Part shown: positions 1 to 60,879 of the stretch, piece by piece
Numbering within the stretch: the first letter of the stretch is position 1
How the letters are laid out: the number at the start of each line of letters is the position of its first letter
NCBI RefSeq assembly: GCF_028715765.1
Contig: NZ_JAQURE010000018.1
Coordinates: forward strand, 1 to 60,879
Reading direction: 5' to 3'
DNA: 60,879 bases
Origin: Rhodoferax sp.
GTDB taxonomy: Bacteria; Pseudomonadota; Gammaproteobacteria; Burkholderiales; Burkholderiaceae_C
Position numbers and translations under genes: made by a program
The notes under the pieces: model-generated
Databases searched by the model: none
Told to the model about the DNA's origin: nothing
The model's input: only the letters and a program-made list of their open reading frames with translations

Positions 1-1
1 C

Positions 2-1123
2 GCCCTGCAGCATTACGTGGGGGTGTCAGCTGGCGGCTTTATTGCAGCGGGCTTGGCCAACGGCATCACCCCGCTGCAGCTCTTTCACCTGTTCATTGAA
101 GACCGCAAGCGCCACGCCGAAGCGTTTGACCCGTCGTTGCTGTTGCGCCCAGCGTTTCAAGAATTTTTTTCGCGCGGCATGCAGCTGCCACAGTTGCTGC
201 TGCAGGGCACTTGGCAAAGTTGCTTTGGCAAACGCTCGTGGCTGAGCGCCTTGGAGCGCCTGGGGCCGGGCTTGCCCACCGGGGTTTTCTCCAATGCCCA
301 GATTGACATCGAGCTGGCGCGGCTGTTTTCCAAGCCGGGGCGCAGCAATGATTTCCGCCAGCTTCGCACCCGCCTGACCTTGGTCGCCACCCATCTCGAC
401 AGCAGCCAAGCTGTCACATTTGGCCGCCCTGGCTGGGATCACGTGCCCATTTCCAAAGCGGTGCAAGCCAGTGCCGCACTGCCCGGCTTGTTTCCGCCGG
501 TGGACATTGATGGCGAGCAGTTTGTCGATGGTGCCTTGCTCAAAACCATGCACGCCTCGGTGGCGCTGAACGAAGGTGTGGACCTGATGCTGTGCCTGAA
601 CCCGCTGGTGCCATTTGATGCCACCGCCCCCTTGCCCACCCCCCAAGCGCACGCCCCGTGGGCAGCCACCACCGCCATTCCACGCATCGTGCAGGGTGGA
701 TTGCCCGCGGTGCTGAGTCAAACTTTTCGCTCACTGATTCACTCCCGCATGGTGCTGGGGCTCAAAGCCTATGAGCATGCCTACCCCAACACCGACATCG
801 TGCTGATTGAACCCAACCACCGAGACCCTGAGCTGTACCTGGCCAACACCTTCAGCTACAGCCAGCGCCGCCACTTGGCCGAACACGCCTACCAGCAAAC
901 GCGTCAGATGCTGCGCGCCAACCCAACGGGCTTGAGCCACAAGCTGGCCACCCACGGTATCACCCTGAACCAGGCGCGCCTGAGTGACCCGACACGCCAC
1001 CTGTGCCCACCCCAAGCGCCATCCAACCGCACCAGCCAAACGCTCACACAACTGCACCACATTTTGGACAACCTGCACAATGTGATCCAAGCGGACTCAC
1101 TGGAAGGTCTTTCTCCATGGTAA
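2..1123 (+). CDS. Patatin-like phospholipase family protein (5' end outside window)
   Basis: The open frame enters from the left edge, so the N-terminus is missing. The first visible residues contain the nucleophile elbow GVSAG (GxSxG, codons at 20-34), and FVDGALL near position 520 supplies the Asp of the Ser-Asp dyad (DG[A/G]) typical of patatin lipases. Members hydrolyse acyl esters of phospholipids or storage lipids. Its last codons overlap the start of a TetR regulator, suggesting co-transcription. The fold is clear from both motifs; the substrate is unknown, although nearby lipid-storage genes make an acyl-lipid role plausible. Confidence 0.85.
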   Translation, partial: ALQHYVGVSAGGFIAAGLANGITPLQLFHLFIEDRKRHAEAFDPSLLLRPAFQEFFSRGMQLPQLLLQGTWQSCFGKRSWLSALERLGPGLPTGVFSNAQIDIELARLFSKPGRSNDFRQLRTRLTLVATHLDSSQAVTFGRPGWDHVPISKAVQASAALPGLFPPVDIDGEQFVDGALLKTMHASVALNEGVDLMLCLNPLVPFDATAPLPTPQAHAPWAATTAIPRIVQGGLPAVLSQTFRSLIHSRMVLGLKAYEHAYPNTDIVLIEPNHRDPELYLANTFSYSQRRHLAEHAYQQTRQMLRANPTGLSHKLATHGITLNQARLSDPTRHLCPPQAPSNRTSQTLTQLHHILDNLHNVIQADSLEGLSPW

Positions 1124-1782
1124 AAAAAGCACCCCGGCGCACGGCAGAGCGCATTCTTGAGGTCACCCTGGCCTTGTTCAACCGTTTTGGTGAACCCAAC
1201 GTTTCCACCACACTGATCTCTGCTGAACTCAACATCAGCCCAGGCAACCTGTACTACCACTACCCGGCCAAAGACGAGCTCATCAACACCCTGTTTGACC
1301 GGTTTGAGGTCGCCCTGAACACCCTGCTGGCCGCCAGCGACGACGTGCGTGACGTGGAAGACGCCTGGTTTTTCTTGCACTCGCTGTTTGAGCTGATTTG
1401 GCAATACCGGTTTTTATACCGTGACCTGAATGACCTGCTCAGTAAAAACCGGCGGCTGGAAACCCACTTTCAATCCATCCTGAAACATAAAACCCACGCC
1501 ATCAAAGCGCTGCTGATCGGCATGCGCCGTGGTGGAGCGGTGCAAATTGACTCCCCCGAGCTTGAAACCGCAGCCACCAGCATGGTGGTGCTGTTGACCT
1601 ATTGGCTCAGTTTTGAATACGTGCAAGACCCACGCCACGCGCTGGAAGACCACCACGCCCAAGCCGCCCTGCTGCGTGGTGCCCAACATGTGCTCAACCT
1701 GTTGACCCCCTACCTGGAACCTAGCCAACGCACGCACTTGAGCCACTTGGCCGCTGCCTACAATAAAGACTTTCCTACATAG
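1117..1782 (+). CDS. TetR family transcriptional regulator
   Basis: A 221-residue protein. I chose the ATG at 1117, which overlaps the end of the lipase gene, because it places the TetR N-terminal helix-turn-helix at about residues 10-55; the recognition region reads TTLISAELNISPGNLYYHY, the usual TetR signature. The remainder is a helical ligand-binding domain without a recognisable effector class. Overlap with the lipase gene points to one operon, so it may regulate the lipase and neighbouring lipid genes; that is inference. Confidence 0.88.
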   Translation: MVKKAPRRTAERILEVTLALFNRFGEPNVSTTLISAELNISPGNLYYHYPAKDELINTLFDRFEVALNTLLAASDDVRDVEDAWFFLHSLFELIWQYRFLYRDLNDLLSKNRRLETHFQSILKHKTHAIKALLIGMRRGGAVQIDSPELETAATSMVVLLTYWLSFEYVQDPRHALEDHHAQAALLRGAQHVLNLLTPYLEPSQRTHLSHLAAAYNKDFPT

Positions 1783-1865
1783 GGTGTGGCACACCCGCTT
1801 GGCAAGCAGGCTTCAGCGTGCAATGCGGCCAACCCATAAAAAACGTCAGTGAGATGGAGACAAAC

Positions 1866-2639
1866 ATGTCCAGGTGGAACCCTTTTCCCTTCGTGGGTCA
1901 ATACGATTTTGATGCCCAGCGTGTCAAAACAGCCTGGCCTCAACTCCACCTCTGCGACCTCGAACCCCTGCCGCAAAGCACACCACTGCTGCAAGCCTGG
2001 GCGCTGTTCCACAGTGGTGAATTTCAAAAGGCCTGCCAAGCCGGGCTGAAATTGGGCCTGGCCGGGCTGAATGTGGCCAACAAAGCCACCTGCGTTTATG
2101 CCACCTACCTTGAAGACAACGAAGCCACGCGCCAAGCGCTGTTTCTGGAGTCGGCCCAGCGTGCCGAGCACCACATCAGCCAAGAACCCGGCAATTTCAA
2201 CGCCTACTATCTGCACGCTTACGCCTTGGGGCGCTACAGCCAGAGCATCAGCGTGGCCAAAGCCTTGGCTCAAGGGCTGGGTAACACCATCAAAACCAAC
2301 TTGGAAACCGTGCTCAAAAAGCAGCCCAAGCATGTAGACGCACACATTGCGCTGGGCTCGTTTCACGCCGAAGTGATTGACAAAGTGGGTTCACTGATCG
2401 GTGCCATGGCCTATGGTGCCCACCGCGAAACCGGGCTTGAGCTGCTCGACCAAGCGCTCAAGCTCCACCATGCTGCAACGGCTGGCATGGTGGAATACGC
2501 CCGCGCCATGCTCATGCTTGACGGCGAAGCCATGCTGGCGCAAGCCAACCTGCTTTACCAGCAAGCCACCCAAACCACCCCCTTGGATGCCCATGAGCGG
2601 CTGGAGCTGGAGCTGGCTCGCACCGAGCTGGCTGACTGA
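1866..2639 (+). CDS. TPR-like helical hypothetical protein
   Basis: About 257 residues, rich in Ala, Leu and Glu, with helical pairs resembling degenerate tetratricopeptide repeats (for example around ARQALFLESAQRAEHH and AHIALGSFHAEVIDKVG). No catalytic motif, signal peptide or membrane segment is visible. The ATG at 1866 is preferred because GGAGA lies just upstream; an in-frame ATG at 1854 is the alternative. A scaffold or protein-binding role is possible, but I do not recognise a named family. Confidence 0.7.
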   Translation: MSRWNPFPFVGQYDFDAQRVKTAWPQLHLCDLEPLPQSTPLLQAWALFHSGEFQKACQAGLKLGLAGLNVANKATCVYATYLEDNEATRQALFLESAQRAEHHISQEPGNFNAYYLHAYALGRYSQSISVAKALAQGLGNTIKTNLETVLKKQPKHVDAHIALGSFHAEVIDKVGSLIGAMAYGAHRETGLELLDQALKLHHAATAGMVEYARAMLMLDGEAMLAQANLLYQQATQTTPLDAHERLELELARTELAD

Positions 2640-2677
2640 TGGACCAGTGCGTTGGCGACGCGGCTTGAAATAAGCAT

Positions 2678-2737
2678 GTTTTAGGTCTCTAGACCTTTAT
2701 TCATAAGCACAAGCAGCTACATTTAAAATAGCTATTC
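2678..2737. repeat. Dispersed intergenic hairpin repeat, copy A
   Basis: Imperfect hairpin sharing a core (TCTAG, then CTTTATTCATAAGC, then CAAGCAGCTA) with four other places in the window. It sits between convergent genes, where it could act as a bidirectional terminator. It slightly overlaps the 3' end of the acyltransferase gene. Confidence 0.7.
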
Positions 2738-4219
2738 ACCCCATGGCAACATCAGCGTGAGCAAACTCAAACGCTCAAACTCAGGGGCAAACTGGTCAAT
2801 GATGGCCTGCGGGTTGGGGCACAGCGTGGTGTCGCTGATGATGCCAAACTGCACCCCACCGCCATAACTCAAAATTGACACCCCCAAGCCCACCGTGCCA
2901 GACTGCGGCACCCAAAACAGCGTTTGCTCCAACGTCGCGCCGCAAAACTGCAACTTCTCGCGCGGACCGGGCACATTGGTCATCACGGCCGTGGTTTTTT
3001 TGGAAAACAGGTTCAACATGGCATCTTGCGCAGGTTTGATCAGCACCCCAGCCACTGCAAGCAATGCAAATGCCAGCAGCGGTTGCATGCTGCCCTTGAG
3101 CTCAGACATGCGCTGACGCACCGCATAGACCCGCTCAATGGGGTTATCTAACCCCACGGGGAGCACCACCGGCGCCAAGCCAAACTGGTTACCCAGCTTG
3201 TAGGCCTCGCTCATGGGGCGCAAATTCACAGGCACCATGGCGCGAATCTCTTTGCCCAAAATGGCATCGCCCTGAGCCCGCAAATACTGCCCCACCGCAC
3301 CCGCCACGCACGCCAGCAACACATCGTTGATGGAGCAATGCAGTGCTTTGCTCACAGCGCGCACTTCGTCTAACGGCAGCGGCTGGCACCAGGCCACGCG
3401 CTTTTTTTGCCCAGGTTGCCCCTTGAGCCGGGTCGGAGAGTCATCGGCCATCAAGGCCAAAGCCGCGCCATCGCGCAGTACCTGGGCAGCCAAGCGTGCC
3501 ACATCGGCGGCACCACCGAAGCCTTTGGTGGATGCCACTTCAAGCCATTTTTCCAGCGCCCGGCGCGGCTCTTGCACGGCGTTGAAAGCCGTGGCGGCGC
3601 GGTTGCCAGCCGCGTCTAGCGCATTGACAGCAGCCACCGTGAGGGGCTCAATCAAAGTGTGCGCCATCCAGTCTTCAGCTGCCGCCCAGGTCGAGGCCGC
3701 CTTGGTGCGCGCAGGGCGACGCGGCGGCTCTGCGCCCCCATCCACCAGCGACTGCGTGACCGCAATCAGCGCCAAACCGTCGGCAATGCAGTGGTGAATG
3801 CGCACCAGCAAGGCGGAGCCGCCGTCGTAGTGCTCAACCAAGCGGAACTCCCACAGCGGAAAGCGGGCGTCCAGTGGCTGCATGGCCAACTCACCCAGGC
3901 GCGTCTGCAACGCCAGCGCTGGGTTCTTTTGGGCATTGGCGGGCAGCTTCTCACGCACCACATGCCGGCTGATCCGAAATTCGGTGTCTGTCACCCAGCT
4001 GGCGCCGGTGGCATCAAGCTGCACCCGTTGTGAAAACCGTGGGTATTTGAGCAAGCGCTCTGCAATGCGGTCGCAAACCGCCTGGTACCGAACCCCTGGC
4101 TTGATGATCCATACGCCCAAAATCATCATCAAATTGCTGCTGGAGTCCATGCGCAACCAGGCGGTGTCGACCTTGCTCATGCGCTCGGTGGTGATGACGG
4201 GCGGCAGTTTCTTGACCAT
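2732..4219 (-). CDS. Wax ester synthase / diacylglycerol acyltransferase (WS/DGAT) family protein
   Basis: A 495-residue protein of normal length for bacterial WS/DGAT enzymes, which transfer acyl groups from acyl-CoA to fatty alcohols or diacylglycerol to make wax esters or triacylglycerol. The catalytic motif HHxxxDG is present as HHCIADG (residues 142-148), and the second conserved block appears as SINDVLLACVAGA. The N-terminus (RMSKVDTAWLRMDSSSN) is also family-typical. It is divergent from the acyl-CoA-binding protein gene and close to a PHA-system gene, so carbon storage is a reasonable theme. Actual product (wax or TAG) cannot be told. Confidence 0.9.
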   Translation of the reverse strand: MVKKLPPVITTERMSKVDTAWLRMDSSSNLMMILGVWIIKPGVRYQAVCDRIAERLLKYPRFSQRVQLDATGASWVTDTEFRISRHVVREKLPANAQKNPALALQTRLGELAMQPLDARFPLWEFRLVEHYDGGSALLVRIHHCIADGLALIAVTQSLVDGGAEPPRRPARTKAASTWAAAEDWMAHTLIEPLTVAAVNALDAAGNRAATAFNAVQEPRRALEKWLEVASTKGFGGAADVARLAAQVLRDGAALALMADDSPTRLKGQPGQKKRVAWCQPLPLDEVRAVSKALHCSINDVLLACVAGAVGQYLRAQGDAILGKEIRAMVPVNLRPMSEAYKLGNQFGLAPVVLPVGLDNPIERVYAVRQRMSELKGSMQPLLAFALLAVAGVLIKPAQDAMLNLFSKKTTAVMTNVPGPREKLQFCGATLEQTLFWVPQSGTVGLGVSILSYGGGVQFGIISDTTLCPNPQAIIDQFAPEFERLSLLTLMLPWGE

Positions 4220-4335
4220 GGCAATCTCGTATTTGGGAATAGCCTCTATTTTGTGATCAAAAGGCCACTTAACATCCCCCTTGCTTACCCTGAGTCATTC
4301 GGCAAATAGCCACCAACCCCTAGGAAACCCCATCC

Positions 4336-4590
4336 ATGTCAGACTTGAAAACCCAATTTGAAGCCGCTGTAGCCCATTCAAAAAACTTGAGCGAACGCCC
4401 CGACAACATGACCCTGCTCAAACTCTATGCGCTTTACAAACAAGGCAGTGTGGGCGACAACGCAGACAAAAAACCCGGTTTTGGCGACATGGTGGGGCGC
4501 GCCAAATGGGATGCCTGGAACGCACTCAAAGGCACCCCCAGCGCTGACGCCATGCAGCAGTACATTGACTTGATCGAATCGCTGAGCTAA
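4336..4590 (+). CDS. Acyl-CoA-binding protein (ACBP)
   Basis: An 84-residue single-domain ACBP. The family signature is visible: F..A......L..RP....LLKLYALYKQGSVGD, then KPG..D..GRAKWDAWNALKG. ACBPs bind medium- and long-chain acyl-CoAs in the cytoplasm and buffer or deliver them to acyltransferases. It diverges from the WS/DGAT gene across about 115 bp, which fits a donor-carrier role for that enzyme (inference). Confidence 0.95.
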   Translation: MSDLKTQFEAAVAHSKNLSERPDNMTLLKLYALYKQGSVGDNADKKPGFGDMVGRAKWDAWNALKGTPSADAMQQYIDLIESLS

Positions 4591-4592
4591 CG

Positions 4593-4922
4593 CTAAACGC
4601 TCTTTTTCACGCCGGGCTTTTGGGGTGCGGTGGCTGGCGCCAGCAGGGCATCGAGGTTTTTCACAATCTCGCTCTCAATCGTGCCCTTGAACGCACCCAG
4701 CAGAAAACCCAGCTCGGCGCGCAGCTCAAAGCGGTCTTTGGTCACCTGCAGCTGGCCGCTGACGCCGCTGCGGACAAAGTCCACCTCATCGCCCTGGCGA
4801 CCTTCGGTGTAGCTGCATTGCATGGCAAAGTCTTGTTCAGCCTGCTCGGCCCATTTGAAAGCCACTTTGCGTGCTTTGGCCAGCCCCAGCGTGTGTTCTC
4901 TCACAATATGTAATTCAGCCAT
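4593..4922 (-). CDS. Polyhydroxyalkanoic acid system family protein
   Basis: A 109-residue protein resembling the PHA_gran_rgn family of small putative granule-associated regulators: it begins MAELHIVREHTLGLAKARKVAFKWAEQAE and carries the pattern GxLxVTxxxFELxAELGFLLGAFKGTIE. The Lys/Pro-rich C-terminus (APQKPGVKKSV) may be disordered. It converges with the ACBP gene, with only 2 bp between the ends, and lies just downstream of the aminopeptidase gene on the same strand. Confidence 0.85.
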   Translation of the reverse strand: MAELHIVREHTLGLAKARKVAFKWAEQAEQDFAMQCSYTEGRQGDEVDFVRSGVSGQLQVTKDRFELRAELGFLLGAFKGTIESEIVKNLDALLAPATAPQKPGVKKSV

Positions 4923-4928
4923 GGTGTT

Positions 4929-6023
4929 TCAGAGTGTGGTTTGGACTTGTGGGGATGACAGTTGTTGCAAGCGCTCGGCTTGGGGCAGGCGCGCCAAGGC
5001 AATGACCGCATCATAAAACCTGCGCCAATCACGCCCTTGGCGCTCAAACAGCGCCTCAAATGCGGGCACCAGATCATCATAGGCGGCTTGGGCACCCAAA
5101 GCGGCGTTGTTGGCACCCGCCACCCAGGGGTCATAGCCAGCAAAGCCGCCCCAGCTGGTTTTGAGTGCCGCATAGGCTTGCCTGAAATCTGCCATGACTT
5201 TATTTTTCATAGCTGCTTGTACAGTATTGACGGGCGCTAGAGCCTCATTTTGCATATAAACATTTTCCAGCTGCTCACGTGTGCGGCGCGTCAACGCCCG
5301 AAACTGCTGGCGGCGTGCGTCGTGCTGGGCAAAGGCATCACGCGCGGCTGGGGTGGCCTGCGCCAGCCAGGCGGCACCGCCCAAGCGCTCGACTGCCGTG
5401 GCAAAAGATTCGTTGAACACCGTGTCGTCAGCCACATACACCACCTGGTGCGCCAGCTCGTGAAACAGCATGCGCGCCAGCTCGCCGTCGGGGAAATGGA
5501 TAAACGTGTTGAGCAAGGGGTCGCCACCCAGCCAGTTCATCCAGCCCAGCGTGGAATAAGCAGGCACGCCGTACACACTCACCTCCCAGCCCTGGGCACG
5601 CAAGGCGGCGGCTTCGCGCTCTGCTGCGGCCTGCTCAAAATAGCCCCGGTAGCCGACACACCCTGCCACCGGAAAGCACCAGGTTTTGAGGGTGAGTGAA
5701 AACTCGGGCGCGGCCACCACATTCCACACCACATGGCGGCGCTGCAGGTCGGCATAGCGCTGGTAGCTGGCGTTGTCAGGCAAATGCAGCGCGGTCACGG
5801 CAAATTGGCGAATCGCCTGCGCCAGCTGCAGCCGCTGCTTGAGGGCGGGGCTCGCCTGTGGGTCAGCCAGCCAGGCGTCGATGGGGCGGGCGGCTTGCAT
5901 CAGCTTCACATGCCCGCTGACCGACTGCCAGTAATAGCCCGTCTGTGCGCAACCGCTCAGACCCAGCAGCACCCACACCGCTACGATGGAGGCCAGACAC
6001 TTTTGATGACGGAGAAAATTCAT
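4929..6023 (-). CDS. Putative zinc aminopeptidase lipoprotein (PF10023-like)
   Basis: A 364-residue protein with a lipoprotein signal peptide (hydrophobic stretch, then lipobox LSGC with Cys25), so it is probably membrane-anchored on the periplasmic side. The metallopeptidase motif HELAH (residues 188-192) is followed by NESFATAVE, giving the third zinc ligand in a gluzincin arrangement. This matches the 'putative aminopeptidase' family. An intergenic-type repeat (copy B) has been incorporated in frame around 5202-5260, a possible lineage-specific insertion in a variable loop. The start overlaps the divergent DUF1840 gene. Confidence 0.88.
   Translation of the reverse strand: MNFLRHQKCLASIVAVWVLLGLSGCAQTGYYWQSVSGHVKLMQAARPIDAWLADPQASPALKQRLQLAQAIRQFAVTALHLPDNASYQRYADLQRRHVVWNVVAAPEFSLTLKTWCFPVAGCVGYRGYFEQAAAEREAAALRAQGWEVSVYGVPAYSTLGWMNWLGGDPLLNTFIHFPDGELARMLFHELAHQVVYVADDTVFNESFATAVERLGGAAWLAQATPAARDAFAQHDARRQQFRALTRRTREQLENVYMQNEALAPVNTVQAAMKNKVMADFRQAYAALKTSWGGFAGYDPWVAGANNAALGAQAAYDDLVPAFEALFERQGRDWRRFYDAVIALARLPQAERLQQLSSPQVQTTL
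5202..5260. repeat. Dispersed hairpin repeat, copy B, inside a coding sequence
   Basis: The reverse complement of this segment matches copy D (11170-11227) closely, sharing AAAAT, AGGCTCTAG, ATACTG and GCTAT blocks in order. Unlike the other copies it lies inside an open reading frame and is translated as part of the aminopeptidase. Confidence 0.65.
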
Positions 6024-6357
6024 GCTCTACAAATTCAAGTCCAAAGCCACAGGCGATGTGATTATGTTGCAAGCCAACGGCCAGCGGCTGCTGGAAATCA
6101 TCGGCAAACACAGCGCCACCGAGCCCAGCGTCAAGGGCATTTTGCTGCCCGAGCAAATGCCGCAAGCGCTGGCTGCTTTGGCCGCGGCGGTGCAGCTTGA
6201 AGAAGCTCAACAGCAAGCGGCCATGGCACAAGCGCAGGCCGAGCACCTGCTGCCACCGCGCTTTGAGGCGGTCAGCCTGCGCCAGCGCAGCACGCCGTTC
6301 ATGGAGATGATCCGCGAGTGCATGAAGGCCGAAGAATCCATCACCTGGGGTGTATAA
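6022..6357 (+). CDS. DUF1840 domain-containing protein
   Basis: A 111-residue protein starting MLYKFKSKATGDVIML and containing GxxLLEIIGK and the ILLPEQMPQALAAL segment typical of DUF1840, a family found mainly in beta- and gammaproteobacteria and of unknown function. There is no signal peptide or membrane segment. It is divergent from the aminopeptidase gene with a 2-bp overlap of start codons, so both promoters must lie within the opposite gene. Confidence 0.85.
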   Translation: MLYKFKSKATGDVIMLQANGQRLLEIIGKHSATEPSVKGILLPEQMPQALAALAAAVQLEEAQQQAAMAQAQAEHLLPPRFEAVSLRQRSTPFMEMIRECMKAEESITWGV

Positions 6358-6360
6358 GAA

Positions 6361-6414
6361 ACTAGCTTCTAGCCCTTATTAAATAAGCGCAAGAAGCTAT
6401 TTTAAAAATAGCAC
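6361..6414. repeat. Dispersed intergenic hairpin repeat, copy C
   Basis: Contains CTTATTAAATAAGCGCAAG followed by AAGCTATTTTAAAAATAG, related to copies A and E. It lies between convergent genes, four bases after the DUF1840 stop codon, and could terminate both transcripts. Confidence 0.7.
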
Positions 6415-6437
6415 TCAAACCCCTGTGGTGAGCGGCT

Positions 6438-7691
6438 TTATTGGTAGCTGCGCGCGTCTTCGATCACTTTGCCGTCATTGGGCAAGCTGCCGGGCGCCAC
6501 AACTTCGACCTGGCCGCGCAGTTTGGTCACGTCGCGAATGGCTTCCATGACTTTTTCCACCAAGGCTTGCGAGCTCTCGGCGGTTTCGATCTTGAGCGTC
6601 ATCTGGTCATTGGCCATTTCACCACTCACCACCAGGCGCGCTTTGCCCACAGCGGCGAAGCGTTTGGCAATGGTGTCGACCTGACCGGGGTGCACAAACA
6701 TGCCGCGGATTTTGGTGGTTTGGTCAGCGCGACCCAGCCAGCCTTTGATGCGGGTGTTGGTGCGCCCGGTGGGGCAGTGGCCTGGCAGCACCGCAGACAA
6801 GTCACCGGTGCCAAAACGGATCAGCGGGTAGGTGGGGTTGAGCGTGGTCACCACCACCTCGCCCACTTCACCTTCAGCCACCGGGTCGCCGGTGCCGGGG
6901 CGAACGATTTCAAGCAACACGCCTTCGTCCTGCACCAGGCCCTCGCGCGCGCTGGTTTCATAAGCAATCAGCCCCAAATCTGCGGTGGCGTAGCATTGGT
7001 AGCCGGCCACGCCGTGCGCAGTGAACCAGTCGCGCAGGCTGGGCGGGTAGGCTTCGCCACCGAACATGGCTTTGACCAGGCTGGGCAAGGCCACCCCCAT
7101 GTCTTGGGCTTTTTCAAGAATGATTTTGAGAAAACTGGGTGTGCCAATGTAGCCGGCGGGCTGCAGGTCGGCCATGGCTTGGACTTGCTGCTCGGTCTGT
7201 CCGGTGCCACCTGGGAACACCGTGCAGCCGAGCGCGTGGGCACCGGTTTCCATCATGGAGCCAGCGGGCACAAAGTGGTAGCTGAAGCTGTTGTGAATCA
7301 ATTCACCGGCGCGAAAGCCTGCCGCAAACATGGCACGCGCCATGCGCCAGTAGTCGCGTGCCGTGCCTTCGGGCTCGTAAATCGGGCCGGGGCTGGCAAA
7401 CACACGCGGCAGCTGTGCGCCAAAACCATGCGTGCTAAAGCCGCCAAACACGTTGCCGTGTTGGCTACGGCTGTGCAGTTGCAGCTCTAGCAACTGGTGT
7501 TTGCGGGTGACTGGCAGCTTGGCCAAGACGGCTCGGCTGGTGACTTCAGCCGGGTTCACGTCTTTGAGGATGTCTGCAAACGCCGCTGACGCCAACTTGG
7601 CATGCGCCACCTGCAACGGCAACGCCTTGAGCAGCGCGGCCTCGCGTTCGGCCTGATCACGCGTTTCCAGCGCGTCAAAAAATTCACTCAT
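6438..7691 (-). CDS. Phenylacetate-CoA ligase family protein (PaaK-like, AMP-forming)
   Basis: A 417-residue adenylate-forming enzyme of PaaK size. The N-terminal helix with TSRAVLAKLPVTRK, the FVPAGSMMETGAHALGCTV segment with FPGGTGQTEQ, and the C-terminal LGRADQTTKIRGMFVHP hinge fit the PaaK subgroup, which converts an aryl or acyl carboxylate to its CoA thioester using ATP. The ATG at 7691 is preferred because GGAG lies 9 bases upstream. It is at the 3' end of the Liv-type transporter cluster, suggesting the imported substrate is activated to a CoA ester. Substrate unknown. Confidence 0.85.
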   Translation of the reverse strand: MSEFFDALETRDQAEREAALLKALPLQVAHAKLASAAFADILKDVNPAEVTSRAVLAKLPVTRKHQLLELQLHSRSQHGNVFGGFSTHGFGAQLPRVFASPGPIYEPEGTARDYWRMARAMFAAGFRAGELIHNSFSYHFVPAGSMMETGAHALGCTVFPGGTGQTEQQVQAMADLQPAGYIGTPSFLKIILEKAQDMGVALPSLVKAMFGGEAYPPSLRDWFTAHGVAGYQCYATADLGLIAYETSAREGLVQDEGVLLEIVRPGTGDPVAEGEVGEVVVTTLNPTYPLIRFGTGDLSAVLPGHCPTGRTNTRIKGWLGRADQTTKIRGMFVHPGQVDTIAKRFAAVGKARLVVSGEMANDQMTLKIETAESSQALVEKVMEAIRDVTKLRGQVEVVAPGSLPNDGKVIEDARSYQ

Positions 7692-7762
7692 GGTCCATTT
7701 CTCCAAATATCAATCAACGCTCTAGAGGTATTGCCCCCTGCCAGGGGAAAAGCCAAGGGGGG

Positions 7763-8575
7763 TTAAGCCAGCCAGCGTTTGCGGCGCTTGTAGCTCTTGA
7801 CATCTTTGAAGCTCTTGCGCTCACCGCCACCCATGCCCAGATAGAACTCTTTCACGTCTTCATTGCTGGCCAGGTCACTGGCAGCGCCGTCCATCACCAC
7901 CCGGCCACTTTCCATGATGTAGCCATAGTCGGCGTATTTCAGCGCCATGTTGGTGTTTTGCTCGGCCAGCAAAAAGGTGACTTTCTCTATGCTGTTGAGG
8001 TCTTTCACGATCTCAAACACTTCATGCACGATTTGCGGTGCCAGCCCCATGGACGGTTCATCCAGCAGCACCATGCTGGGGTTGGTCATGAGCGCCCGGC
8101 CAATGGCACACATTTGCTGCTCACCGCCCGAGGTGTAGGCAGCCTGGCTGGTGCGGCGCGTTTTCAGGCGCGGAAAATAGGTGTAGACCTTGTCCAGGTT
8201 GGCGGCAATCTCGCCTTTGTCTTTGCGCGTGTAACTGCCGGTGAGCAAATTTTCTTCAATGGTCAGGTGGGCAAAACAGTGGCGGCCTTCCATCACCTGC
8301 ACCACGCCGCGCTGCACCAGGTCTGCTGGCGACAGGTTTTCAATGCGCTCGCCACGCAGCTCGATCGAGCCTTTGGTGACCTCGCCGCGCTCACCATGCA
8401 GCAGGTTCGAGATGGCACGCAAGGTGGTGGTTTTGCCCGCGCCATTGCCGCCCAGAATGGCCACGATCTTGCCTTCGGGCACATTCAGGGACACGCCCTT
8501 CAAGACCAGAATGACGTGGTTGTAAATGACCTCGATGCCATTGACGTTGAGAACGATGTTCGGTTTTTCACTCAT
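7763..8575 (-). CDS. Branched-chain/carboxylate ABC transporter ATP-binding protein (LivF-like)
   Basis: A 270-residue ABC ATPase with Walker A GGNGAGKT (residues 42-49), ABC signature SGGEQQ, Walker B MVLLDEPSMGLAP and a switch region LLAEQN, the LivF subtype. The start at 8575 (MSEKPN) gives normal length; the frame is open further upstream. The basic C-terminal extension (KSYKRRKRW) is seen in many homologues linked to CoA ligases. It supplies one of two ATPases of the importer encoded by the following upstream genes. Confidence 0.92.
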   Translation of the reverse strand: MSEKPNIVLNVNGIEVIYNHVILVLKGVSLNVPEGKIVAILGGNGAGKTTTLRAISNLLHGERGEVTKGSIELRGERIENLSPADLVQRGVVQVMEGRHCFAHLTIEENLLTGSYTRKDKGEIAANLDKVYTYFPRLKTRRTSQAAYTSGGEQQMCAIGRALMTNPSMVLLDEPSMGLAPQIVHEVFEIVKDLNSIEKVTFLLAEQNTNMALKYADYGYIMESGRVVMDGAASDLASNEDVKEFYLGMGGGERKSFKDVKSYKRRKRWLA

Positions 8576-8705
8576 GGTGCGGGTTCCAGAAAACAAAATG
8601 TGCCCGATGTTGCCGGGTAGATTGACCAACTGAAAAGGCAGCAGCGCTACCCTTTCAGTTGGTGACGTGAGGCAGATGCCTGCCCCACATCAACGCATCA
8701 GCGCA

Positions 8706-10022
8706 TCAAGACTGGCAATCTGCCGGGGTGCGCGGTGACAACTTCTTGTCTGCCGCGTATTTGGCTGAAGTCTTCTTCACCAGCGGCTTCAGGACTTGCT
8801 CGTCAGCCTGCAGCCAGTCAGAGCTGAAGTTCCATTTCTTGCCATCCCAGGTGTGAACACGAGCCCAGTTGGCACCCATGTGGTCGGCACAGGTGGTTTG
8901 CACCGGGCGCATCACGCCGGCAAAACCCAATCCGTCAAGCTTCTTCTGGTCCAGCGCCAGGTTTTCATAGCCCCAACGGGCTTGCTCGCCAGTCACCCAC
9001 TTGCCCTTGCCGAAGCGCTCTTGGGCACGGCGCACGCCTTCCACCGCAAACATGGCGCTGATGGCGCCGCGCATGTAAAGCACCGAGCCCACTTCTTCCT
9101 TGGGCCCTGTGCCTTGACCCTTGTCATGCACCTTGGCCAAAATTTCCTTGACCACGGCCGAGTTTGGCTCTGCGCCATGCTGCATAGTGACCGCGTTGTA
9201 GCCCTTGGCACCTTCGCCGACGTCTTTCACATCTGGCTCAGCACCCGACCACCACACGCCATACATTTTTTCGCGCGGGTAGCCGGTGGCTTGGGCTTCT
9301 TTGAGCGAAGTCGAGTTCATCACGCCCCAGCCCCACAGCAACACGTAGTCAGGGCGCGCCTGGCGCACCTGCAACCAGGTGGCTTTTTGCTCTACGCCGG
9401 GATGCGCCACAGGCAACAATTGCAGGCTGAAACCGTGCATGGCGGCACGCTCTTGCAACAGGGCAATGGGTTCTTTGCCATAAGGTGAGTCGTGGTAGAC
9501 CAAGGCAATTTTTTTGCCTTTGAGCTTGTCAAGGCCACCTTCTTTTTTGGCAATGGTCTGAACCAACACGTCGGCCGCCAGCCAGTAGGTGCCAGCAATG
9601 GGGAAGTTCCATTTGAAGACCAGGCCATCCTGGCTTTCGCTGCGGCCATAACCTGCGGTAATCAACGGGATTTTGTCCACCGGGGCTTTTTCAGTCAGCG
9701 CAAAAGTGATGCCCGTAGACAACGGCTGGAACACCGTGGCACCACCGTGTTTGCCTTTCAGGCGCTCGTAACACTCGACACCGCGGTCGGTGGCGTAGCC
9801 GGTTTCGCATTCTTCATAGATGATCTTGACACCGTTGATACCGCCACGGGCATTGGTCAACTTCAGGTAGTCAGAGTAGCCGTTGGCCCATGGCACACCG
9901 TTGGGAGCATAAGCCCCCGTGCGGTAGGGAAGACCAGGGAAAAACTGTTCTTTGGGTTGGGCAAACGCACTGGCGCCCACCGTGGCCATGAGAGCCGCTA
10001 ACGCAAGGTGTTTCATTTTCAT
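8706..10022 (-). CDS. ABC transporter substrate-binding protein (LivK-like, type I periplasmic fold)
   Basis: A 438-residue protein with a clear Sec signal peptide (MKMKHLALAALMATVGASAFA, cut after AFA). The mature part has the type-I periplasmic-binding fold signature: NGYSDYLKLTNARGGINGVKI and the later YDSP-like region YHDSPYGKEP. It captures the ligand for the LivM/LivH permeases. In this subgroup ligands are often aromatic or other carboxylates rather than branched-chain amino acids; adjacent CoA ligases support that, but it is inference. Confidence 0.9.
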   Translation of the reverse strand: MKMKHLALAALMATVGASAFAQPKEQFFPGLPYRTGAYAPNGVPWANGYSDYLKLTNARGGINGVKIIYEECETGYATDRGVECYERLKGKHGGATVFQPLSTGITFALTEKAPVDKIPLITAGYGRSESQDGLVFKWNFPIAGTYWLAADVLVQTIAKKEGGLDKLKGKKIALVYHDSPYGKEPIALLQERAAMHGFSLQLLPVAHPGVEQKATWLQVRQARPDYVLLWGWGVMNSTSLKEAQATGYPREKMYGVWWSGAEPDVKDVGEGAKGYNAVTMQHGAEPNSAVVKEILAKVHDKGQGTGPKEEVGSVLYMRGAISAMFAVEGVRRAQERFGKGKWVTGEQARWGYENLALDQKKLDGLGFAGVMRPVQTTCADHMGANWARVHTWDGKKWNFSSDWLQADEQVLKPLVKKTSAKYAADKKLSPRTPADCQS

Positions 10023-10074
10023 GCTTGTCTCCTAGATGTAATGCACCGCAGTGCTTTGGTTAACGAAAAACAAC

Positions 10075-11151
10075 TCAGTGAGGGAAAGGCCACAGGCGCA
10101 GTTTCTGCTTGCCAATGGACCACAGTTTGGCCAGCCCGTGCGGCTCCACAATCAGGAACCACACAATCAACGCGCCAAAAATGATCAACTCGGCATGCGA
10201 AATGCCCGAAGTTGAAATGTCGATGCCGAACAAATGCCCTAAGAAAGGCAAGAACTGGTTCAGAAAAATCGGCAGCACCACAATGAACCCGGCACCAAAA
10301 AAGCTGCCCATGATGGAGCCCATGCCGCCAATGATGACCATGAACAGCAGTTTGAACGACAAATCCACCGAGAACGCTGCTGGCTCCCACGACCCCAGGT
10401 GCACAAAGCCCCACAAGGCCCCCGCCACACCGATGATGAAAGAACTCACAGCAAACGCGGTGAGCTTGGCGTACATCGGCCGGATGCCGATCACGGCGGC
10501 AGCCACGTCCATGTCGCGAATCGCCATCCACTCACGGCCAATGGCACCGCGCACCAGGTTTTTGGCCAGCAGCGCCAGCACCACCAGGAGCGTCAAACAA
10601 AACAGGTACTTGGAAATCGGGCTGGCAATCGGGTAGCCCAGCAGTTGCAAGTTGGACACCGACACCGAGCCCGAGGTGCTGTTGTTGGTGAACCAGTTGA
10701 TGCGCAAAAACATCCAGTCGCTGAAAAACTGCGCCGCCAGCGTGGCCACGGCCAGGTACAAGCCTTTGACGCGCAAACTGGGCAAGCCAAACAAAATGCC
10801 GAACACAGACGCACAAATACCGCCCAGCAGCAAAGCCACCAACACCGGCAGGCCGTCAATGCGCACAAAGAAGTTGAAGGCGGCATAAGCCCCCACCGCC
10901 ATGAAAGCCCCCGAGCCCAGCGAAATCTGGCCACAGTAGCCCACCAGAATATTCACCCCCAGGGCGGCCAGTGACATGATCACGAACGGAATCAAAATCG
11001 CCCGGAACATGTATTCGCTGGTGACCATGGGCACCACCAGAAACGCGGCAGCGATCAGCAGCAGCACCGCCACCCGGTCTTGCGTGATGGCAAAAATTTG
11101 GCTGTCAGCCCGGTAGCTGGTTTTGAATTGGCCGTTTTCGCGGTAGAACAT
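10075..11151 (-). CDS. Branched-chain/carboxylate ABC transporter permease (LivM-like)
   Basis: A 358-residue inner-membrane protein with about ten hydrophobic segments. The conserved LivM stretch NILVGYCGQISLGSGAFMAVGAYAA and the C-terminal IGGMGSIMGSFFGAGFIVVLP are present. It pairs with the LivH-like permease encoded just upstream to form the translocation channel. A dispersed repeat (copy D) separates the two permease genes. Confidence 0.92.
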   Translation of the reverse strand: MFYRENGQFKTSYRADSQIFAITQDRVAVLLLIAAAFLVVPMVTSEYMFRAILIPFVIMSLAALGVNILVGYCGQISLGSGAFMAVGAYAAFNFFVRIDGLPVLVALLLGGICASVFGILFGLPSLRVKGLYLAVATLAAQFFSDWMFLRINWFTNNSTSGSVSVSNLQLLGYPIASPISKYLFCLTLLVVLALLAKNLVRGAIGREWMAIRDMDVAAAVIGIRPMYAKLTAFAVSSFIIGVAGALWGFVHLGSWEPAAFSVDLSFKLLFMVIIGGMGSIMGSFFGAGFIVVLPIFLNQFLPFLGHLFGIDISTSGISHAELIIFGALIVWFLIVEPHGLAKLWSIGKQKLRLWPFPH

Positions 11152-11169
11152 GACAATCTCTTGGTTAAA

Positions 11170-11227
11170 TTTATAACAAAATAGGCTCTAGAGCTTATGG
11201 ATACTGCGTAAGCTGCTATAAAAATCA
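11170..11227. repeat. Dispersed intergenic hairpin repeat, copy D
   Basis: Lies between two co-directional permease genes of what is otherwise one transporter cluster; it overlaps the last bases of the upstream permease gene. Matches the reverse complement of copy B over most of its length. Confidence 0.7.
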
Positions 11228-12160
11228 AACGCGATCAATGATCTTCTCCCCAAACAGCCCTTGCGGCCTGAACAGCAAAAACACCAGCGCCAGCACATAG
11301 GCAAACCAGATTTCAATGCCGCCGCCCACATACGGACCCAAAAACACCTCGGACAACTTCTCGCCCACACCAATGATCAAGCCGCCCACAATGGCGCCGG
11401 GCACCGAGGTCAGGCCGCCCAAAATCACCACCGGCAAGGCGCGCAGGGCCACCGTGGTCAATGAAAACTGCACACCCAGTTTGCTGCCCCAGATCATGCC
11501 GGCCACCAAGGCCACCACACCGGCCACACACCACACAATGACCCAGATGCGGTTCAGTGGAATGCCAATGCTTTGCGCCGCCTGGTGGTCGTCAGCCACC
11601 GCACGCAAGGCGCGACCGGTGACGGTTTTCTGAAAAAACAGGGTCAACAAACCCACCAGCACCGCGGCAATCAAGGCGGCGTAAAGGTCTTCCTTGTTGA
11701 TCAGAATGCCGCCTTCAAACACGCTCTCAAACGCCATGATCGGGTCTTTGGGCATGCCAATGTCAATCTTGTAGATGTCGCTGCCAAAAATGGTTTGGCC
11801 TATGCCGTCCAGAAAGTAGCTGATACCCAACGTGGCCATCAGCAGCGTGGTGCCTTCCTGGTTGACCAGGTGGCGCAGCGCCAGCCGCTCAATCAGCCAG
11901 GCCACCACAAACATCACCGCACCGGCGCCCACAAAAGCCACCAGGCTTGAGAAATAGAGGTTGTCGATGCCGGTGTAAAGCGGCACCCATTCAGAAAACC
12001 GCGCCATGGCCAGCGCGGCAAACAGCACCATCGCCCCCTGGGCAAAGTTGAACACGCCACTGGCTTTGTAAATCAGCACAAAGCCCAAAGCGACCAGCGA
12101 ATACAACATGCCGGCCATCAGGCCACCGAGCAAAGTTTCAAGAAAAAAACCCATAAACAC
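11225..12160 (-). CDS. Branched-chain/carboxylate ABC transporter permease (LivH-like)
   Basis: A 311-residue polytopic membrane protein. The LivH signatures are clear: LVALGFVLIYKASGVFNFAQGAMVLFAAL near the N-terminus and RALPVVILGGLTSVPGAIVGGLIIG near the C-terminus, plus the GRALRAVADDHQAAQSIGI cytoplasmic loop that contacts the ATPase. An in-frame ATG two codons downstream of the first is also possible. Forms the importer with the LivM-like permease and the two ATPases. Confidence 0.92.
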   Translation of the reverse strand: MFMGFFLETLLGGLMAGMLYSLVALGFVLIYKASGVFNFAQGAMVLFAALAMARFSEWVPLYTGIDNLYFSSLVAFVGAGAVMFVVAWLIERLALRHLVNQEGTTLLMATLGISYFLDGIGQTIFGSDIYKIDIGMPKDPIMAFESVFEGGILINKEDLYAALIAAVLVGLLTLFFQKTVTGRALRAVADDHQAAQSIGIPLNRIWVIVWCVAGVVALVAGMIWGSKLGVQFSLTTVALRALPVVILGGLTSVPGAIVGGLIIGVGEKLSEVFLGPYVGGGIEIWFAYVLALVFLLFRPQGLFGEKIIDRV

Positions 12161-12221
12161 CTCTCATCAGTTGAGGACAGGGCAAATTTGCTGCGCAAAT
12201 CTTGGTCTGTCCCGCAAAGTT

Positions 12222-13007
12222 TCAATGACCCGTTCCCAAATAAGCGCTAATGACTTCTTCGTTGCTGCGCACCTCGTCCGGTGTGCCGTCACCGATTTTT
12301 TTGCCGTAATCCAGCACCACCACGCGGTCTGAGATGTCCATCACCACCCCCATGTCGTGCTCAATCAGCACAATGGTGGTGCCAAACTCTTCGTTCACAT
12401 CCAGCACAAAGCGGCTCATATCCTGCTTTTCTTCCACGTTCATGCCGGCCATGGGCTCGTCTAAAAGCAGCAGTTGCGGCTCCATGGCCAGGGCGCGACC
12501 CAGGTCAACGCGTTTTTGCAGGCCATAGGGCAACTGACCCACCGGGGTTTTGCGGTGCGCCTGAATTTCCAGAAAGTCGATGATGTGCTCGACAAACTCG
12601 CGGTGTGTTTCTTCTTCGCGCTGCGCCGGGCCGATGCGCAGTGCTTGCATGAACAAATTGCTTTTGATGCGCAGATTGCGCCCGGTCATGATGTTGTCAA
12701 TGACGCTCATGCCCTTGAACAGCGCCAGGTTCTGAAAGGTGCGCCCGATGCCCATGCTGGCCACTTGGTAGCTGTCCATGTGGCTGAAGGTCTGGCCTTT
12801 GAACGTGATGGCACCTTCTTGTGGGCGGTACACACCGTTGACGCAGTTGAGCATGGAGCTCTTGCCCGCGCCGTTGGGGCCAATGATGGCGCGCACCTCG
12901 TGCTCGCGCACGTTGAATGAAATGTCAGTCAGCGCCTTGACCCCGCCAAAGCTCAAAGAGATGTTTTTGACATCCAGAATGACATCGCCAATGTGTTTTG
13001 TTGCCAT
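12222..13007 (-). CDS. Branched-chain/carboxylate ABC transporter ATP-binding protein (LivG-like)
   Basis: A 261-residue ABC ATPase: Walker A GPNGAGKS (residues 43-50), signature loop degenerate as LPYGLQKR (normal for LivG), Walker B LLLLDEPMAGMN, and the IEHDMGVVMDISDRVVVLDYG switch/D-loop region typical of LivG. Located at the head of the transporter genes, directly downstream of the long-chain CoA ligase. Confidence 0.92.
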   Translation of the reverse strand: MATKHIGDVILDVKNISLSFGGVKALTDISFNVREHEVRAIIGPNGAGKSSMLNCVNGVYRPQEGAITFKGQTFSHMDSYQVASMGIGRTFQNLALFKGMSVIDNIMTGRNLRIKSNLFMQALRIGPAQREEETHREFVEHIIDFLEIQAHRKTPVGQLPYGLQKRVDLGRALAMEPQLLLLDEPMAGMNVEEKQDMSRFVLDVNEEFGTTIVLIEHDMGVVMDISDRVVVLDYGKKIGDGTPDEVRSNEEVISAYLGTGH

Positions 13008-13072
13008 GTTGTGTTCAGAAATGTTGGAGAGCTAAACCGCAGTGAACCCGCTTTGACTTGTGCGCATGTGCC

Positions 13073-15019
13073 TCACGCCGCAGCCTTGACGGGCGTGAAG
13101 GTTTTGGCGTCGTCAATCGCCAAGGTGGCGCTGACACTGCCGGTGCGACCGTCTTCAAACTTGACCACGGTCTCAATGAACTGGCTGGTTTTGCCACCGT
13201 ACAGGGCATCGATGAGCACGTTGTATTTGTCGGCAATGAAGCCGCGGCGCACTTTGTTGGTACGGGTGAGCTCGCCGTCGTCGGCATCCAGCTCTTTGTG
13301 CAGCACCAGGAAACGGCTGACCTGGCTGCCGGCCAGCAGCGTGTCAACACTCAAGTCAGCGTTGACTTTTTCTACACATTCTTTGATGAGTTGGTAGACC
13401 TCGGGCTTTTGCGCCAGGTCGGTGTACCCGGCGTAAGGCAGGTTGCGGCGCTCAGCCCAGTTGCCCACGGCATCAAAGTCGATGTTGATCATGACGCAGA
13501 CTTTCTCGCGGCCATCACCATAAGCCACCACTTCTTTGATGTGCTGGAAAAACTTGAGCTTGTTTTCCACATACTTGGGTGCGAACATGGCGCCGTCATT
13601 GGCACCGCCTTTGATGCGCCCCACGTCTTTCACGCGGTCGATGATTTTGAGGTGGCCATGGGCATCCAAAAACCCGGCGTCACTGGTGTGGTACCAGCCG
13701 TCTGGTGTGAGCACTTCGGCGGTGGCTTCGGGGTTTTTGAAATAGCCTTTGAGCAGGCCGGGGGATTTGACCAGCACTTCGCCGTTGTCTGCCACCTTGA
13801 TCTCGACGCCTTTGCACGGCACGCCCACGGTGTCGGCACGCGCTTCATGGTCGGGTTGCAAACACACAAATACCGCGGTCTCGGTAGAGCCGTAGAGTTG
13901 CTTGAGGTTGATGCCAATGGAGCGGTAAAAGCTGAACAAATCAGGCCCGATGGCTTCACCCGCGGTGTAGGCCACCCGCACCCGGCTGAAGCCCAGGTTG
14001 TTGCGCAGCGGGCCATACACCATGGCGTTGCCCAAGGCATACAGCACACGGTCGGCCAAGCCCACGGTTTTGCCGTCCATCAGCGTGGGGCCCACCCGCT
14101 TGGCAATGTCCATGAAGTAGTGAAACATGCCGCGTTTGAAGCGGCCAGCGTCTTCCATGCGGATCATCACGCTGGTGAGCATGCCTTCAAACACGCGTGG
14201 CGGCGCAAAGTAATAGGTCGGGCCAATTTCCTTCAGGTCGATGCTGACCGTGGACGCATCTTCGGGGCAGTTGACCACGTACCCACAGCTCAACCACTGG
14301 GCGTAACTGAAGATGTTTTGCCCAATCCAGGCTGGTGGCAGGTAGGCCAACACGTCTTCGGCATGGGTGAGCTTGTCAAACTCGGCACCCGCACGGGCTC
14401 GGTTGAGCAAGCTGTCATGGGTGTGCACCACACCTTTGGGGTTGCCGGTAGTGCCAGAGGTGAAAAACATGGCAGCCACGTCATCGGGTTGCACCCGGTT
14501 GACCGCCGTTTTGAAAAAGCTGCTGTGTTGGGTGGCAAAGGTCTGGCCTTGGCTGACCAGGTCGTCGAGCGACTCCAGGCCGGGCTCATCGTAATTGCGC
14601 AAACCGCGTGGGTCGTCAAAGTAAATGTGCGCCAGCTGTGGGCATTGCTCACGGATTTCGAGCAGTTTGTCGACCTGCTCCTGGTCTTCGGCAAAGGCAA
14701 AACACGCCTCGGCATTGTTGATGGGGAAGACGCATTCAAGCGCGGCGGCATCTTGGTACAGCGCAATCGGCACCGCCCCCAAAGACTGCACCGCCAGCAT
14801 GGTGGCGTACAGGCGCGGGCGGTTGGCGCCGATCACCATCATGTGGTCATGCTGGCGCAGCCCCGCCTGGTGCAGGCCGCAGGCCAACTGTTCTACCAGC
14901 ACAGCCATGTCGTGCCAGCTGATGGCTTGCCAAATGCCATATTCTTTTTCGCGCATGGCTGTGTCAGCCGGACGCTGGGTGGCATGGTTCAACAGTAATT
15001 GGGGAAACGTGGTTTGCAT
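13073..15019 (-). CDS. AMP-dependent acyl/aryl-CoA synthetase (long-chain fatty acid-CoA ligase type)
   Basis: A 648-residue ANL-superfamily ligase. The ATP-binding P-loop is FFTSGTTGNPKG, followed by YGSTETAVF (A5) and KDVGRIKGG around the hinge, with the large-domain layout of FadD15-like ligases. It probably activates the carboxylate brought in by the downstream Liv-type importer. It is the first gene of the leftward cluster and diverges from a Crp/Fnr regulator across 180 bp containing a perfect inverted repeat, so control by that regulator is likely. Confidence 0.9.
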   Translation of the reverse strand: MQTTFPQLLLNHATQRPADTAMREKEYGIWQAISWHDMAVLVEQLACGLHQAGLRQHDHMMVIGANRPRLYATMLAVQSLGAVPIALYQDAAALECVFPINNAEACFAFAEDQEQVDKLLEIREQCPQLAHIYFDDPRGLRNYDEPGLESLDDLVSQGQTFATQHSSFFKTAVNRVQPDDVAAMFFTSGTTGNPKGVVHTHDSLLNRARAGAEFDKLTHAEDVLAYLPPAWIGQNIFSYAQWLSCGYVVNCPEDASTVSIDLKEIGPTYYFAPPRVFEGMLTSVMIRMEDAGRFKRGMFHYFMDIAKRVGPTLMDGKTVGLADRVLYALGNAMVYGPLRNNLGFSRVRVAYTAGEAIGPDLFSFYRSIGINLKQLYGSTETAVFVCLQPDHEARADTVGVPCKGVEIKVADNGEVLVKSPGLLKGYFKNPEATAEVLTPDGWYHTSDAGFLDAHGHLKIIDRVKDVGRIKGGANDGAMFAPKYVENKLKFFQHIKEVVAYGDGREKVCVMINIDFDAVGNWAERRNLPYAGYTDLAQKPEVYQLIKECVEKVNADLSVDTLLAGSQVSRFLVLHKELDADDGELTRTNKVRRGFIADKYNVLIDALYGGKTSQFIETVVKFEDGRTGSVSATLAIDDAKTFTPVKAAA

Positions 15020-15110
15020 GAACGTGGCCTTGTCTTCAATTCATCACCCTGGAGCCGCTGCAGCCCATGGGTTTCGATGGCGAAATGATAGGACTTGGTT
15101 TGACGTTATG

Positions 15111-15128
15111 TTGTCGTTTGGACGACAA
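15111..15128. promoter_or_regulatory. Perfect inverted repeat, candidate Crp/Fnr-family operator
   Basis: TTGTCGT-TTGG-ACGACAA is a perfect 7-bp dyad with a 4-base spacer, in the divergent region between the acyl-CoA ligase (start 15019) and the Crp/Fnr-type gene (start 15200). Its half-site spacing is like CRP/FNR-type operators but the half-site sequence is neither CRP (TGTGA) nor FNR (TTGAT). Confidence 0.6.
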
Positions 15129-15199
15129 TTAAAGCCTTAGTTGGTAGGTGTTTTCCCTGCACCTTTCACCCCTCAAGCCACCCCACCCGACCATCCCAC

Positions 15200-15907
15200 A
15201 TGCCCACTGATATTTCACTTTTCCAACGACGTCGGCCGCTGACGGAGGCCGAACTGGCCGTGATTCCGTGGCTCAAATTACTCTCGCTTGACGAGCGGGA
15301 GCGCGCCATCGAAGACCTGAAAATCACCGACGCCCAACCCGGTGACTTTTTGTGCCGCACCAGCCGCCCGGTGACCTATTGGTTTGGCGTGATCGATGGT
15401 CTGCTGAAAATGAGCAGTGACAACGCCGAAGGTCAAACCATGACCTTCACCGGAGTCCCGCCGGGAGGCTGGTTTGGTGAAGGCACGGCCTTGAAGCGCG
15501 AGTGCTACCGCTACAACATTCAGGCACTGCGCAAAAGCCTGGTGGCGGGCCTGCATGTGGACACGTTTCACTGGCTGCTGGACCATTCGATTGGCTTTAA
15601 CCGCTTTGTCATGAACCAGCTCAACGAGCGGCTGGGGCAGTTCATTGCGGCGCGTGAAATTGACCGCATGACCAACCCCAATATTCGCGTGGCCAGAAGC
15701 CTGGCGGCGCTGTTCAACCCGGTGCTCTACCCCGGCCTGGGCACGGTGCTGCGCATCACGCAGCAAGAGCTGGCCTATTTGGTGGGCTTGTCGCGCCAGC
15801 GTGTCAATGAGGCGCTGACCACCCTGGCGGCTGAAGGTGCCATTCAGGTGGAATACGGCGGCTTGCGCGTGACCAATTTGGCGGCTTTGCGCAGCCAGGT
15901 GTTCTGA
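15200..15907 (+). CDS. Crp/Fnr family transcriptional regulator
   Basis: A 235-residue protein: an N-terminal cyclic-nucleotide-like beta-roll (about residues 35-140, GVPPGGWFGEGTAL) and a C-terminal winged helix (RITQQELAYLVGLSRQRVNEALTTLAAEGAIQVEYGGLRV). No Fnr-type cysteine cluster is visible, so iron-sulfur sensing is unlikely. It diverges from the CoA ligase/transporter cluster and is the most obvious candidate regulator of it, perhaps binding an acyl-CoA or other ligand (inference). Confidence 0.9.
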   Translation: MPTDISLFQRRRPLTEAELAVIPWLKLLSLDERERAIEDLKITDAQPGDFLCRTSRPVTYWFGVIDGLLKMSSDNAEGQTMTFTGVPPGGWFGEGTALKRECYRYNIQALRKSLVAGLHVDTFHWLLDHSIGFNRFVMNQLNERLGQFIAAREIDRMTNPNIRVARSLAALFNPVLYPGLGTVLRITQQELAYLVGLSRQRVNEALTTLAAEGAIQVEYGGLRVTNLAALRSQVF

Positions 15908-15951
15908 ACCACCTGCGCGATAATGCGATTTATTCTCATTGACACAGCGCC

Positions 15952-18006
15952 ATGCATCAGCAAAAGACCACCGTGACTGAACACGCCATTGCACTGCACA
16001 GCCCGCTGCGCCGTGGCGCGCGGCGTGTGCGCATGGCTTTGGTGGGGCTGCCGGGCGCGGGCAAAGCCACGCTGTTTGACGCCATTGCCAGCACCGCACC
16101 GCAGCAAGGCGAGCTGACCGAAACCCACCGCGTGTACCGCACCTGCAACGTGCAAATTGGCCTGGAAGAAGCCAGTGTGGTGCTGTTGCCCAGCCTGAAT
16201 TCGGTGCTGCATTTGCAAGGCGAGGATCTCAGCACGCTGAAATATTTGCTGTGGGGCAATGATCGCCCGCCCATCACTGCCCACGAACCCAAAGCGCCCC
16301 CCGCGCCGTTTGAGCCACCCGACTTGATCATCCAGGTGGTTGATGCCACCCATTTGCAAAGCCACCTGGAGCTGACGCTGGAGCTGTGCCAGCTTGGACA
16401 CCCGGTGCTGCTGGCACTCAATCACATGGATCAGGCGCGCCGCCAGGGCTTGCACATCAACCTCAAGGCCATCTCGGCGCGCTTGGGCATTCCGGTGGTG
16501 CCAACGTCAGCGCTGTTGGGGCAAGGGCTGGCCGAGTTGTTCAAAGTGGCCATGACCTGCGCCCACCAAGGCGTGTGCCAGCTGCCGCAAGCGGCGAGCC
16601 CGCACATTGCACACGCGCTGGCGCACTTGGGTCAAGCCTTGCGCCAGCATGATTTTTATGCTGCTTTTCGGGTGCCGCACCCCTTGCTGCTGATGCTGTT
16701 TGCCACCGAGCATTGCTATTTTGAGCAAGAGCTGGCTGAGCACTTTGCCGCGCAGCTGCCCAGTCTCATGGCGCTGCGCACACAGGCTGGCCAGGGGTTA
16801 CCGCGCCCGCTGGCCGAAGAAATTCGTGCCGATGCCCACTACCAAGCCGCCACCCTGTTTGAGGCGGCGTTGCGCCCGGGCCCCGCGGAGCCTGGGCGGG
16901 GTTGGCAGTTTTGGCTGGATTCTTTTTTGCTGCACCCGCAGTGGGGCTTGGTGTCTAGCCTGGCCGTGTTTGCTGCGGTGCTGTTTGTGGTGTTTGAAGT
17001 CAGCGGCTGGATTGACCAGCACACCACCCAGGTATTGATTGAAGCCACCAATCCGTGGCAGCCGCAAACCACGGTCGGCGTTGCCGGGCGCGCTGTGCTG
17101 GACGGTTTGATTGGCTTGGTCGGCATTGTGGTGCCTTACATGTTGCCCTTGTTGCTGCTGCTGATTGCGCTGGAAGACATGGGGTTGATGCAGCGCATTG
17201 CGTTTGTGGTGGACCGGGGCTTCCACAAAATTGGTCTGCATGGCGGTGTGGCTGTGCCTTTTTTGCTGGGGCTGGGGTGCAATGTGCCTGCGCTCTCGGC
17301 AGTGGCGCGCACGTCGGCTGGGCGCGAGCGGCTGATTGCCTCGGTGCTGATTACTTTTGTGCCGTGCTCAGCGCGCTCGGCCATTATTTTGGCGGTGGCC
17401 GGCAAATACCTGGGTGTGATGGGGGTGGTGGGCATGTATGCCTTGACGCTGCTGCTGTTGGCTTTGATGGGGCTGCTGTTATCGCACCTTGCGCGTGACA
17501 TTGGACCCGGCCAGGTGCAAGAAATCACACCGTTGACGCACCCGCACTGGCGCAACTTGCTGCAAGAAACCTGGCTGCGTTCCAGCGATGTGCTGACCAT
17601 CGTGACGCCGCTCTTGGTGGGCGGCAGCGTGGTGCTGGCGCTGCTCAACCACTGGGGTGCCGATGCCAGCATCAACCTGCTGCTGACCCCACTGACCACG
17701 TGGTGGCTGGGCTTGCCGCTGGTGCTGGGGCTGCCGCTGCTGTTTGGTGTATTGCGCAAAGAACTCTCATTGCTGATGATTTTTCAGGCCTTGGGCACCC
17801 AGGACATTGACAGTGTGCTGAGTCAGGCGCAAATCATCACCTTGCTTGTGTTCATCACGTTTTATGTGCCCTGTGTCTCGACCTTTGCGGTGATGCTGAA
17901 AACCTTGGGCGCTGCCAAGGCCTGGTTTTCTGTGATGGTCTCGATTGGCGTGGCCATGCTACTGGGTTTGCTGGTGCGTTTTTTTAGTCTTGTAATTGGC
18001 TTCTAG
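15952..18006 (+). CDS. feoB: FeoB-like ferrous iron transporter with an atypical GTPase domain
   Basis: A 684-residue protein with an N-terminal G domain, helical linker and a FeoB membrane domain (Gate motifs: PFLLGLGCNVPALSAVART and VLITFVPCSARSAIILAV, then FYVPCVSTFAVMLKTLGA). The membrane part is convincing. The G domain is degenerate: G1 reads GLPGAGKA, with Ala where Ser/Thr should bind Mg2+, and the G3 DLPGxYSL motif is replaced by LLPSLNSVL. G4 survives as NHMD. There is no FeoA gene beside it. It may transport Fe2+ with altered nucleotide dependence, or have another metal role. Confidence 0.82.
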   Translation: MHQQKTTVTEHAIALHSPLRRGARRVRMALVGLPGAGKATLFDAIASTAPQQGELTETHRVYRTCNVQIGLEEASVVLLPSLNSVLHLQGEDLSTLKYLLWGNDRPPITAHEPKAPPAPFEPPDLIIQVVDATHLQSHLELTLELCQLGHPVLLALNHMDQARRQGLHINLKAISARLGIPVVPTSALLGQGLAELFKVAMTCAHQGVCQLPQAASPHIAHALAHLGQALRQHDFYAAFRVPHPLLLMLFATEHCYFEQELAEHFAAQLPSLMALRTQAGQGLPRPLAEEIRADAHYQAATLFEAALRPGPAEPGRGWQFWLDSFLLHPQWGLVSSLAVFAAVLFVVFEVSGWIDQHTTQVLIEATNPWQPQTTVGVAGRAVLDGLIGLVGIVVPYMLPLLLLLIALEDMGLMQRIAFVVDRGFHKIGLHGGVAVPFLLGLGCNVPALSAVARTSAGRERLIASVLITFVPCSARSAIILAVAGKYLGVMGVVGMYALTLLLLALMGLLLSHLARDIGPGQVQEITPLTHPHWRNLLQETWLRSSDVLTIVTPLLVGGSVVLALLNHWGADASINLLLTPLTTWWLGLPLVLGLPLLFGVLRKELSLLMIFQALGTQDIDSVLSQAQIITLLVFITFYVPCVSTFAVMLKTLGAAKAWFSVMVSIGVAMLLGLLVRFFSLVIGF

Positions 18007-18048
18007 CGCTTATATATAAAGCGCAAGAAGCTACATAATAGATAGTAC
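17998..18048. repeat. Dispersed intergenic hairpin repeat, copy E
   Basis: CTTCTAGCGCTT...AAGCGCAAGAAG forms a near-perfect hairpin that contains the feoB stop codon and overlaps the end of the convergent waaF gene; a likely bidirectional terminator. Confidence 0.7.
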
Positions 18049-19026
18049 ATCTACGGCCTGGATGTCATTCAGGCAACGGGTGTGCCCAAGCGGACATTCA
18101 CGCTCAAAGCAAGGGGCACAGGTCAAGGCAGGCTGGTAGTGAGGATCAGTTTTGAGCCATATCACATGGGCACGAGGGTTCAGCGGGGGCGTGTGCAGCG
18201 GGCTGCTGGAGCCAAAAATGGCCACCTGAGGCACGCCAAAACCAGCAGCCACATGCATCAGCCCCGAGTCGTTGCTGACCATGGTGTGACAAGCTGCAAT
18301 CACACACAACGCTTGGCTCAAGCTGGTTTGCCCGGCCAGGTTCATGATTTGCCCCGGGCGATGGGTGTGGGCTGCAATGTCAGCGCACAGATCAGCCTCT
18401 TTGGCCGAGCCCAACAACACCACAGGCCAATCCAATTGACTGGCCAGCTCGGCAAAATGACGACTGGGCCAGCGTTTGGCCGGGCCGTATTCAGCACCCG
18501 GTGCAAACACGTGGTAGCCCTGTGGGGTGAGCCCCAAGGCATGCAGGGCGTTGGCCACCTCGCCTGCGGGCAGCGTCAACTGGGGGCGGTCGGCGGCAAT
18601 GTCCTGATCGCCACTGAGGGCTGAGTAAAACGCCACCATGGGCAGGCGCTGCCCTTTGGCTGGGTTTTTCAGGCGGTGGGTCAGCAGCCCCACCCGTGAC
18701 TCGCCCAGGTAGCCCACACGCTTGGGCACGCCAGAGAGCAACGGTAACAATGCACTTTTCAGGGAATTGGGGCAGACATAGGCCACCTCAAACCGCCCCC
18801 TGATTTGTTTGGCCAATTGAAGCCGTGCGCGCAGTTGCAGGCCACCATGTGCGAACGGAAATTCAATCACTTCGGCCACTTGCGGCATGGCGCGGTAGAC
18901 CAGCGCCACCCAGGGCAAGGCGCCTACGGTGATGCGCTCACCTCGGGCATGCAGCCGGCGCAACAGCGGCTCGGTCATGACGGCGTCGCCAATCCATTGC
19001 GGGGCGATGACCAGCGTGCGCGTCAA
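18031..19026 (-). CDS. waaF: Lipopolysaccharide heptosyltransferase II
   Basis: A 331-residue GT-B glycosyltransferase of family 9. It begins with the WaaF-typical VIAPQWIGDAVMTEPLLRRL, and has CPNSLKSALLPLLSGVPKRVGY and the C-terminal donor-site segment VSNDSGLMHVAAGFGVPQVAIFGSSSPLHTPPL. It adds the second L-glycero-D-manno-heptose to the LPS inner core at the cytoplasmic face of the inner membrane. Converges with feoB. Confidence 0.93.
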   Translation of the reverse strand: MTRTLVIAPQWIGDAVMTEPLLRRLHARGERITVGALPWVALVYRAMPQVAEVIEFPFAHGGLQLRARLQLAKQIRGRFEVAYVCPNSLKSALLPLLSGVPKRVGYLGESRVGLLTHRLKNPAKGQRLPMVAFYSALSGDQDIAADRPQLTLPAGEVANALHALGLTPQGYHVFAPGAEYGPAKRWPSRHFAELASQLDWPVVLLGSAKEADLCADIAAHTHRPGQIMNLAGQTSLSQALCVIAACHTMVSNDSGLMHVAAGFGVPQVAIFGSSSPLHTPPLNPRAHVIWLKTDPHYQPALTCAPCFERECPLGHTRCLNDIQAVDVLSIM

Positions 19027-19085
19027 AGGGTTTTGCTGCTAAGGATGTGGCGTGTGGCGGTCATGCTCATCAGGCTCGCCCTACT

Positions 19086-19289
19086 TCAATGGCCTTGAAA
19101 ATGCTCGCCGGCTTTGAGTTTGTAGACCGTGCCGCAGTACGGGCATTTGCCTTGGCCAGTGTGCGCCACATCCAGGTACACCTTAGGGTGGCTGTTCCAG
19201 AGCTTCATGTCAGCGGAAGGGTTGGGGCAATACACACCGCCAGCGTGGTTCAGGTCTTTGGCCAGGAGTTCAACAGTTGCAGTGGTCAT
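19086..19289 (-). CDS. Small zinc-finger domain-containing protein
   Basis: A 67-residue protein with a C-terminal zinc-binding set: one Cys in the GGVYCPNP segment, His in SHPKVYLDV, and the GKCPYCGTVYKL pair. This matches the zf-CHCC family related to a mitochondrial complex I accessory subunit and common beside ilvE in Burkholderiales. Exact function unknown. Confidence 0.88.
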   Translation of the reverse strand: MTTATVELLAKDLNHAGGVYCPNPSADMKLWNSHPKVYLDVAHTGQGKCPYCGTVYKLKAGEHFQGH

Positions 19290-19351
19290 GAGTGGTCCAA
19301 ATCAGTGGATAAAAAAGCGTCTTGGTTTGACGATGGTCGACGCAGCGAAGG

Positions 19352-20290
19352 CTAAACCAGCGTTAACCAATGCGCGTAACGAGGGTTACGGCCATTGACG
19401 ATGTCAAAAAAGGCACTTTGGATTTTTTCGGTGATCGGCCCGCGGCTACCCGCGCCCAAGGGAATGCGGTCTAGCTCACGAATTGGGGTAATTTCAGCTG
19501 CGGTGCCGCTGAAGAAAGCCTCGTCGCTGATGTAAACCTCATCGCGGGTGATGCGCTTTTGAACCACTTCCAAACCCAGGTCTTTGCAGATATGCAGCAC
19601 AGTGTTGCGGGTGATGCCGTTCAGGGCGCCAGCTGACAAATCGGGCGTGTAGACCACGCCGTCTTTCACCACAAACAGGTTTTCGCCTGAGCCTTCGGAC
19701 ACAAACCCATGGGCATCGAGCAGCATGGCTTCGTCGTAACCGTCGTCCAGCGCTTCCATGTTGGCCAAAATGGAGTTGGTGTAGTTGCTGACCGCCTTGG
19801 CTTGCGTCATGGTGATGTTGACGTGGTGACGGGTGTAGCTGGAAATTTTGACGCGAATACCGCGCGACATACCCTCATCGCCCAGGTAAGCGCCCCAGGC
19901 CCAGGCTGCCACCATCAGGTGGATGTGGTTGCCTTTGGGGCTGATGCCAAGCTTGCGGCTGCCGATCCAGCTCAGGGGACGCAGGTAGCACGACTCAAGC
20001 TTGTTGTCGCGCACGGTATCAATTTGCGCTTGCATGATTTGCTCTTTGGTGAACGGGATGGCCATGCGCAAGATCTTGGCGCTGTTCAATAGACGCTGGG
20101 TATGTTCTTCAAGCCGAAAAATCGCTGTGCCGTTGGCCGTGTTGTACGCGCGCACCCCTTCAAAAACACCGCAACCGTAATGCAAGGTGTGCGTGAGGAC
20201 GTGAATCTTGGCGTCGCGCCAGTCCACCATCTGGCCATCCATCCAGATTTTTCCATCGCGATCTGACAGGTCGGGGGGCATAGGGCTCAT
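19352..20290 (-). CDS. ilvE: Branched-chain amino acid aminotransferase
   Basis: A 312-residue fold-type IV PLP enzyme. Start chosen at 20290 (MSPMPPDLSDRDG) because GGAA lies 7 bases upstream. Family landmarks: HTLHYGCGVFEGVRAY, the PLP-lysine region in MTQAKAVSNYTNS, and the EGSGENLFVVKDG and GITRNTVLHICKDLG blocks. It transfers amino groups between glutamate and the 2-keto acids of Leu, Ile and Val in the cytoplasm. Follows directly upstream of the zinc-finger gene on the same strand. Confidence 0.95.
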   Translation of the reverse strand: MSPMPPDLSDRDGKIWMDGQMVDWRDAKIHVLTHTLHYGCGVFEGVRAYNTANGTAIFRLEEHTQRLLNSAKILRMAIPFTKEQIMQAQIDTVRDNKLESCYLRPLSWIGSRKLGISPKGNHIHLMVAAWAWGAYLGDEGMSRGIRVKISSYTRHHVNITMTQAKAVSNYTNSILANMEALDDGYDEAMLLDAHGFVSEGSGENLFVVKDGVVYTPDLSAGALNGITRNTVLHICKDLGLEVVQKRITRDEVYISDEAFFSGTAAEITPIRELDRIPLGAGSRGPITEKIQSAFFDIVNGRNPRYAHWLTLV

Positions 20291-20679
20291 CGGGTATTCC
20301 TTGGTTGCCAGCATGTTGCTGTGGGTCAAAACGCGTATTTTACGGTTCGGATTTATTCACCCCATCGGTGCAATAAAGCACCCAAATCTAAGAATTGATA
20401 ACCCCAGAAACGACAAAGCCAACTGAGAACAGCTGGCTTTGAATTTTGGTGGTGTAGTCCAACTCACATTTAAAACAGCCCTTGAACTGTCTTGAGTAGT
20501 CCAACTCGGACAGTCGGAAGTGCGTGCCTATGAGCTGCAACTTTTTGTCAGCCGTTCCCCTCCCACCTAGCACTCGAAGGATTATTTGCCCTCGGTCACG
20601 CTATAAATTTGCCAAGCGGCCTTGCTTTCCCCTGCGTTCTACGCCTCAATGCAGGTCCAACTTTTACATGGAGAAAGCA
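20291..20679. other. Intergenic region without a convincing gene
   Basis: Holds a 7-bp hairpin (AAAGCCA at 20415-20421 with TGGCTTT at 20434-20440) and a 12-bp direct repeat GTAGTCCAACTC at 20454-20465 and 20496-20507. It must contain the ilvE promoter and that of the HTH gene. I see no coding potential on either strand. Confidence 0.5.
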
Positions 20680-21009
20680 ATGACCAAACTGAACGTGCAT
20701 GAAAACGAACTGGCCCAACGCTGGGGCATGAGTCCCAAGACGCTGCAACGCTGGCGATCAGAAGGGCGCGGCCCGCGGTACTTTAAATTGAGCAGGAAAG
20801 TGATCTATCCGATGGCGGAGATTCAAAAGTTTGAGGCCCAATCGCTCTACGCGTCCACATCAGAAAGAGCCAATGACATCGCAGCTTGGCGAGACTCGGC
20901 GCCAGAGGCAGCCAAAGAGGACTCTGCCGCAACCCAGTCACCCATGAACCAACGTTCGGGTGAATCAAACAATGGGAGGGTACGGGGTCAGGTCTTGTGC
21001 AAGACCTGA
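20680..21009 (+). CDS. Small helix-turn-helix DNA-binding protein (excisionase/MerR-like N-terminus)
   Basis: About 109 residues from the ATG at 20680 (GGAG 8 bases upstream). The N-terminal half, LNVHENELAQRWGMSPKTLQRWRSEGRGPRYFKLSRKVIYP, is a winged helix of the excisionase/MerR type that reads DNA as a monomer or dimer. The C-terminal half looks low-complexity and its last 28 residues are encoded by a 74-bp direct repeat and a REP hairpin, so the natural C-terminus may have been replaced by the repeat. Confidence 0.7.
   Translation: MTKLNVHENELAQRWGMSPKTLQRWRSEGRGPRYFKLSRKVIYPMAEIQKFEAQSLYASTSERANDIAAWRDSAPEAAKEDSAATQSPMNQRSGESNNGRVRGQVLCKT
20924..20997 (+). repeat. 74-bp direct repeat, copy 1
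   Basis: Identical to 22379-22452 except one base (T at 20938, C at 22393). The two copies bracket the toxin-antitoxin and nucleotidyltransferase genes in the same orientation. Confidence 0.9.
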
Positions 21010-21012
21010 CCC
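20985..21012. repeat. REP hairpin, short form
   Basis: GGGTCAGGTCTTG (20985-20997) and CAAGACCTGACCC (21000-21012) form a perfect 13-bp stem with a 2-base loop. The same arms flank a longer insert at 21672-21743. Confidence 0.88.
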
Positions 21013-21072
21013 TATCCACGGAACACGGAAAAGGGTAGTGCGCCCTTTTGCGTGAGAGTGTTGTAGCGCATA

Positions 21073-21086
21073 ATGCATATATGCAT
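21073..21086. promoter_or_regulatory. Palindrome upstream of the toxin-antitoxin operon
   Basis: ATGCATATATGCAT is a perfect 14-bp palindrome 15 bases before the antitoxin start codon, in the expected promoter zone. Autoregulation by the antitoxin/toxin complex at such a site is usual for MazEF/PemIK operons; binding here is inferred. Confidence 0.6.
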
Positions 21087-21101
21087 AACTGGAGTTTGAT
21101 C

Positions 21102-21332
21102 ATGCAAAAAAGAATGACCATCACCATGGACGAAGTGGTTTACGAGGGGCTGGTGCGCGTGGTAGGCCGTCGCAAAATCAGCGCTTTTCTTGAGCGGCTA
21201 GCTCGCCCGCATGTGCTGGGTGACGATTTGTCGGCCGGTTATCAGGCCATGGGTCAAGACGTGGCGCGCGAGCAAGATGCATTGGCATGGAGCGAGGCGC
21301 TGATAGGTGACATCAGTCAGGCGCAGTCATGA
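21102..21332 (+). CDS. Antitoxin of a MazEF/PemIK-type pair
   Basis: A 76-residue protein started at ATG 21102 behind GGAG. The N-terminal [19 protein letters not shown] segment looks like a ribbon-helix-helix DNA-binding strand-helix, followed by an acidic C-terminus able to wrap the toxin. Its stop overlaps the toxin start by 4 bases (ATGA), the usual coupled arrangement. It should neutralise the toxin and repress the operon with it. Confidence 0.85.
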
Positions 21333-21655
21333 AACGTGGTGAAGTGTGGTGGGTAGATTTTGATCCTGCCAAAGGGAGTGAAATCCGCAAGACCCGTCCC
21401 GCAGTCATCGTCAGCAACGACATGTCAAACACGCATCTCAACCGCTTGCAAGTGGTGCCGTTAACCTCAAACACAGGGCGACTTTACCCCAGCGAAGTGG
21501 TCATCACGGTGGCTGGGCAGACCAGCAAAGCCATGGCAGATCAACTTACCACGGTGGCCAAAGAACGTTTGACGACTTTGCTGGGCAATTTAACCCGGCT
21601 TGACCTCAAGGCGGTTGAACGTGTCGTCAAAATTCAATTAGGGCTACAGCTTTAA
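21329..21655 (+). CDS. MazF/PemK-family endoribonuclease toxin
   Basis: A 108-residue protein with the family pattern [31 protein letters not shown] at the start (basic catalytic Arg in the first loop), VVPLTSN in the middle strand and [18 protein letters not shown] at the dimer interface. MazF toxins cleave single-stranded mRNA at short motifs and stall growth when the antitoxin decays. The gene is intact in length. The pair sits between the 74-bp repeats, so it may help retain this island. Confidence 0.92.
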
Positions 21656-21671
21656 CGGGAAAAAAGGTACG

Positions 21672-21743
21672 GGGTCAGGTCTTGCAATCTAACATTCAGA
21701 ACTCACGCGCCGGAGCACAATGTGTGAATGCAAGACCTGACCC
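21672..21743. repeat. REP-like element, long form
   Basis: The 13-bp arms GGGTCAGGTCTTG (21672-21684) and CAAGACCTGACCC (21731-21743) enclose a 46-base insert. The left part is repeated exactly at 22440-22490. It encodes the last residues of the gene on the other strand. Confidence 0.85.
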
Positions 21744-22121
21744 TATCCACCCCATCAACAGAATGCGCCCATCTGGCCGCTGCAGAAGTAGAACAGCAGT
21801 ATTGGCTGTGTTGTCATCAAGCGTTGCCTTGGTCAACTCAATGGCGTTCTCGCCCTGCAAGAAGTTTGCCAGCCATTGGGCATCGGCAGCACTGCCGAGC
21901 CAGTCGGTGTCTTCGGTCAGTAAGTTTTGATCGCCCGTCGGGGCTGGAACATCAAGCAACACGCCCCAGACTTCTATGGCCTGTCCACCGACCAGTACCA
22001 ATCTTGCTGGGTCTTGTGCAACCCCATTACAGACCAGATAAAAGTCGTCTCTGGTAAATGCCTGGATGCCAGCGTCTTTGACGATCTGGCTCAGGCGTTT
22101 GATGCCTACAGTGATGGCCAA
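21696..22121 (-). pseudogene. Nucleotidyltransferase-like protein truncated by a REP element
   Basis: The N-terminal 120 or so residues look like a nucleotidyltransferase-fold protein: LVLVGGQAIEVWG is the usual [LV]xGGxA helix-strand start, followed by LTEDTDWLGSAADAQ (the D-x-D-like strand) and LDDNTANTAVLLLQ. Members normally continue for another 80-150 residues. Here the frame stops inside a REP element and the last residues (GLAFTHCAPAREF) are REP-encoded, so the C-terminal half is lost. It overlaps the upstream small gene by 16 bases. Confidence 0.6.
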
Positions 22122-22309
22122 TGGATCACGACACCCTGAATATCAGCAGGCATAAACCCAAACGATTTACGCACATCAATGACGGGTGGATTGCGTGAAG
22201 AAGCTGACACGCGCATCGCCTGTGACTTGATTTGGGCAGGCGACAAGCTGCCAGCTTTGGAGCCTTTTTCCAAGGCTTGCGAGCGTGGTTTAGCTGAGGT
22301 CGTTTTCAT
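22106..22309 (-). CDS. Small hypothetical protein upstream of the nucleotidyltransferase-like gene
   Basis: 67 residues, basic N-terminus (MKTTSAKPRSQALEKGSKAG) and a C-terminal VIDVRKSFGFMPADIQGVVIHW. It overlaps the truncated nucleotidyltransferase by 16 bases, implying translational coupling, so the two probably formed one functional pair. I do not recognise a family. Confidence 0.5.
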   Translation of the reverse strand: MKTTSAKPRSQALEKGSKAGSLSPAQIKSQAMRVSASSRNPPVIDVRKSFGFMPADIQGVVIHWPSL

Positions 22310-22378
22310 AAATCGAAGTGTACTCCGGGTGCCAGTAAAAATTAATACGGGAAAAAGGGTAGCGTCCCCTTTAATTCA

Positions 22379-22452
22379 CTGCCGCAACCCAGCCACCCAT
22401 GAACCAACGTTCGGGTGAATCAAACAATGGGAGGGTACGGGGTCAGGTCTTG
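22379..22452 (+). repeat. 74-bp direct repeat, copy 2
   Basis: Second copy of 20924-20997 with 73/74 identity. Here it is intergenic and runs into the left arm of the third REP copy. Confidence 0.9.
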
Positions 22453-22490
22453 CAATCTAACATTCAGAACTCACGCGCCGGAGCACAATG
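22440..22490. repeat. Left half of a REP element interrupted by the prophage
   Basis: Matches 21672-21722 base for base through the CACAATG block and then diverges into phage sequence. The partner arm CAAGACCTGACCC is absent here and is predicted beyond the right end of the prophage. Confidence 0.8.
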
Positions 22491-22568
22491 TAAAGCGCCG
22501 CGAGATAAATGGCATAGGGAAAGCGAGATAAACGACAAGAGAGTGATGTTTCGTGTCAACAAACGAAA
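22489..22568. other. Prophage left terminus with repeated transposase-binding-like motifs
   Basis: Starts TGTAAAGCG, fitting the 5'-TG end rule of Mu-type elements. GCGAGATAAA occurs twice (22500-22509 and 22523-22532, 23 bases apart), and an inverted repeat TTTCGT (22549-22554) / ACGAAA (22563-22568) follows. Such repeated sites are where MuA-type transposases bind; the role here is inferred from position. Confidence 0.65.
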
Positions 22569-22637
22569 TTACACACTAAGAAATAAAAGATTGCGTGTTT
22601 ATCGATGTTTTGGCGGGCACCAGCTTCACATACATAC

Positions 22638-23063
22638 TCATGCAGGCCACACCAACACTGGCAACAGTGGCTCAACGTCTGCAAAGCTGGTAGGCATGAG
22701 CCATGCGCCGGCCTGCACGTTGCCCAGCATCTCGTACAAAGCAGCCCAAGTCTGATCACGCGCATTGACCGCAGCCTGCCCCTCTGCTGCAAACTTAGGC
22801 ACCGTGCTGGTGGCGTAGGTGCAGGCGCTCAGGATACCGTCGTAGTTGCGGGTGGCTGCAAATGCGTCAAGTCGGGCCTGCACTGCTTGCACGATGACGG
22901 CCTGGATGTCAGGCTCTGGCAGTACACACATGCCAGCCGCGCAGACGTATTCATGCAGCCGCGCAATGTCAAAGTCAGCGGGTGCATCAGCGTACTCGTC
23001 TGGCCCAGTATATGCGTCTGTTGCAGTTCCAGCGATGCGGTTTGATTGGATGATGAGTTTCAT
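22638..23063 (-). CDS. Phage tail-tip associated protein (tail fibre assembly-like)
   Basis: 141 residues. The segment VQARLDAFAATRNYDGILSACTYATS...KFAAEGQAAVNARDQTW is a pattern seen in small proteins beside tail-fibre genes of many prophages, and the ending PVLVWPA is also typical. It is the last gene before the left end of the prophage and follows the fibre gene by 3 bases. It may be a fibre chaperone or part of the adhesin tip. Confidence 0.7.
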   Translation of the reverse strand: MKLIIQSNRIAGTATDAYTGPDEYADAPADFDIARLHEYVCAAGMCVLPEPDIQAVIVQAVQARLDAFAATRNYDGILSACTYATSTVPKFAAEGQAAVNARDQTWAALYEMLGNVQAGAWLMPTSFADVEPLLPVLVWPA

Positions 23064-23066
23064 TGG

Positions 23067-24170
23067 TTAGGCCCACAGTGCGTACTTGGTTTTGAGCAAG
23101 TTGGTGATGCGGTCTCCCTCGGTATCGCCATCAGCAGCGTTTTTGCCAAGGATGATGATCTCGGCTATCTGCCCTTCGAAATACATGTCTCCATTGACAT
23201 CGGAGTCATTCATGCGGCCAATGGACAACGAGACCGTGCCAAACAGCGCATTGGCTCCCGTGGTTGCCTCAGCGCCGTTGTTGCGCTTGGCCCACGACGT
23301 AGTGCCCGTGTTGCGAACCCGGATAAGCTCCCACGCGTTGTTCACCGTGCCAACCGCCATTTGGTAGGAGGCGGGGTTGCCTGAGTAGTCGATGCACACA
23401 GAGCCAACTGTGGAGCTGTCAGCGATGGCACCAGCGTTATTCGCTGAGCCTGTGCCGATCAGGCCCATGTACGTTGAGTCCAGCGTTTTGCGCCGCACAA
23501 TAAAGGCTGTAATGTCCTCTGGCATGGCGTAGCTGGTGGTGGTATCTAGCACTTGCGTGCTTGATCTGACAAACGTCAGCGTGTTGTAGCCGTTGACCAC
23601 CGATGTGCTGTTAAACAGCGGCTGCCTAGATGTTGTAGTCTGCACAAAATGCCGTGCGTTGGCTGATGCGTCTGACCACTGCGTGACGTTGGATCCTGAC
23701 AAGCTGAGGCGCGATGCGTGCGGCCCATACACACCCCAAGCCGTAGGCGCAATGGCGGCAATGGCCGCAGGAGATGCGTAAACAGCGTCCATAGCTGTAG
23801 AGCTTGCTGCTACTGCTGTCATAGCTGTAGAGCTTGCGAGGACTGCTGCCATAGCTGTAGAGCTTGCGAGGACTGCTGCCATAGCTGTAGAGCTTGCGAG
23901 GACTGCTGCCATAGCTTGCGGGTTATTGGCAACGTTTTTCATGCCAGCGCTGTTGCCCGTCAGCGCAGTCAGCGCAGTACTGCTGGCGATTAACGCGGCG
24001 GTTGCGGTGGATGATGCAAAAAGGCGGGCTGATTGCCCCCGCATCCCCAGCAGCACGTTGAGTTCAGCCAGTCGGCCAGGGTCTGCTACCAGCAGGGCTT
24101 CAAGCTGTGGACCGGATAACGTACCGGCTTCTACGGCGTTGAGTAAACGCATTGCTCTGACCATTGGCAT
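23067..24170 (-). CDS. Tail fibre protein with repeated shaft and lectin-like C-terminal domain
   Basis: 367 residues from ATG 24170 (AAGGA upstream). Residues about 50-130 are built from a ten-residue repeat, MAAVLASSTA and variants, encoded by a 30-bp tandem repeat. The C-terminal part (AWGVYGPHASRLSLSGSNVTQWSDASANARHF ... YFEGQIAEIIILGKN) resembles a concanavalin-like/LamG jelly roll, commonly a glycan-binding domain. Likely the receptor-contacting fibre or tip. Copy number changes of the repeat would alter shaft length without breaking the frame. Confidence 0.75.
   Translation of the reverse strand: MPMVRAMRLLNAVEAGTLSGPQLEALLVADPGRLAELNVLLGMRGQSARLFASSTATAALIASSTALTALTGNSAGMKNVANNPQAMAAVLASSTAMAAVLASSTAMAAVLASSTAMTAVAASSTAMDAVYASPAAIAAIAPTAWGVYGPHASRLSLSGSNVTQWSDASANARHFVQTTTSRQPLFNSTSVVNGYNTLTFVRSSTQVLDTTTSYAMPEDITAFIVRRKTLDSTYMGLIGTGSANNAGAIADSSTVGSVCIDYSGNPASYQMAVGTVNNAWELIRVRNTGTTSWAKRNNGAEATTGANALFGTVSLSIGRMNDSDVNGDMYFEGQIAEIIILGKNAADGDTEGDRITNLLKTKYALWA
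23790..23909 (-). repeat. 30-bp in-frame tandem repeat in the tail fibre gene
   Basis: Four units of 30 bp; the three at 23820-23909 are identical and the first (23790-23819) differs at a few bases. Each unit encodes ten residues, MAAVLASSTA. Confidence 0.92.
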
Positions 24171-24182
24171 GATGTTTTCCTT

Positions 24183-25232
24183 TTAAGATTTGATGACGGT
24201 GATGATCCACAAGCCTGTGGTCTGGAAATATGTGGTGCTGTAGCCCGACCCGTAGTACACCGTGACAGTGTTGGCTGCTGTGACGATGCCAAACACGTTG
24301 CCCTGTGGGTTGCTGGCAGACACGCTGGGGCGTGTGATCACCACAGCGTCACCGATAGACGCACCCTGCACGCTGACCACCTGCGTCACTGGCGTAGTAG
24401 ACGCACTGGATATGGTGTTTGTGTAGGTCTGTCGAATGACCTTGCTGGCAAAGCTGCTGGCAAAGCGCAGAGGCTCATCCTCGTCATCATCAGTCTGCGC
24501 TTGCAGGTCTGGTGCTTGCCACGCGTCAACCAAGTCCCAAGAGGCGGCTTGCAGAAGCCAGCAGCCATCAGCCGTGGAAAAGCATGACTCATCATCGTCA
24601 GGCTCGGTGCTAGCGGCTTCCCACACAAAAAGCCCAAGGTCTTTGACAATGGCCTGATCACCCGCAGCAGGCGTTTGGCTTCGCAGGGTGGCGCGTGAGT
24701 CGTAGGCGACAGATTGCGTGGGTGGCAGGACGACGTTGCCAGTCATGCCGTTGATGCTGGAGACACCTGCAACAGCGCTGATACCTTCCGCCCAAGCCGT
24801 GCCAGACCACACCCGCCAAAGGCTGAGTGTGGTGTCGTAGTAGGTCGCGCCTGCCAGCAGCGCTGCGCCTTGGTTGTCAAGGCTTGGGGCGCTGGTTTTG
24901 CTGCCCAGGTTTAATTTGCTTGCGGCAATGGCTGCGGTGCTTGCGGTGCTTGCGTCTAGGCCTGTTTGCACTCTGTCAGCAGCAGTGGCCACAGCGTCGT
25001 CGTGCGTTAGCGCAACATCTGCTGCGGATAACGCTGCTTGTTCAGTTGCGGCAACAGCGCTTGCAGCGGCTTCGTCAGCATTGGCCTTGACGTTGGCAGC
25101 AACCGCAGAAACCTCAGTGCCAAAGGCAGGCAGCGCCGCGCTCCACGGGTAGGCCCTGGCGTTGAACGTGGTGCGGTCATTGGGATCAGGCGCGGTGGGC
25201 AGCGCCGTGATGCTGGGTGGTGTGGTGGTCAT
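24183..25232 (-). CDS. Phage tail fibre/tail-tip protein
   Basis: 349 residues. Start at 25232 chosen because TAATG overlaps the previous stop. The N-terminal 40 residues (NDRTTFNARAYPWSAALPAFGTEVSAVAANV) resemble the virion-attachment segment of tail proteins, followed by an Ala-rich helix/coiled-coil stretch to about residue 120 and beta-rich domains. Contains acidic patches (TEPDDDESCF and QTDDDEDEPL). Gives the impression of a fibre that joins the tail tip to the distal adhesin encoded next. Confidence 0.72.
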   Translation of the reverse strand: MTTTPPSITALPTAPDPNDRTTFNARAYPWSAALPAFGTEVSAVAANVKANADEAAASAVAATEQAALSAADVALTHDDAVATAADRVQTGLDASTASTAAIAASKLNLGSKTSAPSLDNQGAALLAGATYYDTTLSLWRVWSGTAWAEGISAVAGVSSINGMTGNVVLPPTQSVAYDSRATLRSQTPAAGDQAIVKDLGLFVWEAASTEPDDDESCFSTADGCWLLQAASWDLVDAWQAPDLQAQTDDDEDEPLRFASSFASKVIRQTYTNTISSASTTPVTQVVSVQGASIGDAVVITRPSVSASNPQGNVFGIVTAANTVTVYYGSGYSTTYFQTTGLWIITVIKS

Positions 25233-26140
25233 TACACGAGGCCCTTTACGGTGATTGAAAGATTTGCGATGCCAAAGGAGTCGTAGCTCATGGAGCCAGA
25301 GCCAAGGCCGAATGTGGTCAGCCCGGCGTAGCCCTGGGCGTTGGTGGCGATCCAAGCCACGGGCACATCCAGCACGCGCTGTACGCTCTGCAAAACAGCG
25401 TCGGCCTCAGCCCTTGGCATGGCGATGGTCAGCCGCAGGTTGGTGGCAGCGTGGCGTTTGACGATGCTGGTGGTGCCGTCATCATTGGTTTTGATGTAGC
25501 TGTAGGTGACAGGCTCTGCGCTGGCCCCGTACTGCACACCGCCCCACTCGCCCGTGCCAGCGAGCGAAACGTAGTCGCCCATCACGATCATGCCAACGCC
25601 CACAGCCGCACCCGTGGCGGCGGTGATGGTCAGCGTCATCTCAGCGTCTGGCCTGATCGGGATGTCGGTAAAAATCAGCTTGTCAACGGGCTTGACTGCA
25701 CCAAAAAGGTACTCGTACCAGCCCAGCGGGGCCTCGTACAAATAACCGCTGCGGGTGTAGATGACGGTGCCGCCAGCGGTGTCTTTGACGGTCAAGCTGT
25801 ACTGTGAGCCGGTCAGACCGTACAGCGCGATGGCGTTGAAATAGCCAGGTGTCAGTACGTAGGTCAGGCTGGTGACAGTGGAGGCGGCGGTGTTGGTGTA
25901 AATGTCAAACGGTGCCCACTTGTTTGTTGGGCGCGTGTCCACCCACACGGTTGGTGCAAGCTCTGGGCTGGTGCTGCTGACACCCGCCACTGCGCATTTG
26001 TAGACCCGGTGTGTGGCAACCACGTGGCAATAGTCTCCCACCGCGTAGGTGGTGCCTGATACCCAAGCGGCGGTGGTGTCCTCTGCAAGCGAGCTAGTCA
26101 TCATGGCTGAGGTGATGGTGATGGGGGAAATGATGTTCAT
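25232..26140 (-). CDS. Distal tail protein candidate
   Basis: 302 residues, beta-rich, with WVSGTTYAVGDYCHVVATHRVYKCAVAG, a carbohydrate-binding-module-like chitin-binding signature (AWxxGxxYxxGDxVxxxxxxYxC), and later LTIAMPRAEADAVLQSVQRVLD. Directly follows the tape measure with overlapping stop and start, the position of distal tail proteins in siphophages. Role in the baseplate is inferred by position. Confidence 0.68.
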   Translation of the reverse strand: MNIISPITITSAMMTSSLAEDTTAAWVSGTTYAVGDYCHVVATHRVYKCAVAGVSSTSPELAPTVWVDTRPTNKWAPFDIYTNTAASTVTSLTYVLTPGYFNAIALYGLTGSQYSLTVKDTAGGTVIYTRSGYLYEAPLGWYEYLFGAVKPVDKLIFTDIPIRPDAEMTLTITAATGAAVGVGMIVMGDYVSLAGTGEWGGVQYGASAEPVTYSYIKTNDDGTTSIVKRHAATNLRLTIAMPRAEADAVLQSVQRVLDVPVAWIATNAQGYAGLTTFGLGSGSMSYDSFGIANLSITVKGLV

Positions 26141-29100
26141 ACGGCCTCCATTAACATGGCCATTTCGCCTCGGCCATTGGTGGCATCGGCGGTGCGCTGG
26201 CTGCTGCCCTCGATAGCAGCAAGGCGTGTTTCAAGGCGCTCGTTGGTTTTCACCAGCACTTCAACTAATGCTTCAAGGCGCTCGGTATTGCCGCCTATGC
26301 CGTTTTGGCGTGCGTTGGGGTTGAATGGGTTGAACGCGGCTGGTACCACAGCTTCGTCGGCGTGAATGCGAGCTGTCATGTCGTAGGGCACGCGGTTGAT
26401 GCCCACGGCAAAGCCGTATTTGGCCTTGTACTCTGGCATAGCAGCCAGGGCGAAGGTTTGTTTTTCAGCCGCGTCAATCACCCCGTCGCCCATGAATTGC
26501 GCCGTCCAGTTGGCCAAACCCTCTGGGTCGGCAACACGGCCAAGGTTGACAGAGTACAAGTCTTGGATGGTGCGGATGTCGTCGCCCATGCCAGCATAGA
26601 TGGTGCTGGCGTTTTCAGGCAGTGGCACGGTGCCACCCGCTGCCACCGCTGCGCTGGTGCGGTCGAACAGTGACAGAGATGATGCAAGGTTGGCCACCGC
26701 GTCAGCCACGCTCAACACGCTGGTGTTGATGCCATTGGCCGCGTCAAGCTGCTGCTGGGCAAGGCTCAGGGTGTCGTCCAGGCGGGTGAGTTGGTCTTTG
26801 CTGAGGGCGAGTTGTTTTTCTGCGGTGGTGAGTTGATCACCACTGAGCGTTTTGAGGCTACCCAAGGTGCCAGCCAGGGCCAGCTTTTGAAAGTCAGACT
26901 CAGCTTGGGTAGCGTACACGGTGGCATCGCCCACCGCAGCGGAGATGGCTGCGCTCAGGTCTGCGCCGTCTGGGAGGTAGCCGGTGGCCTGTGCGGTTGA
27001 CAAGGCGGTGTCAATGAACGCCCGCCCGGTGGCTGCACTTTGGGCGCTGTCCACTTGGCCGTAAAGGGTCTTGATGCTGCTGTCGAGCGTGTCGAAAATG
27101 CCCTGCAACTCGGACACGGCAGACTCTGCGGCATCGGCCTGGGCTTGGTAGATCAGGCGCTGCGCGTCAACCGCACGCTCAAGGGCGCTCATGGCATCGT
27201 CTGCGCCAGTTTTGGCGGTGTCGGTCAGGGCAGCTGTCAGGGTTTTTACTGCTGCTGCGGCAGCGTCTGCCACGGTTGCAAACTCTGGGGCCAGTGCAAG
27301 CATGACCGCATAGGCGTTGCGGCCAGCGTCAGTGGTCAGATCAAGGCCTGTGACAACACTGCGGAAAGCGTCCTTTGTGCCAGGCATGGTCACATTGACC
27401 AGTGCCAAGCCTTTGGCAACATCTGTGCTGGTTTGCGCGAGGCGTTCAGCGTCTGTGTAAAACAGGTCGTAATAGGCTTTGGAGCTTGCCGAAAGCGCAT
27501 CAAGGCCGCCGAAAGCGTCAGCCAATTTGCTGGCAGAGTCAGCGCCCGCCAAGCCCACGTCAAACAGGGTGTCTTGCAGCCTGCCAAGCCAAGCGTTTGC
27601 GGTGGTGAACGATGTGGCCAAACGGCTCATAGTGACGCTGGCAGTCTCGCCCACCTTGGCTAAGGCAGTGATACCTGGTGCGGTGGCCACGGCCATGTCA
27701 TCAGCCATGCCCGTGAAGATGGCCGTCATTTGCTCTGCGGTGGTGCCAGCGGCAATGTCCACAGCCTTGGCGTAAGCGGTGATGCTGGTGGTGGCATGAC
27801 CAAGGGTGGTCGCCATGCCCGACATGCTGGTTTTGACACCCGCAAAGGCATCGCTCCAGGCTTGATTTGTGGCTGTGTCGATCGGGCTGTAGTCGGTGGT
27901 GTCAGTGTCCCCGCTGAACCAGCCGCCATCGCGGTGGAAGTTGGCGTAATTTGTGCCGGTGAAGCCGTCTGCACCAAACGTGCCGCGAGTGCCTTGGCCT
28001 GTCATTTCAAGCGGGCCAGAACCAAAGGCGCGGTTAACAATGCCCCCCACAACACCTGCCAATGGGCCAACGCCAGGGATCATGCTGGCAATTCCTGCAA
28101 TGGTGTTGACGCTGCCCAGCTCGTAGCCACCGCTGAGGGCTTTTGAAATGCCATACCCGGCAATTCCGTTGGCAAAACTGCCGACCACAAGGCCCGCAGC
28201 TTGAGCACCACCAGCTTGGGCAGCGGCCTGTGCAGCGGCCATGCTGGATGTGTTCATCATCCCCGCACCGAATTGCCCAAGTGTCAGGTTTGTGGCGTTT
28301 GTGGCGATGTAGGTGCCTGCGGTGGATGCAAGGTTCAGCCCGCCAGACACAGTGTTGTAAAGACTGCTCAAGTTGCCAGCCGTACCGAGCAAATTCCCGC
28401 CTGACTCACCCGCCGTGGCAGCGCCTGCCGCACCTACGCCCAAGCCACCCATCACGCCCTGAATGCTCACTTTGAGGATTTGGGTCTTGAGGGTGTTTTT
28501 GATGGTGTCCCAAAGCGACTCGAAAAAGCCTTTGCCAGACTCGAAAGCCCGCATAAGCGCGTCTTCCCAGTATTTGCCAGAGGCTTCGGCGGCGGTTTGA
28601 TTGGCTTTGGCCAAGTCATCTGCAGCCTTGATGCCTGATTCTTTTTCCGCCTTGATAGAGACCGCTTTGCGAAGCTGTTCAATGTATGCGTCGTAAGCCA
28701 ATGTGCCTTTGACAATGCCTTGGCGCTCAAGCTCCCGCTCTACTGTCGCAATGGCACGTTGTTCAGTGTTCATGCTGAGCAACTGCGTTTCAAACTCAAT
28801 TTGCTCAAGCAGGGTGCGGCCAGTTTTGATTTGGTCATTGACCAACTGGTGCGCTTTTTCGTCTGCAGCAATGGCTGCATCGACCACTTTGGTGTGAGCT
28901 GCGGCGTTGGCCAGCATGATGCGGTTGGCTTCTTTTTGTACAGCCGACACTTTTTGGACACTTGTCGCCACCTTATCATTGGCGGCCACGGTGATATCGG
29001 CATCCACCACACCCTGGCGGGCAAGACGGGCGCTGGCAGTGGCATTGACACTGGCAGCTGCAGTAACGGCCGCTCTGGCACCCAGAATTCGGGTGGTTGT

Positions 29101-30183
29101 TGCATCAATTTCAACGCGGGCAGCTTTGGCGTCAGCAACCATGCTTGATCTGATGGCGGCTGCGCCTGCAAAATTACCTTGCAGGATTTGCACAGCTCGC
29201 GCGGCCACTCCACCGATTTCGTCACCCACTTGCGTCAGCACGTATTTGACGTTGACACCCAAAACAGCCACTGTTTCAAAGGTGGTAGCCAGCGCTTCTT
29301 GCACGGTGGCCATGGCTCCTGTCGCCTTTGCGTTGGCTGCGGCAGCGGAGCTCATGGAATTCACGACGGTGATGGCATCTGAAATCGCTTTTGATGCCAG
29401 CGTCACACTGTCATAAATGACGGGCCCGATGGCATTTTGGTTAACCGTGCGAAACAACTCATCCCAGTTATCAGCCAGATTGCTGATGGCGCCATCCAGC
29501 GTCTTGGCACGCTCTTGCATCGCACCAGCAAACTCACCATCACCAATTTGCTGCAAATACTGAGTGATCTCAGCCGCATTGTTGCCAATGCTGGTAGTCA
29601 CCCCCTGGAATGTCAGGCTGACCTGGTCGCCGTTTTGTTTGGCCTTGATACCGAATTCTTTCAACCGCTCAAACTCGCCAGTCGATGCATCGGCCACCGC
29701 CTCGATCATCTGATTAATGCCTTTGCCCATTGCACTGGCGGTGTTGCCGTAGCTGGTCAGGGCTTTTTCAGAGGCATCCAGACCCAGCGCCTTCATCTTG
29801 ACGAATGCGCCCGTGACTTCGTTGAGTTGATAGGGTGTGGTGGCCGCAAAACGCTTGATCCACTCGAACTCCTGCGCGGCTTTCATGCTCGACCCAGTGA
29901 CCGTGATCAGGCTTGAATTCAAGACATCAAATTCACGCTGGACAGAAATGGCTTTGGCCGCGACCGCCACAACAGACAGCCCACCGGCGATGCCAGACAG
30001 AGATCCGATCACAGTTTTGCTGATCAGATGCATGGATGACAACTCAGTTTTCAGAGTGCCAGCGCCGACCGATGCCGCCCTGGCACCCTGGTCAAGCTTG
30101 TCCAGGCGCGTCGTCACACCATCAATCGTGGCGCTGACGACCTGGCCACCTTCAATGGCGAATTTGAGCTTGACTTCATTCAT
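26137..30183 (-). CDS. Tail tape measure protein
   Basis: 1348 residues from the ATG at 30183 (MNEVKLKFAIEGGQ); an open frame extends 15 codons upstream. The first 330 residues match the tape-measure N-terminal domain (FDVLNSSLITVTGSSMKAAQEFEWIKRFAATTPYQLNEVTGAFVKMKALGLD), then long helical coiled-coil segments, hydrophobic Gly/Ala patches around residues 600-750, and a Pro/Ala-rich C-terminus with a coiled coil. It sets tail length and is packed inside the tube. Overlaps the DUF1799 frame upstream by 4 bases. Confidence 0.93.
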   Translation of the reverse strand: MNEVKLKFAIEGGQVVSATIDGVTTRLDKLDQGARAASVGAGTLKTELSSMHLISKTVIGSLSGIAGGLSVVAVAAKAISVQREFDVLNSSLITVTGSSMKAAQEFEWIKRFAATTPYQLNEVTGAFVKMKALGLDASEKALTSYGNTASAMGKGINQMIEAVADASTGEFERLKEFGIKAKQNGDQVSLTFQGVTTSIGNNAAEITQYLQQIGDGEFAGAMQERAKTLDGAISNLADNWDELFRTVNQNAIGPVIYDSVTLASKAISDAITVVNSMSSAAAANAKATGAMATVQEALATTFETVAVLGVNVKYVLTQVGDEIGGVAARAVQILQGNFAGAAAIRSSMVADAKAARVEIDATTTRILGARAAVTAAASVNATASARLARQGVVDADITVAANDKVATSVQKVSAVQKEANRIMLANAAAHTKVVDAAIAADEKAHQLVNDQIKTGRTLLEQIEFETQLLSMNTEQRAIATVERELERQGIVKGTLAYDAYIEQLRKAVSIKAEKESGIKAADDLAKANQTAAEASGKYWEDALMRAFESGKGFFESLWDTIKNTLKTQILKVSIQGVMGGLGVGAAGAATAGESGGNLLGTAGNLSSLYNTVSGGLNLASTAGTYIATNATNLTLGQFGAGMMNTSSMAAAQAAAQAGGAQAAGLVVGSFANGIAGYGISKALSGGYELGSVNTIAGIASMIPGVGPLAGVVGGIVNRAFGSGPLEMTGQGTRGTFGADGFTGTNYANFHRDGGWFSGDTDTTDYSPIDTATNQAWSDAFAGVKTSMSGMATTLGHATTSITAYAKAVDIAAGTTAEQMTAIFTGMADDMAVATAPGITALAKVGETASVTMSRLATSFTTANAWLGRLQDTLFDVGLAGADSASKLADAFGGLDALSASSKAYYDLFYTDAERLAQTSTDVAKGLALVNVTMPGTKDAFRSVVTGLDLTTDAGRNAYAVMLALAPEFATVADAAAAAVKTLTAALTDTAKTGADDAMSALERAVDAQRLIYQAQADAAESAVSELQGIFDTLDSSIKTLYGQVDSAQSAATGRAFIDTALSTAQATGYLPDGADLSAAISAAVGDATVYATQAESDFQKLALAGTLGSLKTLSGDQLTTAEKQLALSKDQLTRLDDTLSLAQQQLDAANGINTSVLSVADAVANLASSLSLFDRTSAAVAAGGTVPLPENASTIYAGMGDDIRTIQDLYSVNLGRVADPEGLANWTAQFMGDGVIDAAEKQTFALAAMPEYKAKYGFAVGINRVPYDMTARIHADEAVVPAAFNPFNPNARQNGIGGNTERLEALVEVLVKTNERLETRLAAIEGSSQRTADATNGRGEMAMLMEAV

Positions 30184-30581
30184 GATCGTGTTTGCGTTTC
30201 TTGTCTTTCGGCGCGTTGCTTGTCCCACTCATCAATGGCAGCACGCTCCATGGCTTGCAAACAGCAAAATACCTCTGGCATCTTGCGTGGCCGGATGCGG
30301 ACCACTTCCTTGAGGTACTTGATGACCGATTCGTAGTTGAGGCCACTTTTTCGGCCATCGTCCACAACCCACTGCGTCTGAATGCGCCACCACAGGCTCC
30401 AGAGTTGCACGTTACAAGGCCAGAGAAAAAAGGTGTCATGGTCAGGCCTCTTTTCTTCTTCGGGCTCCTCGATCCGCAGGCCAAACACTGCAGCGGATGC
30501 ATCCAACACCTCATCGGCATCGTCAGCGTCCGTGGGGGTTTCTAGCTGGCCACTGGCCCAGAGCCGAACCCCCAGCGCTAG
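30180..30581 (-). CDS. DUF1799-type tail assembly protein, expressed as the -1 frameshift extension (GT type)
   Basis: The frame is open from the slippery site at 30581 down to 30180 with no stop. The part from 30509 (MLDASAAVFGLRIEEPE) reads as DUF1799: FFLWPCNVQLWSLWWRIQTQWVVDDGRKSGLNYESV. Independent initiation would need the GTG at 30509, which has no good ribosome site visible, so translation is most likely by -1 slippage from the preceding gene, as for lambda G/GT. The product would be a chaperone that holds tape measure and tube protein together. Confidence 0.82.
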   Translation of the reverse strand, partial: LALGVRLWASGQLETPTDADDADEVLDASAAVFGLRIEEPEEEKRPDHDTFFLWPCNVQLWSLWWRIQTQWVVDDGRKSGLNYESVIKYLKEVVRIRPRKMPEVFCCLQAMERAAIDEWDKQRAERQETQTRS

Positions 30582-30587
30582 TTTTTT
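30534..30587 (-). promoter_or_regulatory. Programmed -1 ribosomal frameshift signal
   Basis: On the minus strand the heptamer A AAA AAC (30587-30581) is in the correct zero-frame register (GAA AAA AAC TAG), two codons before the stop. After a 7-base spacer comes a stem GGGGGTT (30573-30567) / AACCCCC (30540-30534) with an inner hairpin CTGGGCC-AGT-GGCCAG. This is the standard layout for -1 frameshifting. Confidence 0.85.
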
Positions 30588-30907
30588 TCTTTACACCCAC
30601 ACTCGCGCAAATACGATGACCAGAACAAGCCAATGACGGTGGCATGCTTTTTCGACAGGTACTCCATGGCCTCCTGGCTGTAGGGTGCAGGCTCATTGTT
30701 TTCAAGCAGGATCAGGCGCTGATCGGCCCAGTCTGTGATGTTCTCAATCAGCACCTCCTTCACTGTCTTGTCAGTTTGAGCATCAAAGTACTCCTGGTCT
30801 TGCCTGGTGCCAGTGAGCAAAAAGGAAAACTGCTTGTTCACCAAACCTTCTTTCAAAGTGAACTTCACTTGGAATTTCACGACATCGCCAACGGCTGTTT
30901 TGAACAT
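30578..30907 (-). CDS. Tail assembly chaperone (G-like)
   Basis: 109 residues, starting MFKTAVGDVVKFQVKFTLKEG and containing QDQEYFDAQTDKTVKEVLIENITDW, typical of the tail chaperone/gp41-like family that binds tape measure protein before tube assembly. It ends at TAG directly after the slippery heptamer, so most ribosomes make this short form and a fraction should make the fusion ending at 30180. Sits between the tail tube and tape measure genes, as in most siphophages. Confidence 0.85.
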   Translation of the reverse strand: MFKTAVGDVVKFQVKFTLKEGLVNKQFSFLLTGTRQDQEYFDAQTDKTVKEVLIENITDWADQRLILLENNEPAPYSQEAMEYLSKKHATVIGLFWSSYLRECGCKEKN

Positions 30908-30951
30908 TTGAAAAATCTCTAAAAAATGGATTGCAGGGTGCAGGACAGGGC

Positions 30952-31917
30952 TTACAGGCTGACGATGCGCAACTCGTCATTACCGGCGACCGGGTCCAGC
31001 TCAAAGTCAAAGCCCACCATGCGCTGGCCTTTGATCTCTTCTTTTTTGTGTGTTTTGAGCCGCATGGCAGAGGCGTGCAGCATCAGCTTGTTGCCACTGG
31101 TGTTGCCAATGACAAAGCCCAGGCCCTGCGTGGTGCCAGTCTTGATGGCGGCGATCATGGCCGCCTCTTGCGCCGCAGTCATGGCGGCGCTGAAGGTGCC
31201 TTTGATCTTGCGATCACTCATGCTGACATCTTCAGTGCTCAGCAGCGGATTGAATTCCACCACATTGCCCCAGTCGAGCGTGAGCCCGCTGGTGTTGTAA
31301 CTGGTGCCACCGCTGAGCGCGCCAGTGGCATAGGTGCAGGCCAGCTGAATGTCGGTGACATTGGCCTTGACGATGGCCACCGGATCTTTCCAGGCGGTGA
31401 GCACGGGCGTTGCATTGCCAACCGCCGTGGGCGTGGACTCCAGGCCAATGAAATCAAAGGTGAGTTTGGCCACATCGCCAGACTTGGCCGACAGCTTTGG
31501 CATGCCCATGGCACCAACCATCTTGTGCAACAACCCATCGTCATGCCAGTAGATCGTCATGGTCTTGAGGCCATCTGTTGCGGGCAAGTACTCAACACGG
31601 TTCGGCGCAACCAGGCCTGTGGTCTCCGCATGTGCGCTGCCCACCAGCAACGCCCCCCAAGCAGGGGCGGTGGCGGCGGCACCCGCCCCTGAAAACGCCA
31701 CAGAGAAAGTGCACTTGCTGTACGCTGCACCTGGCAGCGACACGGCAGCACCAAACCAGGAAGCCATGAACGGCAGGTTGATGGATGACATCTCCAGCGG
31801 TGTGATGGACATGTCAAACGCTTTGATGGCGTTGAGCGCGCCCGTGGGTGCGGCATCTGTGCCAGGCACGGCCTCAATCTTGGCGAGGATGACGGTTTTT
31901 TTGATGAAACGTGGCAT
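30952..31917 (-). CDS. Major tail tube protein
   Basis: 321 residues, beta-rich, starting MPRFIKKTVILAKIEAVPGTDAAPTG, the usual N-terminus of tube proteins in D3112/B3-like and related siphophages. The N-terminal half carries the tube-fold strands; the C-terminal half (FEFELDPVAGNDELRIVSL-like ending) is also typical. It would polymerise around the tape measure. No sheath gene accompanies it, supporting a non-contractile tail. Confidence 0.88.
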   Translation of the reverse strand: MPRFIKKTVILAKIEAVPGTDAAPTGALNAIKAFDMSITPLEMSSINLPFMASWFGAAVSLPGAAYSKCTFSVAFSGAGAAATAPAWGALLVGSAHAETTGLVAPNRVEYLPATDGLKTMTIYWHDDGLLHKMVGAMGMPKLSAKSGDVAKLTFDFIGLESTPTAVGNATPVLTAWKDPVAIVKANVTDIQLACTYATGALSGGTSYNTSGLTLDWGNVVEFNPLLSTEDVSMSDRKIKGTFSAAMTAAQEAAMIAAIKTGTTQGLGFVIGNTSGNKLMLHASAMRLKTHKKEEIKGQRMVGFDFELDPVAGNDELRIVSL

Positions 31918-31920
31918 GGG

Positions 31921-32109
31921 TTACTCCGGGAGTTGAACGGTTTGGGTGTCGGGTGCCGGCGCGGGCGCATCAACGTCCACCCAGCCTGAATTGGCGTCGT
32001 CCCACCGCCAGCGACCGGCGCCTGGCACAGGGGTGTTTTCTGGCGTGAGGCCGGTGTCGACCATCGGGTCAGCAGCGGTTGCGTCAGGGGTTGGTTTTTT
32101 TGCGGCCAT
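31921..32109 (-). CDS. Small Pro/Ala-rich phage protein
   Basis: 62 residues from ATG 32109 (MAAKKPTPDATAADP). The C-terminal half contains GAGRWRWDDANSGWVDVDAP, a short repeat of aromatic residues seen in small proteins next to tail-tube genes. Likely disordered; function unknown. Fits tightly between gp37-like and tube genes. Confidence 0.6.
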   Translation of the reverse strand: MAAKKPTPDATAADPMVDTGLTPENTPVPGAGRWRWDDANSGWVDVDAPAPAPDTQTVQLPE

Positions 32110-32110
32110 G

Positions 32111-32536
32111 TCAGGCACTCCAATAGTCTTTGAGTTGAAATTCATCCGTCCACCAAAGTCGGCCATCGCCATCCATATTCAGGAGACGGCCACTGGTAAA
32201 AGTCACAGCCTCGCCATTGGTGGCATCTGGCACCCATCCGATCAGGGCTGTTTTGAGGTTTGCACGCAGCTGGGTCAAGTCATCCAGTGAGGCCGATCCG
32301 CCCTTGACATCACGCCTGTTGCTGATGACATGCACCACGCCAAAGTTGTGCGTCAAGCGCTGTTCAGCGCCCCCAAGCACCCCAATGCCTTCGCCCGTCT
32401 CAGCCAAGGGCAGCACAAACGCACTGGGGGTGGTTACCGCGCCGCCAAACGCCGCGTCCAGATCGGCCACCAGGCCGACGGTGCGCAGGCCGATCAGCAT
32501 GGCCTTGAGTCGGGCTTGAATCAGGCTCAGGTCCAT
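32111..32536 (-). CDS. Phage gp37-like (DUF1834-like) head-tail joining protein
   Basis: 141 residues from ATG 32536, overlapping the upstream stop codon (ATGA). Starts with the helix-containing MDLSLIQARLKAMLIGLRTVGLVADLDAAF and continues with beta strands (LTHNFGVVHVISNRRDVKG). Matches the position and outline of Mu gp37-type tail terminators, which close the top of the tail tube. Confidence 0.75.
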   Translation of the reverse strand: MDLSLIQARLKAMLIGLRTVGLVADLDAAFGGAVTTPSAFVLPLAETGEGIGVLGGAEQRLTHNFGVVHVISNRRDVKGGSASLDDLTQLRANLKTALIGWVPDATNGEAVTFTSGRLLNMDGDGRLWWTDEFQLKDYWSA

Positions 32537-32955
32537 CACGCAAAGCCCCGCAGGTTGTCAGCGCTCATCTGGCGCGGCTCAAAGCTGTGGTGCACCATGG
32601 CAGTGCCTGCGGTGGCCACATCCTCAAAACCAGCCAAGCGAACTTCACCACTGGAAAACTTCTTGAGCAGGGCCAGTGCATCTTCGAATCGCTGGCGCAC
32701 TGCCTCAGTTACGCCATCGTCATACAGTCGGTAGCGCGCAATGTCACAAGCCAGCCGATTGATCACTGTCGGCGTGCTGGCCAGTGGCAAGGCATAGCGG
32801 GTGGCCAGGTAACTGTCAATCTCGGCGTCTGCATCTGCCAGCGCACGCGCCACAACCCCAGCGTCGATGGCCGAGCCGTCCAAACGGTTGCTGCGCTGAG
32901 CCAGCTCATCAACGCCAAAGCGCTCAGTCAAATCGGATTGGGAAGCGTAGGTCAT
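32536..32955 (-). CDS. DUF1320 family protein (Mu gp36-like head-tail connector)
   Basis: 139 residues starting MTYASQSDLTERFGVDELAQ, the family hallmark, followed by ADADAEIDSYLATRYALPL, and a helical bundle. Members form the head completion ring between portal and tail in Mu-like phages. It lies between the decoration and gp37-like genes, conserved order. Confidence 0.9.
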   Translation of the reverse strand: MTYASQSDLTERFGVDELAQRSNRLDGSAIDAGVVARALADADAEIDSYLATRYALPLASTPTVINRLACDIARYRLYDDGVTEAVRQRFEDALALLKKFSSGEVRLAGFEDVATAGTAMVHHSFEPRQMSADNLRGFA

Positions 32956-32973
32956 GGCTGAGGCAGTCAGCTA

Positions 32974-33354
32974 TCAGGCATGCAGGTGGCGAACCACTTG
33001 CACTTCAATCAACTGGCCAGCCGCAGTGGCCGCGCCCAGCGCACGGCCGCAATGATCGGTGAGCGTGCCCACTGCCGCCATGCCAGAGCCATCGGCAGCA
33101 GGTTTGACATAGTCGCCAAAGGCCACGGCAGCACTGGTTTCCACCAGGCCCGAGTAGTCGGTGATGACGCACAGCGCATCACCGGCCACGCCGCCAAATT
33201 CGCTGATGCCTTGTGAATCATGTGTACCGCCTGCACTGGTGGCGTGGGTGCCGTCGTAACCGACAAAGCGGTTGGCTGCCACGGTGGCTGTGGCCACCAC
33301 GGTGACTGCATCGTCTTTTTGGTACTGCTTACCGGAATTGTTTTGTGAGGGCAT
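32974..33354 (-). CDS. Capsid decoration protein (DUF2190-like)
   Basis: 126 residues with YQKDDAVTVVATATVAANRFVGYDGTHATSAG and VITDYSGLVETSAAVAFGDYVKPAADG, the pattern of DUF2190/capsid cement proteins that bind outside the HK97-fold shell. It lies just downstream of the coat gene, as usual for stabilising proteins. Confidence 0.85.
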   Translation of the reverse strand: MPSQNNSGKQYQKDDAVTVVATATVAANRFVGYDGTHATSAGGTHDSQGISEFGGVAGDALCVITDYSGLVETSAAVAFGDYVKPAADGSGMAAVGTLTDHCGRALGAATAAGQLIEVQVVRHLHA

Positions 33355-33399
33355 AGGAGGCTCCTGTTAACTTTTGGGGGTGATCAACCAGTGGGCGCA

Positions 33400-33687
33400 T
33401 CAGCGCTTTTTGGCCGGTGTGGCGGCAGCCGTTGCCGGTGCGATCGAATCGCTGATGGCCCGGATGGCTTGGCGCTCTTTTTCAAAATCGGCGTTTGCCT
33501 GGGTGCTCGACTTGGCTTTTGCCTTATTTTGAGCCGCCGTCTCGTCCAGGTCTTCAATGGCACCCATGCGCTTGAGTTCACGCACATCGTGCTCAGGCAG
33601 CTCGGGCAATTCGCTGCCTGGTGCGAACTCCTGGCGCTTGCCATCGACAATGGCCAGCACGGCGACCAGTGCAATCAGTTTTGACAT
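33400..33687 (-). CDS. Mu gp35-like hypothetical phage protein
   Basis: 95 residues. The N-terminus (MSKLIALVAVLAIVDGKRQEFAPGSELPELPEHDVRELKRMGAIED) is the short FluMu gp35-type domain; the rest is Lys/Ala-rich and probably disordered. Located between the capsid and decoration genes. Function in the virion is not established. Confidence 0.78.
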   Translation of the reverse strand: MSKLIALVAVLAIVDGKRQEFAPGSELPELPEHDVRELKRMGAIEDLDETAAQNKAKAKSSTQANADFEKERQAIRAISDSIAPATAAATPAKKR

Positions 33688-33704
33688 GTCTACTCCTGGC
33701 AGGT

Positions 33705-34664
33705 TTACTTTGGGTTCTGGAACAGGAACGCGGCGGTGTTGTAAGCCACGTTGGGTTGGCGCTCGAAGGTGGCACCATAGATCCAGCTTTTGGAGCCGTT
33801 CTCGTAGTAAGGCGTCTCGGCAAACGGGTGGCCTTCAATCACGTTGGTGAAGCCAAAGCCGGGTTCAGCCAGGCTGATCTCGCTGCCATTGCCGCCAATC
33901 TTGGGCACATAGGCCAGCACGGCGTTGTTGCCCCACACGTCCTGGCCCACGTCGGTGCCGTCGATCCATACCGCGTCACCACACACCACCTCATCCACCT
34001 CAAAAATCTTGGCCATCTGCTCCAGCGTGGCCACGCCCATTTGGGTGCTGGGCAGGTAGCCCTTGATCTCGGGGTTGGTCTCTGCGGCCAGTTTGGCATC
34101 TGGCGACAAGGTGAGGCGGTTTGGGCGTTTGCCGATCTTTTTGCGGATGACGTTGGCAGCGGCACGGATGTCAGTGACAGGCGTGCCAGTGGTTGCACTC
34201 CATTTGGTGCCACCGGCCAGCGCAGTCACATGGCCGCCCGCATAGGTGCCGCTGGTGGTGGCCAGCGTGGCCACTTCCAGCTCGTAGTCCAGGCCCAGGA
34301 TGTCATTGGCCGTGGCCATGGCAATTTTGCTCACGTCCAGGTGGTTGCTCACGTTGAGGCGGCGGCTCTCGTCGGCCTCACGCAGCAGCTCGCGCGGCAT
34401 GGGCACCTCAACGGCGTATTGGTTCACCTGGTACACCTTGCCGTCAAACTTGATGTCCACACGCTTGGTGGGCGCACCCGGCGCGCGGCGCAGGTTGTAA
34501 CGTTTCAGGCGCTCACTGCCCAGCTGGGCCAGTGCCACCGAGCTGAGCGCTTGCGGCAGGCGTGGGAAAAGCTTTTCGGCCACCATGGTGCCTTGCCCCA
34601 GCCCGAGCAGCAAACTGGTCAGGACGGGGTTTTGGTTCAGGCGGATTTGTGCGGGTGTCATCAT
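33705..34664 (-). CDS. Major capsid protein
   Basis: 319 residues. N-terminal segment MTPAQIRLNQNPVLTSLLLGLGQGTMVAEKLFPRLP and the block FDGKVYQVNQYAVEVPMPRELLREADE look like the D3112/B3 group of coat proteins. The C-terminal EGHPFAETPYYENGSKSWIYGATFERQPNVAYNTAAFLF is the usual P-domain end. Immediately downstream of protease/scaffold, as expected for the HK97 fold. Confidence 0.87.
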   Translation of the reverse strand: MMTPAQIRLNQNPVLTSLLLGLGQGTMVAEKLFPRLPQALSSVALAQLGSERLKRYNLRRAPGAPTKRVDIKFDGKVYQVNQYAVEVPMPRELLREADESRRLNVSNHLDVSKIAMATANDILGLDYELEVATLATTSGTYAGGHVTALAGGTKWSATTGTPVTDIRAAANVIRKKIGKRPNRLTLSPDAKLAAETNPEIKGYLPSTQMGVATLEQMAKIFEVDEVVCGDAVWIDGTDVGQDVWGNNAVLAYVPKIGGNGSEISLAEPGFGFTNVIEGHPFAETPYYENGSKSWIYGATFERQPNVAYNTAAFLFQNPK

Positions 34665-34712
34665 GACGACGGTTCCTTAAAGTGGGGTTGTGTGGGGCTG
34701 GCAGGGTGGCGC

Positions 34713-35213
34713 TCAGGCGGTGAATGACGCGGTGACGGCGCTCAAGGCCTCGGCGTAATTCACCTTGTGCTGCAGGGCGTAGGCTTTGGCGCGTTTGTCC
34801 ACCTCTGCATCGCTCATGTCTGGGCTGGCTTGGCCGCTGTCACCAGCACCAGGCGCATGCTCGCCAAAGCTGACCACCGGGCGGGCGCTGGCAATCAAGC
34901 CCTTGAGCCATTCCACGGGTGTCACGGTTTTGGTGGCGTCGCCTTCAGAAAACTGCACCGACTGGGTGCTGGCCAGCACATCAAGCACGACCACGGCGGC
35001 ACCTTTGTCTTTGGGCAACAAACGGCCAGCTTTGACTTCGCCCTCTGCAAACGACACATGGCCCGCATGGCGCGCTGCCGTGGCAGCCTCTGCGAACTGG
35101 GCCAGTTGGTCGGTGGCTTTTTTGGTGGCGGCTTGCGCTGTGGCCAATGCGGCAGCGTTGTCAGCAGCCTGTTTTTGGGCAGCAGCAAGCTGGGCCTTGA
35201 GTTCTTCGTCCAT
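34713..35213 (-). CDS. Nested scaffolding protein (Mu gpZ-like internal start)
   Basis: In-frame ATG at 35213 (MDEELKAQLAAAQ) preceded by AGGAGA at a 5-6 base spacing, better than the ribosome site of many genes nearby. It would give 166 residues: coiled coil followed by a capsid-binding tail, the same layout as lambda Nu3 in C or Mu Z in I. Not seen as a separate open frame because it shares that of the protease. Confidence 0.75.
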   Translation of the reverse strand: MDEELKAQLAAAQKQAADNAAALATAQAATKKATDQLAQFAEAATAARHAGHVSFAEGEVKAGRLLPKDKGAAVVVLDVLASTQSVQFSEGDATKTVTPVEWLKGLIASARPVVSFGEHAPGAGDSGQASPDMSDAEVDKRAKAYALQHKVNYAEALSAVTASFTA

Positions 35214-35732
35214 AGGGTTCTCCTGGTTAATCTGGGGGGTGGTGGCTTGAGAAAAGTTGACCGTGCCTTGCGGCTCGTCAAACGCAAAATTGACCGAACC
35301 CGCTGCATCGGCGGCAGAAAACGCAATGTCTCTGAGGCCGGCAATGGCCGGCTGCTGTGCACCCAAAAAGGCCACGTGGCGCAAATACCAAGCACCAGGC
35401 TTGGGGTTATTGGGGTGGCCGGGTGGGTAAAAACTGGCGCTACGCTTGGCGTAACGCTTGGCCTGCACCAACTCGGCAAACTGGGGCTCGACCGCATGGG
35501 TGTTCATGGCCAGGTTGCCTGCAGCATTCACGGCCAGGCTTTGCACCAAGCCATAGGCGGGCAAGTTGTCTTTGGGGTGGCCAATGCACAGCGGTGCTTC
35601 GCGCAGTGCCGGGTCATAGCTTGATGCCATGCCAGCCACATCAGCGGGGCTGAAGGCGTGCGCCGTGCCCGTGTCATCCACATGACGACCGGGCTTGAAA
35701 ATCTCTATCTGCGGGGGGAGTTTTGAAGGCAT
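34713..35732 (-). CDS. Prohead protease/scaffold fusion (Mu gpI-like)
   Basis: 339 residues. The N-terminal half (residues about 1-165) is the Mu I-type serine protease: PQIEIFKPGRHVDDTGTAHAFSPADV, then CIGHPKDNLPAYGLVQSL and KRSASFYPPGHPNNPKPG (the His and Ser positions). The C-terminal half is a coiled-coil scaffold (DEELKAQLAAAQKQAADNAAALATAQ). An internal start at 35213 should make the scaffold alone. It lies downstream of Mor and opens the head/tail transcript on the minus strand. Confidence 0.85.
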   Translation of the reverse strand: MPSKLPPQIEIFKPGRHVDDTGTAHAFSPADVAGMASSYDPALREAPLCIGHPKDNLPAYGLVQSLAVNAAGNLAMNTHAVEPQFAELVQAKRYAKRSASFYPPGHPNNPKPGAWYLRHVAFLGAQQPAIAGLRDIAFSAADAAGSVNFAFDEPQGTVNFSQATTPQINQENPMDEELKAQLAAAQKQAADNAAALATAQAATKKATDQLAQFAEAATAARHAGHVSFAEGEVKAGRLLPKDKGAAVVVLDVLASTQSVQFSEGDATKTVTPVEWLKGLIASARPVVSFGEHAPGAGDSGQASPDMSDAEVDKRAKAYALQHKVNYAEALSAVTASFTA

Positions 35733-35796
35733 GCCGCAATGATCTGCGGCAAGGGGGACAGGGGTGAACTAAAGCGTTTTACTATTTTGCGATGAT

Positions 35797-36225
35797 CTAG
35801 TCCAAGCCTGGCAAGCCCTGCTGACGCTGCAGATATTGTGCCTTTTGATAGGCATCCACAATCTGGCGCACCCGCATTTCAGTGCGGTCGTATTTTCTGG
35901 CCAGCACCTTGTAATCGCCCCGGAATTCAGCGCACATCTGACGGTCACGCAGACTCAAATGGACGGCCACGCCCTTGGCGAGGTAAATGGCCGAACCGCC
36001 AATCTCGTCAGCCATGTACTGCAACTGCATCAGCACCATTTTTGCCCACGCTTGCAATTGCGCTTGCCAATCTGGCACCAACACCGACTGGCCACAGCGA
36101 TCGTCATTGAGTACCAAGGGAGCAAACAGGCATTGCGCCACATCGCGCATGTCTGGGGTCAAACCTTGGGGCAGCAGCACTTCAAGCACGGCCAACTCAC
36201 ATGCTGACACAAAGCGTTGACTCAT
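35797..36225 (-). CDS. mor: Mor-family transcription activator
   Basis: 142 residues, started at ATG 36225 behind GGAGGTGAG, a strong ribosome site. The C-terminal FRGDYKVLARKYDRTEMRVRQIVDAYQKA is the Mor/C helix-turn-helix, and IYLAKGVAVHLSLRDRQMCAEF is the dimerisation/strand region. In Mu, Mor switches on middle or late transcription. It directly precedes the protease/capsid genes, so late-operon activation here is the natural reading. Confidence 0.88.
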   Translation of the reverse strand: MSQRFVSACELAVLEVLLPQGLTPDMRDVAQCLFAPLVLNDDRCGQSVLVPDWQAQLQAWAKMVLMQLQYMADEIGGSAIYLAKGVAVHLSLRDRQMCAEFRGDYKVLARKYDRTEMRVRQIVDAYQKAQYLQRQQGLPGLD

Positions 36226-36680
36226 GAACTCACCTCCAAACCACTGCGCGTGCACCACTTCTTCAAAGCCTCAATCACCGCGTTGACCTGGTAGCTGTTC
36301 AGAAAGCGCCAATGCTCCAGCTTGGTCTGGCGCTTCACATAAGTCATCAGGGCGGCGTCGGTGTTGCTGCGCACCACACCCGCTGCGGCCAAGGCATGCC
36401 AGAGGGCACGGGCTTTGCCCCAGCGTTCGTCCTGGTCGTCGTCCACCGTGCGGTGCAAATGCGGGCGCTTTTGCGGGCGCGGCGCAATCAGCCCGGCGCG
36501 CTCCTGCTGTGCACTCAGGTGCGCCAGGTACTGCTTGCGTTGCAGCGCGGTCATGTCGGCAGCGCTGGCCACGCCAGTGACCGCCAGCTTGACCGACACC
36601 GCATCCTCAGCACTCAGGCCCAGCGCCTTTTGCGCCATGTGGATGGCGGCCAGGTGGTTTTGGCGTGGGGCGGATTTCAT
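36222..36680 (-). CDS. gemA: GemA/gp16 family protein
   Basis: 152 residues (start at 36680). It contains NHLAAIHMAQKALGLSAEDAV, TALQRKQYLAHLSAQQERAGL and ERWGKARALWHALAAAGVVRSNTDAALMTYVKRQT, the standard DUF1018/GemA outline. Mu GemA modulates host gene expression and DNA relaxation. Stop overlaps the Mor start by 4 bases, so the two are coupled. Confidence 0.88.
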   Translation of the reverse strand: MKSAPRQNHLAAIHMAQKALGLSAEDAVSVKLAVTGVASAADMTALQRKQYLAHLSAQQERAGLIAPRPQKRPHLHRTVDDDQDERWGKARALWHALAAAGVVRSNTDAALMTYVKRQTKLEHWRFLNSYQVNAVIEALKKWCTRSGLEVSS

Positions 36681-36910
36681 TTGAACCTCTTGGCCCAATC
36701 CACCCAGCCAGCACCAGGCGTGCAAGTCATCAAGGGTGCCGTGTCGCCGGGGATGATCACCCGCAGCGTGCATTTGTAACCGGTGAACAGCAGCTCGGCG
36801 GCATTCAACACGCGGACGCTATCAGCGCAATCAAAGTCCAACACGTTGCGCCAGGCACCGGTGGTGTTGACCTGAAGCTTGACCGGGCGGGGTGTGTCGG
36901 CGGCTGTCAT
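36677..36910 (-). CDS. Small hypothetical phage protein
   Basis: 77 residues, VKLQVNTTGAWRNVLDFDCADSVRVLNAAELLFTGYKCTLRVIIPG, predicted mainly beta. Overlaps both its upstream neighbour (RdgC) and downstream neighbour (GemA) by 4 bases, so it belongs to the early operon. No family recognised. Confidence 0.65.
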   Translation of the reverse strand: MTAADTPRPVKLQVNTTGAWRNVLDFDCADSVRVLNAAELLFTGYKCTLRVIIPGDTAPLMTCTPGAGWVDWAKRFK

Positions 36911-37812
36911 GCTGACATCTCCCCACCCAACGCACTCACCAGGTCAACAATCAGCTTGCCCAACTCACCGGTCATGATGGCCACATCGGCATCAAAGCCA
37001 TCAGCGGCAGAATCAGCCTTTGAGCTACCTTCAAAAACCATTTCAAGAAACGCAATGCGCTTGAGCTGCAGACCATCGGTGAGCACAAACGACACCCGGT
37101 CGCTCCAGGTCATGGCCAACTCGGTGGGCATCTTGCCGCCTTCAATGTGGTGTTTGACCTCATCGGTGTCCAGCCGGTGGTTGCCGTAGCGCACCACGGC
37201 TTTAGATTCGTCAGCGGCCCTGAGTTCACATGCACGGTCCACACTGAAGCCTGGCGGCGCTTCCTGGCTCATCAGCCAGTCCACCATGGCCGCAGTAGGT
37301 GACACCTGGGTGTTGAGCAGGCGAACTGCCAGCCCTTCAACAGCTCTGACCAGGCAAGTCACCACATCGTCTGCTTTGTGCTGGCCAGAAGCACCCACCA
37401 CCAGCAAGCCAGCAGCGGGGTCAATCCAGATCAAGGTGGCTGCTTGCGACGGGAACGCAGTTGGCAGCAATGCATTGCGCGCATCGTCTTTCAGGTCACG
37501 GGTTTCCTTCTTGCCAGGCTTGCGGCCAGTGCTCTGAAGAATCTGCACCACCTTTTCATCAACCAGGCGGCCAAGCACTGGGGCTGGCACCGACTTGGAC
37601 TCGGTCATCAGTTTCATGACCATCTGGCCACCCACCAACTCAACCAGTGCGCCATGGGCCTGCCCACGTGGCGGCACAAAACCATGTGATTTTTCTTGAG
37701 TGGGTCCACATGGCTCAAAAGCGTGCGCCTGCAGGCCCGCTTCAATCACCTCAGCCGAAAGGGGTGTGAGTGATGACAGTCGATAAAGAATCGCGTTTTT
37801 GATCATGCTCAC
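36907..37812 (-). CDS. rdgC: RdgC-like recombination-associated protein
   Basis: 301 residues, the usual RdgC length. Starts MSMIKNAILYRLSSLTPLSAEVIEAGLQAHAFEPCGP and ends with FDADVAIMTGELGKLIVDLVSALG, both RdgC landmarks. Bacterial RdgC forms a ring dimer on DNA and inhibits RecA. Here it lies between DUF3164 and GemA, the region where Mu-like phages usually carry the end-protecting Gam protein, and no Gam is found, so it might protect phage DNA or damp RecA (inference). Confidence 0.85.
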   Translation of the reverse strand: MSMIKNAILYRLSSLTPLSAEVIEAGLQAHAFEPCGPTQEKSHGFVPPRGQAHGALVELVGGQMVMKLMTESKSVPAPVLGRLVDEKVVQILQSTGRKPGKKETRDLKDDARNALLPTAFPSQAATLIWIDPAAGLLVVGASGQHKADDVVTCLVRAVEGLAVRLLNTQVSPTAAMVDWLMSQEAPPGFSVDRACELRAADESKAVVRYGNHRLDTDEVKHHIEGGKMPTELAMTWSDRVSFVLTDGLQLKRIAFLEMVFEGSSKADSAADGFDADVAIMTGELGKLIVDLVSALGGEMSA

Positions 37813-38462
37813 ACCGCCGCTATGTCAAGGTTGATGGGTATGTAGGCCAGCGTGCTGTCATCACGCTTGTAAAAGCGGATGTAGGGCTTGGTGCTGGCGG
37901 TTTGCATGCTGTCGGCAATGGCCTGCATGGCGGCTTGCCACTTGTCGTCTTTGATGTCGAGGCGGCGCAGGCTCAGCACCCGGCCCGTGTTGATCTTGCC
38001 CTCTTTGTCGGTCTGGAACGCGTGGTTGACCAAGGCCTTGATGTTGTCGCTGGCGTTGACGGCCCACTCGTGCACACACTCGTCAATCAGCGCCTTGGCG
38101 GCCATGAGCTGCTCGCCAAACACAATCTTGTCTTGCATCTGGCGCACGATCTTGTATTTACCGTCGTAGCTGCACAGGGTGACATTGCCCTTGGTGCCGC
38201 CAGTGAGCACGCCATATGTCTCCAGGCTCAAGGATACAAAGGCGCTCATTTCGGCCATGGCCGACAGTTTGAAGGTGCGCAGCGCCAGGGATTCGACCTC
38301 GGCCATGCGGCACAGGTCATAGACAACTTGGTTTCTGACCTGGTCAATCTGTTTCACTTTTGACTCAGGCACCAGGTTGCCATTGGCGTCTTGCCAGTAG
38401 CCCGGGGTGGTGCTCTGGCTGTAGGCGGGTTGCTCGGTGGGTTGCTGGGCGTTTTGGCTCAT
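37809..38462 (-). CDS. DUF3164 family protein
   Basis: 217 residues from ATG 38462. The N-terminus is a Gln/Pro-rich linker then TPGYWQDANGNLVPESKVKQIDQVRNQVVYDLCRMAE, typical of DUF3164, followed by GGTKGNVTLCSYDGKYKI and DECVHEWAVNASDNIKALVNHAFQTDKEG. Regular member of Mu-like early operons; function unknown. Overlaps the RdgC start by 4 bases. Confidence 0.9.
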   Translation of the reverse strand: MSQNAQQPTEQPAYSQSTTPGYWQDANGNLVPESKVKQIDQVRNQVVYDLCRMAEVESLALRTFKLSAMAEMSAFVSLSLETYGVLTGGTKGNVTLCSYDGKYKIVRQMQDKIVFGEQLMAAKALIDECVHEWAVNASDNIKALVNHAFQTDKEGKINTGRVLSLRRLDIKDDKWQAAMQAIADSMQTASTKPYIRFYKRDDSTLAYIPINLDIAAV

Positions 38463-38501
38463 GGTTTCTCTCACAGTTAAAAATGGAAATTGATCAATAG
38501 G

Positions 38502-38939
38502 TCAGCACAGGTAGCCGTAACTGGCGTGGCGCCTGTGGTCCAGCGCGCCAGTGCGCGTGGGTGGGCATTTGGGTGGGACATACGCAGGGCAATGCATCAC
38601 GTCGTTTTGCCTTGGCGGCACCAGAGCGGCCGGGTTATAAGAGGCCATGGGGCGGTACGTGGCCACCGCGTCGTCAGCCTGGGTTGCCATGACCGGTCTG
38701 GCAATGGCACTGGCACCAGGCTTACCCGCCAGTTCACCCAGTGAATACCACGCGGACTTGTCGCGCATGGTGCGCTTCAGTTTCTGGATAGACACGAGGT
38801 AGTTCAACTTTTTGCGAAAGCGGGTGGCAGCGTCAGGCTCGCTTTCAAGCCCTTCGGCAAATCTGGTGAACAGCTCTGTGAAGGTGCAGTTGCCACGTTG
38901 CGCCACGTGCAGCAGCACGTCGATGTTTGTGTTTGTCAT
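38502..38939 (-). CDS. Hypothetical phage protein with a possible winged helix
   Basis: 145 residues. VLLHVAQRGNCTFTELFTRFAEGLESEPDAATRFRKKLNYLVSIQKLKRTMRDKSAWYSLG reads like a winged-helix domain; the rest is Pro-rich with a short Cys/His cluster. Ends 40 bases before the DUF3164 gene. Family not recognised. Confidence 0.6.
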   Translation of the reverse strand: MTNTNIDVLLHVAQRGNCTFTELFTRFAEGLESEPDAATRFRKKLNYLVSIQKLKRTMRDKSAWYSLGELAGKPGASAIARPVMATQADDAVATYRPMASYNPAALVPPRQNDVMHCPAYVPPKCPPTRTGALDHRRHASYGYLC

Positions 38940-39550
38940 GCTTTGGCGATCTTGTTTTTAATCTGCTGCAATTTGTCGCGTACGGCTTGGGGCATGGGGG
39001 CGACTTTCTGGGCGTCGGCATCAAGTTTTGCCAAGGCCGGGTCAACGCCTCCAAACACCTGCGCCAGTGCCTGCCCCATGGGCATGGCCTGACCACGCAC
39101 CTGGTAACTGGCGGCCAGCACCGGGGTTCGCTTGTTGGCTTCAGCCTGGGCCTCGGTACCAGCCTCGACCTTGTCAGCCAGACTGACCAAGATGGCGTAC
39201 AGGTAGCCATGCCCCTTCATTGGCAAGTCCAGCTTGCCAGCGTCGCGGCTGGCCAGCATGTGGTCAATGCCTTGCGCCCAAATGGTCAACGGCACCGCCC
39301 AATCACGCCCACGGTGGGTGATGGCACAGCGCTCCAGGTCTGGCAGCAGCTGCAAAATGATGCGGACTTGCTTGCGCTGGGTCAGGCGCGTCTTGGACGG
39401 GGCAAACAAACGGGTGTATTGCAGCAACCGCCCACCCAGGGGCAAGGCCACTTCAATCAGGCGGGCCACGGCTGCGCGGTTGTCGGCATCGACAAACAGG
39501 TGGTCAAGCCCCAGCTCAGCGCCACACACTGGGCAACACAAATCGGTCAT
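38936..39550 (-). CDS. Phage protein with N-terminal zinc ribbon
   Basis: 204 residues. The N-terminus CCPVCGAELGLDHLF is a CxxC-type zinc-binding knuckle, followed by ALPLGGRLLQYTRLFAPSKTRLTQRKQVRIILQLLPDLERC, a conserved helical block seen in proteins of Mu-like early regions, and a C-terminal Lys-rich helix. Possibly a DNA- or RNA-binding accessory factor of transposition; not demonstrable from sequence alone. Confidence 0.6.
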   Translation of the reverse strand: MTDLCCPVCGAELGLDHLFVDADNRAAVARLIEVALPLGGRLLQYTRLFAPSKTRLTQRKQVRIILQLLPDLERCAITHRGRDWAVPLTIWAQGIDHMLASRDAGKLDLPMKGHGYLYAILVSLADKVEAGTEAQAEANKRTPVLAASYQVRGQAMPMGQALAQVFGGVDPALAKLDADAQKVAPMPQAVRDKLQQIKNKIAKA

Positions 39551-39723
39551 GCGAACCTCTCAATCAGGTAGCCTGCCAGCATGCCAAGCGCGCCCGCAAC
39601 CACGGCGAGCTTCAGGCACGCCAGCACGACACCTTGCAGAGACAGTGGCTGGCGCTGTGGGCCATCAATCACACCTGGTGCAAAGGGGTAAGTTGGCTGT
39701 GGTGATGGGTCTGTTTTGCTCAT
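39547..39723 (-). CDS. Very small single-span membrane protein
   Basis: 58 residues starting MSKTDPSPQPTYPFAPGVID, with one hydrophobic helix, LACLKLAVVAGALGMLAGYL, and a short ERFA tail. Its stop overlaps the start of the zinc-ribbon gene by 4 bases and its own start overlaps the preceding tiny gene, so it sits inside a run of coupled early genes. No family recognised. Confidence 0.6.
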   Translation of the reverse strand: MSKTDPSPQPTYPFAPGVIDGPQRQPLSLQGVVLACLKLAVVAGALGMLAGYLIERFA

Positions 39724-39866
39724 GGAATCCTCCTTACGCTGATGCGCTTGGCGTCTGGGAAGCTGGTGATCACGTCAATCACGGCAGTGAAGCCGTCGCT
39801 GTAAATGCCAAGGCAGCGGCCCTGGGAGCCGTCGGCCATGGTGATCAAAATGGAATAAGTTTTCAT
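39720..39866 (-). CDS. Very small hypothetical phage protein
   Basis: 48 residues, MKTYSILITMADGSQGRCLG ... VITSFPDAKRISVRRIP, a compact alpha/beta sketch. Start and stop overlap or closely abut both neighbours (2 bases after the MuB-like gene, 4-base overlap downstream), which is the main reason for calling it. Similar short proteins are frequent between B and the accessory genes in Mu-like phages. Confidence 0.6.
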   Translation of the reverse strand: MKTYSILITMADGSQGRCLGIYSDGFTAVIDVITSFPDAKRISVRRIP

Positions 39867-39868
39867 GC

Positions 39869-41104
39869 TCAGCATCCTTTGATGACTTGGGCGTCAACCT
39901 GTGGCCAATGCGCCTGAGCGGCGGCATTCATGGCGCGACACACCAGGTTATTGACCACCAGAGGGAAACACAGGCTGCGTGATTGACCTGGGCGTGCACC
40001 CCTTGGGATATGAATCAGCCTGGCTCTCATGGCATCAAAGGCATCAGGCTTGAACACATCGGCAAGCTTCAAATCAAAGCGGGCAAATTTGTGCTGCAGG
40101 TAGCCCTCCAACTCAGCGTCAAGTGGCTCCAGCTCAACCACTTCGCAGCGCTGGGCAACCTCACGCACCTCTGCGTTCTGGCTGCCCAGGCGCTCGCGCA
40201 GCTCGGGCTGACCGATCAGCGCTACGCCAATCAGGCGCTGCATACCGTCTTTGAGTTCAATGAAGCGCTTGAGGTGCTTTAGCGTGGCCACGGGCAGGCA
40301 GTGGGCCTCTTCAATCACCAGCAGGTGGCGGCGGCCTGCCTTGCGGCTGGCGCGCAGCAGCTCGTGCACTTGGCGAAACCGGGCCTCGGGGCTGCTTTTG
40401 ACCTTCAGGTTGGGGTCCAGCGCGTAGGCAATGGCCTCTGCAATGTGGCTGCTTTTGAGGGTTTTGCCCTTGGTGTCGCTGGCTTCCATGGCCAGCACGT
40501 AGGGGCGAATGACCATCACATTGCGCCCCTCGGCCTTGATGCGCTCTTCCAGGTCTTCTGCCAGGGTTGACTTGCCAGCACCACTTTCGCCAGTCACCGC
40601 CACAAAGCCATGGTGCTGAGCCGCATCCATGAGTGTGGCCCGCACATATCGCACGCTGGGCGTTTGGTACACGTCGTCTGTGCTTTGGACATCGTCAACA
40701 AACGGATTGCGTGCCAGTCCGAAGTGTTTTCGCGCCTGAGGGGTCAGGGCTTGGTTTTGCAATAACATAGGTTCTTCCTTTTCGGTTTCAGCTGGGACTA
40801 CGGGAACGGCCTCAGTGGTGTTCGAGACCACTGGGGCCAACTTTTTGGCGCGCACTGCTTTAAGGGCTGTGGTTGCTTTTTCAGGGGTTGGGGCTACGCT
40901 GGTATCGACTGGCGGGTTTGACGGCTCGCAGGGGGTTTTTCCCCCTGACAAAAACCCATTGGCATAGCGCTGGTTGACTAACTGCTTCACGGTGCTCATG
41001 GAAATGCCCAACGCCAAAGGAATTTGTCGGTGGGTGGCATCCTCGGATTTCAAAAAGAACACCCGCTCGACCAACTGGGGCGTCACTTTGATCGGGCGGC
41101 TCAC
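39869..41104 (-). CDS. MuB-type transposition ATPase (AAA+)
   Basis: 411 residues. Residues about 1-55 form a helix-turn-helix (EDATHRQIPLALGISMSTVKQLVN), then a Pro/Thr-rich linker, then an AAA+ domain with Walker A GESGAGKST (172-180) and Walker B LLVIEEAH (261-268), plus LIGVALIGQPELRERL. It delivers target DNA to, and stimulates, the transposase. Longer than Mu B because of the linker. Overlaps the transposase end by 4 bases. Confidence 0.9.
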   Translation of the reverse strand: MSRPIKVTPQLVERVFFLKSEDATHRQIPLALGISMSTVKQLVNQRYANGFLSGGKTPCEPSNPPVDTSVAPTPEKATTALKAVRAKKLAPVVSNTTEAVPVVPAETEKEEPMLLQNQALTPQARKHFGLARNPFVDDVQSTDDVYQTPSVRYVRATLMDAAQHHGFVAVTGESGAGKSTLAEDLEERIKAEGRNVMVIRPYVLAMEASDTKGKTLKSSHIAEAIAYALDPNLKVKSSPEARFRQVHELLRASRKAGRRHLLVIEEAHCLPVATLKHLKRFIELKDGMQRLIGVALIGQPELRERLGSQNAEVREVAQRCEVVELEPLDAELEGYLQHKFARFDLKLADVFKPDAFDAMRARLIHIPRGARPGQSRSLCFPLVVNNLVCRAMNAAAQAHWPQVDAQVIKGC

Positions 41105-42879
41105 AACACACCCCCATTCACCACACGCAAGCCACCACGCACCGTCAGGCGGGCATGCAGGGCATTGAGCTGGTCTTCGGGCACGCCGTCGGCGTACTGG
41201 TTTTTGAGCGTGGCAATCAGCTCAGCATTCAGGGCCATGCCCATGGCAACCAAAGCCTGCGCCGCCTCAAAGGTGCTCAAAACCCGCGCGGGTGCAACCG
41301 TTCGACTGGTGGTGACCGCTGGCACCATGTCTGAGCCCGCTTTGGGCAAGTAGTGGCGTTGTGGCGACTGCTCAATGACCTTGTACGGGTCAATGCGACC
41401 GCCCAAAGGCACCACACCAGCTTTGCGCTTGGACTCAGCCTCTTCGTTCGTGGCTGCGTCATAGGCAAAGCGCTGCACCTCTTTGCGGTTCACATCCAGT
41501 ACGGTGTCAGCGGGGCGGGCATATTCCTCACCAATGACATGAGCGCGCTCCAGGAAACCGGCATCGTCTTTCTCAAGCAACGGAATGCTGTGCAGGGTTT
41601 CGTGGCCATCGGCATCTTTGAGCACCACTTGGGCAGCGTTGGCCACATAGGGGTTGACCGTGATCAGCAGCTTTTCGCCCACCATCACGCCTGGAACGGT
41701 CTTCACACAATAGGTGCCGGCCTTGAAAGACACGGTCAGGTTGTCATTGACCTTGCGGGTTTCCACCTTTTCGCTCAGCAGCGCAAAGCACACCGGGGCC
41801 GGGGGCGCAATGCGCAACTGCTCCGGGGCAATGGTGAGCCACTGGTCAAACCGGGTTTTGCCATGGCGGGTGTGAACCTTGTTGGCATTGAACCAGCATG
41901 ACCAGCGTTGCGCACAGGCATTGAGGTCAGCCAAGTCACGCACGGGCTGAAGACGCAAACTGCTCTCAAAACTGCGCTCGATCAGGTCGCGGGCCTTTTC
42001 CACCTGGCCAGTGGCTCGGGCATTGCCAGGGGCGTGAGCGATCAGCTGCACCTGCAAACGCCTGGCAAGGTTGCCAAACAGACCGCTGGTGTTGGCGCTG
42101 CCCATGTCCATCATCAAAATGAAAGGCACGCCATGCATGGGATCGCTTGGGCGTTTTTGAATGGCGGCAATGAAGCTCTCAGCCAAATTGGTGCCACTTT
42201 CAGCGCCCATCACATAGTTCACAAAGATGGCGCCGCTGTTGTGGTCGGTGACCTCGTAGCTCCAAACCCGATCGGCCTCAATGCGCTTGAGGTTGGCAGG
42301 TTTGTTTTTGTAAAACTTGTCATGCGCCATGACCTGCAAGCCAGCCTCTTTGGGGTTGGATGAGTTCAGGTAATAAAGCACGCAAATTGACGCATCAATT
42401 TGCCACACGTGGTTGGGGTGCAGGCTTTTGAGTTCAACCGCTGGGGTTGGCCGGTTGAGTTGGTCTGGATGCATGCCATAGCTGCGCAAGGCGCGGGCTA
42501 TTGCCGAGTCACTCAGGCGCACCAGTTCGCCGGTTTCAGCATCAAGCGCAAAAGGGCTGATTTCGCCATTGGCAGACAACATGTCCACAGCCTGACCAAT
42601 GCTCATCAGCCGTTTGCTGGTTTTGCGGGCACTGCTCATCAGCAGCGCGCTGATGGCCTTGGCATCAAGACGGCTGAGCTGAACGTCTCCAGCGTCGCTG
42701 CGCTGTTTGCGGGTGGGCTTCACGGTGACTTGCTCCAAGTGGCGGTGAATGGTGGGCAGACTGACCCCCAGCTCTGCACAGGCTGCCGCATACAGCGCCT
42801 GCTTTTGGCCGCGCGGCGCTGTGGCAGTGGCTTGCGCCAGTTGCACCAGGCGCGTGACGGTGGCGGGGTTGAGTGCCAT
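41101..42879 (-). CDS. MuA-type DDE transposase
   Basis: 592 residues starting at ATG 42879 behind GAGG. The catalytic triad is visible as D162 (WQIDAS), D258 (LMMDMGSANTS) and E294 (GQVEKARDL) in an RNase H-like core; a C-terminal beta domain and ATPase-interacting tail follow. The N-terminal HTH domains (residues about 5-140) bind the phage ends. It performs strand cleavage and transfer for replicative transposition. The frame is open far upstream but that part is noise. Confidence 0.92.
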   Translation of the reverse strand: MALNPATVTRLVQLAQATATAPRGQKQALYAAACAELGVSLPTIHRHLEQVTVKPTRKQRSDAGDVQLSRLDAKAISALLMSSARKTSKRLMSIGQAVDMLSANGEISPFALDAETGELVRLSDSAIARALRSYGMHPDQLNRPTPAVELKSLHPNHVWQIDASICVLYYLNSSNPKEAGLQVMAHDKFYKNKPANLKRIEADRVWSYEVTDHNSGAIFVNYVMGAESGTNLAESFIAAIQKRPSDPMHGVPFILMMDMGSANTSGLFGNLARRLQVQLIAHAPGNARATGQVEKARDLIERSFESSLRLQPVRDLADLNACAQRWSCWFNANKVHTRHGKTRFDQWLTIAPEQLRIAPPAPVCFALLSEKVETRKVNDNLTVSFKAGTYCVKTVPGVMVGEKLLITVNPYVANAAQVVLKDADGHETLHSIPLLEKDDAGFLERAHVIGEEYARPADTVLDVNRKEVQRFAYDAATNEEAESKRKAGVVPLGGRIDPYKVIEQSPQRHYLPKAGSDMVPAVTTSRTVAPARVLSTFEAAQALVAMGMALNAELIATLKNQYADGVPEDQLNALHARLTVRGGLRVVNGGVL

Positions 42880-42889
42880 GGCTGTTGCC

Positions 42890-43810
42890 TCAGAGCGCGG
42901 TGTTTTCGGGTTGGGGGAAAGCCCACTGCGCCACCTCGGCGGCCAACTCTTGGTCGCGGGCGTTGCTGATGTCGGGCAGGTTGAACTCTTCGCGCAACGC
43001 TGCCAGTTCGGCTTGCACCTGGCCCACCAACCCCGCCATGAACAAACTGTGGTCAGCGGTGCTGTGGTTTTTGAGGGCGATGAACGCCTGGCGCAATTGG
43101 CCTTGCACACAGCCCAGCGCGTCGTTTGTGAAGGCGGTGGTTTCTTTTTGCAGCTCCAGCAGAACTTCATCTGGAGTGGCCTTGGCAATGTGGCGGGTGA
43201 GCTTGTCGATTTGCTTGTTTTTGGTTTCCAGCAGCTTGTCGGTGGCGTCTTTTTCTTGCTTGGCCTCACGCACGGCCTTGCGCAGTTCCTTCACGCTCAT
43301 GGTGGCCACATCGTCCAGGGCGAGTTCGCCGGTTTGGCCAGTGAGTTCGAGTTCTTCGAGTTGATCACCATCCAGACAGATCATCTCGAACAGCTTTGTC
43401 TGGTTACCAATGGCCTTGGTCAAATGTGCGTTCGAACGCACATTTGAAAACTTGACAGCAGCTGACACAAAACGGGCAGCAACGTGTCTATCAAGATTTA
43501 GTGTCTCAAGCCTAGCTACAAAATTTCCGTGGCCACAAGCTTCTTTCAGTACCCGCAAGCCCTTGCCTACTTCCAGGCAAGCCTCAACGCTTCGGTACAT
43601 ATTTGAGGCAATGTCGCGCTGGATCAGGTCGGGGTCGGTGCAGTCGGCGGGCAGCTGGTAGCCCATTTGCAGGGCCACGGCGCGCACGGCACTGTCTTGC
43701 TGGGCGGTGGCCAAGGCCAGTTGGTTGGCGGCACTGATGTCCTCAGACAGCAGGGCTTCGTTCATGGGCACGTCAATGACTTGCGCGGCGGGGGTGGGTT
43801 GTTTGGCCAT
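42890..43810 (-). CDS. DUF3102-like helical phage protein
   Basis: 306 residues. Central block YRSVEACLEVGKGLRVLKEACGHGNFVARLETLNLDRHVAARFVSAAVKF matches the DUF3102 pattern (a DNA-binding-like helical domain), and residues about 180-240 are a coiled coil (ELRKAVREAKQEKDATDKLLETKNKQIDKL). Just upstream of the transposase with 10 bases between. Found beside transposase genes in BcepMu-like phages; perhaps a partition- or end-binding accessory factor (inference). Confidence 0.72.
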   Translation of the reverse strand: MAKQPTPAAQVIDVPMNEALLSEDISAANQLALATAQQDSAVRAVALQMGYQLPADCTDPDLIQRDIASNMYRSVEACLEVGKGLRVLKEACGHGNFVARLETLNLDRHVAARFVSAAVKFSNVRSNAHLTKAIGNQTKLFEMICLDGDQLEELELTGQTGELALDDVATMSVKELRKAVREAKQEKDATDKLLETKNKQIDKLTRHIAKATPDEVLLELQKETTAFTNDALGCVQGQLRQAFIALKNHSTADHSLFMAGLVGQVQAELAALREEFNLPDISNARDQELAAEVAQWAFPQPENTAL

Positions 43811-43847
43811 GGTGGCGGGTCTTTCTGTACGGGGATGAATGTTTGGT

Positions 43848-44186
43848 TTACAAGGGCACGTGGTAGCGGTTTGACACTTCGTCCAGGCGGCGCTTGGCGC
43901 TGGCCAGTTCGGTGTTGACCGTCATGGCAATGCGCACAAAGGGCACACCAAGCCGCCAGCGGTTGGTGCCATCAACCCGCTCGACAAAGCCGGTGGAGGA
44001 CAGTGCTGGCAGGTTGACGCTGACCCAGCTGGCAGGCACCTCAAGGCCTTTGGCGATCTCTGCGGGGGCCAGGCCAAGCACTTCATGGCCTGCCAACAGC
44101 CGAAACAGTTCGCAGGTTTTGCGAATGGGTTCGGCCAGCTTGTAGGTGGTGGCATCTGTGGCCGTGGTGGTGTGGCGGGTGGTCAT
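43848..44186 (-). CDS. Winged-helix DNA-binding protein (IclR-type N-terminal domain)
   Basis: 112 residues. CELFRLLAGHEVLGLAPAEIAKGLEVPASWVSVNLPALSSTGFVERVDGTNRWRLG is a clean IclR-type winged helix, with no effector domain. The C-terminal helix (ELASAKRRLDEVSNRY) could dimerise. Likely an early regulator. Overlaps the CII-like gene by 4 bases. Confidence 0.82.
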   Translation of the reverse strand: MTTRHTTTATDATTYKLAEPIRKTCELFRLLAGHEVLGLAPAEIAKGLEVPASWVSVNLPALSSTGFVERVDGTNRWRLGVPFVRIAMTVNTELASAKRRLDEVSNRYHVPL

Positions 44187-44659
44187 GATGTGAAGTCAAG
44201 TTCAGGTGCTGTGCAATGGGCCACATTGGCCTGGTGGTAGGCAACCTCTGCCATGTGGCTGGTCAAGGCGGCAATGACATCGGCAGGGTTCACATGGGTT
44301 GGGTTGTCGTAAAAGTGATTGAGCATTTGCAGCGCCTCAGCAAAGCCGGTGTTGAGCTCGACCATGCTGGTGGTGCTGCCAGTGCGCCCTGTGGGTATGG
44401 CAATGACCAGCTTGCCAGCGGTGGCCGCCAGGAAGTCACTGGCGAAGTGGCAGCCACAGGCCAACTCAAATGCGGGCAGGCTGATGAGTGGCATGCGCCC
44501 TGTGGCCAGCCACTTGTACAAGCTGTCATGGGTGGCACCCATGCGGTCTGCAATGCGCTCAACGCTGAGGTTGTGCCGCTCAAGTGCAAATTCTTTGCAC
44601 AGGCGCAATGCCTCGATGGTGCTGGTGGCGCGCACGCGTTTCCAGTTGCGTCGGGTCAT
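44183..44659 (-). CDS. CII-like phage regulatory protein
   Basis: 158 residues from ATG 44659 (AGGTGG upstream). RRNWKRVRATSTIEALRLCKEFALERHNLSVERIADRMGATHDSLYKWLATGRMPLISLPAFELACGC resembles CII-type regulators with a C-terminal helix (AEVAYHQANVAHCTA). The frame stays open upstream to 44833 but that extension looks like non-coding sequence. Confidence 0.72.
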   Translation of the reverse strand: MTRRNWKRVRATSTIEALRLCKEFALERHNLSVERIADRMGATHDSLYKWLATGRMPLISLPAFELACGCHFASDFLAATAGKLVIAIPTGRTGSTTSMVELNTGFAEALQMLNHFYDNPTHVNPADVIAALTSHMAEVAYHQANVAHCTAPELDFTS

Positions 44660-44825
44660 TTCAGGCCACCTTTGGAAAGGCCGTGAACAGCCACCATCAA
44701 ATCGGATTGGGTGCAAGCGTTCATTTTGGAAGGCCTCCAGAGAGGGTCGCCAGATGGGCTGCGAAACAAATGCCCCAACTGGAAATGCGGTTCGGCTGGT
44801 TTTTGGGCGCAAAGTTGAGTCTTCA

Positions 44826-45416
44826 TCAATCAACCTTTGGAGTGCGCAATGAATGACCGTGAATCAATCCTGGCTCTGGTGCAACAACTGACTGACGAGG
44901 TGCAACGCTTGCACATGGCGCAGACCGTGCAGCGCAGTGCGTATGTGGTGCTGGTGCAGCAGTTGGCAGCAAAGGGGCTGGTGAATCCGGGCTCTGTGGC
45001 AAAGGCGCTGCGCGTAATGGCGAGCATGGAGCCTGACGCAAACTGGCAATCTGGTCATGCAGAGCTTGCAAGCGCGCTTGAACTTCTGCAAAACCCGCCA
45101 TCAAAACAGCGCAAAGCTGCTGGGCAACATGGTCACTAAGCACTGTGTCAGCGGGCACGTAGTCGCCGCCAATCACCGGGCCGTCTTTCCTGAAACCCAC
45201 TTCATCATGCTTGGCTGCCACGGCCTGGCCGACCTTCAGGCCCAGGAACACGGCGATGTTGTGGCTGGCACCGCGCTTGCAGGGCTTTTGGCCGCGCACG
45301 ATGGCATCCACCAAGCTGACGCTGACCTGGAAGCGGCGAGCCACTTCGGCCTTGCTCAGACCATGTTCGTCAAGCCATTGCTGGGCTTGCTCTGGGGTGT
45401 GGGGTGGGGTTTTCAT
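44826..45416 (-). CDS. HTH DNA-binding protein with an overlapping C-terminal region
   Basis: 196 residues. The N-terminus TPEQAQQWLDEHGLSKAEVARRFQVSVSLVDAIVRGQKPCKRGASHNIAVFLGLK is the HTH of small BcepMu-type DNA-binding proteins, and helix-forming residues continue to about 125. Beyond that the sequence is Pro/Ala/Cys/His-rich and coincides with the reverse strand of the gene at 44849-45139, so the natural end may be earlier in relatives. Product length is uncertain. Confidence 0.6.
   Translation of the reverse strand: MKTPPHTPEQAQQWLDEHGLSKAEVARRFQVSVSLVDAIVRGQKPCKRGASHNIAVFLGLKVGQAVAAKHDEVGFRKDGPVIGGDYVPADTVLSDHVAQQLCAVLMAGFAEVQARLQALHDQIASLRQAPCSPLRAAPLPQSPDSPAPLLPTAAPAPHTHCAARSAPCASVAPRQSVVAPEPGLIHGHSLRTPKVD
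44849..45139 (+). CDS. Small helical protein encoded opposite the HTH gene
   Basis: 96 residues from ATG 44849 with GGAG 7 bases upstream: MNDRESILALVQQLTDEVQRLHMAQTVQRSAYVVLVQQLAAKGLVNPGSVAKALRVM. Two amphipathic helices, ordinary codon choice and a good ribosome site argue that it is real, yet it lies antisense to the 3' half of the HTH gene. It could be an antisense-regulated or immunity-type accessory gene. No family recognised. Confidence 0.6.
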   Translation: MNDRESILALVQQLTDEVQRLHMAQTVQRSAYVVLVQQLAAKGLVNPGSVAKALRVMASMEPDANWQSGHAELASALELLQNPPSKQRKAAGQHGH

Positions 45417-45478
45417 GGCTTTTCTTTGGTGTGGTTTGGTGGTGGTAAATTGGTGGCCTAAAAATCAGGGGGATTGCG

Positions 45479-45823
45479 TCATGCAAAGCGAAAGACTTTT
45501 CGAGCAAGCCGTGCAACTTGCTGCTGCATTCGTTGCCAATGGCGACATACGGTTGGGAGGCGACATGCGTGGCTGGGAGAAGTCGCAAGCGCAGCAGAAG
45601 CTGGCTGACTTGATCCCGTCGATCTACCGGACGCTGCAGATCGCACGGGACCAGATTGCGGCGGAACAAAGCGACCCTGCTGATTGACGTAGACCACCTG
45701 TCCGCCCAAGCCGCTCTCATGGCCAATTGGCAGGTACACCGACTGCCCATGCAAATGTGCGAGGCCACCAGCTGTCTGGCTGACGGTTCCATCTGCATGC
45801 AAGCGGTAATGCGGTTTGGTCAT
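45479..45823 (-). CDS. Small early phage protein, 3' part overlapping an opposite-strand gene
   Basis: 114 residues; the first 60 (MTKPHYRLHADGTVSQTAGGLAHLHGQSVYLPIGHESGLGGQVVYVNQQGRFVPP) look like a genuine small beta-rich protein, whereas the rest is Ser/Ala/Arg-rich and antisense to 45481-45687. Starts 23 bases after the Ner-like stop. Extent of the real product is uncertain. Confidence 0.5.
   Translation of the reverse strand: MTKPHYRLHADGTVSQTAGGLAHLHGQSVYLPIGHESGLGGQVVYVNQQGRFVPPQSGPVRSAASGRSTGSSQPASAALATSPSHACRLPTVCRHWQRMQQQVARLARKVFRFA
45481..45687 (+). CDS. Small hypothetical protein encoded opposite the early operon
   Basis: 68 residues, MQSERLFEQAVQLAAAFVANGDIRLGGDMRGWEKSQAQQKLADLIPSIYRTLQIARDQIAAE, helical and reasonable as a protein. 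GGGGG lies about 9 bases before the ATG. Same arrangement as 44849-45139: a plus-strand gene whose antisense frame is open as part of a minus-strand gene. Confidence 0.55.
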   Translation: MQSERLFEQAVQLAAAFVANGDIRLGGDMRGWEKSQAQQKLADLIPSIYRTLQIARDQIAAEQSDPAD

Positions 45824-45846
45824 TTTTTTGGCCTTTGGCGGTGGGT

Positions 45847-46038
45847 TTAGAGACGAATGAGCTTTTCGGCCACTTCGCGCCCGGCGCCAAAGGTGGCCTT
45901 GTTGACACCGCGCAGCACGTTGCTGACGGTGTGGTACTGGTAGCCGTGGTTGGCTGCCCACTGCTTGACGGTGAGCTTTTGTTGGTAGAGCCGCTGCTTG
46001 ATGTCATTGGCTCTTTGGGTATCAATCACGATTGACAT
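45847..46038 (-). CDS. Ner-like / gp16-type phage DNA-binding protein
   Basis: 63 residues. TQRANDIKQRLYQQKLTVKQWAANHGYQYHTVSNVLRGVNKATFGAGREVAEKL is the compact HTH family that precedes the transposase in BcepMu-like phages. It is divergent from the repressor gene across 90 bp that contains a 16-bp palindrome. As with Mu Ner, it may repress both promoters early in lytic growth (inference). Confidence 0.85.
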   Translation of the reverse strand: MSIVIDTQRANDIKQRLYQQKLTVKQWAANHGYQYHTVSNVLRGVNKATFGAGREVAEKLIRL

Positions 46039-46095
46039 GGCGGGTCCTTGTGGTGGTTGTCGAATTGATTGGTTTTAAATCGATGTGTGAATTAT

Positions 46096-46111
46096 GCACA
46101 ATTAATTGTGC
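46096..46111. promoter_or_regulatory. Perfect 16-bp palindrome, candidate immunity operator
   Basis: GCACAATTAATTGTGC lies between the divergent Ner-like (starts 46038) and repressor (starts 46129) genes. Its centre is AT-rich and its position matches the operators of phage repressor control regions. Binding by either protein is predicted, not shown. Confidence 0.7.
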
Positions 46112-46128
46112 TTGTACAGGCTTTTATC

Positions 46129-46593
46129 GTGAACGATGAATTATTTTTTGAGACGGGTGCGCGCATCGCTGCCTTACGGGGGGCGATGAAGCAATCCGAG
46201 TTCGCTGAACGTCTGGGCGTACACCGCAACTCAGTTCTTGGCTGGGAGGCTGGTAAACGCTTGCCAGATGGCCAGTCACTCGTACGAATGTCTGAGGAGT
46301 TCGGGGCGGATATCGCCTACATCCTGATGGGTAGCTCGGGCGGCTTGGCCCCTGCTCTGCGCCCCGATGAAGAGCAGCTCCTGGAGCACTACCGCGCTGC
46401 CCACTCAGACGCGCGCGAACGCATCCGCCAGATTGCGGCCACTGCGGCCAACAGCCCCAAGCGGGGCGACGTGAAAGAGAAAAAAGCAAAGCCCACCACG
46501 CAGATTGGTGGCACCCACAGCCAGCACGCCAGTGGCGATGGGTCGATTCAAATTGGCAGCATAGGAAACACACCAACAAAACGACAGGGGTAA
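46129..46593 (+). CDS. Phage repressor (XRE-type HTH, immunity regulator)
   Basis: 154 residues from GTG 46129, the only start that leaves the palindrome outside the gene; ACAGG upstream serves as ribosome site. HTH at residues about 8-60: RIAALRGAMKQSEFAERLGVHRNSVLGWEAGKRLPDGQSLVRMSEEFGADIAYIL. The C-terminus ends with a glycine-rich stretch (HASGDGSIQIGSIGN) that recurs in the next gene. Probable lysogenic repressor acting on the leftward early promoter. Confidence 0.82.
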   Translation: MNDELFFETGARIAALRGAMKQSEFAERLGVHRNSVLGWEAGKRLPDGQSLVRMSEEFGADIAYILMGSSGGLAPALRPDEEQLLEHYRAAHSDARERIRQIAATAANSPKRGDVKEKKAKPTTQIGGTHSQHASGDGSIQIGSIGNTPTKRQG

Positions 46594-46597
46594 ATGC

Positions 46598-46948
46598 GTG
46601 AGGGAGTTAAAAAAATGGCTGGCAAAAATGATCAGCCGAGTGATGCCTGCACAACACAGCAGCGGCAATGGTGCAATTCAAATCGGAAAAATGGGGGGCG
46701 GCGTGACCAATGTGCACCTTACTCAGCACATCTACCGGGCACCCGCGTCACCTGCGGCACACCAGTATGCGGGCAAAGATGTGAGGCTGGTGCTTGCGTT
46801 GCTTGACCAGGTGCCAGATCGGATTGCGGTTCTTGACTTTATGGAGCGGGAGTTCGGCACCAGAATGGTGATCGAGTTGTCTGCACCGCAGGTCTACAGA
46901 GTGCGTCGTTATGCAGAGGTGATTTTGAAGAATGGTGGCCGCACATGA
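46598..46948 (+). CDS. Hypothetical protein sharing a Gly-rich motif with the repressor
   Basis: 116 residues from GTG 46598, five bases after the repressor stop. Basic N-terminus (KKWLAKMISRVM), then HSSGNGAIQIGKMGGGVTNVHLTQHIY, which parallels the repressor C-terminus, then an alpha/beta domain (RLVLALLDQVPDRIAVLDFMEREFGTRMVIELSAPQVYRVRRYAEVIL). Probably co-transcribed with the repressor. Possible partner protein or anti-repressor. No family recognised. Confidence 0.6.
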   Translation: MRELKKWLAKMISRVMPAQHSSGNGAIQIGKMGGGVTNVHLTQHIYRAPASPAAHQYAGKDVRLVLALLDQVPDRIAVLDFMEREFGTRMVIELSAPQVYRVRRYAEVILKNGGRT

Positions 46949-47016
46949 GGCCGGCACTGCGCGCCTGATCTGTCAAGGCCTGCCAAATAACAATATTTTT
47001 TAACAGGGGGAAAACA

Positions 47017-48048
47017 ATGCCAGCCAATGTCATCACGGATGTCATCATCCACAAATTGATCAAGGAACAGCAACAACGGACAGCGACAGTTGAACTTCGC
47101 ACAGCCCCGTTGCCAGTGAACCCTGTGATCCAGCGGTTGATTGATCGAATATCAAAGCAGTACACCGAGAAAGTCGGCAAAGGTTTTGGCAAGTTTGAGG
47201 TTGATGCCAATGAGTATCCTGCTCAGAAACACATTAGAGAACATATTGAAGCGAATGTCATCGATTTTGGCGATCTCTCCAATCGATTGGTGCAACACTT
47301 GCGAACACGTGCTGCAGCGGAACCACTGGCTAAAGGCGGCTATGTTCTGATTGCAAAAATTACCACTGGTGCTAGCAACTATTTATTGGTCGCGGTCGTG
47401 ACTGAAGTCGTTGGTGAAGCCATTACACAGCAGTTAGAAGTGGTTGAAAGTGTGCATGTGGACTTGAGCCAATTGCGTGTGGCTGGACGCGTTGATTTAA
47501 CGACATGGTTGGCCGGTGGTGACCGATACATTAGTTTTCTGAAGGGTAAGGCTGAAGTTTCAGATTACTTCAAATTATTCTTGGGATGCAACGATGTTCT
47601 TGCACCGATGGCAGAATCCAAAAAACTGGTCACAGCATTAGATGACTTTGCTGACCAACAAAATTTGGATACTGCGGCCAAAGATAACCTCTTCAGTCTG
47701 GCGCATGCATATTTGGCTGGTCTTTCAAAAGAAAAGCAACCAGTCGAGTTGGAAGCCTTCAGTAATCACGTTTGGCCACATGCGCCCCAAGACCTGCGCG
47801 ATGTACTCACTGAACCTGAGCGGTCTATATCGGATGGCTTTATTCCTGACCAACGTGCTTTGAAGCATTTGGTTAAATTTGAAGGCAAGTCACAATATTG
47901 GAGGTTGACCTTTGAACGAAAAGCGCTGCGCAACAGAGAAATTGTGTTCGATGCTGCTGCAGGTACGTTGACCCTGAGCAACCTTCCACCTTCTTTGCGT
48001 GAAGAGCTCGAGCGCGATTGCCAACCCGATGATCCTGACGAAGTTTGA
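47017..48048 (+). CDS. NdpA/YejK-family nucleoid-associated protein
   Basis: 343 residues with AGGGGG before the start. N-terminus VIIHKLIKEQQQRTATVELRTAPLPVNPVIQRLIDRISKQYTEKVGKGFGKFEVD matches the 37-kDa nucleoid-associated protein (PF04245), and the later HIREHIEANVIDFGDLSNRLVQHL and FKLFLGCNDVLAPMAESKKLVTALDDFAD are consistent. The host copy binds DNA in the nucleoid. In a prophage it may have been recruited for control or defence. Looks more A/T-rich than neighbouring genes. Overlaps the membrane-protein gene by 20 bases. Confidence 0.82.
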   Translation: MPANVITDVIIHKLIKEQQQRTATVELRTAPLPVNPVIQRLIDRISKQYTEKVGKGFGKFEVDANEYPAQKHIREHIEANVIDFGDLSNRLVQHLRTRAAAEPLAKGGYVLIAKITTGASNYLLVAVVTEVVGEAITQQLEVVESVHVDLSQLRVAGRVDLTTWLAGGDRYISFLKGKAEVSDYFKLFLGCNDVLAPMAESKKLVTALDDFADQQNLDTAAKDNLFSLAHAYLAGLSKEKQPVELEAFSNHVWPHAPQDLRDVLTEPERSISDGFIPDQRALKHLVKFEGKSQYWRLTFERKALRNREIVFDAAAGTLTLSNLPPSLREELERDCQPDDPDEV

Positions 48049-49225
48049 GACGCTGTTGATACCGCTTTACCGCCAGACGACTCTGGCCGGTGGCGGACGC
48101 ACGGGCGTGCTTGAATTGGCAACGCCGGAGCTGGTGAAGGCGTTCAATACGGCTCGTGCAAATGAGCATCGGTATGGTGTTGTGATTCGTCACGATGTGG
48201 ATGTCGACCTTGCCCCAGGTGTTTCAGTAGATGTTGAACTGTGCGATCCAGCAACTGGGCTTGGACTATTGGCTGACACGTTTGATGACGTGCTGCAATT
48301 CCCGCAAGGTAGATCGGTAGTGCCGCGTTTTTTCTGGCTTGAGCATGGACTGGCTCATACCGACGAAGTGTTGAATGCGCACAGTGTGTTTGTCCGATAC
48401 AAACAAGTCATTGAACTGGTGACTCTGCTTGCCAAGGCAGCGGCTTATTTTGACAAAGACGCGGAAGAGTTGGTGTTTTTGAAGTCTGGCAAGGTCAACT
48501 TGCCTGTCAAATACACAGCTGCCGATTTAGATAGCCTGAATGTGCCTGCCCTGCAGACCATGCTGGATCAATTTGATGGGAGTGACAAGCTGCACGAACA
48601 GTTGCTGCCCATTCTGGCCGATGCTGTTATCAAGCATGTTGGCGGGCTAGAGCCTTCGCGTCGCTTTGCATCCCTCCTTGGCCATTTATCTGATGTGGCC
48701 AAAGACTTTGACGATGGGCGGCGTTTGTATGTGGCCAACTTTTCGTATGAAAAAGTCCGCAATCAGCTGGAAGCTGACATGTTGGACGAGTTGGCCCGGA
48801 TCAACAAGACATTTGCGGATGTGCAGGGGCAAATTCTGGGCATTCCTGTGGCAACGGTGCTGGTCGCCACTCAGTTCAAAGTGACTGATGTCTGGGGGCC
48901 GCAAGCCTGGGTCAACACGGCAGTATTGCTTGGGGTTTTGGTTTTTGTCGTGTTGGCCAATTTTGTGATGCGCAATCAGTTGCATACCCTGGACTCCCTT
49001 GAAACCGAGATCAAACGAAAGAAGGGGAAGGTACAGAGTGAATACGCCATGATCAAAGACATGGTGTCTGGTACTTTTCCCAAGTTGGAGTCCAGACTGA
49101 CTTTGCAGCGCAGGGCTTTTTTTGCAGTGCAATTCATTCTTGTGATTGGTTTTATTGCTGCGGCCGCGCTGTATTTGGCTATGACGGAGCCTGTTTGGCT
49201 GTTTTTACGTGGGTGGTTCAACTGA
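48029..49225 (+). CDS. Membrane protein paired with the NdpA-like gene
   Basis: About 398 residues from ATG 48029 (a GTG at 47999 is possible). Residues about 1-280 are soluble, alpha/beta, with no recognised motif. The C-terminal 115 residues hold two transmembrane helices (NTAVLLGVLVFVVLANFV and FFAVQFILVIGFIAAAALYL) separated by a basic segment. The 20-base overlap with the NdpA-like gene implies translational coupling and a joint function. Family unknown; superinfection exclusion or defence is a hypothesis. Confidence 0.65.
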   Translation: MILTKFETLLIPLYRQTTLAGGGRTGVLELATPELVKAFNTARANEHRYGVVIRHDVDVDLAPGVSVDVELCDPATGLGLLADTFDDVLQFPQGRSVVPRFFWLEHGLAHTDEVLNAHSVFVRYKQVIELVTLLAKAAAYFDKDAEELVFLKSGKVNLPVKYTAADLDSLNVPALQTMLDQFDGSDKLHEQLLPILADAVIKHVGGLEPSRRFASLLGHLSDVAKDFDDGRRLYVANFSYEKVRNQLEADMLDELARINKTFADVQGQILGIPVATVLVATQFKVTDVWGPQAWVNTAVLLGVLVFVVLANFVMRNQLHTLDSLETEIKRKKGKVQSEYAMIKDMVSGTFPKLESRLTLQRRAFFAVQFILVIGFIAAAALYLAMTEPVWLFLRGWFN

Positions 49226-49245
49226 GTTTGATCGTCTTACCGAAT

Positions 49246-49416
49246 TCATTTGGCTTGGCTTTTTAACTCACATTTGAATGTTTTATCGCCCACATAAAAC
49301 GCACCAAGCCGCTCACATTCAGCTTCAACTTCGCCGTGCGCTTTGATGTAACCAGCGCCAAAACAGGCGCTTAAGACAAAGGTTCTGAGCAGGAAGCCCA
49401 GCAGTGAATCGTCCAT
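49246..49416 (-). CDS. Very small phage membrane protein
   Basis: 56 residues, MDDSLLGFLLRTFVLSACFGAGYI then KAHGEVEAECERLGAFYVGDKTFKCE. N-terminal hydrophobic helix and a soluble, Cys-containing tail. The stop of the upstream gene (49426) is 9 bases away on the same strand, so they form a pair. Too short for common ORF callers. Confidence 0.62.
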   Translation of the reverse strand: MDDSLLGFLLRTFVLSACFGAGYIKAHGEVEAECERLGAFYVGDKTFKCELKSQAK

Positions 49417-49425
49417 GGGCTGAAG

Positions 49426-49746
49426 TCAGTTGGCCGCTGCAGGTGTTGTCAATCGCTCTTTCAGCGCATAGGCCTCCAGTTCGTATACCTTGCTGGTGGC
49501 TTTGAGCAGGGCATACTTTTGACCCAGCAGTGCGTCAAAATTTTCCGCTGAGGCGCAGGCACTTTCGCCCAGAACGGTGAAGCCGTTTTTTAGTGTCAGG
49601 CAGCACACGGTTAGCGTGGTGCCTGGGAACACATAAAAATCAGCGCCAACGATCACCTCATTGATCCGCTCGTCAGATACAAATGGCGCAACCATGCTGG
49701 CGAGTGGCAAGCTGGTTTCAATGCCTGGGGTGGTGTTTGTGTTCAT
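49426..49746 (-). CDS. Gp49-like phage protein (Phage_gp49_66 type)
   Basis: 106 residues from ATG 49746. ALKNGFTVLGESACASAENFDALLGQKYALLKATSKVYELEAYAL corresponds to the gp49/66 motif (NGFxVxGESACxxPENFD..xG...A) seen in many phages of Proteobacteria; function unknown. It is divergent from the endolysin across about 120 bp and is read toward the membrane-protein gene. Confidence 0.8.
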   Translation of the reverse strand: MNTNTTPGIETSLPLASMVAPFVSDERINEVIVGADFYVFPGTTLTVCCLTLKNGFTVLGESACASAENFDALLGQKYALLKATSKVYELEAYALKERLTTPAAAN

Positions 49747-49865
49747 GGGCGTCTTTCGTGTTGACTTGATTTGTTTCAGGCTTTGATGATCTGACCCTGG
49801 GTGCATGGCCAATAACTAAAGCGCTTTACTCATTGCCCCGCCCTCGCGCGCGCGAAAGTAGGGCC

Positions 49866-50372
49866 ATGTCAAATCAAACTCGCTCACTCATTGCTGTATT
49901 GGCGCTGTCAGCTTCGGGCCTTGTTGGCATTGCCATTGATGAGGGTTACACCTCTAAAGCCGTGCCAGATCCCGTCAAGGGCTTGTCCGTTCCAACCATT
50001 GGATTCGGATCCACCACCGGTGTGCACATGGGCGACACCACCACGCCAGTGGCTGCACTTGTGCGCAAGCTCTCAGATGTCGAAAAATTTGAAGGGGCCA
50101 TGCGTCAGTGCGTGACGGTGCCTTTGCATCAGCATGAGTACGACGCGTACATCAACCTTTCTTACAACATTGGCTCAACTGCTTTCTGTGGCAGCACGCT
50201 GGTGAAAAAGCTCAATGCCAGTGATTACGCTGGTGCTTGCCATGAGATTTTGCGCTGGCGCATGGTTGGTCAAACCGATTGCTCAGCACCAGGCAATGCA
50301 ACCTGTTCTGGTTTGTGGGTGCGCCGCCAAAAAACGCATCGGTTGTGCATGGGTGAAGGTGGGGAGAAATGA
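49866..50372 (+). CDS. SAR-type endolysin (glycoside hydrolase family 24-like lysozyme)
   Basis: 168 residues from ATG 49866. Uncleaved N-terminal anchor RSLIAVLALSASGLVGIAI, followed by the catalytic triad pattern E-x8-D-x5-T: EGYTSKAVPDPVKGLSVPTIGFGST. Cuts peptidoglycan glycan strands at lysis. The anchor and the cysteines at the C-terminus (RQCVTVPLH, STAFCGS) suggest a signal-anchor-release endolysin, which does not need a large holin hole. Overlaps the spanin gene by 4 bases. Confidence 0.9.
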   Translation: MSNQTRSLIAVLALSASGLVGIAIDEGYTSKAVPDPVKGLSVPTIGFGSTTGVHMGDTTTPVAALVRKLSDVEKFEGAMRQCVTVPLHQHEYDAYINLSYNIGSTAFCGSTLVKKLNASDYAGACHEILRWRMVGQTDCSAPGNATCSGLWVRRQKTHRLCMGEGGEK

Positions 50373-50854
50373 GTTCACTTATTCCAAATTGGGGTTTGCT
50401 GGTTGCGTTTTTGGCGGCCTGGGGTGGATGTGGTTTTTGGCTGGGTGGCCAACACAGTGACTTCAGCTGGCAGGCCAAAGAAGCAGCCAAGGACCGTGTT
50501 GCCCGCGAGGTGCTGCTGGCAGCACAGGCGCGAGGCGATGCACTTAGCAGCGGTTTGTTGGCCCAGCAAACCCAAATCAATCAACTGAAACAGGAGTCTT
50601 ACCGTGCCATCTCTCACGCCACCACTGGGCGCACTTGCCTTGACGGCAATGCTTTGCGGGTGCTCAGCAATTCCCCCGGCATCACAGTCTTGCCCACGAC
50701 CTCCGACGGCGTTGCTGCAGAGGGTGATGCCATTAGCACCGATACCGACATCGCGCTTTGGGCAGCTGATGCAGGAGCCGAGTTTGAAACCTGTCGCGCA
50801 CGGCTCAATGCCTTGATTGATTGGCACAACGAAGGGGTGGCCAATGATGATTGA
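50369..50854 (+). CDS. Rz-like inner-membrane spanin
   Basis: 161 residues with an N-terminal membrane helix (WGLLVAFLAAWGGCGFWLG) and a periplasmic coiled coil (FSWQAKEAAKDRVAREVLLAAQARGDALSS). It contains the overlapping Rz1 gene in another frame. Together they fuse inner and outer membranes at the end of lysis. Confidence 0.82.
   Translation: MSSLIPNWGLLVAFLAAWGGCGFWLGGQHSDFSWQAKEAAKDRVAREVLLAAQARGDALSSGLLAQQTQINQLKQESYRAISHATTGRTCLDGNALRVLSNSPGITVLPTTSDGVAAEGDAISTDTDIALWAADAGAEFETCRARLNALIDWHNEGVANDD
50604..50816 (+). CDS. Rz1-like outer-membrane spanin lipoprotein (nested in Rz)
   Basis: 70 residues wholly inside Rz in a +1 frame relative to it: MPSLTPPLGALALTAMLCGCSAIPPASQSCPRPPTALL. 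The lipobox LCGC places the mature Cys after a short signal peptide, and the Pro-rich body is typical of Rz1. A classic nested spanin pair. Confidence 0.82.
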   Translation: MPSLTPPLGALALTAMLCGCSAIPPASQSCPRPPTALLQRVMPLAPIPTSRFGQLMQEPSLKPVAHGSMP

Positions 50855-51236
50855 GTTGACTGTGACGAATGCGATTGTTTTGCTGGCGTCTGTTTTTGGC
50901 GGTGGCTGGACGCTGATCAAGGTGATTGCTGTGCAGTTTGAAAGAGGCATCAAGCGCGATTTGCAAGAGCAATTTAAGGGGCAGGAGACGGCCAGTAAAG
51001 CGCACTACACCCAGCTCAACATGCGACTAGACGCGCTTGACGCGGCCACCAAAGCTGACACAGGGCAGTGGCAACGGGTAGAGCGCGAACTGCTGACACT
51101 CAAGGCAGACATGCCGCTGAACTATGTGCGCCGTGAGGATTACATCCGTGGCCAAAGTGTTCTGGAGGCCAAGATTGATGGCCTTGGCACCAAAGTAGAA
51201 AACGTGCTTTTAAGAGCACTCAACTCCACCAACTAA
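50844..51236 (+). CDS. Phage membrane protein, single span with coiled coil
   Basis: 130 residues (ATG 50844 or 50847). N-terminal hydrophobic helix (TVTNAIVLLASVFGGGWTLIKVIAV), then a helical segment with YTQLNMRLDALDAATKADTG and VRREDYIRGQSVLEAKIDGL. Similar DUF2730-type proteins sit beside spanin genes in Mu-like phages; a holin role is possible but not shown. Overlaps the Rz stop. Confidence 0.65.
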   Translation: MMIELTVTNAIVLLASVFGGGWTLIKVIAVQFERGIKRDLQEQFKGQETASKAHYTQLNMRLDALDAATKADTGQWQRVERELLTLKADMPLNYVRREDYIRGQSVLEAKIDGLGTKVENVLLRALNSTN

Positions 51237-51245
51237 AAGGGATTT

Positions 51246-51557
51246 ATGCAACAAATTGACCATGCCCGTTTGCGCCGCGAAGCCTTGCGCTGGCTTATTT
51301 TGCTCACGCTCAACAACGCACGCCCGATCGGTGCTTTTGAGGGTTTGGTTTTGTCAGTGGCTCAAAGTGAATACCCAGATGCCACTGCACTTGAGTTGCG
51401 CCGCGAGATGGATTACCTGCATGACCGTGAGCTTGTGAAACTCGACAAACAGCCCAGTGGCAAATGGCATGCAGAGTTGAGCCGATTTGGGGTGGATGTG
51501 GCCGAGTACACGATTGCTTGTGAGCCAGGCATTGCCCGACCGGCCAAGTACTGGTAA
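51246..51557 (+). CDS. Phage protein with winged-helix-like fold (gp26-like position)
   Basis: 103 residues: ALRWLILLTLNNARPIGAFEGLVLSVAQSEYPDATALELRREMDYLHDRELVKLDKQPSGKWHAELSRFGVDVAEY, a wHTH-like domain. Located directly before the small terminase, the place of Mu gp26-like proteins. Function unknown; perhaps DNA binding during packaging. Confidence 0.72.
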   Translation: MQQIDHARLRREALRWLILLTLNNARPIGAFEGLVLSVAQSEYPDATALELRREMDYLHDRELVKLDKQPSGKWHAELSRFGVDVAEYTIACEPGIARPAKYW

Positions 51558-51561
51558 CGCC

Positions 51562-52134
51562 ATGGGTCGCAAATCCACCATTTCTCGACTGCCGGCTGAT
51601 GTGAAGTCGTACATCGAGGGCAAGCTGGCTGAGGGCCGCCTGACGCTTGATGAACTGATTGCGGATCTGCATGCGCGCTTTTCGTCTGCATTGGATGCAG
51701 GTGAGCTGCCCAGCCGGGCAGCGGTGCACCGGTATGGTCAGAAACTTGATCGCCGACTGTCAGCCATCAGGGCCAGCACGGAGGCAGCCAAGATCATCCA
51801 GGCGCAAGCGGGTGATGACAAGGATGCCCGCAGCGAGGCGCTAACGGCGCTGATTCAGACCGAGTTGTTTGAAGCGATCCTGAATCTTCAGGAGGCCGAT
51901 GACCCCGACATGGACCCGTCCGACCGGGTTGGCATGTTGTCTTCTGCCGCCAAAAACATTGCCACATTGACCAGGTCAAGCGTGAATTTGAAACAGTTTC
52001 AGGCCAAGGTGGAAGAAGACACCCGACGCAAGGTGCTTGAAGAGCAACGTGCCAAGCTGGATGCCATGGGCACCAAGGGTGGGGTCACAGAAGACACCAA
52101 AATGGCCATCCGTGAAGCGCTTGGGATTGTCTGA
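51562..52134 (+). CDS. Terminase small subunit (DUF3486, Mu gp27-like)
   Basis: 190 residues from ATG 51562. MGRKSTISRLPADVKSYIEGKLAEGRLTLDELIADLHARF plus ELPSRAAVHRYGQKLDRRLSAIRAS is the DUF3486 pattern; a coiled-coil region follows. It recognises DNA for packaging by the large terminase, whose gene begins on its last base. Confidence 0.92.
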   Translation: MGRKSTISRLPADVKSYIEGKLAEGRLTLDELIADLHARFSSALDAGELPSRAAVHRYGQKLDRRLSAIRASTEAAKIIQAQAGDDKDARSEALTALIQTELFEAILNLQEADDPDMDPSDRVGMLSSAAKNIATLTRSSVNLKQFQAKVEEDTRRKVLEEQRAKLDAMGTKGGVTEDTKMAIREALGIV

Positions 52135-53540
52135 TGGCAACCATCAAAGGCCGTGCCAAGGTTATACCCGCTGACCGGGATGCCATCTTTTTGCCGTTCC
52201 AGGCGGCCTGGATCAAGGATCAGTCACGCATCAAGCTGATGGAGAAGGCGCGCCAGATTGGCATCAGCTGGTCTACCGCCTATGGCACCGCTGAGCGCGC
52301 TGCTGCCTTTGGGGCCCGGTTTGACGAATGGGTGAGCAGCCGCGATGACATTCAGGCGCGCCTCTTCATTGAGGACTGCAAGCTGTGGGCTGGCATCATG
52401 AACCTGGCCGCCAAGGATTTGGGCGAGGTGGTGATTGATGCCAAGGACAAGCTGACGGCCTATGTGCTGCAGTTTGCCAGTGGCAGGCGCATTCACAGCA
52501 TGAGCAGCAACCCCGATGCCCAGGCGGGCAAACGTGGCAGCCGCGTGCTGGATGAATTTGCACTGCATGCGGATCAGCGCAAGCTGTGGGCCATTGCTTA
52601 CCCGGGTATCACCTGGGGTGGCGCCATGGAGGTGATCAGCACGCACCGGGGTTCACACAGTTTTTTCAATGGCCTGATTCGTGAGGCCCGCGAAAAGGGC
52701 AACCCCAAGCGCATCAGCTTGCACCGCGTGACGTTGCAAGATGCGCTTGACCAGGGGTTTTTGTACAAGCTCCAGCAGGCACTGCCCGGCGATGCAGAGC
52801 AGCAGGACATGGATGAGGCGGCGTATTTTGACTACGTGCGCAACGGTGCGGCAGACGCGGAATCGTTTGACCAAGAGTACATGTGCATTGCGGCCGATGA
52901 TGATGCCAAGTTTTTGGAATATGGCTTGATCACCGCTTGTGAGTACTCAGACGGTGCCGACTGGCAACGCGGCCTGGAAGGGCCGTTCACCGGGCGCTTG
53001 TTCTGCGGTGTGGACATTGGCCGCAAGAAGGATTTGACGGTGCTGTGGGTTCTGGAGCAGCTGGGTGATGTGTTTTACACCAGGCATGTGGAGACGATGC
53101 AAAACATGCGCAAAAGCGCCCAGGAGGCCATTTTGTACCCGTGGTTTGAGCTTTGCGAGCGGGTGTGCCTGGACTATTCAGGCCTGGGCATTGGCTGGGG
53201 TGATGACGCACAGGACAAGTTTGGCGAGCAACGGGTGGAGTGTGTGACCTTTACCGGCCCGGTAAAGGAGGCGCTGGCTTACCCGGTGCGCGGCGCCATG
53301 GAGGACCGTGCGGTGCGTATTCCTGACGAACCCATCATTCGGGCCGACTTGCGCAAGGTGCAGAAGGTAGTCACCGCAGCTGGAAACATTCGCTTTGTGG
53401 CCGAAAGCACACCTGATGGCCACGCTGACCGCTTTTGGGCGTTGGCTCTGGCTCTGCATGCCGGGTCTGACCCACAAGCCCCTATCGAATTCACAAGCAG
53501 CGGCCAACCCCGTGGTGCTGACGCACAAGGATTTATGTAA
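52134..53540 (+). CDS. Terminase large subunit (Mu gp28-like)
   Basis: 468 residues. The ATPase Walker A is of the terminase type (KARQIGISW at about residues 39-47), followed by DEFALHADQRKLWA and EVISTHRGSHSFFN, while the nuclease domain begins at FCGVDIGRKKDLTVLWVLEQ with the metal-binding Asp and CLDYSGLGIGWGD later. Mu-like terminases package from inside the host DNA after transposition. Overlaps the portal by one base. Confidence 0.93.
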   Translation: MATIKGRAKVIPADRDAIFLPFQAAWIKDQSRIKLMEKARQIGISWSTAYGTAERAAAFGARFDEWVSSRDDIQARLFIEDCKLWAGIMNLAAKDLGEVVIDAKDKLTAYVLQFASGRRIHSMSSNPDAQAGKRGSRVLDEFALHADQRKLWAIAYPGITWGGAMEVISTHRGSHSFFNGLIREAREKGNPKRISLHRVTLQDALDQGFLYKLQQALPGDAEQQDMDEAAYFDYVRNGAADAESFDQEYMCIAADDDAKFLEYGLITACEYSDGADWQRGLEGPFTGRLFCGVDIGRKKDLTVLWVLEQLGDVFYTRHVETMQNMRKSAQEAILYPWFELCERVCLDYSGLGIGWGDDAQDKFGEQRVECVTFTGPVKEALAYPVRGAMEDRAVRIPDEPIIRADLRKVQKVVTAAGNIRFVAESTPDGHADRFWALALALHAGSDPQAPIEFTSSGQPRGADAQGFM

Positions 53541-55123
53541 TGGCCACCAAAAAAGCACCCAATACCCAAAATAGCCAGGCCGCAGTGGGCCGCCCCGAGC
53601 TTGACACCGAGGTGGCCAACCGGCTGCACGATCCGTTCGAGACCAATTACATGGGGGTGCTGCGCACCAATGACCCGCTGCTGCTGGAGCGTGGTAACGG
53701 CGCGCGTGCGTTTGAGTTGTACCGTGATTTGAAGCGGGACGGCAAGGTGTTCAGCGGGTTGCAAAAACGCAAACTGGCAATGATTGGCAAGCCGTGGCAG
53801 GTGGAGCCGATTGGTCAGGGGGACGCCGCTGACAAAGATGTCGAGATCGTCACGGCAATGCTCAAGAGCATCAATTTCGACACCTTGTGTGACCGGTTGA
53901 TGGATGCCTTGTTGGTCGGGTTTGTGCCTGCTGAGATTGTTTGGACTTACCTTGACAGCCGGTACACGCCAGCTCGGGTCATCAAGCGCGCACAACACCG
54001 GTTTGTCTACGTGCAGACCGATGCCAATGCCCCGCCAGCGCTGCATTTGTTAACCAAGTCAAACATGCTGACTGGCGAGGTGGTGCCTGATAAGAAGTTC
54101 ATGGTGCATGTGGTGAACCCAGAGGATGACAACCCGTATGGCACTGGCTTGGGCCTGCAGCTGTATTGGCCGGTGTTTTTCAAGCGCAAAGGCATTTTGT
54201 CCTGGAACAAGCTCAATGACCGCTTTGGCTCACCCACGCCCTGGGGAAAATACCCCAAAGGTGCTGGCCCCAAGGAAAAAGGCACGCTGTTTGATGCTCT
54301 CAAGGCGATGAGCAATGACGGCGTCATCATGACGCCCGAGGGCATGGGGCTGGAGCTGCTGGAAAGCAAGCTGACCGGCTCCATCACCACGCAGCAAAGC
54401 CTGTGCGAGTACATGGATGACTGGATCATGGAGGTGATTTTGGGCCAGTCACCGCGTGGCAAAGGCGGCGGTGCCTTGGCGGCCGCCAGTAATGAGCGCG
54501 AAGACGTGCGGGTGGAGTTGTCGCAGGCGGATTCTGATTTGCTGAGCGAGACCATCAACAGCACGCTGCTGAAGTGGTTTTGTGAGTTCAACGGGTTGAC
54601 ACCCTGCCGGGTGTACCGAGTCATCAAGAAAGATGAGGATCTGAAGGCGGCCAGCGAGACCGCCAAGAACGTGGCCAGCATGGGTTTCAAGATGTCGCTT
54701 GAGGGTGTGAGGGCCAAATATGGCGAGCACTGGCAAGAAGCACCGGCACCACCACCTGCACCAACACCATTACCAGCAGGGACGGACTTTGGCAACCGCA
54801 TCGAGCGAGTAGTTGCGCGGAGAAATTCCGACACTGCTGCGCCAGCGAGTTTTGCGGAATCGTTGGCGGCCATGTCGTTTGCTGATCAGTCTGCCTTTGA
54901 CCTTGTGATGAAGGCCTTGCCAGATGATTGGCTCCAGGAGCAAATGCAGTCCATGTTGGTCCCTGTTCGCGAGCTGCTGGTGAAGGCCAATCAAAACCCA
55001 CAGGAGCTGCTTGGGCAGCTGGCTGAAAAGTTCCCTCAGGCCGATGAGGCCTCTCTTCAAAACCATCTGTCACGGCTGATTTTTGCGGCCCAGGTTTGGG
55101 GGCGACTCAATGGACAAGACTGA
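53540..55123 (+). CDS. Portal protein (DUF935, Mu gp29-like)
   Basis: 527 residues. RAFELYRDLKRDGKVFSGLQKRKLAMIGKPWQVEP and WNKLNDRFGSPTPWGKYPKGAG with QSLCEYMDDWIMEVILGQS belong to the DUF935 portals. It forms the dodecameric ring at the head vertex and receives DNA from the terminase. The C-terminal helical tail (PQADEASLQNHLSRLIFAAQVWGRL) overlaps the MuF gene start by 14 bases. Confidence 0.93.
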   Translation: MATKKAPNTQNSQAAVGRPELDTEVANRLHDPFETNYMGVLRTNDPLLLERGNGARAFELYRDLKRDGKVFSGLQKRKLAMIGKPWQVEPIGQGDAADKDVEIVTAMLKSINFDTLCDRLMDALLVGFVPAEIVWTYLDSRYTPARVIKRAQHRFVYVQTDANAPPALHLLTKSNMLTGEVVPDKKFMVHVVNPEDDNPYGTGLGLQLYWPVFFKRKGILSWNKLNDRFGSPTPWGKYPKGAGPKEKGTLFDALKAMSNDGVIMTPEGMGLELLESKLTGSITTQQSLCEYMDDWIMEVILGQSPRGKGGGALAAASNEREDVRVELSQADSDLLSETINSTLLKWFCEFNGLTPCRVYRVIKKDEDLKAASETAKNVASMGFKMSLEGVRAKYGEHWQEAPAPPPAPTPLPAGTDFGNRIERVVARRNSDTAAPASFAESLAAMSFADQSAFDLVMKALPDDWLQEQMQSMLVPVRELLVKANQNPQELLGQLAEKFPQADEASLQNHLSRLIFAAQVWGRLNGQD

Positions 55124-56432
55124 TCCAGCTGTGCTGATGGCGTTGTTTGGCATGCCGCCAAAAGAGGCTATGGCGTACCTGGAGGGTAAAGGGCTTCGGA
55201 TCACGTTCAATTGGGCTGAAATGCTGGATGAGGCCCATGCCCGAGCCTTTACCGTGGCAAAGGCGATGCGCCTGGATGTGCTGCGTGATATTCGCACCGG
55301 GGTTCTGGATGCGCTTGCCACCGGCAAGACGCTTCGCCAGTTTGAAGCTGAGCTGACGCCGCTGCTGCAGGCGAAGGGGTGGTGGGGCAAGCAAATTGTG
55401 GTGGACAGTCAAGGCCAGGCGCAGCAGGTGCAGTTGGGCAGCCCGCACCGCTTGAAAACGATTTACCAGACGAATTTGCAGAGCGCGTTCATGGCTGGGC
55501 GCATGCAGGCGCAAATGGCTGCGACATCCTGCGTTTATTTGATGTATGTCGCTGTGATGGATGGCCGGACCCGTGCCAGCCACGCTGCTTTGGATGGAAA
55601 GATTTGGCGCAAGGATGATGCGGTGTGGGCCAGCATTTACCCGCCGAACGGTCATAACTGCCGCTGTCGCACACGTGGGCTTACCGAGGGGCAACTCAAA
55701 CGCGAGGGGTTGTCGCTCTCAGATCCGCCCGACATCGTGACTCGCGAGGTGACCGCAGGTAAAAACGTTGCGACTGGCGAGCTGTTTCGTACCCATCAGA
55801 CGGGTGTGACCGTGAAGGATGCTTTGGGTAAGTCGATCACCATGTGGGTTGACCCGGGTTTTGACTCAAGCCCACTGGCGGGGCACCCCATGGACAAGTT
55901 GCTGGCGAAAAAGGCGGTGGACGCGTTGGGCAATGCGGCTGGATTTGACCTGGTGCGCCAGGCCGTGTTGTCGGATACGCGGATGAGAGCCTGGAGGGCG
56001 TTCATTGAAAACACTGAGCGTTCAGGCATTCGCAATAAGTTGGGTGAAAACGCCATTCAAGGCCAGAGCATGACGGTGGGCATTTTGTCGCCGCAGACAG
56101 TGCTTGCCTTGGCTGAGCAAGATCTGAATTTTTCGCCGGTGCTGTCTGTGGAAGACCGCTTGATTGTGGGCAAGAAGGCCAAGCGGCACGGGAATGACGG
56201 TGACGCGCTTCAGCCAGGTGATTGGTTGGCGGCGCCAGAGCTTTTGTCGGGCGCATATGCCTATTTGGACAAAAAGACGGGGCAGCTTGTTTTGGTTTAT
56301 GCGCACGGGACCTCTGAGCAGTCTGTTCAGTTGGTGTTTGAGAAAACCGGTGCGGCTGCCAGCGCCTATTTGACTGACAACGCGTTGGTGATGCAAAAGG
56401 TGCAATCAGGGCGCTGGGAGATGGTGAAGTGA
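55110..56432 (+). CDS. MuF-type phage head morphogenesis protein with extra C-terminal domain
   Basis: 440 residues from ATG 55110. The N-terminal 200 residues form the MuF/SPP1 gp7 domain with the terminal zinc-like motif HAALDGKIW...PPNGHNCRCRTRGL. The C-terminal 190 residues (RLIVGKKAKRHGNDGDALQPGDWLAAPELLSGAYAYLDKKTGQLVLVYAHGTSEQSVQLVFEKTG) go beyond what Mu F needs and resemble MuF-linked nuclease/toxin-like extensions. Probably ejected into the cell with DNA. Toxin identity is a guess. Confidence 0.85.
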   Translation: MDKTDPAVLMALFGMPPKEAMAYLEGKGLRITFNWAEMLDEAHARAFTVAKAMRLDVLRDIRTGVLDALATGKTLRQFEAELTPLLQAKGWWGKQIVVDSQGQAQQVQLGSPHRLKTIYQTNLQSAFMAGRMQAQMAATSCVYLMYVAVMDGRTRASHAALDGKIWRKDDAVWASIYPPNGHNCRCRTRGLTEGQLKREGLSLSDPPDIVTREVTAGKNVATGELFRTHQTGVTVKDALGKSITMWVDPGFDSSPLAGHPMDKLLAKKAVDALGNAAGFDLVRQAVLSDTRMRAWRAFIENTERSGIRNKLGENAIQGQSMTVGILSPQTVLALAEQDLNFSPVLSVEDRLIVGKKAKRHGNDGDALQPGDWLAAPELLSGAYAYLDKKTGQLVLVYAHGTSEQSVQLVFEKTGAAASAYLTDNALVMQKVQSGRWEMVK

Positions 56433-56438
56433 GGGCGC

Positions 56439-56496
56439 TGGCGGTGCACGGGTTCGAACCGGCCATCAATGCCCACCCCAGGTGGGATCACCGCCA
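56439..56496 (+). other. Potentially structured RNA segment between MuF and virion morphogenesis genes
   Basis: An 8-bp stem (TGGCGGTG 56439-56446 / CACCGCCA 56489-56496) encloses a palindrome GGTTCGAACC (56451-56460) and a hairpin CCCACC-CCA-GGTGGG (56472-56486), a three-way-junction shape. The palindrome resembles a tRNA T-arm, but no tRNA frame fits. It occupies nearly all of the 82-base gap between the two genes. Confidence 0.5.
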
Positions 56497-56514
56497 ACGT
56501 CTTAAGGATACCCC

Positions 56515-56997
56515 ATGATCACGATTGAAGTCAAAGACCAGGAAGCATCGGACATGCTGCGCCAACTGTCTGCCCGCGTCAAAGACATGCGCCCAGCAAT
56601 GGCTGAGGTGGCCAATGCGCTGGCCAGCGAAAGTGAGCGCCAGTTCAAGACCCAAAGCGGGCCGCTTGGCAAGTGGCCTGATTTGAGTGATGAGACAACA
56701 AAAGTGTTCCGAACCCGAAAGGGTAGCTGGCCTGGTCAAATTTTGCAGGTGTCAGCCGGTGGCTTGGCCGCCTCAGTGCAAACATCTTTTGGTGCCGACT
56801 TCGCAAGCGTGGGTAGCAATAAGCCATACGCCGCAATGCACATGTTTGGCGGTGTCACCAGTCCCAAAAGCATGATTCCAGGAAAGAGGATTGCTGCGCG
56901 GCCATTTCTTCCGTTCAATCCTCAGACTCAGGCGTTGTCAGTGCCAGCAAGGGAGGCGATCGTTGAGATTCTGAACAACTACCTCGCGCATCGTTGA
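56515..56997 (+). CDS. Virion morphogenesis protein (Mu gpG-like)
   Basis: 160 residues. EASDMLRQLSARVKDMRPAMAEVANALASESERQFKTQSGPLGKWPDLS and ASVGSNKPYAAMHMFGGVTSPKSMIPGKRIAARPFLPFN are the family hallmarks. It is an assembly factor of the Mu head-tail region, usually next to MuF. AAGGA precedes the start. Confidence 0.92.
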   Translation: MITIEVKDQEASDMLRQLSARVKDMRPAMAEVANALASESERQFKTQSGPLGKWPDLSDETTKVFRTRKGSWPGQILQVSAGGLAASVQTSFGADFASVGSNKPYAAMHMFGGVTSPKSMIPGKRIAARPFLPFNPQTQALSVPAREAIVEILNNYLAHR

Positions 56998-57036
56998 AGT
57001 TATCCCTCATTTTTGTTCACAACCTGAAAGGACATC

Positions 57037-57282
57037 ATGGAAGTCGTCATCACTCCCGGGCCAATTCGGCCCTTACGCCCACAAGCGGTGGCCGTGGTTG
57101 GATCTGCGAAAGATTCAATCGGTGAAGTGTTTAACCCCGAGGACTGCGCCATTGCGTATGGTCGAGATTCAAATGGGAATATCACCACCGAAACAGCGAC
57201 GGACGGGGCGAACAGCTGGGTGAAAACTTACACCTGGGTTGCTGGCGTTTTGACTGCAGAAAGCAAGTGGGTGCGGCAATGA
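57037..57282 (+). CDS. Small hypothetical protein preceding the DGR target
   Basis: 81 residues, beta-rich: VVGSAKDSIGEVFNPEDCAIAYGRDSNGNITTETATDGANSWVKTYTWVAGVLTAESKWV. Its stop overlaps the start of the DGR target gene by 4 bases (ATGA), so they are translated together. Possibly a structural partner of the variable protein. No family recognised. Confidence 0.7.
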   Translation: MEVVITPGPIRPLRPQAVAVVGSAKDSIGEVFNPEDCAIAYGRDSNGNITTETATDGANSWVKTYTWVAGVLTAESKWVRQ

Positions 57283-58634
57283 GTGCGCTCGGTGCGTTTC
57301 AAAAGCTGTTTGACCTGGTCGGTGGTGTGCGTGCGAAACGCAGTATGGCCGGTGGGGTTGTTTTATCGTCTGGTGGCATGGAGATACCCGTCGGCGCTAA
57401 CCTCAACGCCATCGGCAACCCTGGTCAACAAGGCTTCGGGGTAGGCATCTGCCCCGCGCTACCCACGGGCTTCAGCGCCATGTACGGCACCAGCGACCCC
57501 GCCAGCGACAACTACGGCAATTACCAGTACACGGACGGCTCTGTCATGGTGTGGGTGCCAGCCTTTTTTTACAAGATTGGCACTGGGTCCAATGGCTTGG
57601 GTGTCAACCGGGTAGACATCAGGGCGTACGCTGCGTTTGCCAATGTGGCTGCAGCCAACGCTGAAGGGTTTGCGCTGCATCGGGCCTTTTACAACGCAGG
57701 CGCGATTCAGCTGGGGGTGTTTGTTGACAAATACCAGTGCAGCAACAATTCCGGCGTGGCCAGTTCGGTCAAAAATGGCAACCCATTGAGCAGCAGCAGT
57801 GCACACAACCCATTCGGTGGTCTAACTGGTGCGCCTGCCAACAACTATGGTGGGGCCATTGCAGCGGCAAAAACACGCGGGATCACATTCTTCTGTGCGA
57901 GTCTTTTCGTTCACAAAATGCTGGCTTTATTGTCACTTGCGCACGCGCAAGCCAGCACGGGCACTGCCTTTTGCGCCTGGTTTGATGCGGCAGGTGTCAC
58001 CAACTTTCCCAAGGGAAACAACAATAACGCACTGCGCGACGCCAATGACGCGACCCTGCTCTACGTGTCAGACGGCTACTCGAATTGCGCCAAAACAGGG
58101 TCATCCAACGCGCTGGCCAGGACAACCCACAACGGGCAAGCCTGCGGCGTGGCGGATCTCAACGGCAATATGTGGGAGATCGCTCCTGGGTTGACCAGTG
58201 ACGGTGCTAACTATTACCTGCTGAAAATTGCCGCAAACATCACAACAGCCACGGGCGGCAATGCATTGGCCACGGACTTGTGGGGCGCAACCGGGTTGGT
58301 GGCGCTGTATGACAACGTGGGCACCACTTATGAATCAATGACCGCCAGCAACACCAACAAAGTTTTTGGCGCGGCCACACAAGTACTCAGCCCAGCCATC
58401 AGTGGCACAGCTTGGGCCATGACAGGTGCAGGCATACCGCTGGTCACTGGTGTGAGCGGCTCCAATGCGTTTGGTACAGATTATTTTTATGACGCTCGCC
58501 CCAATGAGCTCTGTGTGATTTCGGGTGCCGCTTGGGTCCACGGCGGCACTGCCGGGGTCTGGGCCCTGCTTCTGGACCACGTTCGGGGTAACTCGAACCA
58601 CCACGTGGGCTTTCGCTCTGCCTCGTATCTCTGA
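57279..58634 (+). CDS. DGR variable (target) protein with C-type-lectin/formylglycine-like fold
   Basis: 451 residues. The N-terminal 330 residues have no clear named domain but include MVWVPAFFYKIG, FVDKYQCSNN and DLNGNMWEIAPG, the landmarks of formylglycine-generating-enzyme/sulfatase-modifying-factor-like proteins, the scaffold used by most DGR targets. The last 40 residues are the variable repeat: LCVISGAAWVHGGTAGVWALLLDHVRGNSNHHVGFRSASYL. Varied positions include AW, V-H, T, L, D-H, H-H and A. Likely a receptor-binding or virion surface protein. Confidence 0.9.
   Translation: MSALGAFQKLFDLVGGVRAKRSMAGGVVLSSGGMEIPVGANLNAIGNPGQQGFGVGICPALPTGFSAMYGTSDPASDNYGNYQYTDGSVMVWVPAFFYKIGTGSNGLGVNRVDIRAYAAFANVAAANAEGFALHRAFYNAGAIQLGVFVDKYQCSNNSGVASSVKNGNPLSSSSAHNPFGGLTGAPANNYGGAIAAAKTRGITFFCASLFVHKMLALLSLAHAQASTGTAFCAWFDAAGVTNFPKGNNNNALRDANDATLLYVSDGYSNCAKTGSSNALARTTHNGQACGVADLNGNMWEIAPGLTSDGANYYLLKIAANITTATGGNALATDLWGATGLVALYDNVGTTYESMTASNTNKVFGAATQVLSPAISGTAWAMTGAGIPLVTGVSGSNAFGTDYFYDARPNELCVISGAAWVHGGTAGVWALLLDHVRGNSNHHVGFRSASYL
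58509..58624 (+). other. DGR variable repeat (VR)
   Basis: 116 bp at the 3' end of the target gene. It aligns base for base, without gaps, to the template repeat 592 bp downstream; 12 positions differ, 11 of them adenine in the template. One change (58599, C for template G) is not at an adenine. A weak stem ACCCT...AGGGT lies just after the gene (58636-58657). Confidence 0.93.
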
Positions 58635-58670
58635 CACCCTGAGTGATAACGAAGGGTTCAAAAAAATTTT

Positions 58671-59096
58671 ATGGCTCAAAAAACGCAATCAATACACGCA
58701 GAAGCAGGCTTGCATCGCAAGCTGGTGCTTTTTGCAGTGCAGCTGGAGATGTATCTGGCCCATTTCCCAAATTGCCACAAATACACGCTGACGCAGGGGA
58801 TTCGCCAGGCTTACCTGGATGTTTACAACCTGGTGACCGAGTGCCAAAAACGTTACAACAAGAAAACGACATTGACGCAACTCGATGTGCGTCATGAACA
58901 GTTGCGCATGATGCTGAACCTGGCCCATGAATTGGGTTTGTTTGGCTACAGCACTGGGCGAAAAGATGCTGAGTCACCAGGCGCACATCGCCACTTGGTG
59001 ATCACGCGAATGGTTGATGAGTTGGGTCGCATGATTGGCGGCTGGCTCAACATGGAAATTCATGGGCGAGAGCCCTTGAATGCGGTGGAGGCTTGA
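58671..59096 (+). CDS. avd: DGR accessory protein (Avd-like four-helix bundle)
   Basis: 141 residues, all helical: EAGLHRKLVLFAVQLEMYLAHFPNCHKYTLTQGIRQAYLDVYNLVTECQKRYNKKTTLTQLDVRHEQLRMMLNLAHELGLF. This is the bAvd pattern (pentameric four-helix bundle with basic surface), required with the reverse transcriptase for mutagenic copying of the template. It lies between target and template, the normal DGR order. Confidence 0.92.
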   Translation: MAQKTQSIHAEAGLHRKLVLFAVQLEMYLAHFPNCHKYTLTQGIRQAYLDVYNLVTECQKRYNKKTTLTQLDVRHEQLRMMLNLAHELGLFGYSTGRKDAESPGAHRHLVITRMVDELGRMIGGWLNMEIHGREPLNAVEA

Positions 59097-59100
59097 CATG

Positions 59101-59216
59101 CTCTGTGTGATTTCGGGTGCCAATTGGGACAACGGCGGCAATGCCGGGGTCTGGGCCCTGAATCTGAACAACGTTCGGGGTAACTCGAACGACAACGTGG
59201 GCTTTCGCTCTGACTC
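59101..59216 (+). other. DGR template repeat (TR)
   Basis: 116 bp, 22 adenines in the first 113 positions; 11 are changed in the VR. Asn codons (AAT/AAC) dominate where the target varies, which is the usual TR codon set giving broad amino acid choice without stop codons. About 150 bp of non-coding spacer follow before the reverse transcriptase start, where the RNA primer/spacer region is expected. The TR is readable as protein, but only because it copies the target. Confidence 0.93.
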
Positions 59217-59366
59217 TGTGCCAAATACGCCTTATGCAGCGTGTGCTGACTGGCAGAGAGGGAGCCTTTGCCGTGCCTTGCGGCGAAATGTTTTGCTCAA
59301 GCCCCCTTTGGTAGCGCCCATGGCCCGTGTTGGTCAGCGCGTGAAAATTGGTGCAGGAGTCCTTGC

Positions 59367-60386
59367 ATGAAGCGCGCAGGCCATCTTTATGACAGCATTT
59401 GCACCCCAGATGCGCTGTTGGCGGCGTATCTGGCGGCCAGTCGACACAAGCGCAGCCATCGGGCCTGCTTTGAGTTTTCGCGCAATCTCGGGGCTAACCT
59501 GTCCGAGCTGCAACGGGAGCTGCAAAGCCAAACTTACCAGCCACGCCCGTGCAGTCAGTTCATGGTCACCGATGGCCGCAAGCCGCGCCTGATTGAGGCA
59601 CCTGCATTTCGAGATCTGGTGGTGCAGCATGCGGTTTACGCGGTCACCTCACCGCTGTTTGAGGCTCGTTACATCAGCACCAACTTTGCGTGCCGGGTGG
59701 GCCTTGGCACACACAAAGCAGCGGACTGGCTGCAGGCCGCCATGCGCCGGGCACCACGCACCGACTGGGTGCTGCATGTCGATGTGCGTAAATTTTTTTA
59801 CAGCATCGACCGCGACATTTTGATGTTGCTGCTGGAGCGCTTTGTCAAGTGCGCCCCCACCCTGGATCTGATGGCTGCGTTCGCAAAGCGGCCGGATGCT
59901 ACTGGTGTGCCTATTGGTAATTTGATGAGCCAGACGTTTGCAAACCTTTATCTCAACAGCCTGGATCACTACTGCAAGCGCACACTCAAAGTGGCGGACT
60001 ACGCCCGCTACATGGATGACAGCATCATGCTGGCACCCAGCCGAGCGATTGGATTGGCTTGGCTCGCAAGCATTCGTCAACACCTGGCGATGATTGGGCT
60101 GGAGATCAGCCACTACAGCCTACACCCCATCAAGCGCGGTGCGAATTTTGTAGGTTTTCGCACCTGGGCTACAGCGCGGTTTGTGCGCCCACATGTGATC
60201 AGTGCACTAAGAGCAGATGCACGTCACGGTCGGCTTGAATCCGTCATTTCCCGGCTTGGCCACGCCAAGAGAACCTGTTCATTGAAACCGCTCACTCAAT
60301 TCCTGAAGGAAAAACACCATGCCATCTTTGTACGCCTACCGAAAAGTTATCGACACAGTCACAACGCACACACTGCGCCTGCCTGA
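59367..60386 (+). CDS. DGR reverse transcriptase
   Basis: 339 residues from ATG 59367. Catalytic YMDD at residues 215-218, D139 in LHVDVRKFFYSID (motif A), and VPIGNLMSQTFANLYLN (183-199) with the IGxxxSQ signature that distinguishes DGR enzymes from group II intron and retron types. The thumb region (HPIKRGANFVGFRTW) also fits. It copies the TR RNA into adenine-mutated cDNA that replaces the VR. The last 68 bp overlap the next gene. Confidence 0.95.
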   Translation: MKRAGHLYDSICTPDALLAAYLAASRHKRSHRACFEFSRNLGANLSELQRELQSQTYQPRPCSQFMVTDGRKPRLIEAPAFRDLVVQHAVYAVTSPLFEARYISTNFACRVGLGTHKAADWLQAAMRRAPRTDWVLHVDVRKFFYSIDRDILMLLLERFVKCAPTLDLMAAFAKRPDATGVPIGNLMSQTFANLYLNSLDHYCKRTLKVADYARYMDDSIMLAPSRAIGLAWLASIRQHLAMIGLEISHYSLHPIKRGANFVGFRTWATARFVRPHVISALRADARHGRLESVISRLGHAKRTCSLKPLTQFLKEKHHAIFVRLPKSYRHSHNAHTAPA

Positions 60387-60810
60387 AGCCCAGCAGGGTG
60401 AGCAAACCGGACAGGAGTTGGCTACGCTTGCCGACGGCCGCACGGTGATCGTTATTTTTGATGGGGTCGCACTGCCAGACGATCAGTCTGTGGCCATCTC
60501 TGCCAGCATTGAGCTGCTGCCAAATCCATTACCCGACTTGCTGCGGGAACAGATCAAGGTCGCCAGCCCGCACGTGGCTTTGATTGATGCCCGCATGATT
60601 CAGATGATCAGGGCCAGCTACACCCAGGACGATGAGAATTACTTTTCTCGCATAGGTGTAGGCGCGGCCATGGGCATGTACACGCCCAAGGCTGATGAAA
60701 TTCAGGCCATGACCGTATTTGGTGAGTTTGTTGAGTCGATTCGGCAATGGGGGTGTTGCCGCCGACCGAAAACTGAGCCACTTTTAGAGGTTATGCCGCC
60801 CCAAAACTGA
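60319..60810 (+). CDS. Phage hypothetical protein with 3' end replaced by an IS
   Basis: 163 residues as read, start behind AAGGAAAA. Up to about residue 145 it is a normal small phage protein (LATLADGRTVIVIFDGVALPDDQSVAISASIELLP, then SYTQDDENYFSRIGVGAAMGMYTPKADEIQAMTVFGEFVESIRQW). The final residues (GCCRRPKTEPLLEVMPPQN) come from the IS terminus starting near 60754, so the natural end is disrupted. Function unknown. Confidence 0.65.
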   Translation: MPSLYAYRKVIDTVTTHTLRLPEAQQGEQTGQELATLADGRTVIVIFDGVALPDDQSVAISASIELLPNPLPDLLREQIKVASPHVALIDARMIQMIRASYTQDDENYFSRIGVGAAMGMYTPKADEIQAMTVFGEFVESIRQWGCCRRPKTEPLLEVMPPQN

Positions 60811-60879
60811 GCCAGGTGTTTTACTAGCGCTGCCTACTTTTTAGGCAGGAGCAAACAAGGTGATCACCATGGAATTTTT
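60754..60879 (+). mobile_element. Left end of an IS21-family element (runs off the window)
   Basis: Begins TGTTGCC and contains two 20-bp repeats, GCCGACCGAAAACTGAGCCA (60761-60780) and GCCGCCCCAAAACTGAGCCA (60795-60814), 18/20 identical, the multiple transposase-binding sites typical of IS21. A start codon at 60869 behind AAGGTG probably opens istA (only MEF visible). Confidence 0.65.

Follow-up and report, generated by a model that had tools for sequence, protein, structure and literature searches.

An Avd-type diversity-generating retroelement in a probable adhesin slot of a Mu-like Rhodoferax prophage, with an open frame through its template repeat

Phage context of the cassette

The right end of a Rhodoferax sp. 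contig raises the question of whether it holds a complete diversity-generating retroelement (DGR) and how such an element is built into the phage that carries it. The window analysed here is one whole contig of 60,879 bp (NZ_JAQURE010000018.1) from a 3.4-Mb genome assembly in 112 contigs. The initial annotation had placed the element in a transposable prophage, which family matches confirmed. A leftward arm (23067..46038, minus strand, PHROG matches) carries regulators, Mu-type transposase and transposition protein genes (A, 41101-43269, and B, 39869-41104, both minus strand), a Mor-type activator, a protease, the major head protein, the tape measure and tail genes, and a rightward arm (46069..56997, plus strand, Pfam and PHROG matches) carries a repressor, a nucleoid-associated protein, lysis genes, Gp27, terminase, Portal_Mu, Mu F and a gpG-like virion morphogenesis gene (56515-56997, plus strand); transposase A/B together with the Gp27, portal, F and G-like head genes mark a Mu-like phage. 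The right phage end lies beyond the contig, which stops first, and the terminal sequence from about 60754 (60754..60879, no strand assigned) is the end of a multi-copy sequence that a genome search found on three other contigs and that we infer to be IS-like.

Among the terminase loci listed (80 of 459), 31 included transposase A as well, and 30 of these had the divergent layout, so misassembly of the map was rejected. Further loci gathered for comparison comprised 75 viral and 7 genome reverse transcriptase (RT) loci, 33 transposase loci and 3 for an 81-aa gene at the left cassette border; some are overlapping views of one contig (e.g. L014 and L214), and where stated, the counts are of distinct pairs or of representatives. 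The combination of an Avd-type DGR with a Mu-like prophage of divergent organisation is already known.

The claim that the DGR lies opposite the tail fibre genes held on the map, where the tail arm is on the minus strand (about 23067-31917; weak matches to tail fibres at 23067-25355) and the DGR closes the other arm, but adhesin-type genes also occur in the DGR's own arm in related loci L098/L099, L108 and L289. These genes make it likely that the DGR target serves as a second receptor-binding protein.

Components of the retroelement

The frames of the target, Avd and RT were uncut and the template was present, in agreement with the earlier claim that all parts are there and intact. The target (451 aa; 57279..58634, plus strand; start ATG at 57279, stop codon at 58632-58634) carries the variable repeat (VR) at its C-terminal end and has a predicted C-type-lectin-type fold. 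Its core was modelled with a pLDDT of 94.7 from an 87-sequence alignment, for which a run with 24 sequences (mean pLDDT 54.6) was set aside, and Foldseek returned the Thermus aquaticus DGR variable protein TaqVP (5VF4) as the best solved fold (E = 3.1e-17, TM 0.57-0.62), followed by Mtd variants at 1e-4 to 7.5e-4. TaqVP was also the sole profile match of the target (E = 5e-5), although the two come from different hosts and share 17-18% identity over the alignment. Avd (141 aa; 58671..59096, plus strand) matched Pfam bAvd above its cut-off (2.3e-13) and PHROG 3206, 'Avd protein of DGR' (5.8e-16), while the NCBIfam Avd match (E = 1.5e-16) reached 60.6 bits against an 80-bit cut-off. Relative to four relatives, pN/pS was 0.25-0.33 for RT and 0.12-0.22 for Avd, by which measure both genes are constrained.

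The RT (339 aa; 59367..60386, plus strand; start ATG at 59367) matched RVT_1 (1.3e-13) and PHROG 1423 (7.7e-89), and the motifs reported for it, IGxxxSQ and YMDD, were found as IGNLMSQ and YMDD. A PADLOC RT match (3.1e-41) and a group II RT match (4.3e-30, at 105 bits below the cut-off of 300) would suit a retron, an antiviral RT or a group II intron standing beside a chance repeat. The PHROG match, the adjoining Avd, the adenine bias of the repeat, the closest solved structure (PDB 8ub7_A, E = 1.9e-50 vs 2.3e-16 for the next) and the IGxxxSQ motif all speak against such a system; an antiviral or intron identity was rejected on these grounds, and we give it a vanishingly small probability.

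VR (58508..58624, plus strand) is followed by a hairpin motif with a GRNA-type GATA loop on a stem interrupted by GA/GA (ACCCT-GA-GT-GATA-AC-GA-AGGGT; 58636..58657, plus strand). The motif was conserved after VR in 48 of 88 loci and after the template repeat (TR) in 0 of 88, and 13 of the 88 had neither form of the hairpin; a general hairpin score was reached after VR in 42/88, after TR in 7/88 and in 1.9% of shuffles. Folded alone, the hairpin gave a weak z of -1.45, and an Rfam search of 56500-60879 returned no match.

Adenine-biased variation in the window and in related phages

VR and TR (59100..59216, plus strand) aligned as direct copies with a spacing of 592 and 90% identity; the repeat is thus real, but it measures 117 bp rather than the 116 bp first given. 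The 12 mismatches noted earlier were recovered, with 11 at template adenines in a TR that has A at 22 of its 117 bases (hypergeometric p = 8.8e-9), and the changes from TR to VR at these adenines were 7 A>C, 2 A>G and 2 A>T. When translated, TR and VR differ at ten residues, which upholds the estimate of eight or more as a count. The proposed search for further VR copies yielded this one pair only and a single RT match in the 3.4-Mb genome (DNA search, 112 contigs), with none beyond the pair in the genome or window, strongly diverged copies being outside the reach of the search.

The sole non-adenine mismatch is a G in TR against a C in VR (59191/58599). Across 45 loci with a 117-nt TR, the window included, this column held 29 A, 12 C and 4 G, and because the window alone lacks A among loci with RT identity of at least 65%, its TR probably mutated A>G here later than the last rewriting of VR.

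A scan with scoring blind to base covered 107 distinct VR/TR pairs from the 138 loci in which a pair could be detected, window included, the remaining loci being cut before VR or giving no pair. In these pairs 1503 of 2720 TR adenines differed as against 65 of 9589 other bases; L061 and L074 were exceptions to the adenine rule. In 11 groups of close phages having more than one VR with a shared or near-shared TR (plus L008/L071), 176 varying VR columns fell at TR adenines and 21 elsewhere, and 15 of those 21 come from L045/L046, a pair judged misaligned and counted with its alignment as is. Near-identical related phages have one common TR and VRs that differ mostly at template adenines, a comparison in which diversification of the related phages is evident.

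Because all parts, the adenine bias, the target fold and, in its loop, the hairpin motif after VR match known DGRs, we identify the cassette as a DGR. We consider it highly probable that it is a complete Avd-type element in a Mu-like prophage that would rewrite the predicted C-type-lectin-fold tip of its target at template adenines, with the cassette in an apparent adhesin slot and, probably, with template-RT coupling. The cassette would be transcribed, with TR supplying the template; RT and Avd would copy TR into cDNA with errors at adenines, and this altered copy would then likely take the place of the corresponding 117 bp at the end of the target gene, integrating at VR with the help of the hairpin. 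The target would be carried in the virion and bind a receptor. A different account would have the parts look intact in an element that is silenced or decaying and inactive here, the target now being a fixed adhesin. It draws on the IS-like sequence that cuts a companion gene behind RT, on the TR seemingly altered at one adenine since last copying, and on a protein search that found the window's target identical in three contigs, which gives no sign of variation of its own. The uncut RT, Avd and target frames and the constraint on RT and Avd count against it, although a recent loss would look alike, and we regard silencing as unlikely.

Comparison with known systems

BPP-1 (mtd-avd-TR-brt) resembles the window in its gene order of target, Avd, TR and RT, in its adenine-biased VR/TR, in having a C-type-lectin-type target, to which the window's corresponds by predicted fold, and in a GRNA-loop hairpin after VR (PMC3240598), present in the window as a motif with an interrupted stem. 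The RTs are 37% identical, the targets have no significant sequence match and the Avd match covers 13 residues only; the window also differs in its companion gene and in the GA/GA break in its hairpin stem, the stem of DGR hairpins/cruciforms being given in the same source as uninterrupted, GC-rich and 7-10 bp long under a GRNA loop. The window is not of BPP-1 (Mtd/bRT) type, unlike L289. The hankyphage (Bacteroides), BalMu-1 (Bacillus) and Bise (Pseudomonas) are, like the window's phage, transposable phages with target, Avd and RT, the Avd being annotated in BalMu-1 and represented by a four-helix-bundle gene in Bise, and the hankyphage DGR is active according to PMC12135933. The window RT is 44% identical to that of Bise and 38% to that of BalMu-1; both phages have the DGR behind the tail genes and on one strand with them, whereas in the window it closes the opposite arm of a divergent genome, behind gpG.

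An open frame through the template repeat

An open frame (TR-ORF; 59098..59370, plus strand) runs through TR and the spacer that separates it from RT (59217..59366, plus strand), with its ATG one base past the Avd stop and its TGA within the RT start. In 40 representatives, the TR-spacer frame was open in 32, and the two remaining phases were open in 4 and 11; the intervals took 26 lengths and were a multiple of three in 32, and an ATG stood at the Avd stop in 30. Spacers were open in 28 of 29 cases against 8.6 expected under random drift, counts that are raised by relatedness and set against a drift model with no RNA constraint. RT translation is thus probably coupled, in this DGR clade, to ribosomes passing through TR, the frame being joined to Avd and RT by its stop-start contacts; no description of translational coupling through a mutagenesis template was found in the literature searched. 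In a study with E. coli, the blame was put on brt having no clear ribosome binding site in front of it, and one was supplied (PMC12875486).

A useful peptide from the TR-ORF is unsupported, as spacer substitutions had no codon-position bias (222, 261 and 258 at positions 1, 2 and 3; 21 pairs of 7 loci). The same absence of bias suits a by-product, in which TR has to stay open since VR is, conserved template-RNA blocks of the spacer lack stops in that phase by chance and nothing is translated, as do the probably structured spacer RNA, a constraint missing from the drift null, and the frame being closed in 13 of the 21 distant representatives, among them BPP-1, with RT starts taken in the RT frame. 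The many interval lengths that keep to multiples of three, the ATG at the Avd stop, the stop inside the RT start and the excess of open spacers run against a by-product, to which we assign a little under an even chance. Coupling can also be taken further, and we do so tentatively, at somewhat worse than even odds: the template would be message as well, its frame staying open across the clade with codons free to drift, ribosomes crossing it would drive RT, and each transcript would serve as RT message or as template, a mutation-rate switch in a cassette that sits in a slot where two DGR types and adhesins lacking a DGR alternate. In a clade whose template frame runs into the RT start, coupling of template use to RT dose is open to direct test.

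A probable slot for adhesin modules behind gpG

The 81-aa gene (57037..57282, plus strand) has no family match in Pfam, PHROG or NCBIfam and shares an ATGA, as its stop, with the start of the target. Relatives occur in L098, L099 and L289 and, less alike, in L005, L016, L108, L233 and L234; in two other phage contigs non-DGR adhesins adjoin the same gene. The sister contig L289 is 80% identical to window positions 56148-57289 and keeps gpF, gpG and the 81-aa gene, but from the target start onwards it carries a DGR of BPP-1 type (58-65% identity, mtd_2nd 1.8e-27), and in L108 a homologue of the 81-aa gene stands together with an Mtd-type protein. Entire adhesin modules, some containing a DGR and others not, appear to be swapped at the adhesin gene start behind gpG and the 81-aa gene, exchange of DGR types being based on L289, one 4.6-kb metagenome contig, with partial support from L108. 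That L289 is a single contig of this size and that its gpG was in no other viral contig would fit a chimeric assembly with no genuine swap, but its join to the window sequence falls exactly on the 81-aa stop and target start and the L108 pairing is independent; we think a chimera improbable.

In Vibrio phage kappa (V. cholerae HE-09), a DGR unit replaced a phage adhesin region, with a fusion inside the target gene (PMC3521204); the stretch replaced there had no DGR, whereas among the related phages here the same genes are followed by two different DGR types. The slot suggests that a phage lineage could change its whole diversification machine, beyond adhesin variants.

The companion gene

A companion gene (60319..60810, plus strand) overlaps the RT end. 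It is cut near 60753, the rest of its frame belonging to the IS-like sequence, which judging from the length of relatives replaces about its last ten codons. It had no match in the phage collection. Among the matches listed (80 of 153 loci), the gene follows RT in 72, while in the remaining 8 there is no RT but a DGR-type target lies upstream, which makes a role as RT cofactor less likely; because of these RT-less loci, the companion likely serves the target. Hypervariable adhesins may thus have a candidate partner in this unnamed gene.

The variable and template repeats and the retroelement proteins

The initial annotation had described a diversity-generating retroelement (DGR) with adenine-specific differences between its repeats, and our analysis confirmed the observation and supported this interpretation. 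The variable repeat (VR; 58508-58624, + strand) lies at the 3' end of a 451-codon target gene (57279-58634), and the template repeat (TR; 59100-59216, + strand), its 117-bp direct copy at a VR-to-TR distance of 592 bp, is located between two further genes. Eleven of the 12 mismatches occurred at TR adenines, which account for 22 of the 117 TR bases (hypergeometric p = 8.8e-9), and the two translations differed at 10 residues. The sole remaining mismatch is a TR G versus a VR C; of the loci whose TR measures 117 nt and whose reverse transcriptase (RT) identity is at least 65%, the window alone lacks an adenine at this column, and because all other such loci carry A there, the window TR probably changed after the VR was written. 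A genome search for further VR copies, as the initial annotation had proposed, found no third repeat copy and no second RT match.

The accessory protein (Avd) matched Pfam bAvd and PHROG 'Avd protein of DGR', while the RT matched RVT_1, PHROG 1423 and, in a sequence search, PDB chain 8ub7_A (E = 1.9e-50), which we take to be the enzyme of Bordetella phage BPP-1. The DGR-type RT motifs noted earlier were borne out, as IGNLMSQ and YMDD fall in columns with I-G, S-Q and Y-M-D-D common to all 8 aligned RTs, BPP-1 included. Relative to four relatives, pN/pS was 0.25-0.33 for RT and 0.12-0.22 for Avd, and both are under constraint. No Pfam match was obtained for the target, and in PHROG it hit one tail family (1.5e-8) besides families without an assigned function. 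A model of residues 40-451, built from 87 sequences (mean pLDDT 94.7), had the DGR variable protein TaqVP as its best solved match (E = 3.1e-17, TM 0.57-0.62); next came five variants of Mtd (E = 1.1e-4 to 7.5e-4, TM 0.28-0.36).

Placement of the cassette in a transposable prophage

The proposed location within a transposable phage was supported by transposase A and B, Gp27, portal, F and the gpG-like virion morphogenesis gene. The leftward arm (23067-46038, - strand) carries regulators, both transposase genes, a Mor-type activator, protease, major head protein, tape measure and tail genes, and the rightward arm (from 46069, + strand) carries repressor, lysis, Gp27, terminase, portal, F and gpG-like genes and then the DGR. 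This divergent layout is natural: of 80 terminase relatives (among 459), 31 have transposase A in the retrieved sequence as well, and 30 of the 31 share the arrangement. DGRs are already known from transposable phages, with hankyphage (PMC12135933), BalMu-1 and Bise as precedents; what is new here is the place behind gpG, the probable adhesin slot behind gpG and an 81-aa gene, the companion gene after RT and the open template frame. The contig end (60879) lies within sequence also present on three other contigs, and this multi-copy sequence truncates the gene after RT, which ends ~10 codons earlier than its relatives do. A 74-nt direct repeat (20924-20997 and 22379-22452, 99% identical) lies near the prophage's left side, and tandem 30-nt units (23755-23916) lie within the last tail-arm gene, which has a tail-fibre-type match. 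A nucleoid-associated-protein-type gene and a PHROG 5023 gene (47017-49225) adjoin the repressor; neither had a PADLOC match, and two loci (L155, L173) hold weak relatives of both (24-31% identity).

In 12 of 82 RT relatives the target is part of the tail arm, where it comes after tail gene t6278 or the tape measure, many of the others being cut or too distant for placement; the window's target is on the opposite arm, behind the 81-aa gene (57037-57282). The only viral contig found with the window's gpG, L289, is 80% identical to the window across gpF, gpG and the 81-aa gene (56148-57289), and the likeness stops in the first target codons, where the 81-aa stop overlaps the target start. Past this join L289 carries a DGR of its own: the target is of the Mtd type (Pfam mtd_2nd, 1.8e-27), Avd and RT are present, and 13 of the 14 mismatches in its TR/VR pair fall at A. 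Identities to BPP-1 were 58% for Mtd, 65% for Avd and 61% for RT, while the L289 RT is 34% identical to the window's. Behind an 81-aa homologue, L108 carries an Mtd-type protein (3905-5527; mtd_2nd, 5.8e-23) followed by a PHROG 6034 gene, with no RT match or TR/VR pair found on its contig, and L098/L099, two stretches that cover almost the same genes, carry behind the same gene a protein with a similar 35-residue start and a GDSL-type match (3e-7, just below the Pfam cut-off). In these loci the module is either flanked by portal and F or located at the end of a contig. Conversely, quite different N-terminal parts occur on targets that share 75-83% identity with that of the window. DGR transfer via a fused target gene is already known (PMC3521204), and two DGR types behind the same genes are an added case beside it. 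In L016 (1-4308) a DGR of the same clade lies between a lysis-gene fragment and a repressor gene, on the strand opposite to the latter, which is a third position of the cassette.

Diversification among relatives and the hairpin after VR

Across the window and its RT relatives (138 loci with a pair, 107 distinct), the distinct pairs differed at 1503 of 2720 TR adenines vs 65 of 9589 other bases, and 67 of the 107 had no non-A difference. In the exceptions, L061 and L074, non-A differences equal or outnumber those at A; the repeats may have been altered, be older or be wrongly matched. Within 11 groups of closely related phages, VR varied at 176 columns with a TR adenine and at 21 others, of which 15 stem from one pair judged misaligned (L045/L046). 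Seven loci, each from a different metagenome, shared one TR and carried six versions of VR; these varied at one non-adenine column and at 22 of the 23 adenine columns, with the upstream 300 nt identical across the six loci that contain them. Such VR diversity is natural diversification in the window's kin and is not proof of it in the window phage itself, the target of which was recorded as identical in three contigs in a protein search.

In BPP-1, a GRNA-loop hairpin directly 3' of VR is required for efficient retrohoming (PMC3240598). The corresponding window sequence (58636-58657; ACCCT-GA-GT-GATA-AC-GA-AGGGT) folded weakly by itself (z = -1.45). Among 88 distinct loci, the motif GA-G[C/T]-GRNA-[A/G]C-GA followed VR in 48 and TR in none; 27 of the remainder had a perfect GRNA hairpin of at least 5 bp and 13 had neither form. 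Because the motif follows VR in 48 of 88 loci and its inner pairs change together (GC/GC in 45, GT/AC in 3), the GA/GA-interrupted stem looks like a subtype belonging to the window's DGR clade.

An open frame through the template repeat and spacer

In the window an ATG lies one base past the Avd stop, and GGAGG precedes it by six bases. The frame it opens matches that of VR and meets no stop in TR or in the 150-base spacer (59217-59366), ending at a TGA within the RT start (ATGA); the BPP-1 frame, in contrast, is closed. We reduced 110 loci with RT identity of at least 44% to 40 representatives (< 80% identity), in which the Avd-to-RT interval spans 239-372 nt and is a multiple of three in 32. 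The window's phase was open in 32 of the 40 (30 with an ATG at the Avd stop), the other phases in 4 and 11, and shuffled sequences in 3.95%. Under a stricter call, representatives were coupled in 16/16 (RT identity of at least 65%), 20/26 (45-64%, with one more fused) and 5/21 (below, with 3 fused and 13 closed).

An open frame arising as a by-product, without translation, is an alternative to which we give slightly under an even chance: TR, like VR, has to read through, stops may be absent from that phase in conserved RNA blocks of the spacer, the counts are inflated by relatedness, and overlap of TR with the annotated RT gene is already known in some DGRs (PMC3521204). Against it, 28 of 29 spacers were open vs 8.6 expected under random drift from the window's spacer. 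Spacer substitutions showed no codon-position bias (222, 261 and 258 at positions 1, 2 and 3), and we read the open frame as selection for ribosome passage rather than for a peptide. The open-licence literature searched contained no description of a translated template or of template-RT coupling.

A companion gene after RT

The gene overlapping the RT end (from 60319) had no significant match in PHROG, Pfam, NCBIfam, PDB sequences or the phage collection; a search yielded 693 homologues, with no Pfam domain in any of the 120 listed. Among RT relatives with at least 450 nt after RT, this companion was present in 17/17 (identity of at least 65%), 20/31 (45-65%) and 4/29 (below). The L289 cassette has a different trailing gene (PHROG 6034), which shares 43% identity across 75 residues with the BPP-1 sequence at bbp4 (L290, 1542-1760), a relationship that suggests bbp4 as a possible cassette companion. 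We infer that companion-type genes serve the adhesin. In 72 of 80 companion loci (80 of 153), RT lies at the gene start, the aligned parts overlapping in 69. In the remaining 8 a DGR-type target lies upstream, no more than 250 bp away in seven; the eighth, L237, has an Avd match between target and companion. In L228, L232, L233, L234, L269, L276 and L279 the companion closely follows DGR-type targets with no RT between; the RT of these targets may have been lost, or they may depend on one encoded at another site.
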